Notes under the pieces: model-generated
Told to the model about the DNA's origin: nothing
Seen by the model: only the letters and a program-made list of their open reading frames with translations
The model's database searches: none
Shown here: positions 1 through 36,204 of the stretch, in pieces
Layout: every line of letters starts with the position of its first letter
Numbering within the stretch: the first letter of the stretch is position 1
Virus record (IMG/VR): IMGVR_UViG_3300034691_000025
Location: 1-36,204 of that record
Reading direction: 5' to 3' (one strand)
Length of the DNA stretch: 36,204 nucleotides
Source of the DNA: a virus
Position numbers and translations under genes: made by a program

Positions 1-46
1 CGACATCGAGCTGACGCGGGAGATCTTTTTGCGGGTGGCATCATGA
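1..46 (+). CDS. 3' tail of DnaQ-like exonuclease gene (duplicate of right end)
   Basis: These bases encode the last residues (DIELTREIFLRVAS) of the DEDDh exonuclease whose complete copy lies at 35545-36123. The fragment exists only because the circular genome was opened here. Its stop codon overlaps the ATG of the next gene in an ATGA arrangement. Confidence 0.9.
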   Translation, partial: DIELTREIFLRVAS

Positions 47-127
47 TCGCGCAGCTCATCGAAGGCCTTCCATGGGCCGACTACGCGGTCGAAGGTTGGC
101 TAGGGTCGTCGGCGCTCCACGCGTTCC
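1..127. repeat. Terminal direct repeat: contig-closure overlap
   Basis: Bases 1-127 are identical to bases 36078-36204. The repeat begins inside the end of the DnaQ-like gene and runs into the start of the nuclease gene, so reading frames continue across the join without a break. The simplest reading is a circular assembly written with an overlap. A length of 127 is also a common assembler k-mer size. A genuine short terminal repeat cannot be excluded from sequence alone, but it would cut through two coupled genes, which is unusual for a packaging end. Confidence 0.9.
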
Positions 128-855
128 CCGGCATGAGCCTCGAGGGGTTCGCCGCCGAATATCTCGTGACCGCATACGACGACAACAGCAAGACCAAGGC
201 GACCGCTGCCATGACCAACGGCACCGAACTCGACAAGATGCTGACGGCAGGCGTCTACGACCGGACGGGGATCGAGATCCGGACCAAGGCCATCGACTAC
301 CGCACGAAGGATGGGAAGGCGTGGCGCGACGAGAGATTGGCGGCGGGAAAGACGATCATCCACGAAGACGACATCAAAGCTCTGGACGCCACGCTCCCCC
401 GCGTTCGCGAGGTCCTGGCGTGCTACTCCGATGCGCCGAAGTTCCAGGTCACGTTGCGCGGGGAAATCGCTGGGCTCCAAGTCCAGACGCGGCCCGACAT
501 CGTGATCGGGAATCGGATCCCGGATCTCAAATACATCAACTCGGATGCGTTCGACAAGTTCGACCGACAGTTTCCGTCATCGCGCTACGTGTTCCAGGCG
601 GGCCTAGCGTTCGGGCTTGGGCGGGAGACTGGGATCGACGATCCTTGCCCCTCGTTCCTCCTGGCCGAAAGCGGAACAATCCACCCGCGAATCCACGTCG
701 TGGAGTTGTCCGAGGATGACGCGCTCTGGTGTTGGCGGAAAACCGTCAAGCGCGTAGAGGAGATTGCCGCCGCGATCAATTCGGATCTCGGGATGATCGA
801 CCAGGTGAAGTTCCGCCCGCTTATGCTTCCGGCATGGGCTCGCAACGAAGATTGA
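43..855 (+). CDS. PD-(D/E)XK exonuclease of the RecE/lambda-exonuclease type
   Basis: A 270-residue protein that probably resects double-stranded DNA ends for phage recombination. The N-terminus (residues 22-36, around SALHAFPGMSLEGF) resembles the substrate-loading motif of phage PD-(D/E)XK exonucleases. The catalytic core is visible as TRPDIVIG (D152), then PDLKYI (D161-x-K163), then YVFQAGLAF (Q185), the usual order of D, D/E-x-K and the downstream Q-x-x-x-Y/A helix. The acidic residue in the x-K motif is D rather than the commoner E. The ATG overlaps the stop of the DnaQ-like gene (ATGA), so the two are probably translated together. A candidate annealing protein lies two genes upstream; exonuclease plus annealing protein is the normal phage recombination pair. 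The family assignment is from motifs and the recombination role is inferred from context. Confidence 0.8.
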   Translation: MIAQLIEGLPWADYAVEGWLGSSALHAFPGMSLEGFAAEYLVTAYDDNSKTKATAAMTNGTELDKMLTAGVYDRTGIEIRTKAIDYRTKDGKAWRDERLAAGKTIIHEDDIKALDATLPRVREVLACYSDAPKFQVTLRGEIAGLQVQTRPDIVIGNRIPDLKYINSDAFDKFDRQFPSSRYVFQAGLAFGLGRETGIDDPCPSFLLAESGTIHPRIHVVELSEDDALWCWRKTVKRVEEIAAAINSDLGMIDQVKFRPLMLPAWARNED

Positions 856-894
856 CTTCCGAGTCGCGAATGAAGTCTTCATGCGGCAGGACGA

Positions 895-946
895 GGGAGG
901 CGGAATCGGGCGCACGTACACCGGGTGACCGCCTCCCTTTTGATTT
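895..946 (+). terminator. Rho-independent terminator-like hairpin after the nuclease gene
   Basis: A perfect 9-bp stem pairs GGGAGGCGG (895-903) with CCGCCTCCC (929-937) and is followed by TTTTGATTT. The 25-base loop is longer than usual. It sits 40 bases past the nuclease stop. The stretch 856-894 between them has no convincing gene, although one frame reads through as a peptide-like IDFRVANEVFMRQDEGG with no good start codon. Confidence 0.6.
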
Positions 947-954
947 ACCACACC

Positions 955-980
955 GGGCGAGCGCGAGCCGCCCTTCTTTT
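955..980 (+). terminator. Second, smaller terminator-like hairpin
   Basis: GGGCG (955-959) pairs with CGCCC (969-973) across a 9-base loop and is followed by TTCTTTT. It directly precedes the Shine-Dalgarno site of the next gene, so partial read-through or attenuation is possible. The stem is short, so this call is weaker than the one at 895-946. Confidence 0.4.
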
Positions 981-990
981 GGAGGATGAG

Positions 991-1287
991 ATGTTCGGAA
1001 CCGGAAGCGGGAAAACCGCGAAGATCGAAATCGAGGTGTCGCTGGACAACGAATGCACCGCTGATCCGTGGTGGTTCATCCTCGATCCAAAGCAGAACAT
1101 GGGTTGCGATCTGATGACGGCAGCGATGCAGATCACGGGGCCATTCTTCTCGAGAGCGAGCGCGGAAAGAGCAATGAAGAACATGCGCCACCACTTCGGG
1201 CCTCGTGCTGCTGTTTGGTGCCATTCTGGGTGCTACTCCAACGACTACAGCGAAGCGTATCGCAAGGCCGAAAAGGCTTCCAAATGA
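991..1287 (+). CDS. Phage protein of unknown function, WWF/cysteine-containing
   Basis: A 98-residue soluble protein. The start at 991 is chosen because GGAGG (981-985) lies five bases upstream; an in-frame GTG at 925 lacks such a site. The sequence has an aromatic patch DPWWFILDPKQ (about residues 25-35), an alpha-helical middle (ASAERAMKNMRHHFG) and two cysteines in WCHSGCYSNDY (about 77-87). The pattern resembles small conserved accessory proteins in other phages, but I do not recognise a function. Its stop overlaps the next start (ATGA). Confidence 0.65.
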   Translation: MFGTGSGKTAKIEIEVSLDNECTADPWWFILDPKQNMGCDLMTAAMQITGPFFSRASAERAMKNMRHHFGPRAAVWCHSGCYSNDYSEAYRKAEKASK

Positions 1288-1550
1288 CCGGCGCCCTCAT
1301 CATCACCCTCGCCCTCTGTGCCTTCCTCGCCTACCTCCTCCGCCGATCGATGCGCAAGACCGACCAGGTCCGCGCAGAGATGGCGGAAGCGGGGAGCCTT
1401 GCGGCGAGGCGGGCCACTGAGGACGGGCAGAAGATCGCGGAAGCGTTCGCGCTTCTGCACGACCGCCGCGCACGCGGGAAGGATAAGACGTGGATCCCGT
1501 GGACCGAGGCGCGGGCGGAATGGGCGCGGAAGGCGAAGGGGGCGAGGTAA
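1284..1550 (+). CDS. Small single-pass membrane protein
   Basis: An 88-residue protein with an N-terminal hydrophobic helix (ALIITLALCAFLAYLL, about residues 4-19), a basic stop-transfer segment (RRSMRK) and a charged helical tail. It is coupled to both neighbours: ATGA with the upstream gene and TAATG with the downstream one. The topology predicted from the basic residues is N-out with a cytoplasmic tail. Function unknown. Confidence 0.65.
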   Translation: MTGALIITLALCAFLAYLLRRSMRKTDQVRAEMAEAGSLAARRATEDGQKIAEAFALLHDRRARGKDKTWIPWTEARAEWARKAKGAR

Positions 1551-1732
1551 TGAAAACAGGGGAATGTTCGAATTGCATGTACTCGGAGCGGAAATATTCA
1601 GAGCACCCGTGCTCGAACTGCACTAGGGCGCCGCAACCGGAGCGGCGCGACTGGATGCAGTACAAGTCAGGAGCATGCTACTCGGGCTTGACGATGGATC
1701 AGAGCAAGCCGACGCCAACGCTCAGATTCTGA
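1550..1732 (+). CDS. Small cysteine-rich protein, probable zinc binder
   Basis: A 60-residue protein starting MKTGECSNCMYSE. It has two CxxC pairs, CSNC (about residues 6-9) and CSNC (about 21-24), plus a later cysteine in SGACYSG. This spacing suits one zinc knuckle or ribbon. The start overlaps the upstream stop (TAATG). It is the last gene of the rightward recombination block and converges on the leftward block. Partner and role are unknown. Confidence 0.6.
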   Translation: MKTGECSNCMYSERKYSEHPCSNCTRAPQPERRDWMQYKSGACYSGLTMDQSKPTPTLRF

Positions 1733-1886
1733 CCTCCGCCTCCATCCAAGCCTCCCCCAGGCGGTCCGCTTCGCCCCGTCCGCCGTATTGTCGGTACGGG
1801 GCCAATGCGACCTCCAGGAAGGCCCGGAGCCGTGCGGAGTGGATGCAATCGAGGGCATGGCGGCGGAATCGGAGAGGCTGGTCCAT
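1722..1886 (-). CDS. Possible small hypothetical protein at the end of the leftward block
   Basis: Reads MDQPLRFRRHALDCIHSA and continues for 54 residues with a protein-like composition (YRQYGGRGEADRLGEAWMEAEVRI at the end, quoted in part). It overlaps the converging small cysteine-rich gene by 11 bases. There is no good ribosome binding site; a TTG at 1934 would extend it by 16 residues. It is the only reasonable candidate here, but it may not be a gene. Confidence 0.35.
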   Translation of the reverse strand: MDQPLRFRRHALDCIHSARLRAFLEVALAPYRQYGGRGEADRLGEAWMEAEVRI

Positions 1887-2066
1887 GCTCAGATTGTCGG
1901 ATTCTCGCGAGATGGAGTCAAGCAGAAAAGGCAAAAAAAGAGGCAGGCACCAAAAAGTACCTACCTAGCCAAATTTCCGAAAACTGATTACGTGAGAGAC
2001 GACAGGTTGTAAATACCCCCTAGGCCTTTTGATGCGATGACTGTCAAAAGCCCAGGAGGATGGGGG
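1887..2066. other. Gap with an imperfect inverted repeat
   Basis: I see no convincing gene. GGCCTTTTGA (2021-2030) is the complement of TCAAAAGCC (2044-2052) apart from one bulged base, with a loop of 13 bases. On the minus strand a TTGACA (2047-2042) lies in the right arm, but no matching -10 follows at 16-18 bases. The repeat could be a protein-binding site or an RNA hairpin just past the end of the gene at 2067-2378. Confidence 0.4.
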
Positions 2067-2378
2067 TCAATGAGCGGCGGACGAGGCTTCGATTTCGATC
2101 TCACCGCCGCAGAACGGACAGAACTTGACCTCGTTTTCGATCGGACCTCCTGCCAGGAATTGCCATTCGTGGCCGCATGTCGACGACCATTCGGCGTCAT
2201 CGATCGTTTCAGTCAAACTCCACACGCAATACCCGACGCGAGGCCGTCGCGCGACCTCCGCCCTCAGCTCCTGCGCGATCTCGAGGAGGCGGGGGAAGTT
2301 CTCTTCGGAAATCTGGTGCGCCCTTGGCTTCGTGACCCCCTGCCAAAGCGCCTCAATCTCCTCCAGCGCCCGGCTCAT
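2067..2378 (-). CDS. Zinc-ribbon phage protein
   Basis: 103 residues. The N-terminal half is helical (ALEEIEALWQG, then LLEIAQELRAEV). The C-terminal half has an aromatic segment YCVWSLTET, then CGHEW, then FCPFCGGEIEIE, a typical CxxC zinc-ribbon end. The start is the ATG that overlaps the stop of the upstream gene (ATGA at 2378-2375). CPFCGG resembles Lar-type and other phage zinc ribbons, but the rest does not match well enough to assign anti-restriction activity. Confidence 0.65.
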   Translation of the reverse strand: MSRALEEIEALWQGVTKPRAHQISEENFPRLLEIAQELRAEVARRPRVGYCVWSLTETIDDAEWSSTCGHEWQFLAGGPIENEVKFCPFCGGEIEIEASSAAH

Positions 2379-2827
2379 GGCCGGTCCTCGCGGTAGAGGC
2401 GGGCGTAGCGGTACCAACCAGACGCCCGACTCTCGTATGGATGCCCGTCGAATTCACTCGGAGCATAGCGGATGCAGGCGCTTCGAGTCCACGCTTTGCC
2501 ATCATGCGAGAACTCGCACACCTTCCCCACCAGCTCCGCCCCGGTCGGCTCCACCGGCTCCGTGCGGATGGTGAGCAGGTCGCGGGCGTGGCCGAGGAAT
2601 TCCAGCTCCGGATCCTCTTCCCAGCCGTAGCACTGGCAACCAATGGATTTGCCGTCGAGAGCGATCGCATAACTGACGGGGTATCTCGGGGGAATCAAAA
2701 CGACCTTTCCGTAGGAGCGGAAAAGTGCTCCGTTCACCGCTTTTTCCATCACGGACCCGACTTTTTCAAGCCGGTCGGCTTCGGCTCGGAGCTCGGCAAT
2801 TTTCTCGGTTCGCTCTTGCTGGTTCAT
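2375..2827 (-). CDS. Conserved phage protein of unknown function
   Basis: 150 residues. The ATG at 2827 is preferred because AAAGGA lies five bases upstream; an ATG six bases earlier is possible. A short coiled helix (QQERTEKIAELRAEADRLEK) leads into a beta-rich region with repeated aromatic residues (YPVSYAIALDG, then KAWTRSACIRYAP and ASGWYRYARLY). The pattern is seen in phage accessory proteins, but I cannot assign a function. Its end is coupled to the zinc-ribbon gene. Confidence 0.65.
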   Translation of the reverse strand: MNQQERTEKIAELRAEADRLEKVGSVMEKAVNGALFRSYGKVVLIPPRYPVSYAIALDGKSIGCQCYGWEEDPELEFLGHARDLLTIRTEPVEPTGAELVGKVCEFSHDGKAWTRSACIRYAPSEFDGHPYESRASGWYRYARLYREDRP

Positions 2828-2856
2828 GCTCATCCTTTCGGTTGGTGAATCAAAAG

Positions 2857-2913
2857 CGGGCGGCGGCCAGTCCATTGCGATGATCCGCCGCCCGTGGCCC
2901 GGTACCTACCGGG
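2857..2913. other. Two adjacent perfect hairpins between leftward genes
   Basis: The first hairpin has a 10-bp stem: CGGGCGGCGG (2857-2866) pairs with CCGCCGCCCG (2885-2894) across an 18-base loop. The second pairs CCCGGTA (2898-2904) with TACCGGG (2907-2913) across two bases. Neither has a T-tract in the leftward direction, so simple rho-independent termination is not supported. RNA processing or translational insulation between the 73-residue and 150-residue genes is possible. Confidence 0.55.
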
Positions 2914-2914
2914 T

Positions 2915-3136
2915 TTAGCTGAATGCGACGATGCGCTCGAGGAGGACCCACGAGTACAGCGTCATCGCGGACGCTTGAGCGCGAAGCCTGCGCTCTTCCG
3001 ACTCGCTGACGGATGGGTGAAGCTTGTCGAGGAACGCTTCCAACTTGTCGATCTTCGCGTCCAGTTCGGTCTTTTCCTCGATCACGCGTGCCTGATAGGC
3101 CGGGCGTTCGACGGGCGGTGGGTTCACGTTTTCCAT
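2915..3136 (-). CDS. Small phage protein with helical coiled segment
   Basis: 73 residues. The start is supported by GGAGA just upstream of the ATG. Its core, YQARVIEEKTELDAKIDKL, looks like a short coiled coil and is followed by a helix containing AMTLYSWVLLERI. This resembles a small family found widely in phage early regions, whose function I do not know. It is flanked on both sides by GC-rich inverted repeats, unlike the tightly coupled genes elsewhere. Confidence 0.65.
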   Translation of the reverse strand: MENVNPPPVERPAYQARVIEEKTELDAKIDKLEAFLDKLHPSVSESEERRLRAQASAMTLYSWVLLERIVAFS

Positions 3137-3185
3137 CTTCTCTCCATTGGGTTTCCGGGATCCGCCCGGCGCGGTTTGCGAAAAT

Positions 3186-3249
3186 CTCCCCCGGCAGGCG
3201 ATCAGACCCCGCGACAGGCGAGGGCTGGCCCGGCGCGGTGCCGGGGGAG
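3186..3249. other. GC-rich inverted and direct repeats
   Basis: CTCCCCCGGC (3186-3195) is the exact complement of GCCGGGGGAG (3240-3249). Inside it, CCCGGC and GCCGGG can also form a short hairpin. The string CCCGGCGCGGT occurs twice between about 3168 and 3239. The block lies between two leftward genes and has no clear T-tract. Confidence 0.45.
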
Positions 3250-3253
3250 GGGG

Positions 3254-3589
3254 TTAGGGTTCGTAGTCTCCGAAATCAGGGAGTTCAAGGCTCTCGCAAG
3301 CTTTCTCCGAGAGGCGATCCTGCACTTCTTGCGGAAGATCTGTGAAGACCTCGGAGATCCACGCGTCGTTGTCATCCTCGTCGAGTTCGGCGTATTCGTA
3401 CCCGGCATTCATGCCGACGCTCGGATCTGCGCCCTGCAGGTTCACGCCCTTCCACGTGATGCGAGGATTCAGCAGATCGCCGACGATGTCCGCGAAAGTG
3501 TCCAGGGCTTCATTCTTGGCCCAATACTGCAGCTTGGCCGCAAGCGCCGCGACAAACTCCTGTTTCGACTGAACTTCAGCTTCGCTCAT
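3254..3589 (-). CDS. Acidic phage protein of unknown function
   Basis: 111 residues, strongly acidic in the C-terminal half (YAELDEDDNDAWISEVF). The ATG at 3589 follows a GAGGGTGAG Shine-Dalgarno-like stretch. An extension upstream to 3739 is open but crosses the promoter region and has unlikely composition. The helical N-terminus and acidic tail suggest a small regulator or DNA mimic; that is speculation. It is the first gene of the leftward block, opposite the Cro-like gene. Confidence 0.6.
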   Translation of the reverse strand: MSEAEVQSKQEFVAALAAKLQYWAKNEALDTFADIVGDLLNPRITWKGVNLQGADPSVGMNAGYEYAELDEDDNDAWISEVFTDLPQEVQDRLSEKACESLELPDFGDYEP

Positions 3590-3677
3590 CTCACCCTCAT
3601 TGGTTGGTTGTCCGCGGGCCTGATCGGTCTCGCCTCTACAAGATCGCTCCGGGAGGGGAGGAAAGCAAGTAAAAAGA

Positions 3678-3726
3678 TTTTCGCACGAAAAAGAATTGAC
3701 TTTGGTCGTTCCGAAAGCGATATTAA
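3678..3726 (+). promoter_or_regulatory. Promoter with palindromic operator for the Cro-like gene
   Basis: TTGACT (3696-3701) is followed after exactly 17 bases by GATATT (3719-3724), a sigma70-like pair reading rightward. A perfect palindrome TTTTCG-CA-CGAAAA (3678-3691) ends four bases before the -35 box, and TATTAATA (3721-3728) overlaps the -10. The position between the divergent leftward block and the HTH gene is where a Cro/repressor operator would be expected. Confidence 0.55.
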
Positions 3727-3854
3727 TAACCGGACGCACGCCACTTTATCCGGGAGACCGCCATGCGCTAACATCTCAGCCAGACCCTCCAGCCACCTCG
3801 AAGCGGTGGGGAGGGAATTCGCCCATGTAGGCGATCTCATCACGAAAGGCCAAC

Positions 3855-4115
3855 ATGTCACAGATCAAGAAGCTCCCGCCCCCGAAGAAGTGGACCAAGG
3901 CAGGGAAAGACTGGATTGCCAAGCTCGGCGCCACGCAAACCGCGCAGGCGATCGGCGTCACGACCTCCACGCTGTCGCAGTGGCACCACGGGCACCAGCG
4001 GCCCACCGCCGACCGGGTCGACCAGATCATCACGCTCGCCATGCAGGAGGGCGTCTGCCTGACGCCTGCGGACCTGGGTCGGCCGGATCTGGCGAAGAAG
4101 GCAGGGCAGGGATGA
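3855..4115 (+). CDS. Cro/YdaS-like helix-turn-helix regulator
   Basis: 86 residues. A helix-turn-helix is visible at about residues 27-58: TQTAQAIGVTTSTLSQW, then HHGHQRPTADRVDQI. The tail PADLGRPDL is typical of small phage Cro-like proteins. The ATG follows GAAAGG at a proper distance. It lies about 125 bases downstream of a promoter with a palindromic operator, which suggests that it controls the divergent region. No partner CI-type repressor was identified. DNA binding is well supported by the motif; the lysis/lysogeny role is not. Confidence 0.75.
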   Translation: MSQIKKLPPPKKWTKAGKDWIAKLGATQTAQAIGVTTSTLSQWHHGHQRPTADRVDQIITLAMQEGVCLTPADLGRPDLAKKAGQG

Positions 4116-4372
4116 GCGTCATCTACAAATATCCTCTGATCCCTGGCCAAAACGTCGCCCTTCCAGTTGGGGCGCGGATCTTGAGCGCTCGCGAGCAAGG
4201 CCAGGATGTTTGCGTTTGGGCTTCGGTTGATCCGGACGAGCGCTTGCCGGGGTTCGAGGTGTTTGCGGTGCCGACCGGTGGAGATGTACTGGAGTCTGAC
4301 CAGTTCATCGGGACGGCGTCGCTTCTCGATGGATCTTTCATCCTTCACATCTTTGCAAGGCGTCTGCAATGA
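4112..4372 (+). CDS. DUF7352-like phage protein
   Basis: 86 residues, starting MSVIYKYPLIPGQ and ending with GTASLLDGSFILHIF. The order (aliphatic IYKYPL start, PVGARILSAREQG, CVWASVDP, then GFEVFAVPTGG) matches the compact all-beta DUF7352 family found in many phages. Function is unknown for the family. Translation is coupled to the Cro-like gene (ATGA at 4112) and to the following lipoprotein gene (ATGA at 4369). Confidence 0.65.
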   Translation: MSVIYKYPLIPGQNVALPVGARILSAREQGQDVCVWASVDPDERLPGFEVFAVPTGGDVLESDQFIGTASLLDGSFILHIFARRLQ

Positions 4373-4512
4373 CCCGCCTCACCCTCGCCGGTCTGGCGCT
4401 GGCGGTGTTGGCTGGGTGCGGATCCCCCACAGAGCAGCCAATGGAGATCCGGGTCACGTACACCTACTGCAACGCGGACCGGACGGTCTGCCGGGATACG
4501 GTGATGCCGTGA
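4369..4512 (+). CDS. Mini-lipoprotein
   Basis: A 47-residue protein. The signal peptide (MTRLTLAGLALAVLAGC) has one arginine, a hydrophobic core and a lipobox LAGC, with C17 as the lipidated cysteine. The mature part has only 31 residues, with two further cysteines (YTYCNADRTVC) that could form a disulfide. It overlaps both neighbours (ATGA at its start, GTGA at its end). Candidate roles are superinfection exclusion or an outer-membrane spanin subunit. It is far from the lysis cassette, so exclusion fits better, but this is inference. Confidence 0.7.
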   Translation: MTRLTLAGLALAVLAGCGSPTEQPMEIRVTYTYCNADRTVCRDTVMP

Positions 4513-4670
4513 GCGACGACATTCCGGTAATGCGGATTCCTCCGATGTTTCGCGTGGCGTATAGGCTAAGCACGCCAGGGTTCTTTGATGAAGTATTCAC
4601 TCAAGGATGGATGGTTCGGATCCGATCTGTTAGCCCTCCCGGCGCAACTCTTCCAGGATGGCAGCCGTGA
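4509..4670 (+). CDS. Small hypothetical protein
   Basis: 53 residues from a GTG that overlaps the upstream TGA. The protein begins VSDDIPVMRIPPMFRVAY and ends PGATLPGWQP. It is beta-prone with no recognised motif. The case for it is the exact GTGA coupling and continuity in a chain of coupled genes. Confidence 0.5.
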   Translation: MSDDIPVMRIPPMFRVAYRLSTPGFFDEVFTQGWMVRIRSVSPPGATLPGWQP

Positions 4671-4846
4671 GCCTGCTCAAGGAAATCGAGGATGTGATGG
4701 CCGGGGTGATCGCGAAGGCATGGCCGAATATGCACGAATGCCACTACAAGCTATGCGTGAAACGGAGAGGGGACGCCGGTATCCATCCGGGAATCGCATG
4801 GCCGGAAATATGCGAAGGGTGCCACGCGAACATGGAAATCAAGTAG
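4658..4846 (+). CDS. Small histidine/cysteine-rich protein, possible zinc binder
   Basis: 62 residues from the ATG at 4658; a GTG at 4667 would overlap the previous stop as GTGA and remove three residues. Metal-binding candidates are HECH (about residues 26-29), C33 in KLCVKRR, and the C-terminal CEGCHANMEIK. It lies just ahead of the terminase genes, where small HNH-like or zinc proteins often occur, but the HNH catalytic pattern is not clear here. Confidence 0.5.
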   Translation: MAAVSLLKEIEDVMAGVIAKAWPNMHECHYKLCVKRRGDAGIHPGIAWPEICEGCHANMEIK

Positions 4847-4879
4847 ATTTGCACTAGCCCCTTGCGGCGGAGGTGCATC

Positions 4880-5320
4880 ATGGAGTATTCGGCGGAAGAT
4901 CGGGCGCGGTTCATCGAGGATGTGATTCAGGGGATTTCAGAGGGCATCCCGCTTCGAGAGATCTGCCGAAGAGATGGATTTGCAAGCTACCCGCGAATCT
5001 ATGCATGGATGGATGAGGACAAGGAATTTGCAAAACGCTTCGCGTGTGCACGCGAGCGCGGCCACGACGTGATTGCGGATGAGTGCTTAGAGATCGCGGA
5101 CCATTCGACGAATGATTGGATGGACAGCCACGACCCAAACAATCCCGGCTATCGATTGAATGGTGACCACGTCCAACGGGCCAAGCTCCGAATCGAGACG
5201 CGCCTAAAGCTCCTGGCGAAGTGGAGCCCGAAGAAGTACGGGGAGCGCGTCGAGCTTGCTGGAGACTCATCCGCCCCCCTCCAAATTGTGGTCAAGCAGT
5301 ACACTCCTCCCGATGTCTGA
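4880..5320 (+). CDS. Terminase small subunit
   Basis: 146 residues. It should bind packaging-start DNA and deliver it to the large subunit. The N-terminal helix-turn-helix is visible as ISEGIPLREICRRDGFAS followed by YPRIYAWMDEDKEFAKRF, typical of phage small terminases. A helical oligomerisation region follows (ARERGHDVIADECLEIAD). The ATG at 4880 has GGAGG just upstream; a TTG at 4862 is less likely. The stop overlaps the large-subunit start by eight bases. The gap before it (4847-4879) holds only the ribosome binding site. Confidence 0.85.
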   Translation: MEYSAEDRARFIEDVIQGISEGIPLREICRRDGFASYPRIYAWMDEDKEFAKRFACARERGHDVIADECLEIADHSTNDWMDSHDPNNPGYRLNGDHVQRAKLRIETRLKLLAKWSPKKYGERVELAGDSSAPLQIVVKQYTPPDV

Positions 5321-6677
5321 GTTGGTCCTCCCCAATAATTGGGACCCGCGCCCCTACCAAATGCCGTGCTGGTCCTACCTCGAGCGAGGCGGGAAGCGGG
5401 CTGTGGTGCGTGCGCATCGGCGTTGGGGCAAGGATGACATCTGTCTACACTGGACCGCTGTCGCTATGATGAAACGGCCGGGAACGTACTGGCATTGCCT
5501 CCCCGAGTACGCTCAGGCCCGCAAGGCGATCTGGCAGCAAGTGAATCCGCATACCGGAAAGCGCCGAATCGACGAAGCCTTTCCGCCTGCCATTCGGAAG
5601 CGGATCAACGATCAGGAAATGCGGATCGAGTTCATTAACGGCTCGACGTGGCAATTAGTCGGCTCAGACTCCTACGACTCCCTGGTCGGCTCGTCTCCCG
5701 CTGGGATCGTGTTCTCCGAATACGCACTCGCCAAACCTGAATCATGGGACTTCTTCCGCCCGATGCTTGCGGAGAACGGCGGGTGGGCTCTATTCGTCTC
5801 GACGGTGCGCGGTCGGAATCACTTCTACCAGATCGGCGAGTATGCCAAGACCCGCGAAGACTGGTACTTCGTGGACTCTACGGTGGCCGAAACCTCCGTG
5901 TTCTCCAAAGAGACGCTAGATCGCGAACTCTCCGAACTGATCGCGGCATGGGGCGACGAGATCGGCTTGGCGAAGTTTCGGCAGGAGTACTACAACGACC
6001 CAGATGTCGGCACGTTCACATCCTTCATCGGTTCGCACCTCGTCGCACGCGGCGCCGCGTACCGCTCTGAAGGCCACGAGACCGAAGCTGTCGTGTGGGG
6101 CCTCGATGTGGCCCGCCAAGGCTCGGACCGCTCCGTGCTCATGGAGAGGCAAGGGCGCAAGACTCGCCTCGTCGCGACCTTCCGAGAGCCTGACTCGATG
6201 CGCCTGGCGTCTGCCGTGGCGATGCTGTGGCAGGATGCGCGGCCCGATGCTCTGTTCGTGGACGGTGGCGGCGTTGGTGGGCCTGTCTGCGACCGCCTGA
6301 AGCAGCTTCTTGGGCCAAGCGTGCAGGAGATCAACTTCGGATGGGCCGCGACCGACCCGACCAAGTACGCCAACAAGCGGGCGGAGATGTGGGGAAGGGT
6401 CAAGGATGCGCTGGCCATTGGCTTAGAGCTGACCGACGATCCCGAGTTGCGGGAGGAGCTGACGTTCCCCGAGTTCACGTTCACCAACAAAAACCAGATC
6501 CTCCTCGAGAAAAAGGAATGGATGGCGAAGCGTGGGCTCAGATCTCCCGACAAGGCCGACGCGCTGGCGCTGACTTATGCGGAGCCGGTGATCCGGCGCA
6601 AGGAGAAGGAGAATGCGGAGGTCCGCGAGGAGTGGGAATCGATGGGCGGTGGCGGCGGGGGATGGATGGGGCACTAG
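5313..6677 (+). CDS. Terminase large subunit (packaging ATPase/nuclease)
   Basis: 454 residues. The packaging motor pumps DNA into the procapsid through the portal. The ATPase half shows a Walker A-type AHRRWGKDD (residues 34-42, K40) and a Walker B-like GIVFSEYAL with E136. The nuclease half shows WGLDVARQGSDRS, then DALFVDGGGVGG and, near the end, DKADALALTYAEP, the three acidic clusters of the RNase H-like terminase nuclease. The length fits the family. The ATG at 5313 lies in the small-subunit gene, eight bases before its stop. The C-terminus is glycine-rich. It overlaps the converging minus-strand gene by four bases. Confidence 0.92.
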   Translation: MSELVLPNNWDPRPYQMPCWSYLERGGKRAVVRAHRRWGKDDICLHWTAVAMMKRPGTYWHCLPEYAQARKAIWQQVNPHTGKRRIDEAFPPAIRKRINDQEMRIEFINGSTWQLVGSDSYDSLVGSSPAGIVFSEYALAKPESWDFFRPMLAENGGWALFVSTVRGRNHFYQIGEYAKTREDWYFVDSTVAETSVFSKETLDRELSELIAAWGDEIGLAKFRQEYYNDPDVGTFTSFIGSHLVARGAAYRSEGHETEAVVWGLDVARQGSDRSVLMERQGRKTRLVATFREPDSMRLASAVAMLWQDARPDALFVDGGGVGGPVCDRLKQLLGPSVQEINFGWAATDPTKYANKRAEMWGRVKDALAIGLELTDDPELREELTFPEFTFTNKNQILLEKKEWMAKRGLRSPDKADALALTYAEPVIRRKEKENAEVREEWESMGGGGGGWMGH

Positions 6678-6985
6678 GGCTGCGATAGGATGCGGGCGAT
6701 CCATTCGGGTCGCTTTGGCTGGACTGGCCACTCTCCCTTTTCGTATGCCTCGAGCTGGATCTCGCACCACTTGCGGGCCTGTTCCTCGCCTGCAATCCTT
6801 CCAGAGACTGATCTCGATTTACAGGACTCCAGAAGTCCAACAGGCTCATAAACAACCGAGTGGACGCGGAATAGACCATCTTCAAGCGATTGATTGTCAC
6901 GACCAATCATCGCATAGAACCGCTCTTTATTCAGAAAGTAGTGGCCGCCTCTTATTTCCCATGTGGCATCGATTGACTCGCTCAT
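6674..6985 (-). CDS. Hypothetical protein, last gene of the leftward operon
   Basis: 103 residues (MSESIDATWEIRGGHYFLNK at the start). The C-terminal part, EEQARKWCEIQLEAYEKGEW, is helical and charged. The start overlaps the stop of the 37-residue membrane gene (ATGA), which supports this frame. Its end overlaps the terminase stop from the opposite strand. No family recognised. Confidence 0.6.
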   Translation of the reverse strand: MSESIDATWEIRGGHYFLNKERFYAMIGRDNQSLEDGLFRVHSVVYEPVGLLESCKSRSVSGRIAGEEQARKWCEIQLEAYEKGEWPVQPKRPEWIARILSQP

Positions 6986-7095
6986 CTTCTGTTCCCGTTC
7001 CTCAGCTCTTGCAGGATGTCGGAGAGCGTGAACCAGATCGCAAGGATCGCGGCGGCGAAGATGCCAAGAACGACCCTATCCCATGTGAATTCCAT
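6982..7095 (-). CDS. 37-residue membrane microprotein
   Basis: Reads MEFTWDRVVLGIFAAAILAI and continues WFTLSDILQELRNGNRR. One hydrophobic helix covers about residues 8-23. A strong AAGGA Shine-Dalgarno site lies seven bases upstream of the ATG, and the stop overlaps the next start in an ATGA arrangement. These two signals make this short gene credible. Possible roles are membrane-disrupting, exclusion or regulatory; none is shown. Confidence 0.65.
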   Translation of the reverse strand: MEFTWDRVVLGIFAAAILAIWFTLSDILQELRNGNRR

Positions 7096-7118
7096 CTCGT
7101 TTCCTTTTTGTTCGCGGG

Positions 7119-7472
7119 CTATGCCGCTTGTTCTTTCTCTTCAAACCTTCTACAAGAATCTGTCGCGGCCATGTTGCCCAAGCAAGGGAATCGCCCACAC
7201 ATTCCATGAGGGCTTGAAACTCTCCGCATTGCATCACCAACAACACTTCGGCAGTGATCGGAAAGCGCTCCTGGCTGGTATTTCTCCATCTTCTCATCCA
7301 TCTCTTTAGCTCGGATAATCTCTTTCCTTGCCCATTCGTTATCCGTGCTCATGTAGCGAGTCCAGTTGGCGCACCTGCCACAGGTTCGCGCAGGAAGTTC
7401 GCGCTCATCGTAGCCAGCGATGACGATCCATTCATCGAACTCTCTCAGGAAATCCTTTAGCGTCCTGCTCAT
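7119..7472 (-). CDS. Cysteine-rich zinc-binding protein, paralog A
   Basis: 117 residues starting MSRTLKDFLREFDEW. Cysteine motifs are TCGRCANWTR (about residues 30-39), HGMCGRFP (about 89-96) and DSCRRFE (near 105-111). The upstream neighbour has the same order, CGSCAHWTR, YGQCQRFP and DTCGEW, so the two are tandem paralogs with a helical insert between the metal half-sites. The start is fixed by ATGA coupling at 7472; an extension to 7541 is open but not needed. A four-cysteine zinc site is likely. Function unknown. Confidence 0.65.
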   Translation of the reverse strand: MSRTLKDFLREFDEWIVIAGYDERELPARTCGRCANWTRYMSTDNEWARKEIIRAKEMDEKMEKYQPGALSDHCRSVVGDAMRRVSSPHGMCGRFPCLGNMAATDSCRRFEEKEQAA

Positions 7473-7771
7473 GGCCTCACGCTCCATTCTCCGCAAGTGT
7501 CGGAGCTGCGCTTCGTCTCCGCTTTCGGAAATCTTTGGCATTGACCGTAAGGGTGATTGATCTCAAACTCTTTTTCTGAGATCACCATCCTGATCCTGGC
7601 GGCGTTGAGGCTGTGGCCGATCTTAAAGCCAAACTCGCCAGATGGCAAGGCACCCGCCTCTTCCTCTTCTTTCTTCGCGTATTCTTTATAGGTCTCGATC
7701 GATCGGTTGATCTGCTCGGTGGAGCCAGATGTTCGAGTCCAGTGTGCGCACGACCCGCATTTCCTGCTCAT
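7469..7771 (-). CDS. Cysteine-rich zinc-binding protein, paralog B
   Basis: 100 residues starting MSRKCGSCAHWTR. The putative zinc ligands are C5 and C8 (CGSC), the cysteine in YGQCQRFP (about 77) and DTCGEW (about 93). A glutamate/lysine-rich helix lies between the half-sites (ETYKEYAKKEEEEAG). It is coupled at both ends by ATGA overlaps. It shares its cysteine order and several flanking residues with the next gene, so a duplication followed by divergence is likely. Confidence 0.65.
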   Translation of the reverse strand: MSRKCGSCAHWTRTSGSTEQINRSIETYKEYAKKEEEEAGALPSGEFGFKIGHSLNAARIRMVISEKEFEINHPYGQCQRFPKAETKRSSDTCGEWSVRP

Positions 7772-7932
7772 TTGGCACCCCGTTTCGCTTCTTGCTCGTC
7801 CCGTTTGACCTGTGCCTCAATAGCCCTCTCGTCGTACTCGGATCGAGATCCTCCCGCCAGCTTAACCATTGCATCCGCTCTTTCTGAGAGGATCGGACGG
7901 ATCCGGTATGTCTTAACGATGCGCCGATCCAT
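7768..7932 (-). CDS. 54-residue basic/helical protein
   Basis: Reads MDRRIVKTYRIRPILSERAD, then a helix-rich charged tail ending EQEAKRGAK. The composition, with an N-terminal basic strand-like segment and helices, would suit a small nucleic-acid-binding protein, but no fold is certain. The ATG overlaps the upstream stop (TGATG) and its stop overlaps paralog B (ATGA). The exact double coupling is the main support. Confidence 0.55.
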   Translation of the reverse strand: MDRRIVKTYRIRPILSERADAMVKLAGGSRSEYDERAIEAQVKRDEQEAKRGAK

Positions 7933-8072
7933 CAAAACCCCGCGTAGATGAAGGCGAGGAAAGCGCCGGTGTCAGGGAAAGTGTCCGCAAGACCAGCGTG
8001 TTCGCCAAATGCGGGATCTTTGATCTCTTCAATGCTGTCGCCTTGCTCGTCGGAGTAGAAGTAGATGTACAT
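7932..8072 (-). CDS. 46-residue protein, first gene of the leftward operon
   Basis: Reads MYIYFYSDEQGDSIEEIKDP and ends GAFLAFIYAGF. The C-terminus is hydrophobic. It lies about 35 bases downstream of a good leftward promoter (TTGCGT-17-TAGATT). The ribosome binding site is weak. The frame stays open upstream into the portal gene on the other strand, but that part is a shadow of the portal. Function unknown. Confidence 0.5.
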   Translation of the reverse strand: MYIYFYSDEQGDSIEEIKDPAFGEHAGLADTFPDTGAFLAFIYAGF

Positions 8073-8110
8073 GGGGTGCTCGTTTGTTAGTGGTTCGTGT
8101 TGCCTACTCC

Positions 8111-8204
8111 TATAATCTACCGCATACAAAGCGAATACGCAACACCTATTTTGAGAATAGCGCAGCGCCTCTTCTATGCATAAAACGCATGGAAGAAGTA
8201 TATT
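8111..8204 (+). promoter_or_regulatory. Candidate rightward late promoter region
   Basis: A perfect TATAAT lies at 8111-8116 on the plus strand and overlaps the leftward TAGATT, but no good -35 is present. Closer to the portal gene, GTATATTCC (8198-8206) repeats an element also found before the genes at 25356 and, as GTATATT, before 15054. An ATGC/GCAT hairpin lies between them (about 8177-8190). Either TATAAT or the GTATATT element could start late transcription. Confidence 0.4.
8114..8142 (-). promoter_or_regulatory. Leftward promoter TTGCGT-17-TAGATT
   Basis: On the minus strand TTGCGT (8142-8137) is separated by exactly 17 bases from TAGATT (8119-8114). The predicted start is near 8107, giving a leader of about 35 bases before the 46-residue gene. 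The same -10 sequence and spacing occur at 30712-30707 and 34401-34406. Confidence 0.6.
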
Positions 8205-8210
8205 CCGGGC

Positions 8211-10250
8211 ATGGCAGACAAGAAAATCGCGGATCCTGACCTGATCGACGAGTTTCAGCGCCGGTTTCGCCTCGCTGAGTCTGCCGACGCCACGAATCGC
8301 GAGACGTACGCCAAGGATCGGAAGTTCGTCTACTCGGATGAAGCCCAGTGGGACGGCTCCGCAGACCGTGGACAGCGCCCCAAGGTCACCATCAACAAGC
8401 TCCAAGTGACCGTTCGGAACATCGTCAACGAGGCTCGGGAGGCTCCCGTAGCCATCAAGACGCATCCGGTCGATGAGTTCGGCGATGTCCAGCTCGCCCG
8501 CGTGATTGACGGTCTGATCCGGCACGTTGAGCATGATTCCAACGCTTCGGACGTGTATAACGCAGCCTTCGAGGACGCGGTAACCGGTGGATTCGGATAC
8601 GTCCGCATCGTCACTGACTACGAATCCGAAGACAGCTTCAACCAATGCCCGAAGATCAAGCGAGTCATCAACCCCCTGTCGGTCTACATGGATCCCTTCC
8701 ATGAGCTTCCCGACGCCTCCGACGCGCTCTGGTGCATCATTCACACGCGAATCTCTCGCTCCGAGTTCGAACGTCTGTACCCAGATGCGGACCCGTTCAC
8801 CTCGAGCCGGACAGACAACCAGTTCTGGGTTTCCGACGCTGGTGTGATGATCGCGGAGTACTTCGAGGTCGAGCAAACTTCCGAAAAGCTCCTCAAGATG
8901 AAAGACGGCTCATCCGTCTGGAATTCCGAGGCGACGAAGAAGCAGAAGCGGGACGCTGTGGATTTCCGCATGTCCACGCGGCGCAAGGTGCTGTGGTCCA
9001 AGATTGGCGGGCAGGGCGAACTACTCGAAGGGCCTATCGAGTTTCCTTCCCGCTGGATCCCTGTTGTGCGTATGCCTGGACGCGAGTGGTTCGAGGAAGG
9101 CAAGCGGTATACGTGCGGCGCGATCCACTTTTCCAAGGACGCCCAGCGTATCTACAACTATGCGCGATCCCAGCAGCTTGAACGGCTCGCGATGGCCCCC
9201 AAGGCGCCGTTTGTCGGGTATGCCGGGCAGTTCACCGACAAGAAGTGGAAGAGCCTCAATACCCAGAATTGGCCTTACCTCGAAGTCGAGCCTCTGACCA
9301 TCGCCGGTCAAGCTGCACCGCTCCCGCAGCGCCAGCAAGCCACCAACATCGATCCTGCGCTGTCCGAAGAGATCGCCCTTGCATCCGACGAGATCAAGGC
9401 TACTACAGGCATCTTTGACGCCTCCCTAGGCCAGCAAGGCAACGAGACCAGCGGACGGGCGATCATGGCCCGCCAACAGCAGGGATCGCGGGCGAATGCG
9501 GACTTTACGGGCAATCGGAACATCACGATTCGTCACGTCGGGATGATTCTCCTCGACATGTTCCCGCGCATCTACGACGAGCCCCGTGTGGCCCGCATCC
9601 TCGGCAACGACGGCCAGCCCGACCTCGTTTGGCTCGGCAAGCAAGCGGTCGACAAAGACGGCAAGACCTACATGTACGACCTCTCGGCTGGCAAGTTCGA
9701 CATCGTGCTCGACGTTGGCCCGTCCTACGCCACCAAGCGCCAAGAGTCGGCGATCGCTATGTCCGAAAGCATGGCGGCCATGCCAATTGTCGGGCAGGTC
9801 GCGGCGGACCTTGTGGTACAGGCTCAGGATTGGGCTGATTCCGACAAGATCGCCGCCCGGATTCGTCGATCCCTCCCGTCTCAGATCCTCGGCAAGGATG
9901 CAGAGCAGGACGGCGAGCAAGGCCCGAACGGACAGCCCCAACAGCCCCAAGTGCCGCCCGAACTCATGCAGCAGATGCAGGAGCTTCAGGCGCGGAACCA
10001 AGAGCTGGAGCAGGGCACCAAGGTCGAGATGGACAAGCTCCAGCTCGAGAAATACAAGATCGACGTGCAGTCAGCCACAGACATCAAGGTCGCGGAAATC
10101 CGCGCCAATACTGATATGCAGAAAACACATATCGCGCAGATTGCAGAATCGGCACGAAGCGCGGAGCAAGCGGAACGGGAGAGCGCCCAATCTTCCGAAT
10201 CTGGTACAACTGGTGGGCAGGAAATCGCACCTAAAAGCGAGGCTGAGTAA
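8211..10250 (+). CDS. Portal protein, P22 family
   Basis: 679 residues, close to the length of P22 gp1 (725). It forms the dodecameric ring through which DNA enters and leaves. The start MADKKIADPDLIDEFQRRF with NRETYAKDRKFVYSDEAQW is typical of the P22 portal family. The C-terminal part (about residues 570-660) is Q/E-rich and helical (QQMQELQARNQELEQ), as in the P22 portal barrel that extends into the capsid. The TAA overlaps the next ATG. There is no close ribosome binding site: GGAAGAA is 13 bases upstream. Confidence 0.92.
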   Translation: MADKKIADPDLIDEFQRRFRLAESADATNRETYAKDRKFVYSDEAQWDGSADRGQRPKVTINKLQVTVRNIVNEAREAPVAIKTHPVDEFGDVQLARVIDGLIRHVEHDSNASDVYNAAFEDAVTGGFGYVRIVTDYESEDSFNQCPKIKRVINPLSVYMDPFHELPDASDALWCIIHTRISRSEFERLYPDADPFTSSRTDNQFWVSDAGVMIAEYFEVEQTSEKLLKMKDGSSVWNSEATKKQKRDAVDFRMSTRRKVLWSKIGGQGELLEGPIEFPSRWIPVVRMPGREWFEEGKRYTCGAIHFSKDAQRIYNYARSQQLERLAMAPKAPFVGYAGQFTDKKWKSLNTQNWPYLEVEPLTIAGQAAPLPQRQQATNIDPALSEEIALASDEIKATTGIFDASLGQQGNETSGRAIMARQQQGSRANADFTGNRNITIRHVGMILLDMFPRIYDEPRVARILGNDGQPDLVWLGKQAVDKDGKTYMYDLSAGKFDIVLDVGPSYATKRQESAIAMSESMAAMPIVGQVAADLVVQAQDWADSDKIAARIRRSLPSQILGKDAEQDGEQGPNGQPQQPQVPPELMQQMQELQARNQELEQGTKVEMDKLQLEKYKIDVQSATDIKVAEIRANTDMQKTHIAQIAESARSAEQAERESAQSSESGTTGGQEIAPKSEAE

Positions 10251-11035
10251 TGGATCCAAACGAAGCGGAAATCGTAGTCCCCGAGGCTACGGAGGTTGAG
10301 CAGGTAATCCCGGAAATCACCGAAGTTCCCGCAGAAGCGAAAGTCGATGCGGTCCCCGAGGAAAAACCGGAAGAGAAGGCCGCGAAGGAAGAGCGGAAAC
10401 GCGGCTTCCAGGAGCGCATCAACGTCATCACCCGCCAAAAGCGGGAGGCGGAAGAGCGCGCCAACACTGCGGAAACGCGGTATCAAAGCCTTCTCAAGGA
10501 GATCAAGGAAAAGCCGTTGTCCCGTGAGCAGTTCAGCACGGATGGCGAATTCGAGGCAGAGTTGCACGCTCGGTCCGGCCGTATGGCTGCGGTCGAGTTC
10601 CAGCGCACCATTGCCGCCGAAGCCAGTTCGAGCCAGAGCGCGGAACATAAGAACGCTGTCGATGCCGGATGGAATGAAGCGGTCGCGGAAGCGATGGCCC
10701 GAATCCCCGACTGGCATCAGGTCGTTTCGTCTGACCGTGGCCCTACGACCCCGGTCATGCTGGAACAGATCAAAGAGAGCGACAACGGCCCCGACATCGC
10801 CTACTACCTCGCGAAACACCCAGGAGAAGCCCAACGGATCGCAGGTCTTTCAATTCCTGCCCAGATCCGCGAGGTCGCTCGTTTGGAAGCAAGACTCGAA
10901 AACGGAACTCCCACCAGACCCAGCGCACCGCCTCCCATCAAGCCGATTACCGTCGCCGCCAAGCCCGTCTTGTCGCCGAAGGAAGAGTACGCGCAATGGG
11001 AAGCGGCTCAAAACAAAAGACTCGGCTACATCTAG
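10250..11035 (+). CDS. Scaffolding-type protein
   Basis: 261 residues between portal and coat, which is the scaffold position in P22-like phages (P22 scaffold is 303 residues). It is very rich in E, K and A, with an acidic N-terminal tail (EAEIVVPEATEVEQVIPEI) and a long coiled helix (RQKREAEERANTAETRYQ). No enzyme motif is visible. It would co-assemble with coat protein and leave the mature head. The role is inferred from position and composition. Confidence 0.75.
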   Translation: MDPNEAEIVVPEATEVEQVIPEITEVPAEAKVDAVPEEKPEEKAAKEERKRGFQERINVITRQKREAEERANTAETRYQSLLKEIKEKPLSREQFSTDGEFEAELHARSGRMAAVEFQRTIAAEASSSQSAEHKNAVDAGWNEAVAEAMARIPDWHQVVSSDRGPTTPVMLEQIKESDNGPDIAYYLAKHPGEAQRIAGLSIPAQIREVARLEARLENGTPTRPSAPPPIKPITVAAKPVLSPKEEYAQWEAAQNKRLGYI

Positions 11036-11057
11036 CCGAAAGGAATAGGCACCACTC

Positions 11058-12299
11058 ATGGCAAATGCACAGGCAGTCATTGACAAGGTATCGAAGGATA
11101 CCGTCAGGCTCTTCAAGAACAACACCGTTCTCGCCTCCAAGGTCAATCGGCAATTCGACAAGGAATTCGCCGCCTCCTCGGGCAAGATCGGCTACACCCT
11201 CCGAGTTCGCCAGCCGAACAAGTTCACCGTCAATACCGGCGCGACCTTCAGCGCCACGGACATCGCCGATCCCGTGTCGACGATCACCGTCCAAGGCCAG
11301 AAGCACGTCGACTTCCTGTTGACCTACGCTGACCTGACCATGAACACGGACGAGATGACCAAGCGATACGTGGCTCCCGCCATGAATCACTTGGCGGCCC
11401 AAGCTGACTTGGAAGGCTTTCTTCTGTATCAGAAGATCGCCAACCTGGTCGGAACTCCCGGCACCCAGCCCACCAGCACGAACACCGCGCAGTTGCTCAT
11501 GCAGGCCAATGCGAAGATCACGAACCAGTCGGCTCCCACGAACGACCGGCACTTGATCGTCTCGCCCAACCTGCAAGTCAGCATGATCGACGGAATGAAG
11601 GGTCTCTTCAACAGCCAGCAGATCATCGGCGACCAGTTCAAGAAGGGCGCCTTCGCCTCGGGAATCTTGGGCTACGACGACATCTCGGCGACCCAGTCTG
11701 TCGCGACCCACACGGTCGGCGCGTTGGGCGGAACTCCTCAAGTCAACGCGGCACAGGGCGCGGCTTCGGGCGCCTCCTACCAGTCCGGTACCCTCAGCAT
11801 CAAGGGCGCGACTGCGTCCGTGACCGGCTGGTGCAAGGCTGGCGACGTGGTGACCATCGCTGGCGTGTACGACGTGAACCCGCTGACCAAGTCGGTTCTG
11901 TCGAACCTGAAGCAGTTCGTCATCCTTGCCGATGCGAACTCGGACGGCTCGGGCATTGTCGCCACCACCATCGCCCCGGCGATCGTGTACGGCGGACCGT
12001 ACCAGACCTGTTCGGCTCAGGCTGCCAACAGCGCCGCGATCACCGTCATGTCCGGCACCACCGGCCAGAACTCGGAACAGGCCCTTGCGTTCCACGGTGA
12101 TGCGCTGACCTTCGTGATGGCTGAACTCGACATGCCCACCTCGGGTGTGATCGCTGCCAGCCGTGTGAGCGTCGACGACTACTCCTTCCGTATGGTCGCC
12201 TACTACAACGGCGATGCCGACCAGATCCGCGTCCGTATCGACGGCCTGTGGGGCTGGGCTGCCTTGCGTCCTGAGTGGGCCACCCGCTTGGCGTTCTAA
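11058..12299 (+). CDS. Major coat protein, P22 gp5 family
   Basis: 413 residues, almost the length of P22 gp5 (430). The start MANAQAVIDKVSKDTVRLFK, then KIGYTLRVRQPNKF and MTKRYVAPAMNHLAAQAD, follow the P22 coat pattern of the HK97-fold family. A hydrophilic insert around residues 225-345 (with GWCKAGDVVTIAGVYDVNP) matches the extra I-domain of P22 coat proteins. AAAGGAAT precedes the ATG. The gene is followed by a strong terminator hairpin. Confidence 0.92.
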   Translation: MANAQAVIDKVSKDTVRLFKNNTVLASKVNRQFDKEFAASSGKIGYTLRVRQPNKFTVNTGATFSATDIADPVSTITVQGQKHVDFLLTYADLTMNTDEMTKRYVAPAMNHLAAQADLEGFLLYQKIANLVGTPGTQPTSTNTAQLLMQANAKITNQSAPTNDRHLIVSPNLQVSMIDGMKGLFNSQQIIGDQFKKGAFASGILGYDDISATQSVATHTVGALGGTPQVNAAQGAASGASYQSGTLSIKGATASVTGWCKAGDVVTIAGVYDVNPLTKSVLSNLKQFVILADANSDGSGIVATTIAPAIVYGGPYQTCSAQAANSAAITVMSGTTGQNSEQALAFHGDALTFVMAELDMPTSGVIAASRVSVDDYSFRMVAYYNGDADQIRVRIDGLWGWAALRPEWATRLAF

Positions 12300-12306
12300 G
12301 AACCTT

Positions 12307-12340
12307 GGGCCGGGACATCCACCGGCCCTTTTCTCTTTCT
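12307..12340 (+). terminator. Rho-independent terminator after the coat gene
   Basis: GGGCCGG (12307-12313) pairs perfectly with CCGGCCC (12322-12328) across an 8-base loop and runs into TTTTCTCTTTCT. It lies seven bases after the coat stop. Partial termination here would raise coat over downstream tail proteins. Confidence 0.85.
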
Positions 12341-12353
12341 CTCTGGAGTAAAA

Positions 12354-12593
12354 ATGGAATACCCGAAGTGGCTCTATCTGGCCGAAGGAAATGGAATCCT
12401 CGTGCAGGATGCGGAAGAAGAAGCGACCGCACGCGCTGCCGGATTTGGCGACCTTGTGGGCGGCATTCCTCCCGGCGGCAAGCCTTCCGAAGATGACCGC
12501 GAAGCACTGAAAGCCAAGCTCAAGGCCGCAGGCATTCCCTTCGGTGGCAATACCGGGATCGAAAAGCTGCGCGAACTCGCAAAGGATCTCTGA
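12354..12593 (+). CDS. Small protein with C-terminal HeH/LEM-like domain
   Basis: 79 residues. GGAGTAAAA precedes the ATG. The N-terminus (MEYPKWLYLAEGNGILVQDA) is beta-like. The C-terminal segment DREALKAKLKAAGIPFGG followed by IEKLRELAKDL has the helix-extended loop-helix pattern of HeH/SAP-type DNA-binding motifs seen in small phage head proteins. The position between coat and gp4-like genes suggests a head-completion or decoration role. Function is not established. Confidence 0.6.
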   Translation: MEYPKWLYLAEGNGILVQDAEEEATARAAGFGDLVGGIPPGGKPSEDDREALKAKLKAAGIPFGGNTGIEKLRELAKDL

Positions 12594-13309
12594 TGCAGAC
12601 CACCGTCCTTGAGTTGATCCGGGCTGCGCTGAACGTCACCAACATCCTGTTCGACGGGGAAGACCCCGACGCGAACACAGGCAAGGCGGCGCGATTCCAG
12701 CTCAATTCGATGCTCGACTCTTGGGCTGGTGACAAGCTTGCGATCTACTCCGAGCGCAACGACGTCTTCACCCTCGTTCCCGGCACGGCTACCTACACGC
12801 TAGGCCCGACCGGGGCATGGGTGATGCCTCGCCCCGTGGAGATCACGGCGGCACAGACGCGGTACACATCGATCAACGAACAGCCCCTCGAGATCGTGTC
12901 GAATGACACCTACAACGCGATCCGGACGAAGGGAATCACCAACAGCGTCCAGTATGTGATGGGCTACCTCCCGTCCTATCCGAACGCCTCGGTTTCGTTC
13001 TACCCGACGCCGTCCGCTGCGAATCCCGTGCGGATCACCAGCAAGGTCCAATTCGCCAACATCGTGTCGATGACCGAGATCGTCGATCTCCCTCCCGGCT
13101 ATCAGGAGGCGATCATCTACAACCTTGCGTACCGCATCGCCACGAGCATGAACAAGCCTCTGTCGGATGCGGCGCGGGACATGGCGGTCCGCAGCTTGGC
13201 CCTCATCAAGTCGAACAACCTTGAGGACACTCCGCTTTCCATGCCTGACGTGATGGGCGGTAACTCGATGGCCTGGAACCCGAATACCGGCTACTGGGCG
13301 CGAGCATGA
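12593..13309 (+). CDS. Head-to-tail adaptor, P22 gp4-like
   Basis: 238 residues. The order after coat and before the gp10-like gene matches P22 head completion, where gp4 seals the portal and recruits gp10. The sequence (TTVLELIRAALNVTNILFDG, with FQLNSMLDSWAGDKLAIYS) is typical of phage gp4-like/tail-accessory adaptors: an alpha-helical N-terminus and a beta-rich middle. P22 gp4 also has hydrolase activity, which is not evident here. It is coupled by TGATG upstream and ATGA downstream. Confidence 0.8.
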   Translation: MQTTVLELIRAALNVTNILFDGEDPDANTGKAARFQLNSMLDSWAGDKLAIYSERNDVFTLVPGTATYTLGPTGAWVMPRPVEITAAQTRYTSINEQPLEIVSNDTYNAIRTKGITNSVQYVMGYLPSYPNASVSFYPTPSAANPVRITSKVQFANIVSMTEIVDLPPGYQEAIIYNLAYRIATSMNKPLSDAARDMAVRSLALIKSNNLEDTPLSMPDVMGGNSMAWNPNTGYWARA

Positions 13310-14781
13310 GCGCGAAGGTCTCGCAGATCGGGCCGGTGCATGGCTCGATGTTTGTCGGGCCTTCCTACGGCCACCGGTCGACCGTTGCGGATGCAGAGCG
13401 CACGCTGAACAAATACACCGAGTACATGGAGAGCGAAGGTGCCCGCGTGGCATCTGCCCTCATGGACACACCAGGGCTGCGGGAGGTCTCTCCAGCCGAA
13501 GGGCGCGGCGGGTGCCGATGCCTCTACCCTTCCGCAGGCGGTCGTCTGTTTGGCGTCTTCGGAAGCTCTGTCGTAGAGTTCGACTCCAGCTTCAATCGGA
13601 CTTGGCGCTTCTTCCTCCGCTCCAACTCTGGCCGCGTGACAATGGTTGACAACGGCGCCCAGCTTTTCATTGCCGACGGATCCGGGCATGATGGCTGGAT
13701 CTACAACCTCTCCCTGAACACGGCGGCACGGATCACCGATGCCAACTACCCGGGCGGCTACTTCGCGACCTACCTCGATGGCCTCTTCGGGTGCGAAGTC
13801 CCCGGCACCGACAAGTGGCAGTGGTCCACGCTCAACGATGGGAATGTCTGGCCTGCCCTGAACTTCGTTTCGGCGGAAGGGTTCCCCGACTCTATCGTTT
13901 CGGTGGTCTGCACCAACCTCGAAGTCTGGATGTTCGGCACCAAGTCAATCGAGGTCTGGTACCACTCGCAGGACCCGATCTATGTGTTCCAACGCTTCCC
14001 GTCCGCGGTCATCCCGATCGGATGCGCGGCACCGTGGGCAGTCGCGGAGATCTCGGGCGTCATCTTCTGGATTGGCTCGGCCTCCAACGGGTATGGTTCC
14101 ATCTGGATGTCCCAGGGGCACGGCCTGCCCAAGCGGGTGTCGAATCACGCCGTCGAGTTCCAGATCTCCAATGACGAGCTGTCCGACGCCTTCGCCTACT
14201 GCTACGCGCAGGAAGGGCACACATTCTACGTTCTGACTCTCCCGACCGCAAACAAAACGCTAGTCTACGACATTTCGACCGGCGAATGGCACGAACGCGG
14301 ATACATGATTCAGTCTACCGGCGTGATTGAGCGGCATTTGAGTTCGCACTGCGCGTTCTTCAATGGCGAGAACATGGTTGGCGAGTACCGCAACGATACT
14401 CTATATGCCTTCGACCTCGATTGGTTCAGGGACGGCACGACCGACCGAATCAAGCGGATGCGGCGCTTCCCGACCTACCACGCAGACCGGGCGATGGTCT
14501 CCTACTGGTCCCTTGAGATCTTCATGGATTGCGGAAACGCCCCGATCACCGGTGACGGCTCGGACCCCCAAATGATGCTCCGCATTTCCAACGACGGTGG
14601 GCGCACCTGGCCTGGTGAGATTTGGCGATCGATGGGCAAGCAAGGTGAGTTCGCCAAGCGCGTGAGGTGGGGATGTCGGCTCGGGTCGGCTCGCGAGCGC
14701 GTATTCGAGGTTACCAGTACGGAGCCGATCAAGCAACCTTGGCTCGGGTGTTACATCGAAGCCCAAGCGGTCACGCCGTGA
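13306..14781 (+). CDS. DNA stabilisation/tail hub protein, P22 gp10-like
   Basis: 491 residues against 472 in P22 gp10. It should close the portal channel after packaging and form the tail hub that holds the tailspikes. The order GPVHGSMFVGPSYGHRS, then GGCRCLYPSAGGRLFGVFG and VWMFGTKSIEVWYHSQDP, is characteristic of the Phage_stabilise family of beta-propeller-like proteins. The start overlaps the gp4-like stop (ATGA), and the stop overlaps the next GTG. Confidence 0.85.
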   Translation: MSAKVSQIGPVHGSMFVGPSYGHRSTVADAERTLNKYTEYMESEGARVASALMDTPGLREVSPAEGRGGCRCLYPSAGGRLFGVFGSSVVEFDSSFNRTWRFFLRSNSGRVTMVDNGAQLFIADGSGHDGWIYNLSLNTAARITDANYPGGYFATYLDGLFGCEVPGTDKWQWSTLNDGNVWPALNFVSAEGFPDSIVSVVCTNLEVWMFGTKSIEVWYHSQDPIYVFQRFPSAVIPIGCAAPWAVAEISGVIFWIGSASNGYGSIWMSQGHGLPKRVSNHAVEFQISNDELSDAFAYCYAQEGHTFYVLTLPTANKTLVYDISTGEWHERGYMIQSTGVIERHLSSHCAFFNGENMVGEYRNDTLYAFDLDWFRDGTTDRIKRMRRFPTYHADRAMVSYWSLEIFMDCGNAPITGDGSDPQMMLRISNDGGRTWPGEIWRSMGKQGEFAKRVRWGCRLGSARERVFEVTSTEPIKQPWLGCYIEAQAVTP

Positions 14782-14984
14782 GCATCGCCAAGCCCAATTT
14801 CCGATCCCCCTTCCTTGCGGCGATCCCAGGATCCGGAAAGACGGAATCATGGGGCTCGCTCGACCTCTACTGGCAGCGGATCATGGTCTCAATGGTCGAT
14901 GCCATCAACTTGCAGTCGAATCAAATCACAGAACTACAAACCAAGGTCGCGGCGTTGGAGCAATACAATACAGATCATCCGTGA
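14778..14984 (+). CDS. Small virion-region protein with C-terminal coiled segment
   Basis: 68 residues from a GTG that overlaps the gp10-like stop (GTGA). The N-terminal half (VSIAKPNFRSPFLAAIPGSG) is proline/glycine-rich. The C-terminal half, MVDAINLQSNQITELQTKV, is a short coiled coil. The position fits a small tail or needle-like component, but there is no needle-length coiled coil as in P22 gp26. Function unknown. Confidence 0.6.
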   Translation: MSIAKPNFRSPFLAAIPGSGKTESWGSLDLYWQRIMVSMVDAINLQSNQITELQTKVAALEQYNTDHP

Positions 14985-14989
14985 TCGGT

Positions 14990-14996
14990 GTATATT
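14990..14996 (+). promoter_or_regulatory. GTATATT element before the ejection genes
   Basis: GTATATT lies in a 69-base gap 58 bases before the next ATG. The gap is one of few in the late region. It matches elements at 8198-8204 and 25327-25333. No convincing -35 is present, so promoter activity is uncertain. Confidence 0.3.
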
Positions 14997-15053
14997 GTTG
15001 GAGGCGCAAGCCTTCGCCCCTCGTGGCGGCTACCTGAGAAAAGAAGGTGGCAG

Positions 15054-15821
15054 ATGAGCATTTGGGACGACGTAACAGGGGGATTGGGGAACGCTTGGGA
15101 CCAGTTCACGGGCCATGCAGGTGCACAGGCAGCGCGTAAGGCTTCCGGACAACTCACCGACGCCTACAACAAGGGCCTCGATGTCCAGCAGCAGCAGTAC
15201 CAGCAAGGCCTTTCTGCCCTTTCCCCGTACTCCCAGGCGGGCCAAACCGGGCTCCAAGGCCAACTCGCCGGGCTCTCGGATCCCAATTCATTCTATGGGT
15301 ACCAGTTCCAGCAGTTCGACCCGAACTCGGTCAACGTCCAGCAAGATCCCGGCTACCAATTCCGGCTCCAGCAAGGCCTCGATTCCGCCATGAACTCCCA
15401 GGCTGGGCGCGGTCTCCAGAACTCGGGCGGGGCACTCAAGGAGCTGAACAACTACGCGCAGGGGCAGGCTTCCCAGGAGTATAACAACGCTTACGGGCGC
15501 CAATACCAGACGTGGCAAGGCAATCAAGCCGGACAACTCGGCATGGCTCAGAACCGCGCCTCCGGGCTCGCTGGCCTGTCAAACATGGGATACAACGCGA
15601 CCACTCAAGGAAACCAGCTCGGCCAGAACTACGGCAACCAGTTCATGCAAGGCCAAATGGGCATCGGTGACGCGCAGGCAGCCAGAGCGCTCGGCGTCAA
15701 TGCCTCCCTGGCCGGTGGAGCGCAGAACTTCATGGATCTTGCAAAGCAGGCCGTCAAGGGTGGTGCTGCCTACTACACAGGCGGCCTCTCTGGATTGGCT
15801 GGATCGGTGGGCGGGCAGTGA
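15054..15821 (+). CDS. Ejection-type protein, PRD1 P32-like DNA transfer protein
   Basis: 255 residues. The start at 15054 follows AAGGTGG. The first residues (MSIWDDVTGGLGNAWDQF) may be amphipathic. The rest is very rich in Q, G, A and Y (LDVQQQQYQQGLSALSPYSQ), a composition typical of phage proteins annotated as DNA transfer/P32-like and of P22 gp7-type ejection proteins. It is the first of three coupled genes of this kind between the hub and the tailspike, which is the P22 place for gp7, gp20 and gp16. The role is inferred. Confidence 0.7.
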   Translation: MSIWDDVTGGLGNAWDQFTGHAGAQAARKASGQLTDAYNKGLDVQQQQYQQGLSALSPYSQAGQTGLQGQLAGLSDPNSFYGYQFQQFDPNSVNVQQDPGYQFRLQQGLDSAMNSQAGRGLQNSGGALKELNNYAQGQASQEYNNAYGRQYQTWQGNQAGQLGMAQNRASGLAGLSNMGYNATTQGNQLGQNYGNQFMQGQMGIGDAQAARALGVNASLAGGAQNFMDLAKQAVKGGAAYYTGGLSGLAGSVGGQ

Positions 15822-17155
15822 GCCTCGCCTCCCTCATCGCGCAAGGCGGACCACGGGTCTCCGCTCCCGACATTGCGGGTGGATTAGCGGAAGGCGCCCA
15901 GATGGGACGCCAGGCAGGCCTCCAGCGTCTCCAAGCTCAGGGGCTCGGGCTCTCGAACCTTGCCGACGAAGCCAAGCTACAGCAGATCCAGCAGGCCCAG
16001 GCGGACGCCGCACTCCAGCGCGACCAGATGAACCGGAATACCACAATGGGGCCGAATGGCCCTATTTTGAACCAGCAAGGCTACCTCTCTGGCCTCGCTC
16101 AAGGTGGCGCGGCTCCGATGGCCTACGCTGAGCAGGGCCGATTTGGCGCACAGGAAGCCGCCGCCCAGGCTGCGAAGATTGAGAAGGCCCAAGGCGAGAT
16201 CAAGCGCCGGACCCAGCTCCTTTCCGGGATCAAAAGCCCGATGCAGCTCGCCGCCGCGATTCCTGAGCTGGAGAAGCAGGGCGTCAACGTGGAAGAGATC
16301 CGCCAGATCCCGTTCCGTTCCGATTGGCGCCAAGCCCTCGACGGGATGATCCAGCAAGGGCTCTCTCACAGCGAGCGCATGGAACAGCTCAAGCAGTCTC
16401 TCGCTGAACAGGCCGCGACCCTCGATTGGCAGAAGGCGGACGTTGATCAGCAATACAAGCGCACGGGCGCTGCGCTCGATCAAGCCAAGCTCGACGAGAC
16501 GATCCGGAATAACAAAGCCGGGACCGCTGTCGATTGGTACAAAGCACAGAACCCCGTCGCCCTTCAGGGCACCAAAGCACCTCCCGGCTATCGCTACACG
16601 GCAGACGGTAACATGGAAGCGATTCCGGGCGGGCCTGCCGATGCGAAGAAGATCGCAGCCGATACCAAGGCCCAGGCCGGAGCGCAGCGGGCAACAGAGT
16701 TTGCCGATAGCGGAATTGGGACGATCGATCAGCTTCTTGCGTCTCCTGGCCTTGGGAAGATCACTGGATGGGCGTCAAAGATTCCGATCATTCCCGGCAC
16801 CGAACAAGCCAAAGCGAACGCGCTGGCCGAACAGCTTGAAGGCCAAGCGTTTCTTCAGGCGTTCCAGTCTCTCAAGGGTGGCGGCGCCATCACCGAAACC
16901 GAAGGAAAGAAAGCCTCGGCTGCGATTGCCAGGCTGAAGCGTGACCAGTCCAAAGAAGACTACTCGGCAGCCCTAAAGGAATTGCGCGGGATCATGGACG
17001 CAACCCGCAAGCGAGCGAGCGGTGCAGCGCCGCAAGCAGCGGAGACGACGCCCGCTCAAGCCAAGGCGATCACGGGGAAAGAGGATTATGACGCCCTCCC
17101 GGTTGGCGCGTCGTACATCTTCAACGGCGTGCCGCACGTGAAGGGGGCTAAGTGA
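15818..17155 (+). CDS. Internal virion/ejection protein 2
   Basis: 445 residues from a GTG overlapping the previous stop. The protein is mostly alpha-helical and rich in A, Q and K (LQQIQQAQADAALQRDQMNR), with long helices up to about residue 240. The C-terminal third has a helical domain around TEFADSGIGTIDQLLASPG and ITETEGKKASAAIARLKRD; this type of segment is frequent in phage ejection and injection proteins. It should leave the head with the DNA and help form a channel across the envelope. The role comes from position and composition. Confidence 0.65.
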   Translation: MSLASLIAQGGPRVSAPDIAGGLAEGAQMGRQAGLQRLQAQGLGLSNLADEAKLQQIQQAQADAALQRDQMNRNTTMGPNGPILNQQGYLSGLAQGGAAPMAYAEQGRFGAQEAAAQAAKIEKAQGEIKRRTQLLSGIKSPMQLAAAIPELEKQGVNVEEIRQIPFRSDWRQALDGMIQQGLSHSERMEQLKQSLAEQAATLDWQKADVDQQYKRTGAALDQAKLDETIRNNKAGTAVDWYKAQNPVALQGTKAPPGYRYTADGNMEAIPGGPADAKKIAADTKAQAGAQRATEFADSGIGTIDQLLASPGLGKITGWASKIPIIPGTEQAKANALAEQLEGQAFLQAFQSLKGGGAITETEGKKASAAIARLKRDQSKEDYSAALKELRGIMDATRKRASGAAPQAAETTPAQAKAITGKEDYDALPVGASYIFNGVPHVKGAK

Positions 17156-18828
17156 CCTCTCGGACAAAGCCATACCCGAAGGAATGGGCGCCGCCTGCCG
17201 AAGAAGCGGTCGGCTGGACCCCCCCCGAGGCTGAAGCGGCCCAGGCTGCACCACAAAAACCTGCCGCCCCCGGTTGGGCGCAAGCCTTGTTCCCAAGCTC
17301 CTACGGCCGTCAAGGCGCCACAAATGCCCAGGGCGAAGAAACGGGCGCGGCCCTGGCTGGGATCAAGGATCTTGCCGCGCTCCCGGTGAACTTAGCGTCC
17401 GGAATCTACGCCGCGATTGGCGCTCCGTCTGGGATGGCAAGCGAAGAAGCTCGCACGGCGATGGCTTCCAAGGGTGAAGGCGACATGAGCCAAAACCAGC
17501 GGGCAGTCATGGGCCTCAGCCTCGCAAGTGCTCCGATCGGAGGCGCTGTCCTTCGTGCGATCCCTGCCGCCGCCGCGATTGGCGAGGGTGGTGGTGCTCT
17601 TGCAAACTTCGGACGGCTCGCTAGTGCCGCCGGAAAGAATATCGGTCGCCAAGCTCTGGCCGGTGCCGCCGAATCTGCCCCCGCTGCCGCGCTCCAGGCC
17701 TACCAAGGTGATGTTGGCGGCGCAGCGGGTTCGCTTGGGATCGGCGCCCTCCTTCGCCCCGTGGCCGCTGGCCTCTCCAGGGCTCCGGGAGCCGTGGCCG
17801 ACATGACGGAACGCGGAGCTGGAGCGCTTTCTGGTGTCCCTGGCCACGAATTGGCGGCGATCGGACCGTTTGGAATGTCGGATTATGGTCGAAAAGTCTC
17901 GAAAATCGCCAAAAACCCGAACGCGGCCCACGAACTCGGCCAAGTCGTCGTTGATCGGGTGAAAAACTTTGATCAATACCTTCCGAATGCCGCCGCCGTC
18001 GACGAAATGGTCGCGAATCTGCCCCCAATCGACGCAAACGACATAATCGGCGCCCTCGAGCGGTCTAGGCCCAAGCTCATGGTGGGCGCAAGTGCGAAAA
18101 GCGCATCCATGAAGATCGATGATCTCATTGCGGACGTGACCAAGATTTCCGCACAAGACGGAACGATCCCGGCTAGCGTGGCTCGCCAAGTCAAACAGAC
18201 TTTCGACGCGGAAGTCGGAGACGCCTTCGGAAAAGAGTCTTCTGCCTACATCTCGGCCCTCAAGAATGGACGCCACGACATCGCCAAGGCCCTCGAGAGT
18301 GCAGCCGAGCGGAGCGGCGTTCCCGAGTACAAACAGGCCATGCAGGACTACACGCGGCGCCTTGGGGCTCTCGACAAGGTCACCTCCAAGCTCGGCGGCG
18401 ACGAGGCCACGATGCGCGGGCGAGTTGAATCCTACATCTCGAACCTTGGCGGGGCGAACAAGACCGAAGCTCGCAAGGCATTCGCAGACCTGGCCGACAT
18501 CATGGGCGAAGACTTCGCGGCCCAGGCTCAGGCCATCGCGACGGCGAAACGTGCGATGCCGGGCGGTTCGCTCCCGATCTTCCCAACTCACACGACGGGG
18601 CGGTCGCTCCTCGGCTTGAACGCGATGACTGCTGTAGGTTCGGGCGGCGGTTCGGCACTGGCCAGCATCCCGCTCGCCGCGCTCTCCTCGCCCCTTCTCG
18701 CGTCCAGCGCCATCGCTGGTACTCGTGGCCTCGCGAACCTTGCTGGAACCAAGTCTGCGACATACACCGGACTCGCTGGTCTGGCCGCACTTCGCGCCGA
18801 CCTTCAAGCAGAAAACGCGAGGCAGTAA
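17152..18828 (+). CDS. Internal virion/ejection protein 3
   Basis: 558 residues from a GTG overlapping the previous stop. The N-terminus is proline-rich (KPYPKEWAPPAEEA). Alanine/glycine-rich hydrophobic segments occur at about residues 118-150 and again near 500-535 (ALASIPLAALSSPLLASSAI). The central 240-450 region is charged and helical. Membrane-compatible ends around a soluble core fit a P22 gp16/gp20-type ejection protein. No lytic transglycosylase motif is visible. Its stop overlaps the tailspike start (TAATG). Confidence 0.65.
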   Translation: MTSRTKPYPKEWAPPAEEAVGWTPPEAEAAQAAPQKPAAPGWAQALFPSSYGRQGATNAQGEETGAALAGIKDLAALPVNLASGIYAAIGAPSGMASEEARTAMASKGEGDMSQNQRAVMGLSLASAPIGGAVLRAIPAAAAIGEGGGALANFGRLASAAGKNIGRQALAGAAESAPAAALQAYQGDVGGAAGSLGIGALLRPVAAGLSRAPGAVADMTERGAGALSGVPGHELAAIGPFGMSDYGRKVSKIAKNPNAAHELGQVVVDRVKNFDQYLPNAAAVDEMVANLPPIDANDIIGALERSRPKLMVGASAKSASMKIDDLIADVTKISAQDGTIPASVARQVKQTFDAEVGDAFGKESSAYISALKNGRHDIAKALESAAERSGVPEYKQAMQDYTRRLGALDKVTSKLGGDEATMRGRVESYISNLGGANKTEARKAFADLADIMGEDFAAQAQAIATAKRAMPGGSLPIFPTHTTGRSLLGLNAMTAVGSGGGSALASIPLAALSSPLLASSAIAGTRGLANLAGTKSATYTGLAGLAALRADLQAENARQ

Positions 18829-21599
18829 TGGCAATCGGCTCTCTCCTCCCTTGGGTCGCCGCGCAGTGGTTCACCGACGCGGGCGATGCCGTCCTTTCGG
18901 GTGGCCGCGTCTACTTCTACGCCGTCGGCACCACTACCCCGAAGCCGGTCTACCAAGACTACCAGCGCCTCGCCGCGCATCCCCAGCCGGTTGTCCTCAG
19001 TTCGTCGGGACATGCTACAGTCTTCCTTGGTGATGGCGGTTATAAGGTCGTCCTGACCGATGAATCCGGCGCGATCCTCGATACCAAGGACGGCATCTTC
19101 GGCGGAAGCGGGAATTTCGTTGGCCTCGGGTCCAATGCTACGGTCGGATTCTTCAAGCTCTACGCTGACGTGCGAGCGCTGACCGATGGCCCCGATGTCG
19201 TATATGTCTCGGGTCGCACCGTAGAGGGCGATGGCGGGCAAGGCCTCTTCCAGCTTCTCCCAGGCTCAAGCATCCCCGACGACGACGGCATCTACCTCGT
19301 GGCCGGGGGCGGCTCGTTCGTCTACAAGCGCATTTTCGATGAGTCGATCAATCCGGAATGGTTCGGCGTCAAGTATGACGTCGCGATCGATCAGAGCGCC
19401 CGGCTGAATGCTGCCCTGGCCGCGTCCGTCTACCTGAACTTCCCGGTTCTCGTCACGCGCCAAGTCTACCTCTCGGCGAACATCACACTTCCGACGAACG
19501 CCAGCCTTCGCACGAACGAAGATGGCTACTTCTCGTCGGGCTCGTCCGTCTCGATCACGTTCCCCACTGGCTCGCGGTTCGCCTGCACGGGATCGCCATT
19601 CCGCGCTGGCATTCAGCCGGCCTTTGTGGCCGGCACGATCGACGCGCTTCGCCTCTCGTGGTTCAGCGGGACCGACTCCAGCAAGTGGGCGCGCCTCCTT
19701 GCCTCCACGGCGGCCAGCTTTCCGCTTTTAATGGACGTGAGCACGACGCTCACCAGCGACCTCACCATCCCGGCGAACTTCGCCTTGGAGCCCGTTGGCG
19801 GGACCGTAGTGACGTTCGGTGGGTTCGCCAACCTCTCCATCGGTTCGCTCAACTACCGGGGCCTGTCGCAGCTCATCGCTTACCTCGTGGACTCCTACGT
19901 CGGATCAGTGAGCATCGGCGCGGATGTCTGCTACTTGGAATGGTTTGGGGGGTCGTCGGCGAACACCGGAGCGCAGAACGCGATCCCGTTCCGGGCCTGC
20001 CTCCTTTCGGAGCGGGTAGACTTGCTTCCCTCGAAGGTCTACACGGTCACCAGTACGAATGCAATCTCTTTCGCGAATACGAACACTGTCCGCATCAATG
20101 GGAACGGGTCGACTCTCGTCTTAAATCAAGACGTGTCTATCGCCATCACCACGGAAACTAGGGAGATCACGATAGACGGGACCGGAACGCTTAATTTCGG
20201 CGGGGCGGTCTTCTGGGATTCGATCATCTTTTCGCGGGTGACGGGCGGAGCAAAGGCAGCAAGGCGCAGTACGCTTACAAACGTGAACTCCATCGTCGAA
20301 AGCTATGACTCGTCGATCTTTGGCTTTTCTGGGCAGATTGGCGGAAACCTTTCTGACTGTTCGATCAGTTTCAGCGGAACCGGTGTCGTCAATGGGAGCT
20401 GGCGTTTCGCGGGGTGCAAATTCCAGAAGGTCGCAGCGGGTGGGACTCCGCTTTTCACAGCCCCAACCGACCCGGCAAAAATCGAATTCAATGGGTGCAA
20501 AATCGATATTGACGGCCTCCTCTGCTACAGCGAGAATACAAGCCTGACCATCGATCTAATCGGATGTACCTCGACGGATAGCTTCGCCAAGGCGCTGTCG
20601 AACGGTTACGCAAAGGTCAATCTCAAGGGCTGCGGGGTCGTCAACAACTCGAACGTCTACTCGATCGACGGCGTAGATCTCGAGGTCGCGAATACGATCC
20701 CGATGGGCTCCGGGCACGCAGCCACCGTCATCACCAGCGCGACCACAAATTGGAAGGGTCTCGGTTCGCCAACTAGCGACGGAACCTCCTTGACTCTCGG
20801 ATCCAACGCCACCCTTTCCTCCGACCCGTACAGCCCCAACACGATCCGATGCATTGCGTACGGACTATTTGACGCTGCCTGGCGGTACGGAGGCATCTTC
20901 GAAACGGAAATCACGTACCCCGTCGGGTCACCTCCAGACCCCGCGACAGAGCTTGTCGTGATGTTTTGCCATCCGCCTACAGCCAACGTCGCGACGGTCG
21001 GAGTGAACGCTTACGGGGACGGCAACTACTTCAATACCATGCCGGTCGAGCTTGGGAAGAGCCTTCCTGCCAAGCTTCCCATCCTGGCAAGCGCGAAACT
21101 CAAGATGCGGACGAATGTTTGGGGCGGGCAGGTTGACTTTAGAGCAGTTTCGGAGCCTCATTCGACGTACACAGTCTCGGATATTTGGGGAGACTCTTCA
21201 GTCTCTGTCCCAACGAATACGAATACATTCATCCCAGAAGCCGGGCGGCTCGTCATCTACAACGCTGGAGCCGGAATTCTTCCAGCGGGCACGAAAATCA
21301 AAGTGACGTACAGATACGACCTGCCGATCCGCGACCAGTTCAGGAAGTTCTTCCCAGATCAGAAGGCCCTCCAGAACATTTCCAGCTCTATCTATTTGAG
21401 CGCTCCATTGTCTTATCAGGCCGTCCGGGTAAGGACATCCTTAACAGCGGGGTATTCTGGGCAGACGCAACTCTCGATTCCCTTTATGTTCCGTGACTGC
21501 GATGAAAATGGGATGCAGGCCGCGCTTTGCATTCGCGAGACCGACACGCTTCCGTTTGTCCAGTGGAACAGCGCAACACTCGCCCTAGGATGGTCATAA
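18828..21599 (+). CDS. Tailspike with P22-type head-binding domain
   Basis: 923 residues. Residues 5-85 (LPWVAAQWFTDAGDAVLSGG, then VYFYAVGTTTPKPVYQDY) form a P22-tailspike-like head-binding domain. After a linker with VSGRTVEGDGGQGLFQL there is a beta-helix region; the entry motif EWFGVKYD (about residue 180) recurs as LEWFGGSSANTGAQN (about 368), suggesting two stacked or duplicated helix entries. It should bind and perhaps cut surface polysaccharide. Catalytic residues cannot be assigned by eye. The next gene starts with the same domain. Confidence 0.8.
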   Translation: MAIGSLLPWVAAQWFTDAGDAVLSGGRVYFYAVGTTTPKPVYQDYQRLAAHPQPVVLSSSGHATVFLGDGGYKVVLTDESGAILDTKDGIFGGSGNFVGLGSNATVGFFKLYADVRALTDGPDVVYVSGRTVEGDGGQGLFQLLPGSSIPDDDGIYLVAGGGSFVYKRIFDESINPEWFGVKYDVAIDQSARLNAALAASVYLNFPVLVTRQVYLSANITLPTNASLRTNEDGYFSSGSSVSITFPTGSRFACTGSPFRAGIQPAFVAGTIDALRLSWFSGTDSSKWARLLASTAASFPLLMDVSTTLTSDLTIPANFALEPVGGTVVTFGGFANLSIGSLNYRGLSQLIAYLVDSYVGSVSIGADVCYLEWFGGSSANTGAQNAIPFRACLLSERVDLLPSKVYTVTSTNAISFANTNTVRINGNGSTLVLNQDVSIAITTETREITIDGTGTLNFGGAVFWDSIIFSRVTGGAKAARRSTLTNVNSIVESYDSSIFGFSGQIGGNLSDCSISFSGTGVVNGSWRFAGCKFQKVAAGGTPLFTAPTDPAKIEFNGCKIDIDGLLCYSENTSLTIDLIGCTSTDSFAKALSNGYAKVNLKGCGVVNNSNVYSIDGVDLEVANTIPMGSGHAATVITSATTNWKGLGSPTSDGTSLTLGSNATLSSDPYSPNTIRCIAYGLFDAAWRYGGIFETEITYPVGSPPDPATELVVMFCHPPTANVATVGVNAYGDGNYFNTMPVELGKSLPAKLPILASAKLKMRTNVWGGQVDFRAVSEPHSTYTVSDIWGDSSVSVPTNTNTFIPEAGRLVIYNAGAGILPAGTKIKVTYRYDLPIRDQFRKFFPDQKALQNISSSIYLSAPLSYQAVRVRTSLTAGYSGQTQLSIPFMFRDCDENGMQAALCIRETDTLPFVQWNSATLALGWS

Positions 21600-23060
21600 A
21601 TGAGCCTCTTGCCCTGGACCACTCAGCAATGGTTCGACGATGTTGGCGACCCTCTCCAGTTCGGGAAGATCTACTTCTACCAAGCCGGAACACTCGTCCC
21701 GAAGGTCACCTACAAGAAGGCCGACCAGTCCGAGGCGAACGAGCACCCAATCATCCTCGACGCCGCTGGCCGCGCTAAGGTCTGGATCATCGACGGCGAG
21801 GCTTATGACGAGGTCGACCATGACGAGAACGACAACGTCTTGCGATCCTTGCAAGGGATTGTCGTCAACGCGAGCAGCGGCGGAACGGTAGTAGATCGCA
21901 AGGTTGCAACCGATGATGCTGACGCGACTCCTGGCGTGCTGGTCGACAAAACCATCTCAAGCTCGTCCGTGGAAATCACCGTCGTGGACAGCGGAGGCCG
22001 AAAGCTCCAATTCACCGTTGACGAAGCGTGGCTCTCCTCCTGGCTGACCATCAACTACCCATTCCCCGCCGATGACCATCTCGTCATCTCAGACGGCACC
22101 ACGCAGACAGCCGGGACGCTTGCCCAGAAGATCACCGACGCGCTCGGGACGGTCTTCGCGGTCAACGGCGCCAAACAGCTTGTTATCCCCCTCCAGAGCT
22201 ACCTGAGCCTGGTTGGCGGAGGCACGGTCACCGGCCCGACGACGTTCACCAACGTGACGATCCCCGACCAGTTCAAGATCAAGGCGGGAAGCGGTGACAT
22301 TGCCGGATGGTACGTCGACAAGATCCAGCCAGGCACAGGCATCGAGTTCAGTGAGACGGTCGACGGCGTGAACGGTGTCGTCCTGCACATTTCGAAGACG
22401 GACGAAGGCGCATTGACCGCACCTCTCCACGAGGTCATCACGGGTGACGGCGCGGGCGGGGTCCTCAGCTCCCCCAGCTTCACAGCGGTAGGCGGCGACG
22501 TTGCGACGAACACCGTCACCTCCAGTGCGACCGGCCCAGCCATCACGGCGCCGAACGGATCGGTCCTGGCATCTGGCGTGGCTGAAATGGCACAATCAGC
22601 ATGGGCTGGAACGGGCGCAGCGTGGTTTGGTCCGGAGGGACACAATCCGGCGACAGACGACGGCACGCTTTCGGGACTCATCTCGACAGAATTCGTCTCG
22701 ATCCTTCGCGGCCCCCACGGAGGGAGCGCAACGCTTGGAACCGGCCTCGGGAACATCGCAGCCTACGACGACCAGGTCGCCGCCGACGTGCCTACATCGG
22801 CCCCCGCCTTTCACCAGCTCGACGGCGTGATCCTGACCGGCGCGTCGTACTCGTCGACGTACCATGCGACCATCTGCTTCTTTGGTACCGGAACGGCATT
22901 CGTCGTGCCAGCGGGCGGTTCGCTCAACCGAACCATTCGCCTCAGCAACAGTTCGGCGGCATCGATCGCGGTGACCGGAGTCGCGACCGCGTTCACGCTT
23001 GCGCCGGGGCAGTCTCGCGACCTCTTCTGGAGTGAGGAAGTCACTCCCAAATGGTACTGA
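21600..23060 (+). CDS. Second tailspike/fiber with the same head-binding domain
   Basis: 486 residues. Residues 3-80 (LLPWTTQQWFDDVGDPLQFG, then IYFYQAGTLVPKVTYKK) are a diverged copy of the N-terminal domain of the upstream tailspike. The remainder is unlike it: beta-rich repeats with GTVTGPTTFTNVTIP and GGVLSSPSFTAVGG, as in fiber shafts. No beta-helix entry motif is seen. The ATG directly follows the upstream TAA. It may attach to the same tail site as the tailspike or form a branched adaptor. Confidence 0.75.
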   Translation: MSLLPWTTQQWFDDVGDPLQFGKIYFYQAGTLVPKVTYKKADQSEANEHPIILDAAGRAKVWIIDGEAYDEVDHDENDNVLRSLQGIVVNASSGGTVVDRKVATDDADATPGVLVDKTISSSSVEITVVDSGGRKLQFTVDEAWLSSWLTINYPFPADDHLVISDGTTQTAGTLAQKITDALGTVFAVNGAKQLVIPLQSYLSLVGGGTVTGPTTFTNVTIPDQFKIKAGSGDIAGWYVDKIQPGTGIEFSETVDGVNGVVLHISKTDEGALTAPLHEVITGDGAGGVLSSPSFTAVGGDVATNTVTSSATGPAITAPNGSVLASGVAEMAQSAWAGTGAAWFGPEGHNPATDDGTLSGLISTEFVSILRGPHGGSATLGTGLGNIAAYDDQVAADVPTSAPAFHQLDGVILTGASYSSTYHATICFFGTGTAFVVPAGGSLNRTIRLSNSSAASIAVTGVATAFTLAPGQSRDLFWSEEVTPKWY

Positions 23061-23061
23061 C

Positions 23062-25311
23062 ATGATCCTCCCTCCTGGCGTCTATCAGTCCATCGACAAG
23101 AACGGAATCGAGATCGGCGAGGGCTGGGTTACCAGCACACTCCCGATCTGGGCTCCCGGCTATTCGCAAGAGCTAGACCAACCGATCAGCATTTCGGCGG
23201 TCGACCTCGAAGGCCTTCGGTTCGTCGGGGCAAAGACCACAATCACGATTCGACAGACGCACGAGGCAACGAGCCTTGTGCTGTGGTCGGGAATCGCCAC
23301 GCTCATCGATGACCCGACGGGTGGCGGCGGAGGGCCAACGGATCTTCCGCTGCACGGCATGCTACCAGGGCGCGCAGCATCCGGCTCGCACCCCGTGAGC
23401 GCGATTTCTGGGCTCCCCGACGCGCTCGTCACGCTTGAGACTGAGATTGCCGGGAAAGAGCCCGCATTCACTGTTCTCCCAGCGACGAAAGGTGGCACCG
23501 GCCAGCCCCTCTACGCGATCGGCGACATCCTTGCTGCGGATACGGTCACAACCCTTTCGCGCCTACCTGACGTGGCGACAGGAAGCGCTTTGCTGTCGGG
23601 AGGCATTGATACACTTCCGACATGGGGACAGATCAGCAATATACACGTTGCCACAGGTGCCGCAATCGCATGGAGCAAGATCTCCAAAAGCGGGGCTTCC
23701 CCTGGCGACGTTGGTGCGGCCCCCGCGTTCGTCTCCGCTGCCGCAAATCTGTTCTGGGCAACTCCAAGCGGAGCATCCGGAGTGCCGTCTCTTCGCGCAA
23801 TCGCTGCCGTAGACATTCCGGACCTCGACACTGCGAAAATCACAACTGGCACTTTCGCAGATGCGCGAATCGCAAGTGCGGCAACGTGGAATGCGAAGCT
23901 CGGGACCTCCAACGTATCCGGAACCGCTAGGCAATTAGCGCGATTCATCGGGGCAAATACTGTCGGAAGCGATGGTGGGTTCAAGACCGACCAGGTCTCA
24001 TCGTCGACGGTGGGCCTCTACCTTGGCAGCGGGCTTGTCGCTTCACCGACCTACCTCCTGCTGGATGGCGCGGCCAACCAAGCAAAGCGCCTCGTCTTCA
24101 TGGATGCGGGCGTGGGCCGTTGGGCTATTGACCAGATCGCCACGTCGGCGCAATTTCGGATCCGAGCAATCGCGGGGGGTGTCGATGTCGACAATCCGGT
24201 TGCGATCGATAACGCGGCAGGCGGAACCATCGCGCTGGGCGGCACCACATCCCGCCCCGTCAACTGCAAATTCAGCCTCCAAATCAATGGCGTCGACGCG
24301 ATCACCTCGGCGCGCAAAGGCTCGCTGACTGGCCTTGACGTTACGGGCCGGATTTTCAGCACGGTATCGGGAGTAGCCACCTCCACAGCGGCGCTCGTCG
24401 TGTCGTCAGCGAATCCAGCGATGATCCTGAACGCTACCTCGAACTCTGTCGACGCCAAGATCTGGCGTATCTCCGCCTACGGCGCTGGCCAGTTCGGCAT
24501 CGATTCGTACAACGACGCAGAATCAAGCGCCATCCCCGTCCTCAACTTTTCCCGCGCCGCTGGCGTCGTGACGACCACAGTCGGAGCCACGGGCGGAACC
24601 GTGAACATCGCCGGGACGGTCAACCTCTCTAGCGGCCCGCTCCAGGTCGCAGGGGTAGATACGATTTCAGCAGCGCGGTTCGGTCTATTCTCGAATGGAG
24701 ATGACGCATCCGGCACTCTTCGCGCTGGCGAGGCGTGCATGGGCCGGAAGAATGGGAGCGGCGGGACAACGGCATGGTTCGGATTCACAGGGCTGAATAG
24801 CGCAGTCAATACAAACTACGGCGCGTTTTTCACTTCCACGCAGTCCCGTTTCGCGGGCGGCGGCGACTTCATCCTCCTCGGCGCATCTGCCAGCCAAATT
24901 TCCGTCGCGGGAGCCTTCACGATTTCCGCAGGAAGCCCGATCGCGCAATCGAGTACGGAGTTCAGCGGGAAGGTCGGATACAAAGACGGCATCGGCACTG
25001 CTCAAACCCAGGCCACCAGTAAATCGACCACGGTGGCTTTTCCCTCTGGAAAGACCTGCGGAACAATCACGATGAACGCGGCGGCGCTGGCCGCGAATGC
25101 CACGGTCTCATTCTCCCTCACCAGTGACCAGATCAGCCCAAATGACCAGATCGTCATCACGCACTCCAGCGGCGGGACGATGGGGGCGTATGGATTCGCG
25201 GTATTCCCATCAAGCTCGACATCAACCATCTACGTCCGGAATCTGACCGGTGGAAGTCTATCAGAGGCGATTATTCTGCGCATCATGATCCTGCGCAGCA
25301 CGGTCGCATAG
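23062..25311 (+). CDS. Tail fiber protein
   Basis: 749 residues. The start MILPPGVYQSIDKNGIEIG is chosen one base after the upstream stop. Typical fiber repeats are present: KGGTGQPLYAIGDIL, LSRLPDVATGSALLSGG and AAVDIPDLDTAKITTGTFAD. The end (SGGTMGAYGFAVFPSSST, then GGSLSEAIILRIMIL) resembles receptor-binding tips of other phage fibers. No S74-type autoprocessing chaperone is visible. A 7-bp hairpin (CTGCGCA 25276-25282, TGCGCAG 25292-25298) lies at the gene end. Confidence 0.75.
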   Translation: MILPPGVYQSIDKNGIEIGEGWVTSTLPIWAPGYSQELDQPISISAVDLEGLRFVGAKTTITIRQTHEATSLVLWSGIATLIDDPTGGGGGPTDLPLHGMLPGRAASGSHPVSAISGLPDALVTLETEIAGKEPAFTVLPATKGGTGQPLYAIGDILAADTVTTLSRLPDVATGSALLSGGIDTLPTWGQISNIHVATGAAIAWSKISKSGASPGDVGAAPAFVSAAANLFWATPSGASGVPSLRAIAAVDIPDLDTAKITTGTFADARIASAATWNAKLGTSNVSGTARQLARFIGANTVGSDGGFKTDQVSSSTVGLYLGSGLVASPTYLLLDGAANQAKRLVFMDAGVGRWAIDQIATSAQFRIRAIAGGVDVDNPVAIDNAAGGTIALGGTTSRPVNCKFSLQINGVDAITSARKGSLTGLDVTGRIFSTVSGVATSTAALVVSSANPAMILNATSNSVDAKIWRISAYGAGQFGIDSYNDAESSAIPVLNFSRAAGVVTTTVGATGGTVNIAGTVNLSSGPLQVAGVDTISAARFGLFSNGDDASGTLRAGEACMGRKNGSGGTTAWFGFTGLNSAVNTNYGAFFTSTQSRFAGGGDFILLGASASQISVAGAFTISAGSPIAQSSTEFSGKVGYKDGIGTAQTQATSKSTTVAFPSGKTCGTITMNAAALAANATVSFSLTSDQISPNDQIVITHSSGGTMGAYGFAVFPSSSTSTIYVRNLTGGSLSEAIILRIMILRSTVA

Positions 25312-25326
25312 AATCGCGATCCGAAC

Positions 25327-25335
25327 GTATATTCC
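25327..25335 (+). promoter_or_regulatory. GTATATTCC element before the lysis region
   Basis: The nonamer GTATATTCC is identical to that at 8198-8206. Eighteen bases upstream of TATATT is TCGCAT (25304-25309), similar to the -35 TTGCAT at 30735-30730. It lies in the 44-base gap between the fiber and the lysis-region genes. Confidence 0.4.
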
Positions 25336-25355
25336 ATGAAACCACGGAGCCGCCT

Positions 25356-25577
25356 ATGACTGACGCGACAAAGCCAGAAAATCCAACCGAATCCGTCGCG
25401 CTCGATGAGCTGAAAGAGTGGCAGACGAAGGTCAAGGAAGCGGAAGCGTATCTCGAGGCGCACAAGGAGGCGGTGCACGTCGCGAAGTTCCTAGCCGGGA
25501 AGATCACGGCGAAATACAGCCTCAAGCCAACTGACATCGTCGACGAGAATACCGGCGCGATCTCGAGGGGTGGGTAG
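25356..25577 (+). CDS. Small helical protein upstream of the lysis genes
   Basis: 73 residues, charged, with a central helix (LDELKEWQTKVKEAEAYLEA) and a short basic tail. CGGAG precedes the ATG. A 7-codon reading frame starting at 25336 ends exactly on this ATG, but is probably chance. The stop overlaps the next GTG (TAGTG). Similar small proteins occur before holins in other phages. Function unknown. Confidence 0.6.
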   Translation: MTDATKPENPTESVALDELKEWQTKVKEAEAYLEAHKEAVHVAKFLAGKITAKYSLKPTDIVDENTGAISRGG

Positions 25578-25867
25578 TGGCCATCCGTGGCGAAGCGATC
25601 CCGCTGACCCCGTCATGGGTCGCCGTCCTCATCGCTTTAGGCGGCGCGGTCTACGGCGCTGGCCAAGTCCTCTTCCAGGCGAAAGGCGACTACGCTACGA
25701 AAGCAGACATCGCGATTTGTGCCACGAAATCCGGCCAAGACTCCCTGTTCAATGCCCTCAAGGATCTCTCCTACGAAGTCCGGCGCATGGGTGAAAACCA
25801 GACGGCGTCGATTTCCTCCCGCAATCCCACCTCCGCACAGCGCGGCATGATCGCGAGGAATAGGTGA
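25577..25867 (+). CDS. Single-pass membrane protein, possible holin or pinholin
   Basis: 96 residues from a GTG overlapping the previous stop. One hydrophobic helix lies at about residues 13-30 (SWVAVLIALGGAVYGAGQVL), followed by a polar tail. It precedes the endolysin directly (TGATG overlap). The location suits a holin or a membrane partner of the endolysin. The two-helix protein after the endolysin is an equally good holin candidate. Confidence 0.55.
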   Translation: MAIRGEAIPLTPSWVAVLIALGGAVYGAGQVLFQAKGDYATKADIAICATKSGQDSLFNALKDLSYEVRRMGENQTASISSRNPTSAQRGMIARNR

Positions 25868-26298
25868 TGTACCAGCCTCGCCACTTCGCGCCGCACGAAC
25901 TTCTCCCTGGCCTTTCTGTCGACACGACATGGGTTGATCTGGATCCAGCGATCCGGGCTCGCCTTGACGACTTCCTCATCGAGGCCTGCGACGAGGTGCG
26001 CGACCTGCTTGGCGTGCCGTGCACCATCAACAACTACGCGATGGGCGGATCTCGCTCGTTCTGCGGGTGGCGCCCTCGGGATTGCGAAGTAGGTGCCAAG
26101 TGGAGCCAGCACAAGGAGGGGCGCGCCGCCGATCTTCATCCTGCTGGGATGCCTGCCGAAGTCGCGCGGAGCATCATTCGCCACGCCGTGACCGCTGGAA
26201 AGCTTCCGCACCTCGGAGGCGTGGAGAATGGCGTCCCGTGGCTGCACATCGACACGCGGCCCCGTGAGGCCGGGAAAGTGAAGTGGTTCAATGCTTAG
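25867..26298 (+). CDS. M15-family D-Ala-D-Ala-type peptidase endolysin
   Basis: 143 residues. It should cut peptidoglycan peptide cross-links. The zinc site of the M15/VanY-like fold is visible: SQHKEGRAADLH gives H82 and D89, and VPWLHID gives H127; E120 is a possible general base. The start MYQPRHFAPHELLPG is typical of phage M15A endolysins. No signal peptide is present, so it needs a holin. ATG 25867 is chosen; GTG 25864 is possible. It overlaps the next gene by eight bases. Confidence 0.85.
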   Translation: MYQPRHFAPHELLPGLSVDTTWVDLDPAIRARLDDFLIEACDEVRDLLGVPCTINNYAMGGSRSFCGWRPRDCEVGAKWSQHKEGRAADLHPAGMPAEVARSIIRHAVTAGKLPHLGGVENGVPWLHIDTRPREAGKVKWFNA

Positions 26299-26575
26299 CA
26301 CCATCCGCAAGCTCCTATCCGGCATCGACAACGTCACCCCCGACATTGGACGTTGGCTCTGGCTGGCCGGGTTCGTCGCGTACAACGGATTCCAGGGCTA
26401 CGCAATCCTCAAGGGCCAGCCGTGGAGCCCGCAAGAGTACGCCTTCGGGCTTGGGACCATCCTTGCCCTCGGTGGAGTTGGTGTAGCCGTGAAGGCATCT
26501 ACAGAGCCTAAGGCGACCACGCCGAAGGCTTCCGACCCATCCTATGGCGAATCCCTGAGCGAGGCGGCGAAGTGA
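26291..26575 (+). CDS. Two-helix membrane protein, probable holin
   Basis: 94 residues. Hydrophobic segments at about residues 21-40 (RWLWLAGFVAYNGFQGYAIL) and 52-68 (GLGTILALGGVGVAVKA) with a polar tail give a class II-like holin topology. It starts inside the end of the endolysin gene and its stop overlaps the spanin-like gene (GTGA). Holin activity is inferred from topology and position. Confidence 0.65.
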   Translation: MLSTIRKLLSGIDNVTPDIGRWLWLAGFVAYNGFQGYAILKGQPWSPQEYAFGLGTILALGGVGVAVKASTEPKATTPKASDPSYGESLSEAAK

Positions 26576-27102
26576 AGGGCTTTCCGTGGATCCTGATCGG
26601 CACACTCCTGGCCGCGCTCGCGTGGAACTACACCCACCCGCGCACCATCCGCGCCCTCCCAGCGACCGCTGCCGTCCGTGACTCGATCCAGATCCACCGC
26701 GACACTGTGCGCATCCAGACGACCGAGTACATCACCCGGATCAAGCGCGTACCAGCCGACACCCTCGGCCCGATCCTTCGCGCCCTCGCTGCCCGTCCCG
26801 TGGTCCGCGTTCACGACACACTCAAGCTGGATTCCAACGGCATCGACACGGGTTGCGTCGTCTTCCTGACCTGCTCCGAAGCGCGGCGCCTCGTCCTGCG
26901 CGATACGCTTCAGAAAGTCGCCCACGATTCCACGGCTGGCGATTTGCGGATCCAGACCGTCCGGGCCGATTCGCTCGCCGCCCATCTCAGCCAATGCTTG
27001 GACGACAAGTCGCGGGCCTACGGGAGCGGATTCCTTCACGGCGCCGCGACAGGTGCCGGGGTGTGTCTTAGTCTAAAAGCCGCCGTCAACTTTTTCTTTT
27101 GA
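26572..27102 (+). CDS. Spanin-like protein with N-terminal membrane anchor
   Basis: 176 residues from a GTG overlapping the holin stop. Residues 4-20 (FPWILIGTLLAALAWNY) form a signal anchor, followed by a periplasmic-type helical region (AAVRDSIQIHRDTVRIQTTE). The later part has several cysteines and ends with a second hydrophobic segment (ATGAGVCLSLKAAVNFFF). Inner-membrane spanins have the first layout and this position. The hydrophobic C-terminus could make it a unimolecular spanin-like protein with two membrane contacts, but no lipobox is present and no embedded Rz1-like gene is seen. Confidence 0.5.
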   Translation: MKGFPWILIGTLLAALAWNYTHPRTIRALPATAAVRDSIQIHRDTVRIQTTEYITRIKRVPADTLGPILRALAARPVVRVHDTLKLDSNGIDTGCVVFLTCSEARRLVLRDTLQKVAHDSTAGDLRIQTVRADSLAAHLSQCLDDKSRAYGSGFLHGAATGAGVCLSLKAAVNFFF

Positions 27103-27115
27103 ACTGGAGTCCATC

Positions 27116-27445
27116 ATGGCCGCAACCGTAGCTTGGAAAACCTTCGACACCGGCGCTCCCGCCTCTCCCATCGTCTCGAACGGGCGATTCCGTCTCGCAT
27201 CCCCCGCTTCCGTGCTGGGGACGCCCTCCCTGGCCATGCAGAGCGCAGGTCAGCAGGCGACGATCAATGTGTATAGCTCGGACAGCGAACGCATCGAGGC
27301 GGTCCTCTACGTCAGCGGGACGACTCCTGTGGCCATCGTTAATGCGGCAGGCCAGCCCTTCACGGCGCAAGGTCTGTTCAACCTCTCCATCGAGGTCACC
27401 GGCTGCACGAATGGCGAGGTGATCTACACCACCGACGAGCCTTGA
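27116..27445 (+). CDS. Small beta-rich protein at the end of the late operon
   Basis: 109 residues. CTGGAG precedes the ATG. The protein is beta-rich and small-residue rich (TGAPASPIVSNGRFRLASPA, then ATINVYSSDSERIEAVLYV). This resembles head-decoration or fiber-associated proteins, but no family is certain. Its last 50 bases overlap the converging minus-strand gene. No terminator hairpin is visible after it. Confidence 0.6.
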   Translation: MAATVAWKTFDTGAPASPIVSNGRFRLASPASVLGTPSLAMQSAGQQATINVYSSDSERIEAVLYVSGTTPVAIVNAAGQPFTAQGLFNLSIEVTGCTNGEVIYTTDEP

Positions 27446-27584
27446 ACGTCTCGATGGTGTACGGTAGGCCGTGGTAGTGGAGATTGGCACGGAACAGGCG
27501 GCGGTCCTCGTCGGAGAGGGCGGCGTATCCGTCGAAGGCGAAGAAGTCGATCCGAGGCTTTGCGCTGGGCTTGTGGGCGGTCAC
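27396..27584 (-). CDS. Small protein, last gene of the leftward early operon
   Basis: 62 residues from a GTG that overlaps the upstream stop (GTGA). The core is protein-like (FAFDGYAALSDEDRRLFRAN, then HGLPYTIETFK). The end overlaps the late gene on the other strand by 50 bases, and the last dozen residues are low quality. Function unknown. Confidence 0.5.
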   Translation of the reverse strand: MTAHKPSAKPRIDFFAFDGYAALSDEDRRLFRANLHYHGLPYTIETFKARRWCRSPRHSCSR

Positions 27585-27895
27585 TTTATCGCCTCCAGTT
27601 CATCTGCCCACGCCGCCACGCTCTCGGCCCATCGGAGCATTGACCCAGCTGTCGGCCAACCGGACTCGAGACCCTTGCATCCCTCCACGCCGTGACCGAC
27701 CGCAAGCATCCTCCGTGCGATCTCCCGCAGCTCGCCGGGGATCTCTTCGCGCTGGAGTGGGACGGCCTCCATGGTCACCGGACGAAGCTGACGAGCCTCG
27801 CGCAACGCCTCGCGACGGGTCAGGCCACGCCCTAGGTGGCAGTATTCCGTCGACACCGACCAAACGCCGCCTGATTGTTCGACGCGGATGATCAT
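27581..27895 (-). CDS. Phage early protein of unknown function
   Basis: 104 residues starting MIIRVEQSGGVWSVSTEYC. A beta hairpin is followed by LTRREALREARQLR, a helix typical of small phage DUF2188-like proteins, then a helical C-terminal half (ELREIARRMLAVGHGVEG). The ATG overlaps the upstream stop (ATGA), which fixes the start; the in-frame extension upstream is a shadow. Confidence 0.6.
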   Translation of the reverse strand: MIIRVEQSGGVWSVSTEYCHLGRGLTRREALREARQLRPVTMEAVPLQREEIPGELREIARRMLAVGHGVEGCKGLESGWPTAGSMLRWAESVAAWADELEAIK

Positions 27896-28065
27896 GCCGC
27901 GTACCCCGTCGCCACAGCCCACGCCGCCTGCCACGCGAGCCACTGTGCCCGTACGGTTGGTAGGCGGTAGTAGTTGGCCGCCGTCCGTTCGATCGCGCTC
28001 GACAGCCTGCCGTCATCAGACGCCCACCGCTCGAACTCTTCGCGGATGATTTGGTCGGGGGTCAT
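27892..28065 (-). CDS. 57-residue tryptophan-rich helical protein
   Basis: Reads MTPDQIIREEFERWASDDGR and continues to WLAWQAAWAVATGYAA. The pattern IxxEFExW with repeated W-x-x-W is common in small phage proteins from replication regions. It is coupled by ATGA at both ends, which is the main evidence for a gene this short. Function unknown. Confidence 0.6.
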   Translation of the reverse strand: MTPDQIIREEFERWASDDGRLSSAIERTAANYYRLPTVRAQWLAWQAAWAVATGYAA

Positions 28066-28310
28066 TGTCCGACCTCATCCGGATATTTACCCAGCTCTTG
28101 GATGTAGTCGGGATCGCCGATCAACTCATCTTCGGCAAACGGGAGGATCTGCCCACCCGTCACCCGAACGAAATAGATGGTCCCGTCAGGCAGCGCGGAT
28201 ACCTGGATCGAAACCACTTCCCCGATCAGATCCGGTATAATCCGATCGCCGATGCGCTTTTGGTGGGTCGTGACGATCTCACGAAGCCCGAATTTGGTGG
28301 AAATCTTCAT
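28062..28310 (-). CDS. Small beta-rich protein downstream of the helicase
   Basis: 82 residues starting MKISTKFGLREIVTTHQKR. Alternating hydrophobic residues (GEVVSIQVSALPDGTIYFVR) suggest a small barrel like SH3/KOW domains, and the tail is acidic. The ATG overlaps the helicase stop (ATGA). It may be a helicase-associated protein, but only position suggests this. Confidence 0.6.
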   Translation of the reverse strand: MKISTKFGLREIVTTHQKRIGDRIIPDLIGEVVSIQVSALPDGTIYFVRVTGGQILPFAEDELIGDPDYIQELGKYPDEVGQ

Positions 28311-29671
28311 GCCTTCATCGACCATTCTGAGGTTATGGCTGGTCGAAAGCGAGTGTAGGGTCCTTCGAACATCAGCTCGGTTGACGACTCTGCAGCGGAT
28401 CGTCCCTTCTGCAGATCAAGGACTCGTTTCGATGCAACGATCTTCGCTCGCTGATATCCTTGATCCTCGAGCTGGGATCGCTGCGCGTTCTTCATGGTCA
28501 AGATCACCCGCTTTGCCTTTGCTAGCTCTTCCGGCTCCGGGTGGTAGACCATCAGGATCGCGTCTGCGTCCTGGCGAATCCCGCCTGATTCTTTGATGTG
28601 GTGGAGTTTTGGCGTTCCTTCCCGGCTCGCCTCGTTGTTGAGCTGGGTCAGCGCGTAGACAACACAATCTAGACGCCTCGCCATGAGTTTGCAGTGTCTT
28701 GAGATCGCCGCGACCTCTTGGGCCCGGTTCGATTCGCCGCCGCGCTTCTTCCCGCCTTCCAGGAGTTGCAGATAGTCGATGATGATTGCGCCAAGCCCTC
28801 CCTTTGAGATCTTGAGGGCCCGGGCGGATTGCTCGATTTCGTGGATCGTTTGCGCTTCTGTGATGTGGATCCCGCGCCGAACAATTTGCGACCGCGCCTC
28901 GGCTCGCTCGAATTCCTGCAGGTTGCGCCCGCGAATCCGGGAAATCTCGATCTTCTTGGTTGTCCAGGGGATGATGCGCTCGATGATTTCGTCCGTGCTC
29001 ATTTCGAGGGATGCGATCAGCACATTTTCGCGCTCTCCAACCGATGCCCCGATCCCTGCAGCCAAAGCCGTCTTCCCGCCCCCTGAGAAGCCCCCTAAGA
29101 CGACGTAGTTACCCGGGCGAGGGATGTAGAGCTTATCAAGCCAGTCGATCCCTGTAGGGCACTCCCTGGGCATTTCTGTGGATAAGACCGAATCAAGCCC
29201 TGAGGCGGCATGAGTGTACCCGGATCGCGACCCCCCGGCGCCGTTGACGATGCCTGTCACCCTGGCGACGATGTCCGTCACGAGGCTATCAGCGTCCTCC
29301 GCTTCCTCGGATTGTGCTAGAGCCCAGCGGCCCAGCTCGATGATCTGGCGGCGCTTGTAGCAGTCCAGGATTGCCGCGATCTCGCCTTCCACCCCGACCA
29401 TAGAGACAGAAGACTCCATTATCTCCATCAGGTAGGCATCGCCCCCGACATGCTGTAGCTTCTCCGACCCCTGCAGGGCCGCGACGACTGTTCCAAGGTT
29501 CGGCGAAGAGGTTTCGGCCAGCTTCGCGACCGTCTCGAAAATCAACTGGTGGCGAGCGGAATAGAAATGCTCGATCCGGATTTTCGCGATTATCTCGTGG
29601 GCCCGGTCGCCGAATCGAATCATTCGGCCAAGGATCGCGCCCTCGAGTTCGGTATTGTTGGGAATTTCCAT
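28307..29671 (-). CDS. Replicative DNA helicase, DnaB family
   Basis: 454 residues, full DnaB length. The N-terminal domain (TELEGAILGRMIRFG onward, residues 7-115) is the hexamer collar that contacts loader or primase. The RecA-like core has Walker A GGFSGGGKT (193-201), the SLEMS segment (221-225), Walker B AIIIDYLQLL (295-304), ALTQLNNEASR (340-350) and ESGGIRQDAD (361-370). It should unwind the phage fork 5' to 3'. It is coupled to the replication protein gene just upstream (TGATG), as in P22 gp18-gp12. Confidence 0.92.
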   Translation of the reverse strand: MEIPNNTELEGAILGRMIRFGDRAHEIIAKIRIEHFYSARHQLIFETVAKLAETSSPNLGTVVAALQGSEKLQHVGGDAYLMEIMESSVSMVGVEGEIAAILDCYKRRQIIELGRWALAQSEEAEDADSLVTDIVARVTGIVNGAGGSRSGYTHAASGLDSVLSTEMPRECPTGIDWLDKLYIPRPGNYVVLGGFSGGGKTALAAGIGASVGERENVLIASLEMSTDEIIERIIPWTTKKIEISRIRGRNLQEFERAEARSQIVRRGIHITEAQTIHEIEQSARALKISKGGLGAIIIDYLQLLEGGKKRGGESNRAQEVAAISRHCKLMARRLDCVVYALTQLNNEASREGTPKLHHIKESGGIRQDADAILMVYHPEPEELAKAKRVILTMKNAQRSQLEDQGYQRAKIVASKRVLDLQKGRSAAESSTELMFEGPYTRFRPAITSEWSMKA

Positions 29672-30360
29672 CAGAGCCGCGCCAGTGCTTCGGGGTCAAT
29701 TCCGTCGAGGGCGTGCGGATCAAAAACCGAAGGATCGCTAGGCGCCGCGTATCCCGTGACCGCGGCGGGATGTTCCCTGCCCCAATTCCCCGCGCATGTT
29801 GCCGCCCTGCGGCGCCACTCCATCGGACGGCCTTTGTCCATCCATTCGCGGCCCTGGTAGTAGGCGAACGCACTCACGACATCGCCGATTGGCCACCACG
29901 GGTAGTTTGCCGCGGCATTGGATTTCCAGGAGTCGATCGAAGGCGGGAGCGTAGCTTCCGCGCTCTGTTGCTTCTTTGTTCTCTTTGTCTTGTTTGTTTG
30001 TTGTGTTGTGTTATTGGTAGCATCCGGTAGCTCAAGTGGTATACGGGGGTATTCCGCGGTAGATCCGGTAGCATCCGGTAGCGTTTCTTCTACCGGATCT
30101 ACCGCGGTAGCTTTGGTATACCGCGCAGACACGCGCTCGGATTGCTTCCTGGAGAACGCTTCAGCATCCTGTAGAGACGCTTTCCCCGCGGAAAAGCCCA
30201 TCCTCCATTCCATCGGGCACCCGTCGGCCGCATCTTCTCCCGCGGCACCAGCGAGCCACCCGCGGAGCCATCGTCCCGCCTCATCGTCGCTCATCAAGGC
30301 GGTTGCGTTCCGGGCTTCGGCGTGATCCATCTTGGACCAGTAATTCCGCTTACCGCTCAT
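29671..30360 (-). CDS. Replication initiator/helicase-loader-like protein carrying the origin in its gene
   Basis: 229 residues. The ATG at 30360 overlaps the upstream stop (ATGA); an in-frame extension to 30384 is less likely. The N-terminal 80 residues are helical and basic (YWSKMDHAEARNATALMSDD, then LQDAEAFSRKQSERVSARY). A low-complexity linker at residues 83-140 has repeated LPDAT and many T, K and Q. The C-terminal domain (residues 141-200) is tryptophan-rich (WKSNAAANYPWWPIGDVVSA). The order (DNA-binding part, linker whose DNA is repetitive, helicase-binding part) and the helicase gene next door resemble lambda O or P22 gp18. No sequence-level family match is claimed. Confidence 0.6.
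   Translation of the reverse strand: MSGKRNYWSKMDHAEARNATALMSDDEAGRWLRGWLAGAAGEDAADGCPMEWRMGFSAGKASLQDAEAFSRKQSERVSARYTKATAVDPVEETLPDATGSTAEYPRIPLELPDATNNTTQQTNKTKRTKKQQSAEATLPPSIDSWKSNAAANYPWWPIGDVVSAFAYYQGREWMDKGRPMEWRRRAATCAGNWGREHPAAVTGYAAPSDPSVFDPHALDGIDPEALARL
29971..30122. other. Candidate replication origin: iterons, large inverted repeat and T-rich run
   Basis: ATCCGGTAG occurs at 30022-30030, 30063-30071 and 30073-30081 and inverted at 30090-30098. CCGCGGTAGATCCGGTAG (30054-30071) is repeated as a perfect 18-bp inverted copy at 30090-30107. GGTATAC at 30038 and GGTATACC at 30115-30122 flank this as a further inverted pair, and CTACCGCGGTAG (30099-30110) is a palindrome. Adjacent, 29971-30015 is almost only T, C and G with many T runs and no A before 30013. 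Iterons next to a strand-biased easily melted stretch inside an initiator gene is the lambda ori plan. Confidence 0.6.
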
Positions 30361-30569
30361 GGGTGAACCTTGGATTTCCGCCATTCTAGGTTCGACAGGT
30401 AGGCGTTAAACCCGAAGATGTTCCCCTTCTCCTGTCCGGGGTTCTTTTTCCCCGCAAGGCCGTGGACGAGTCCATGTAGGAACTTCAATGCATCGTCGCC
30501 GTCCGTGATAAGCGATACCTCTAGAGCGAGGTCTGGCACGCTTACGGGGACATATCGAGGTCGTGTCAT
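30357..30569 (-). CDS. Small protein at the head of the replication genes
   Basis: 70 residues starting MTRPRYVPVSVPDLALEVSL. The middle (DDALKFLHGLVHGLAGKKN) is helical. The end NLEWRKSKVHP overlaps the replication protein start. An upstream extension is open but runs through the structured leader. The ribosome binding site is weak (AAAAGA), so its translation may depend on the leader RNA. Function unknown. Confidence 0.6.
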   Translation of the reverse strand: MTRPRYVPVSVPDLALEVSLITDGDDALKFLHGLVHGLAGKKNPGQEKGNIFGFNAYLSNLEWRKSKVHP

Positions 30570-30587
30570 GTTGGTCTTTTTTGAATA

Positions 30588-30695
30588 GCTTGCGCTCGAT
30601 CCTGGTAGAACCCAAGTCGCTGTTTCCAGCGAGCAAGTGACAGGAGAGCGCAAGCCGTTTCCGTACTCTTTACCGACGGGGTTCTACTTCCGTCG
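30588..30695 (-). ncRNA. Structured 5' leader RNA candidate
   Basis: Read leftward, four exact pairings fit one compact fold: CGACGG/CCGTCG (30695-30690 with 30679-30674), GCTTGCGCTC/GAGCGCAAGC (30655-30646 with 30597-30588), TCGCTG-GAAA-CAGCGA (30632-30617, a GNRA tetraloop on this strand) and GTAGAACCC/GGGTTCTAC (30687-30679 with 30613-30605). The last joins the first hairpin loop to the interior of the second helix, a pseudoknot, with one base shared with the first stem. The fold ends 19 bases before the first ATG and starts just after a promoter. Confidence 0.6.
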
Positions 30696-30706
30696 ACTAT
30701 TCCCTC

Positions 30707-30735
30707 AATCTACTCGATCGCGCCTCGGAATGCAA
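30707..30735 (-). promoter_or_regulatory. Leftward promoter TTGCAT-17-TAGATT for replication genes
   Basis: On the minus strand TTGCAT (30735-30730) is 17 bases from TAGATT (30712-30707). The predicted start is near 30700, at the 5' edge of the structured leader. It may act within the long early operon as an internal promoter. Confidence 0.6.
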
Positions 30736-30741
30736 GCGGGA

Positions 30742-30921
30742 TCAACATCCTCGCGCCTTCCGATCCGCGTCGGTCCCTGCAATGAACTCCGCGACCATGA
30801 TCGCTCGCATCTCCCGGCGCATGTCCTCAAGCGTCTTGTGCATCGTGCAATACTTCAGCGCGGATCCACTCGCACGGAGGATGCGGTCCAGGTTGGCGTC
30901 AATCCGTTCTTCGGCGCTCAT
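30742..30921 (-). CDS. Small conserved-looking phage protein
   Basis: 59 residues starting MSAEERIDANLDRILRASGS. The sequence continues ALKYCTMHKTLEDMRREMRA and ends with FIAGTDADRKARGC. This highly helical small protein resembles a type frequent in phage early regions; no function is known to me. The ATG overlaps the upstream stop (ATGA). It is the last gene before the internal promoter and leader. Confidence 0.65.
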   Translation of the reverse strand: MSAEERIDANLDRILRASGSALKYCTMHKTLEDMRREMRAIMVAEFIAGTDADRKARGC

Positions 30922-31073
30922 ACCGCCATCACCCCGTTCACCGCCGCGCCCGCCATGAGCACGACGGCATCGCGCCACTCGCCACGGTAGGCGGAGATCA
31001 GTGCCGCCGCGAAGAGCTGGGCGGCGACGTTGGCGCAGAGGATGGCTTTCCAGGGGAGGGAGGGGAGGGTCAT
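30918..31073 (-). CDS. 51-residue membrane protein
   Basis: Starts MTLPSLPWKAILCANVAAQL. There are two short hydrophobic segments (about residues 10-24 and 35-50, the latter AVVLMAGAAVNGVMAV) joined by a polar turn YRGEWRD, so it is probably a hairpin in the inner membrane. Coupled at both ends by ATGA. Function unknown. Confidence 0.6.
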   Translation of the reverse strand: MTLPSLPWKAILCANVAAQLFAAALISAYRGEWRDAVVLMAGAAVNGVMAV

Positions 31074-31252
31074 GGGGAGGCTTTTCGTAATTCGCGGACT
31101 TTCAATCCGTCGAAGCGCGGCATCTTTGCGCAGGTCTCGCACAGATGCCAATTAAACGGGCGCACACCTACCGACAAAGTCGCCTCGGCATGCGAGTCGC
31201 GCCCTGCCAAAGCTGGAACATCGCCATCTGGGTCCCACTCGCATCCAGTCAT
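31070..31252 (-). CDS. 60-residue protein with CxxC motif
   Basis: Starts MTGCEWDPDGDVPALAGRDS. Metal-binding candidates are the early cysteine and HLCETCAKM (about residues 36-44), with a basic C-terminus (LKVRELRKASP). The start is fixed by ATGA overlap with the 26-residue membrane gene upstream. Possibly a small zinc protein; function unknown. Confidence 0.6.
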   Translation of the reverse strand: MTGCEWDPDGDVPALAGRDSHAEATLSVGVRPFNWHLCETCAKMPRFDGLKVRELRKASP

Positions 31253-31329
31253 AGGAATACCGCCAGAAACAGAATGATGAAAAACAACAGAGTTTTGAAT
31301 ATCTCCCAAGCGACTTCAGGCCACGTCAT
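31249..31329 (-). CDS. 26-residue membrane microprotein
   Basis: Reads MTWPEVAWEIFKTLLFFIIL followed by FLAVFL and stop. Almost the whole C-terminal half is one transmembrane helix ending at the C-terminus. The start overlaps the upstream stop and its stop overlaps the downstream start, both as ATGA. Such exact double coupling is unlikely by chance. It could be a membrane toxin-like, exclusion or regulatory peptide. Confidence 0.55.
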   Translation of the reverse strand: MTWPEVAWEIFKTLLFFIILFLAVFL

Positions 31330-31766
31330 GATTTTCTCGCCGCCTCCCACGGGCGCAACGGAATCAAAAACCCAAACGATTCAATGTCATCTTCATGGAT
31401 CCCGTCTTGCGATGGGTGGGGATCCCATTCGAGTTCGCCATCCATTCCAACGCACGCATGATGCACCTTGTGATCCCGAGGGCTGCGGCCAGCGAGTTCA
31501 TGCCATAACCCTTTGATGCCAATGCCTTTAATGTGACGCCTGTTCATGCGGATTCCGCAGACAAAAGCGAGCCCAAATTGGGATAGCCACTCGTTCACCG
31601 GAGCCTCCCAGTTCTCTCCAGGGAAATCACGCGGATCGCTGAAGTGTGGTACATCCTCAATCGGTATCCGTAGGAGCCCCGCAAGGACAGCGGAAAGGCA
31701 GTTTCCGTGCGTCTCCGGAGGATTGTGCAAAATGCTTTGCTCGACCCGTGGGCACTCTCGATTCAT
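31326..31766 (-). CDS. Phage protein with cysteine-peptidase-like motifs
   Basis: 146 residues. The segment THGNCLSAVLAGLLRIPIED (from about residue 19) has the Asn-Cys helix seen in papain/C39-like folds. A later HHACVG with ELEWDPHPSQDG has a candidate histidine and aspartate. A related arrangement is found in small phage proteins of unknown role. Peptidase, transglutaminase-like or inactive binding function are all possible. C22 plus H in the HHACVG strand are the residues to test. Coupled at both ends by ATGA. Confidence 0.6.
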   Translation of the reverse strand: MNRECPRVEQSILHNPPETHGNCLSAVLAGLLRIPIEDVPHFSDPRDFPGENWEAPVNEWLSQFGLAFVCGIRMNRRHIKGIGIKGLWHELAGRSPRDHKVHHACVGMDGELEWDPHPSQDGIHEDDIESFGFLIPLRPWEAARKS

Positions 31767-32098
31767 GCCGCCCTCCCGATGTTGTCCACCGATGCCGTCT
31801 TCGCCCTGACCTTGGCGATGATCGCGAGCTGTGCGGCGACCACGTCCGCATTGCCTCCCAACCTGCGCGTGATCGCTTCCGCCTTCTCCCGGATCGGCAC
31901 CATCCTCCGAAACTCCGCCTGGGCGGCCTGGTGGCCTTTGCCGGGATCGCCCATGGTCTTGCGGGGCACCGGTTGAGGTTGCACGGCGGCGCGGGTCACA
32001 TCCTCGAGGTTGTCGAGGTACTTCGAGGCCTTGTGCTCCCGCTTGGGACGCGTGGCGCTCTCTGCGATGGTGATGGCGTAACGTTCGAGGGTGGTCAT
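31763..32098 (-). CDS. Hypothetical early protein
   Basis: 111 residues starting MTTLERYAITIAESATRPKR. It is basic and helical, with a proline-rich bend (AAVQPQPVPRKTMGD). The second half (REKAEAITRRLGGNADVVAA) is helical. It lies between the cysteine-peptidase-like gene and the DUF1064 nuclease, coupled to both by ATGA. No family recognised. Confidence 0.6.
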   Translation of the reverse strand: MTTLERYAITIAESATRPKREHKASKYLDNLEDVTRAAVQPQPVPRKTMGDPGKGHQAAQAEFRRMVPIREKAEAITRRLGGNADVVAAQLAIIAKVRAKTASVDNIGRAA

Positions 32099-32466
32099 TT
32101 TTTTCTCGCTTTCTTCAGTTTCGGGGGGTAGACCGTCACAGGATTTCCCTGCGCGGCCATGTGCTTTGCAGACCTGCGGAACATCGGCGTTTCGACGCCT
32201 TTGACATCCTCGATCACGACTTCGTCGCCTCGGAGGTAGACAAAATCGGCGATGTACTTGCCGATCACGATCCCGTTGACTTTGAGCGGGAAAACCACTT
32301 GGCGCTGTAGCTCAGAAATGATCCCGCCCCAATTCTGCAACCTCAAAACATCCCAGCGCCGCGCCTCCGCTGTCGATGCGTGACGGATTCCGTCGGACGT
32401 GGTCTTCGGGATGGCGCCGTACTTGTGGCGGCTGCGAGCGGAGGGGGAGGGAATCGAACCCATCAT
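32095..32466 (-). CDS. DUF1064-type nuclease
   Basis: 123 residues. The family is a compact PD-(D/E)XK-like nuclease often placed in phage replication/recombination regions and related in fold to T7 endonuclease I and Holliday-junction resolvases. Visible motifs are RHKYGAIPKTTSDGIRHAST, AEARRWDVL with E34, YIADFVYL (D74) and VVIEDVKG (E86, D87, K89). Two start codons in tandem (32466 and 32463) overlap the upstream stop. The first nine residues (MMGSIPSPS) are encoded inside the tRNA-like element and are atypical for the family. Confidence 0.75.
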   Translation of the reverse strand: MMGSIPSPSARSRHKYGAIPKTTSDGIRHASTAEARRWDVLRLQNWGGIISELQRQVVFPLKVNGIVIGKYIADFVYLRGDEVVIEDVKGVETPMFRRSAKHMAAQGNPVTVYPPKLKKARKK

Positions 32467-32523
32467 GCCGTCTCCGACAAGCGGTTTTCAGGACCGTTTG
32501 AGCTGCCAATACTCGGCCCCTCC
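32439..32523 (-). tRNA. tRNA-Ser(UGA)-like element, possibly degenerate
   Basis: 85 bases fold as a type II tRNA. The acceptor is a perfect GGAGGGG/CCCCTCC, followed by discriminator G. The D arm is GAGT-ATTGGCA-GCTC with G18-G19. The anticodon arm is ACGGT-CCTGAAA-ACCGC, with UGA at 34-36. The long variable arm has stem TGTCG/CGGCA, and the T loop is TTCGATT. CCA is not encoded. Defects are C instead of U at positions 8 and 33, an extra base before the anticodon stem, and mismatches in the outer two T-stem pairs. It overlaps the 3' end of one gene and the 5' end of the next, so it may be a relic. Confidence 0.55.
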
Positions 32524-32780
32524 GAGCTTCCCGCAGAATATAAGCAATGCCATTCCGTCACGTCGCCGTCGTTCCACCATGCATCCCCGAATCGGTTGTG
32601 GTGGTCCGGGAGTTTGTGAGGATTCGGACAATGGATTTCCATGATAACGGTTCGCCCTGTTTTCATTGCCCAAGCCATCGCGCCCGCTGGAGTGGTGAAT
32701 CCCCGGACTGGCGCAATGATCCGCCCCGAGTGGCGGTAGCTCTTGGCTTTCTTTGGCGTAGTCGCATGGTAGAGGATCAT
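32463..32780 (-). CDS. Phage protein with ART/phosphotransferase-like start
   Basis: 105 residues starting MILYHATTPKKAKSYRHSGR. The order YHATT, then GRIIAPVRGFTTPAGAMAWA recalls the N-terminal part of ADP-ribosyltransferase or RNA 2'-phosphotransferase folds, where H and R bind NAD. A catalytic glutamate is not evident, so activity is uncertain. About 19 C-terminal residues (EGPSIGSSNGPENRLSETA) are encoded in the tRNA-like element and look like appended sequence. GGGAGGG precedes the ATG, which overlaps the upstream stop. Confidence 0.5.
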   Translation of the reverse strand: MILYHATTPKKAKSYRHSGRIIAPVRGFTTPAGAMAWAMKTGRTVIMEIHCPNPHKLPDHHNRFGDAWWNDGDVTEWHCLYSAGSSEGPSIGSSNGPENRLSETA

Positions 32781-33169
32781 CCCTCCCCCTGCAATTGGGC
32801 GATTTCGGCGAGGCAGGCGCGATAGAAGCGAGACCACCGCTCATCCCGCGCCAAAGACAGAAACGGCATCGCGTTGAATCGCCTCCGACTGGCTTCCGCC
32901 ATCCTCCGAAGCTGGGAGATGCGGAGGCGGCGGATCGTGGCGTGGTCGCGCATCGCTTCTATCGACAGCTTCCCGATGGCTTCGCTCATTCCATGGCATT
33001 CAGGGCATCCGCGATCTTCGTCGCCTCCGATGCCAACCTCAACGCCGATGAGATCTTGGAGAAGTCGGATCGCCTGTTGCACGGTTCCATCAACCCCATG
33101 CGCGTCTGGGGCTCGCCAATACTTGAAGCCGTGATCGATGGCCTTCTTTTGGATGTCGGAAGTAGTCAC
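32777..33169 (-). CDS. Early protein with CxxC motif
   Basis: 130 residues from a GTG (33169) that overlaps the upstream stop as GTGA. It starts VTTSDIQKKAIDHGFKYW. A CPEC pair (about residue 52) gives one half of a possible metal site. The C-terminal half is basic and helical (RRLRISQLRRMAEASRRRF, then WSRFYRACLAEIAQLQ). Nucleic-acid binding is plausible from charge. Family not recognised. Confidence 0.6.
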   Translation of the reverse strand: MTTSDIQKKAIDHGFKYWRAPDAHGVDGTVQQAIRLLQDLIGVEVGIGGDEDRGCPECHGMSEAIGKLSIEAMRDHATIRRLRISQLRRMAEASRRRFNAMPFLSLARDERWSRFYRACLAEIAQLQGEG

Positions 33170-33255
33170 CTCCCCACCCCGCATTCCGCGATGATGGCCA
33201 GGACGAGCGCGACCAGTGGGACCGTGACGAGCAGGGCGCCGAGTCCCGCGCTCAC
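33166..33255 (-). CDS. 29-residue membrane microprotein
   Basis: Reads VSAGLGALLVTVPLVALVLA and continues IIAECGVGR. It is one transmembrane helix from end to end. The GTG overlaps the upstream TGA and its own TGA overlaps the next GTG (GTGA twice). Length, hydrophobicity and coupling parallel the microproteins at 31249-31329 and 6982-7095. Function unknown. Confidence 0.55.
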   Translation of the reverse strand: MSAGLGALLVTVPLVALVLAIIAECGVGR

Positions 33256-33455
33256 TTGCGATCCTCCCAGCGGACCGGAGTATTGGCCTTGACGACCTGC
33301 GCCGCGTGCCACCGATCGAGACGCACGACGGCCCACCAGAATAGGCGAGGTGTGTACTCCATGGCGAGGTAGAGGAATGCACAGAGCGCGCCGACGGCGA
33401 GGATGCCGCACGCGACGAGGTCGGCGCCGTTGAGGGTGTCGAGGAAATGGGTCAT
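33252..33455 (-). CDS. 67-residue membrane protein
   Basis: Starts MTHFLDTLNGADLVACGILA. The hydrophobic helix covers about residues 13-33 (VACGILAVGALCAFLYLAME), followed by an aromatic/basic tail (LFWWAVVRLDRWHAAQ). The ATG overlaps the upstream stop. Single-pass membrane protein; function unknown. Confidence 0.6.
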   Translation of the reverse strand: MTHFLDTLNGADLVACGILAVGALCAFLYLAMEYTPRLFWWAVVRLDRWHAAQVVKANTPVRWEDRK

Positions 33456-33676
33456 TTCGACAGCTCCGCGATCAATGCGTCCGCCGACATCACGGATCGG
33501 CGTGCGATCTCCCTGAAATCGTCTTCGCGTGGCCACGTGTCGCCAACAGACGCGATTGCCTGCATGGCCATCGCCGCGAACAGTTCGCGTTTGGTGAGTC
33601 CGCGATGGAATTGCGCGGGGCGTCCGAATTCCGTCTGTATCCCGATGGGATGTGCGAGATCGCTTCCGTCGATCAC
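33452..33676 (-). CDS. Small phage protein with GLTKRELFAAMAMQAI motif
   Basis: 74 residues from a GTG overlapping the upstream stop (GTGA). The motif HRGLTKRELFAAMAMQAIAS followed by an acidic stretch and SADALIAEL is the pattern of small proteins common in phage early operons. It is helical and soluble. The family function is unknown to me. Confidence 0.65.
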   Translation of the reverse strand: MIDGSDLAHPIGIQTEFGRPAQFHRGLTKRELFAAMAMQAIASVGDTWPREDDFREIARRSVMSADALIAELSK

Positions 33677-34098
33677 TCCACCACCTCCGACGCATCGCAG
33701 ACGGCGGGCTGGTCGCGGAACGGCTTGTTCGAGTCGATCAAGATCTGCCCCGCCCGACCATGCGCCCACACGTTCGCGGTCTGCTTGCGGAGGTTGTCCA
33801 CCGCTTCCTTTTCGCGGTCGTCGAGGTCGCGATCTGCCACGGCATCCTCGAGCCGGTTGATCGCCGCGACGTGGCCAGCCAGGATCGACAGCTCCGGGGC
33901 GCAGCGGTCCAGCGCCCTGCAGAGCGCCTCACGATTCTCGGGGATCTCGGCAAATGCTTCGAGGCTCCGGAAGACCGCCTCCAGCGCCCAGTCGCGCTCT
34001 GGGTCGCTGTGGTATCCGATGAACTGACGGCGGTCGTGCAGCTTGATTTCCTCGATCATGCCACGGGGCGGGATCTCAAGAAGGAATGCGGCGGTCAT
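33673..34098 (-). CDS. Early protein of unknown function
   Basis: 141 residues starting MTAAFLLEIPPRGMIEEIKL; an internal ATG (residue 14) is possible. GGGAG lies upstream of the first ATG. The middle is helical and acidic (RDWALEAVFRSLEAFAEIPE, then RLEDAVADRDLDDREKEAVD), and the C-terminus has ANVWAHGRAGQIL. No family recognised. Confidence 0.6.
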   Translation of the reverse strand: MTAAFLLEIPPRGMIEEIKLHDRRQFIGYHSDPERDWALEAVFRSLEAFAEIPENREALCRALDRCAPELSILAGHVAAINRLEDAVADRDLDDREKEAVDNLRKQTANVWAHGRAGQILIDSNKPFRDQPAVCDASEVVE

Positions 34099-34100
34099 GT

Positions 34101-34307
34101 CTATTTCTCCCGTTCGATTTTGTTGATAGCCGAGGTCATGAAGCTGTCACGATCCCCATCCGTGAGATTATCCCAGGCCTCCACCGCCCACGCTGGCGTC
34201 GATTCGCGATCGAGTCCGCCGAAGAAGTCGACGCAGCGACCGCGCTTGGTGTAGTCCCATGCGAGATGGTCTGCAAGATTGGCGAGATCGGTTTCGGTGG
34301 TGGTCAT
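34101..34307 (-). CDS. First gene of the long leftward early operon
   Basis: 68 residues starting MTTTETDLANLADHLAWDYT. The core KRGRCVDFFGGLDRESTPAW followed by WDNLTDGDRDSFMTSA is helical and charged. The predicted transcription start (about 34307) coincides with the ATG, so the mRNA may be leaderless or nearly so. First early genes often counter host functions, but nothing here shows it. Confidence 0.6.
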   Translation of the reverse strand: MTTTETDLANLADHLAWDYTKRGRCVDFFGGLDRESTPAWAVEAWDNLTDGDRDSFMTSAINKIEREK

Positions 34308-34313
34308 GGAGGA

Positions 34314-34342
34314 AGTATACCGGGGGATTTGGCGGAAAGCAA
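34314..34342 (-). promoter_or_regulatory. Leftward early promoter TTGCTT-17-TATACT
   Basis: On the minus strand TTGCTT (34342-34337) is exactly 17 bases from TATACT (34319-34314). The start site predicted from the -10 falls on or near the A of the first ATG (34307). The opposing early promoter begins 36 bases away. Confidence 0.6.
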
Positions 34343-34377
34343 GGGAAAAGGTCAACAATCTTTGGAAGAGAAAGTGA

Positions 34378-34406
34378 TTGACATTCTCCGCTCTCTTCTA
34401 TAGATT
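34378..34406 (+). promoter_or_regulatory. Rightward early promoter TTGACA-17-TAGATT
   Basis: A consensus -35 TTGACA (34378-34383) is followed after 17 bases by TAGATT (34401-34406). A start near 34413 leaves about 20 bases before the TTG codon and includes the AAGGAGG at 34423-34429. It drives the recombination module. Confidence 0.7.
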
Positions 34407-34433
34407 ACTTAGACCACCAACCAAGGAGGCGGT

Positions 34434-34607
34434 TTGAAGAACGAAGAAGAGAAGATCAAGACTCGCGCCAATATCGGGGCGAACGATGCGGACTGGGCGA
34501 CCATCCGACAGGCGGTCGTGCTCACCGGGAAAGAGCAGTCGATTTTCCTGCGGGAAGCGGCGATCCAGAAGGCTCGCAGCGTGCTTGCGCGGAAGGGGGT
34601 GAAGTGA
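34434..34607 (+). CDS. Ribbon-helix-helix-like small protein
   Basis: 57 residues from a TTG, supported by AAGGAGG ending four bases upstream. The sequence (TRANIGANDADWATIRQAVV, then EQSIFLREAAIQKARSVLAR) matches the strand-helix-helix pattern of RHH/DUF1778-like proteins such as antitoxins and Arc-type repressors. No toxin gene of GNAT type follows, so a stand-alone regulator of the early promoters is more likely. The stop overlaps the next ATG (TGATG). Confidence 0.6.
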   Translation: MKNEEEKIKTRANIGANDADWATIRQAVVLTGKEQSIFLREAAIQKARSVLARKGVK

Positions 34608-35548
34608 TGGACATCATGCCGACCGAACCGACCGCCATGGCCGTCGTTGAAACCTCAAGCTCCGCCCTTGCCGCCCAAGTCAAGGCGACCGTCGAGGCTC
34701 GCTACACCGTGGCGATCGCCCGGCCCCGCGATCTCGACATGGTCCGCGAGCGGCTTATCAAGGACGCTCGCCGCCCTGGATTTGCTGATGTCGCGATCTA
34801 CCAAAAGCCGATCGGGAAGGATGAAACGAAATGGCCCACCGGCCCGTCGATCCGTTTCGCCGAAGCAGCCATCCGCGCAATGGGAAATTGCATCGTGGAG
34901 GCGGTGACGGTTTTTGACGACAAGGAGCGTCGAATCGTCCGCGTGTCCGCCACCGACCTGGAATCCAATACGACGCTCCCGATCGACGTACTGGTCAACA
35001 AGACTGTCGAGCGGTCCTACCTCAAGGATGGCGAAAAAGCCCTCTCGACGCGCCTCAATTCCTACGGGAAACCGGTTCACACGGTCATTGCATCCGACGA
35101 CGACGTGCTGAACAAGGTCAACGCGATGGTGTCTAAGGCCTACCGTACCGCCGCCCTCCGCCTTGTCCCCGGCGACATCGTGGAGGAGGTGATGGACGTT
35201 TGCTGGGAGACGCGCCGCAACCAGGATGCGCAAGACCCAGAGACAGCCAAAAAGAAGCTGTTCGACGCGTTCGGACGGCAAGGCGTGACCGTGGAGCAAC
35301 TCAAGGCGTTCCTGGGCCACGAGGCCAAGCTCTTGACGGCGAAGGAGCACGAGACGCTTCGAGGCGTGTTCAACGCCTTGAAGGAGGGGGAAACGACCTG
35401 GCGGGAGGTGATGGACGCCCGCGAGAAGGGGCCGAACGGTGAGCCGCCCACACCACCACCCGAAACGCCCGAACAGAAGAAGGCCCGCGAACTCGCCGCC
35501 AAGCGCAAGGAAGCTTCGCCCGCTGGGCTCGAGGGGATGGCATCATGA
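34607..35548 (+). CDS. Candidate recombination (single-strand annealing-type) protein
   Basis: 313 residues. The core TKWPTGPSIRFAEAAIRAMGN (about residues 77-96, quoted in part), followed by a strand-rich region (RRIVRVSATDLESNTTLPID) and NKVNAMVSKAYRTAALRLVP (from about 166), matches a phage family usually left unnamed and placed beside PD-(D/E)XK exonucleases. The C-terminus is a P/E/K-rich tail. With a DEDDh exonuclease and a PD-(D/E)XK exonuclease directly downstream in coupled order, an annealing or recombination-mediator role is the best inference. I cannot show a RecT, Erf or Rad52 fold from sequence alone. Confidence 0.55.
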   Translation: MDIMPTEPTAMAVVETSSSALAAQVKATVEARYTVAIARPRDLDMVRERLIKDARRPGFADVAIYQKPIGKDETKWPTGPSIRFAEAAIRAMGNCIVEAVTVFDDKERRIVRVSATDLESNTTLPIDVLVNKTVERSYLKDGEKALSTRLNSYGKPVHTVIASDDDVLNKVNAMVSKAYRTAALRLVPGDIVEEVMDVCWETRRNQDAQDPETAKKKLFDAFGRQGVTVEQLKAFLGHEAKLLTAKEHETLRGVFNALKEGETTWREVMDAREKGPNGEPPTPPPETPEQKKARELAAKRKEASPAGLEGMAS

Positions 35549-36123
35549 AGATGTGTTACATCGACACCGAAACGACCGGCCTGGACGCCAAGCGGCACGG
35601 GATCATCCAGATAGCCGCGATCATGGAAATCGAAGGTGAGGTCGTCGACAGGATCAATCTCGACATCCGCCCCGCCTCCTGTTGCGCTTGCGACGCAAAG
35701 GCGCTGGAGATCTCCGGGAAAACGCTCGAGCAGATCAAGGAATTTCCACATGAGGCCGACCAGTTTCGCGAGTTCTGCGCGTGGCTAGGAGCGCACGTGG
35801 AGAAGTTCGACCGCATGGACAAAGCGTTTTTCTGCGGGTACAACTCTCCTTTCGACGTCGAGTTCATGCGGATGCTCTTCGAGCGCAACGGCGACAAGTA
35901 TTTCGGTTCGTGGTTCTGGTCCGGATCGATCGACGTGATGGGGCTCGCGCTTCTCAAACTTCGCGACGTGCGCCACGAGATGGAGAATTTCAAGCTCGGC
36001 ACGGTCGCCGAAAAGGTTCTTGGCGCCGAAACTGTCGCGAAGATGACGAGCGAAATCGGATTGCATAACGCAATGACCGACATCGAGCTGACGCGGGAGA
36101 TCTTTTTGCGGGTGGCATCATGA
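35545..36123 (+). CDS. DnaQ-like DEDDh 3'-5' exonuclease
   Basis: 192 residues. All three exonuclease motifs are visible: CYIDTETTGLD (D7 and E9), GYNSPFDVEFM (D104), and LHNAMTDIELT (H174 and D179), giving the DEDDh signature of the epsilon/RNase T group. It should trim 3' ends with two metal ions. The ATG overlaps the upstream stop (ATGA) and its stop overlaps the PD-(D/E)XK nuclease start across the contig join, so three recombination genes are translated as a chain. No polymerase gene is present, so proofreading would require a host enzyme. Confidence 0.88.
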   Translation: MKMCYIDTETTGLDAKRHGIIQIAAIMEIEGEVVDRINLDIRPASCCACDAKALEISGKTLEQIKEFPHEADQFREFCAWLGAHVEKFDRMDKAFFCGYNSPFDVEFMRMLFERNGDKYFGSWFWSGSIDVMGLALLKLRDVRHEMENFKLGTVAEKVLGAETVAKMTSEIGLHNAMTDIELTREIFLRVAS

Positions 36124-36204
36124 TCGCGCAGCTCATCGAAGGCCTTCCATGGGCCGACTACGCGGTCGAAGGTTGGCTAGGGTCGTCGGCGCTCCACGCG
36201 TTCC
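36120..36204 (+). CDS. 5' fragment of the PD-(D/E)XK nuclease gene (duplicate of left end)
   Basis: Identical to bases 43-127. The reading frame runs off the window and continues at position 128 on the circular map. It is not a separate gene. Confidence 0.9.
   Translation, partial: MIAQLIEGLPWADYAVEGWLGSSALHAF

Follow-up and report, generated by a model that had tools for sequence, protein, structure and literature searches.

We analysed the complete IMG/VR record IMGVR_UViG_3300034691_000025, a stretch of 36204 bases that we refer to as the window. On its minus strand, a putative replication initiator gene (29671-30360) is followed by a gene for a DnaB-like replicative helicase (28307-29671; Pfam DnaB_C, E 8e-43; DnaB N, E 2e-16). 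Within the initiator gene lie an iteron-like array of 12 GGTA cores (30016-30122, by motif count) and a T-rich tract (29964-30015). The helicase has both the N- and C-terminal domains of its family by Pfam and is homologous to P22 gp12 (BLASTP E 6e-18); its start overlaps the end of the initiator gene, so the two genes adjoin as a preliminary description of this DNA had stated. The initiator gene encodes 229 residues from the ATG at 30360, which overlaps the stop codon of the upstream gene as ATGA, or 237 residues from an ATG at 30384. Among the possible frames, this minus-strand frame alone has a positive codon score, with a GC3 of 0.70-0.71 at both ends of the gene.

The surrounding genome has the gene set of a P22-like podovirus, with a portal protein matching Pfam P22_portal (E 4e-152) and a coat protein matching P22_CoatProtein. 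Structural genes are carried on the plus strand and an early operon, which includes the helicase and initiator genes, on the minus strand from ~34.4 kb down to 27.6 kb. The record ends in a 127-bp direct terminal repeat, identical at 1-127 and 36078-36204, from which it is either a complete, circle-closing record or one with an assembly overlap of the same length. The sole sigma-70-like promoter match in the early region (TTGACA-17-TAGATT, 34378-34406) sits in an AT-rich gap between two divergent operons and is adjoined by an imperfect 15-bp inverted repeat (34357-34371 and 34392-34406). Elsewhere in the window, a pair of adjacent genes for tail spikes or fibres (18828-21599 and 21600-23060) encode similar starts (LLPW..QWF.D.G......YFY..GT), as if they shared a common virion-anchoring head.

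The initiator protein and its genomic relatives

The putative initiator had no family match in Pfam, PHROGs or NCBIfam, no Rep-family match and no match in the PDB. Searches of phages, plasmids, viral contigs, bacterial genomes and ~40 related phage records, including by tblastn, returned no relatives, and BLASTP similarity to P22 gp18 and lambda O was not significant. By these searches the protein is an orphan, without detectable relatives. A likeness of its N- and C-terminal parts to other phage replication-protein domains was considered and was not borne out by hmmscan. A single-sequence AlphaFold model reached a mean pLDDT of 38.8, a very low confidence that is too poor for a fold search. 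In this low-confidence model, residues 13-84 and 142-196 are drawn as helices separated by coil, and the array and tract are encoded at residues ~80-132, in this coil region, where the protein forms a low-complexity linker.

The closest structural relative of the window is IMGVR_UViG_3300034076_000016 (L094), with a portal 69% identical. Neither this record nor the other structural cousins gave a DnaB match, and L094 has a different, 314-residue candidate replication protein; the replication module is therefore mosaic. Sequence identities indicate that the genome as a whole is mosaic as well: the RecT-like and exonuclease genes (34604-36123 and 43-855) reach 81% identity with one set of phages (L099 and L100), and most structural genes (8211-18828) are ~55-72% identical to another set (L072, L093 and L094). 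In L094, the linker of the unrelated candidate replication gene contains a pyrimidine-rich run of tandem 11-12-bp units at 15409-15459, with its tandem stretch at 15417-15459, a possible second case of an origin-in-linker plan that has no clear iterons.

A phased GGTA array and a strand-biased tract

GGTA cores lie on the plus strand at 30016, 30026, 30038, 30048, 30058, 30067, 30077, 30106 and 30115, and on the minus strand at 30091-30094, 30100-30103 and 30119-30122. These 12 cores in 107 bp compare with at most three GGTA/TACC per 110 bp anywhere else in the window, and the array is the genome's top cluster for 6-, 7-, 8- and 9-mers alike. The seven direct cores from 30016 to 30077 follow one another in steps of 10, 12, 10, 10, 9 and 10 bp, approximately one helical turn each, and their phase coherence is highest, at 0.89, for a period of 10.25 bp.

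Four exact ATCCGGTAG units (30022, 30063 and 30073 on the plus strand; 30090-30098 on the minus strand) have zero further exact copies in the window. The arms of a perfect 18-bp inverted repeat lie at 30054-30071 and 30090-30107, with a spacer of 18. With spacers up to 60 allowed, the window has none longer; the next longest independent inverted repeat is 11 bp, which is 7 bp shorter. The 18-bp repeat is enclosed by outer dyad arms, GGTATAC (30038-30044) and GTATACC (30116-30122), which pair in predicted folds, and the reflection score of the whole dyad is unexceptional by a crude measure. The preliminary description had reported the three direct and one inverted ATCCGGTAG units, the 18-bp inverted repeat and the T-rich, A-poor run beside them, and we recovered all of these; the run of seven direct cores at helical-turn intervals and the outer arms are additional to it. 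We found no DnaA box (TTWTNCACA) near 29900-30200. The closest, an exact match to the consensus (TTATCCACA) on the minus strand at 29177-29185, lies inside dnaB some 0.8 kb from the array and could be chance.

The tract at 29964-30015, a candidate DNA unwinding element (DUE), is T-rich and A-poor on the plus strand and A-rich and T-poor on the coding strand, where it encodes a NNTTQQTNKTKRTKKQQ linker. It is the most T-over-A-biased 52-mer of the genome, with T exceeding A by 33 in 52 bases compared to 24 at the runner-up place in the whole window, and the window's longest A-free run (59 nt) lies at 29954. The tract is among the two to five least stable places in the window, and an intergenic segment at 34345-34400 is less stable. 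Its composition is largely, though not wholly, dictated by the Asn/Thr/Gln/Lys composition of the linker, with an observed T-bias of 30 against a mean of 25 in synonymous shuffles.

For the array, we generated 900 synonymous recodings of the gene, 300 each by permuting its own codons, by drawing from genome codon usage and by drawing uniformly. None of the 900 reached the 18-bp inverted repeat (maximum 16), the 12 cores (maximum 7) or the four ATCCGGTAG units (maximum 2). Cores are found in every codon phase and in both orientations, and their ~10-bp spacing is no multiple of three. The reading frame is open throughout the gene, and the codon score is negative inside the array. GC3 is 0.71 before the array and 0.70 beyond the T-rich tract, compared to 0.40 in the array and 0.41 in the tract; because this drop falls exactly over the array and tract, we conclude that a DNA signal overrides codon preference here, and the sequence of the array appears to be selected above it. 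This collapse, together with the presence of units in all three phases and both orientations, supports the earlier suggestion that the protein linker carries a DNA signal. The drop in codon preference also provides a simple means of looking for other embedded origins.

Among the matches listed from iteron-pattern scans of viral contigs, nearly all were arrays that step by 9 or 12 bp and probably represent in-frame peptide repeats; the pattern of the first scan could not have matched the window's own array. The end of contig L093 (1-147) carries a 15-bp unit, GGTCCGCGCCGCGCA, in nearly ten copies, which probably encode an in-frame pentapeptide repeat.

A candidate origin and alternative readings

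We consider it likely that the array and tract form a phage replication origin inside its own initiator gene, working like the origins of lambda and P22 in a new initiator. This is the best explanation of the locus because of its layout, the override of codon preference, the uniqueness of the array in the window and the parallels with lambda and P22 described below. In the mechanism that we infer, dimers or oligomers of the 229-residue protein would bind the GGTA-core sites, most of which lie one helical turn apart and hence on the same face of the DNA, and would assemble a compact wrapped complex like the O-some of lambda. Strain from this complex would open the T-rich/A-rich tract on the dnaB side, and the initiator's other domain would bring the phage's own DnaB, encoded by the next gene, onto the single strand.

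Several observations count against the origin reading. The protein lacks detectable homology to known initiators, no relative was found to keep the gene, the poor structural model gives no DNA-binding fold, no DnaA box accompanies the array and the window has a place less stable than the tract. The minimum of GC skew, which the preliminary description had proposed as a check, also falls elsewhere, near 33.5-34 kb, and gives no pointer to the array; GC skew is uninformative for the origin in this genome, where it follows gene orientation.

The dyad could alternatively act in RNA: the rep-dnaB mRNA would form a long hairpin there, and expression of the downstream helicase gene would be controlled through it by attenuation, translation pausing or RNase processing. 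The region of the 18-bp repeat is indeed predicted to fold as a strong hairpin, both as RNA (-52.9 kcal/mol, z -6.65) and as DNA (z -5.05), and it lies within an operon of overlapping genes. An RNA structure would leave unexplained the direct repeats outside the hairpin, such as GGTAGCATCCGGTAGC at 30016-30031, which recurs at 30067-30082, as well as the helical-turn spacing and the adjacent strand-biased tract. An Rfam search gave no match, the transcribed strand carries no terminator with a U-run, and the origins of lambda and P22 share the layout without such a hairpin. We regard this reading as improbable.

About equally improbable, in our assessment, is a DNA-binding array unrelated to initiation, either an operator through which the replication operon represses itself or a centromere-like partition site. 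Sites that are clustered, phased and inverted within a gene would suit any cooperative DNA-binding protein. An operator in the middle of a gene would be unusual, though; the scan of neighbouring proteins recognised no gene of the ParA/ParB type, and the adjacent T-rich tract and helicase gene would go unexplained. Least probable of all is that the repeats are functionless low-complexity coding sequence arising from slippage or local duplication: the region does encode a low-complexity linker, and phage contigs commonly carry GGTAG repeats stepped by 9 or 12 bp, both multiples of three, but here units in steps of 9-12 bp fall in all three frames and both orientations around a perfect inverted repeat that no recoding matched, and codon preference is lost over the array. 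Each of these rivals leaves part of the pattern unexplained.

If the locus is an origin, a more specific proposal can be advanced tentatively: that the initiator family is new and so is its binding architecture, in which a 10-bp-phased GGTA array set in an 85-bp dyad supports a one-face initiator filament or an extruded cruciform that opens the tract and loads the phage DnaB without a separate loader. We think this possible but rather doubtful; were it true, unrelated initiators would have converged on the same origin-in-linker plan with the same strand polarity. For an uncultivated phage lineage, the locus in either form offers a candidate origin that is both compact and testable, together with an initiator that has no known relatives.

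Comparison with lambda, P22 and other origins

As yardsticks we used lambda O (NC_001416) and P22 gene 18 (NC_002371), both with annotated origins, and applied the same repeat-clustering statistic with 200 synonymous shuffles. Lambda O and P22 gene 18 each scored 5 for 6-mers against a shuffle maximum of 4, and the window's initiator gene scored 7 against a maximum of 4; there was no excess in the other tested genes of the window, in lambda P or in P22 gene 12. A survey of DnaB-neighbouring genes in a few other phages, which is illustrative only, gave mixed and weaker signals, and one control methyltransferase gene was also fairly high. The repeats agree in position and polarity as well, lying at coding nt 349 in lambda, 361 in P22 and 274 in the window, and the maximum of coding-strand A over T comes after the repeats in each case (nt 420, 422 and 369, respectively). 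The tracts themselves are alike by eye (ACACAAAAGACACTATTACAAAAGAAAAAAG in lambda, ACACAAAAGACAATATACAAAAGACAATAAATAC in P22 and ACACAACACAACAAACAAACAAGACAAAGAGAACAAAG in the window).

The window has clustered repeats within the gene just upstream of a helicase or helicase-loader gene, and directly downstream of the repeats an AT-rich, strand-biased tract whose coding strand is A-rich. The preliminary description had likened this plan to that of lambda ori in gene O, and the likeness holds in layout, order and strand polarity, with P22 closer still. Two features of the O-type initiator family, protein homology and ~18-bp iterons at ~20-bp steps, were not found in the window.

The lambda origin occupies the central part of gene O and consists of iterons and an AT-rich tract (PMC7466680; PMC3349717). 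As in the window, its iterons (39034-39118) occupy the linker-coding middle of the gene and are followed by an AT-rich tract with the same strand bias. Lambdoid iterons have been silently recoded with the encoded protein left unchanged, to examine their role in replication (PMC7466680). Lambda has four 18-bp iterons at ~20-24-bp steps, whereas the cores of the window recur at ~10-bp steps, and a separate loader, P, recruits the host DnaB, whereas the window has a phage DnaB gene next door; lambda O has no detectable relation to the window's initiator. The P22 origin is known to lie in gene 18 from the annotation of its record (rep_origin 32840-32984). P22 shares with the window a P22-like virion, repeats in the initiator gene, then a coding-strand A-rich, T-poor tract, and then a DnaB-type gene, gene 12, overlapping the initiator's end. 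Its iterons also hold a GGTA core (TCGGTAAA, compared to CGGTAG in the window), possibly by chance. Unlike the window, P22 has fewer and more widely spaced repeats and no long perfect inverted repeat, and its initiator is not detectably related.

Similar arrangements occur further afield. SPP1 oriL lies in gene 38 and comprises repeats and a DUE (PMC6316719). In its layout, SPP1 shares with the window direct repeats and an AT-rich DUE in the gene of an origin-binding protein and a phage DnaB-type helicase, gp40 (PMC6316719). It differs in having a second origin, oriR, and the loader gp39. To our knowledge, the iterons of plasmids are not embedded in the linker of their initiator. The iteron plasmids RK2 and F have initiator-bound repeats beside a DUE, one strand of which is bound by the initiator (PMC4081077); the window has the same juxtaposition of repeats and candidate DUE, and its initiator is predicted to bind the repeats.

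Lambda and Stx phages are known to have origins within their initiator genes (PMC7466680), and the plan itself is not new. What sets the window apart is an orphan initiator with an unusually dense, helically phased and dyad-shaped array. Here the lambda and P22 plan, with repeats and then a strand-biased tract in the linker, followed by the next replication gene, would be used by an initiator that has no detectable relatives. This further case suggests that the plan itself, rather than the protein family, is kept by selection.

Follow-up and report, generated by a model that had tools for sequence, protein, structure and literature searches.

A candidate pseudoknotted leader RNA ahead of the replication genes of an uncultured P22-like phage

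In a phage operon whose genes mostly overlap end to start, what is the role of a long non-coding gap filled with self-complementary sequence? The question is raised by an uncultured, P22-like phage, a virus of 36.2 kb and 60% GC (IMG/VR record IMGVR_UViG_3300034691_000025; the window is the whole stretch analyzed, 36,204 nt). Its head genes (portal, coat, head closure, and terminase) are P22-like, with portal identity to the nearest named phages of only ~36 to 40%. Genes for an exonuclease and an exonuclease VIII-like protein lie at the two ends of the record (positions 1 and 36204); in a related record, L003, these genes are neighbors, so that circular permutation of the genome probably accounts for their place here.

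The gap, at positions 30570 to 30741, is with 172 nt the largest in the leftward operon, and the element described here fills it. Codon usage and stops mark the region as non-coding in all six frames. The remaining junctions are mostly overlaps of 1 to 4 nt (overlapping start/stop pairs at 32466/32463, 32098/32095, 31766/31763, 31073/31070, 30921/30918, 28310/28307, 28065/28062, and 27895/27892), and the other gaps measure ~67 and ~73 nt, values that vary with the start codons chosen. Since most junctions overlap, a gap of this size means that de novo initiation would be needed exactly at the element, and since the flanking genes run in the same direction, we take the minus strand to be the sense strand.

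An initial annotation had placed the element in front of replication genes, and this is borne out. The first cistron downstream is an open reading frame (ORF) of 70 amino acids (30357 to 30569, minus strand), which overlaps a 237-amino-acid ORF (29671 to 30384, minus strand), which in turn overlaps the gene of a DnaB-type replicative helicase (28307 to 29671, minus strand). Neither of the first two has a family match, and AlphaFold models of their proteins were too poor for use (pLDDT of 51 and 38, respectively); the 237-amino-acid ORF is called a putative initiator gene solely because of its place and of the iteron cluster inside it. This origin-like cluster (30016 to 30174, read on the plus strand) comprises four exact copies of ATCCGGTAG and a fifth with one mismatch, together with an 18-bp perfect inverted repeat (30054 to 30071/30090 to 30107), and resembles the arrangement in lambda O, which has an internal origin. 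A tract with a T/G-rich strand (29990 to 30015) adjoins the cluster, and the minus-strand RNA fold of 29990 to 30160 has a z score of -6.9.

Read 5′ to 3′ on the minus strand, the element consists of O, hairpin A (with K in its loop), a linker, B, C, an 8-nt segment, hairpin D, a 3-nt spacer, K′, C′, a 2-nt bulge, B′, and O′. Four perfect Watson-Crick pairs of 6, 10, 6, and 9 bp (A, B, D, and K) had been reported within about 108 nt; all are present, spanning the 108 nt from 30588 to 30695, with the correction that A and K share base 30679, so that only 5 plus 9 or 6 plus 8 bp of the two can form together. Helices C and O, of 5 bp each, are additions compatible with the same fold, and the perfect helices of at least 5 bp, counted without overlap, amount to 40 Watson-Crick pairs in 123 nt.

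In detail, and always on the minus strand, the outer closing helix O pairs GAATA (30698 to 30702) with TATTC (30583 to 30587), the latter flush with B′. Hairpin A (30674 to 30695) is closed by CGACG/CGTCG, or by 6 bp (CGACGG/CCGTCG) if K is absent, and its loop contains K, GTAGAACCC (30679 to 30687), which can form 9 bp with K′, GGGTTCTAC (30605 to 30613). Neither the K 9-mer nor its complement has a further copy anywhere in the genome. The 18-nt linker from hairpin A to helix B, GTAAAGAGTACGGAAACG (30656 to 30673), is largely unpaired. Helix B, of 10 bp, joins GCTTGCGCTC (30646 to 30655) to GAGCGCAAGC (B′, 30588 to 30597), and flush with it lies helix C, TCCTG (30641 to 30645) with CAGGA (C′, 30600 to 30604), the 2-nt bulge (TC) separating C′ from B′. 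Hairpin D (30617 to 30632) pairs TCGCTG with CAGCGA in 6 bp around a GAAA loop (30623 to 30626) that exists, as reported earlier, on the minus strand only, the plus strand reading TTTC. Several junctions are flush: K runs into A′ without spacer, K′ into C′, and B′ into O′, and no base separates B from C on the 5′ strand. Hairpin A and K together are laid out like a standard H-type pseudoknot, with a 5-bp stem, a 3-nt loop (GAA), and a 9-bp stem that adjoins the first without a spacer. As the A-K and C-B stacks are of similar length (14 and 15 bp), a side-by-side arrangement that lets O close would be sterically plausible.

The self-complementarity is far beyond chance for this sequence. Not one of 4000 dinucleotide shuffles of the 123-nt core reached 40 pairs, which upholds the earlier view that such density is hard to explain by chance, and disjoint helices of 10 and 9 bp occurred in 0 of 3000 shuffles. 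Among 3609 genome windows of 123 nt, the element's 40 bp are the tied top value; the sole other window with 40 bp of perfect helices, 28341 to 28463, falls in the 3′-terminal part of the DnaB gene. The element is thus real, non-random, and densely structured, and it occupies a sensible control point.

Folding energies were also compared with those of shuffled sequence, a check that the initial annotation had proposed. The nested folding energy is only moderately unusual, with z scores of -2.8 to -3.2 on the minus strand and -3.8 on the plus strand, and gives no preference for the minus strand. The plus strand folds equally well because all pairs are Watson-Crick, and the single-stranded DNA (ssDNA) fold, with a z score of -4.0, is as unusual as the RNA fold. 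A frame with K unpaired (-39.4 kcal/mol) plus the K duplex (-13.6) compares with a best nested fold of -47.4, a gain from the pseudoknot of ~5.6 kcal/mol from which the pseudoknot penalty is yet to be subtracted. By nearest-neighbor values the pseudoknot is therefore energetically marginal, and two alternative states are as plausible as a fixed fold.

At the 3′ end, the fold stops 13 nt upstream of the AUG of the 70-amino-acid ORF, in an open A-rich tract, AAAAAAGACCAAC (30570 to 30582, minus strand). Most of its bases are unpaired with a probability of 0.9 to 1.0, and ACC at 30573 to 30575 with ~0.5. A weak ribosome binding site had been proposed here; the open tract is present, but a clear Shine-Dalgarno sequence before the AUG is absent. 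The ribosome-entry tract is not sequestered by the fold, and no expression platform is visible. At the 5′ end, the fold was said to begin at a predicted transcript start, which the present analysis does not confirm: a consensus scan found no sigma-70 promoter and no promoter-like site on either strand; a weak reading, TTGCAT-17-TAGATT (30707 to 30735, minus strand), has 7/12 matches and falls below the scan threshold. No intrinsic terminator was found in 30000 to 31400.

The element was held to match no recognized riboswitch class, and the family searches agree. No Rfam 15 covariance model matched the window at the gathering threshold, and none matched the element at E values up to 10, whether of riboswitches, ribozymes, or phage RNAs; the single match at that level, a chance one of 11.7 bits, lies outside the element on the opposite strand. 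No relative of the element was found by blastn against phages and plasmids, nor by way of DnaB, the putative initiator, or the 70-amino-acid ORF, in searched sets from which records very near the window are possibly missing. Covariance model R1, built from one sequence, gave no true match on viral loci or related records, none in EBPR podovirus 1, and none in 396 genomes from the bacterial phylum to which the host of a distant relative, a Bryobacterales MAG, belongs. Its 15.7-bit match in viral record L019 was rejected, as it lies within coding sequence. Named P22-like phages other than EBPR podovirus 1 were scanned with a topology descriptor (defined below) only.

Pattern searches led no further. 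In viral contigs, the K...K′ pattern gave eight matches, all of them unrelated hairpins or other sequence without the element's fold, and the GACTTGGGTTCTACCAGG pattern gave none. None of 19 matches to the linker pattern has the fold, and the strongest (in L035 and L042), like that in L033, are a Gly-Lys-Glu-Tyr-Gly-Asn codon run. A near-identical long hairpin, CACTGTAGAACCCGG...CCGGGTTCTACAGTG, occurs in L019 (7729 to 7802) and L023 (4065 to 4138) and is unrelated to the element.

A phrog_3657 protein (34604 to 35548) has 81%-identical relatives in records L002 and L003, and terminase relatives share 54% identity. The records of these phrog_3657 and terminase relatives have no match to the element, and those compared with the putative initiator gene, L002 and L003 included, have none to that gene either; relative to L002 and L003, the replication module appears to have been exchanged. 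Other named P22-like phages have different replication genes.

Our best explanation, to which we assign a probability of about 45%, is that the element works in cis as a structured leader of the leftward early mRNA. Loop segment K of hairpin A would pair with K′ inside the second, long hairpin, and helix O would close the whole into a compact pseudoknotted module that leaves the A-rich ribosome-entry tract open before the start codon. Initiation at the AUG of the 70-amino-acid ORF would then be the control point of the replication block, since that ORF and the genes after it, among them the putative initiator and DnaB, form a chain of end-to-start overlaps that a single AUG would control. The ribosome-entry site stays exposed in this fold, so regulation would depend on protein binding or on refolding. 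Most likely, the fold would be recognized by a protein that either blocks or allows initiation, probably one encoded by the replication block itself; alternatively, it may switch between K-paired and K-unpaired states. A leader RNA is favored by the excess of mutually compatible helices, the flush junctions, and the H-type layout, and also by the non-coding gap, the co-directional genes, the open tract, and an order of parts like that at T4 gene 32. Counted against it are the failure of the searches to find a homologue and hence covariation, the equally good fold of the plus strand, which makes DNA-level roles possible, the marginal pseudoknot energy, the failure to find a promoter or terminator, and the lack of a visible expression platform. 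The leader-RNA interpretation of the initial annotation is thus partly supported. A bolder version, that this is a previously undescribed class of pseudoknotted leader which acts as a switch on the replication block through alternative states of hairpin A/K and a single start codon, we regard as unlikely.

The strongest rival is that the element acts as DNA, as an ssDNA initiation or priming site or an accessory origin structure with hairpins on one strand, which would form when the putative origin ~400 to 700 bp away unwinds. Three-hairpin G4-type primase sites and plasmid G sites are comparable structures; at G4-type sites, primase recognizes hairpins on SSB-coated ssDNA near an origin. The strand-symmetric Watson-Crick pairing and the ssDNA z score speak for such a role, and the iteron cluster with its inverted repeat (30016 to 30174) and the DnaB gene are close by. 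Theta-type phage origins, however, usually have no need of such a site, the origin assignment is itself deduced from repeats, and a DNA function leaves both the position next to a start codon and the gap in the operon unexplained. We consider a DNA role doubtful.

It is improbable, in our judgment, that chance produced the arrangement or that unrelated pieces, such as palindromic operator sites at A and D, mimic one fold. Hairpins A (22 bp, a partial palindrome) and D (16 bp) are indeed operator-sized, and another genome window (about 28341) also reaches 40 bp. An oriented topology descriptor, in which a hairpin of at least 5 bp has a loop segment of at least 9 nt pairing inside a helix of at least 10 bp, matched at the observed lengths 36 times in 10,837 shuffled genomes, 4 times with hairpin D required, and with looser lengths ~0.18 times per genome by chance, figures that overstate significance because the descriptor is post hoc, chosen with the sequence already seen. 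Against coincidence stand these few matches and the failure of all 4000 shuffles, and spacings of 48 nt between the 10-bp arms and of 65 nt between the strands of the 9-bp pair are not usual for operators. The region, moreover, is the non-coding gap of a tightly packed operon.

There is a slim chance that the element is a put-like or nut-like RNA, which modifies RNA polymerase or recruits antitermination factors so that the leftward transcript passes terminators ahead of the replication genes. Its early-operon position parallels that of lambda nutR, between cro and cII and upstream of O, and a boxA-like CGCTCT precedes the GAAA-loop hairpin D by 12 nt. This string, however, is buried in the 10-bp helix B, so that the accessible boxA which precedes the boxB hairpin in a lambdoid nut site is lacking, and the genome has no excess of boxA-like strings (63 found versus 79 expected). 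The put sites of phage HK022 supply early transcripts with a leader RNA of two stems (PMC9378689), but the element does not closely follow a promoter, as many genes separate it from the divergent promoter region upstream, and no terminator was found nearby for a modified polymerase to pass.

The odds are similarly long for a free-standing small RNA, or for the target of a plus-strand antisense RNA that competes with K pairing, as at ColIb-P9 repZ. A hairpin loop can pair with a distal strand in front of a small ORF overlapping the putative initiator gene, and O would close the ends of the molecule; yet neither strand shows a promoter-like site, the fold is not followed by a terminator, and the small ORF comes after both pairing strands, unlike in the plasmid. 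That the element is a self-cleaving ribozyme, whether new in class or divergent, is very unlikely, for despite a compact pseudoknotted size of ~110 to 125 nt, the occurrence of K, B/C, and D in the order of hepatitis delta virus (HDV) P1, P2, and P3, and a P1-loop pseudoknot resembling that of pistol (PMC6154101), no Rfam family matches and C′ directly follows K′, which leaves no room for an HDV P4/J4-2 segment with the catalytic C.

On the features compared, the element belongs neither with put and nut RNAs nor with HDV-type ribozymes. HDV-like/theta and pistol ribozymes are compact pseudoknotted RNAs in or near phages, with a strand order similar to that of the element. Pistol differs from the element in the side of the junction on which the partner strand is placed. 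The K-B/C-D-K′-C′ order matches the HDV-like P1-P2-P3-P1′-J4/2-P2′ in part, but J4/2, whose first base is the catalytic C of HDV (PMC10879173), is missing between K′ and C′. The putL and putR sites of HK022 are likewise structured RNAs in a phage early transcript, but they are ~70 nt long with two stems and no described pseudoknot and lie near early promoters; the element has no promoter-like site, differs in length and helices, and is set apart from them by this description.

For the proposed leader, the closest functional analogues are the pseudoknots of ColIb-P9 repZ (references within PMC10724649) and of T4 gene 32. In IncI-complex (ColIb-P9) repZ, as predicted for the element, a hairpin loop pairs with a distant strand, and the small ORF that follows overlaps an initiator gene; repZ has an antisense RNA, whereas for the phage element no antisense RNA or promoter was found. 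In ColIb-P9, moreover, the two pairing strands flank the small ORF. The gene 32 operators of T4, T2, and RB69, through which an ssDNA-binding protein exerts autogenous control, resemble the proposed leader in that a replication gene is preceded by a pseudoknot and then by an A-rich tract, unstructured and overlapping the ribosome entry; in T4, the order is pseudoknot, unstructured A+U-rich tract, and start codon of the replication gene (PMC3014915). The likeness is one of layout, with no sequence relation seen: the gene 32 structure is a short two-stem pseudoknot ~67 nt upstream of its AUG, while the phage element has ~120 nt and six helices and ends 13 nt from its AUG. If the element does act as such a leader, it would be a second, unrelated, and more elaborate case, preceding a DnaB-type replication block, and would show that control of replication dose at the mRNA leader is not confined to the T4 group of phages.
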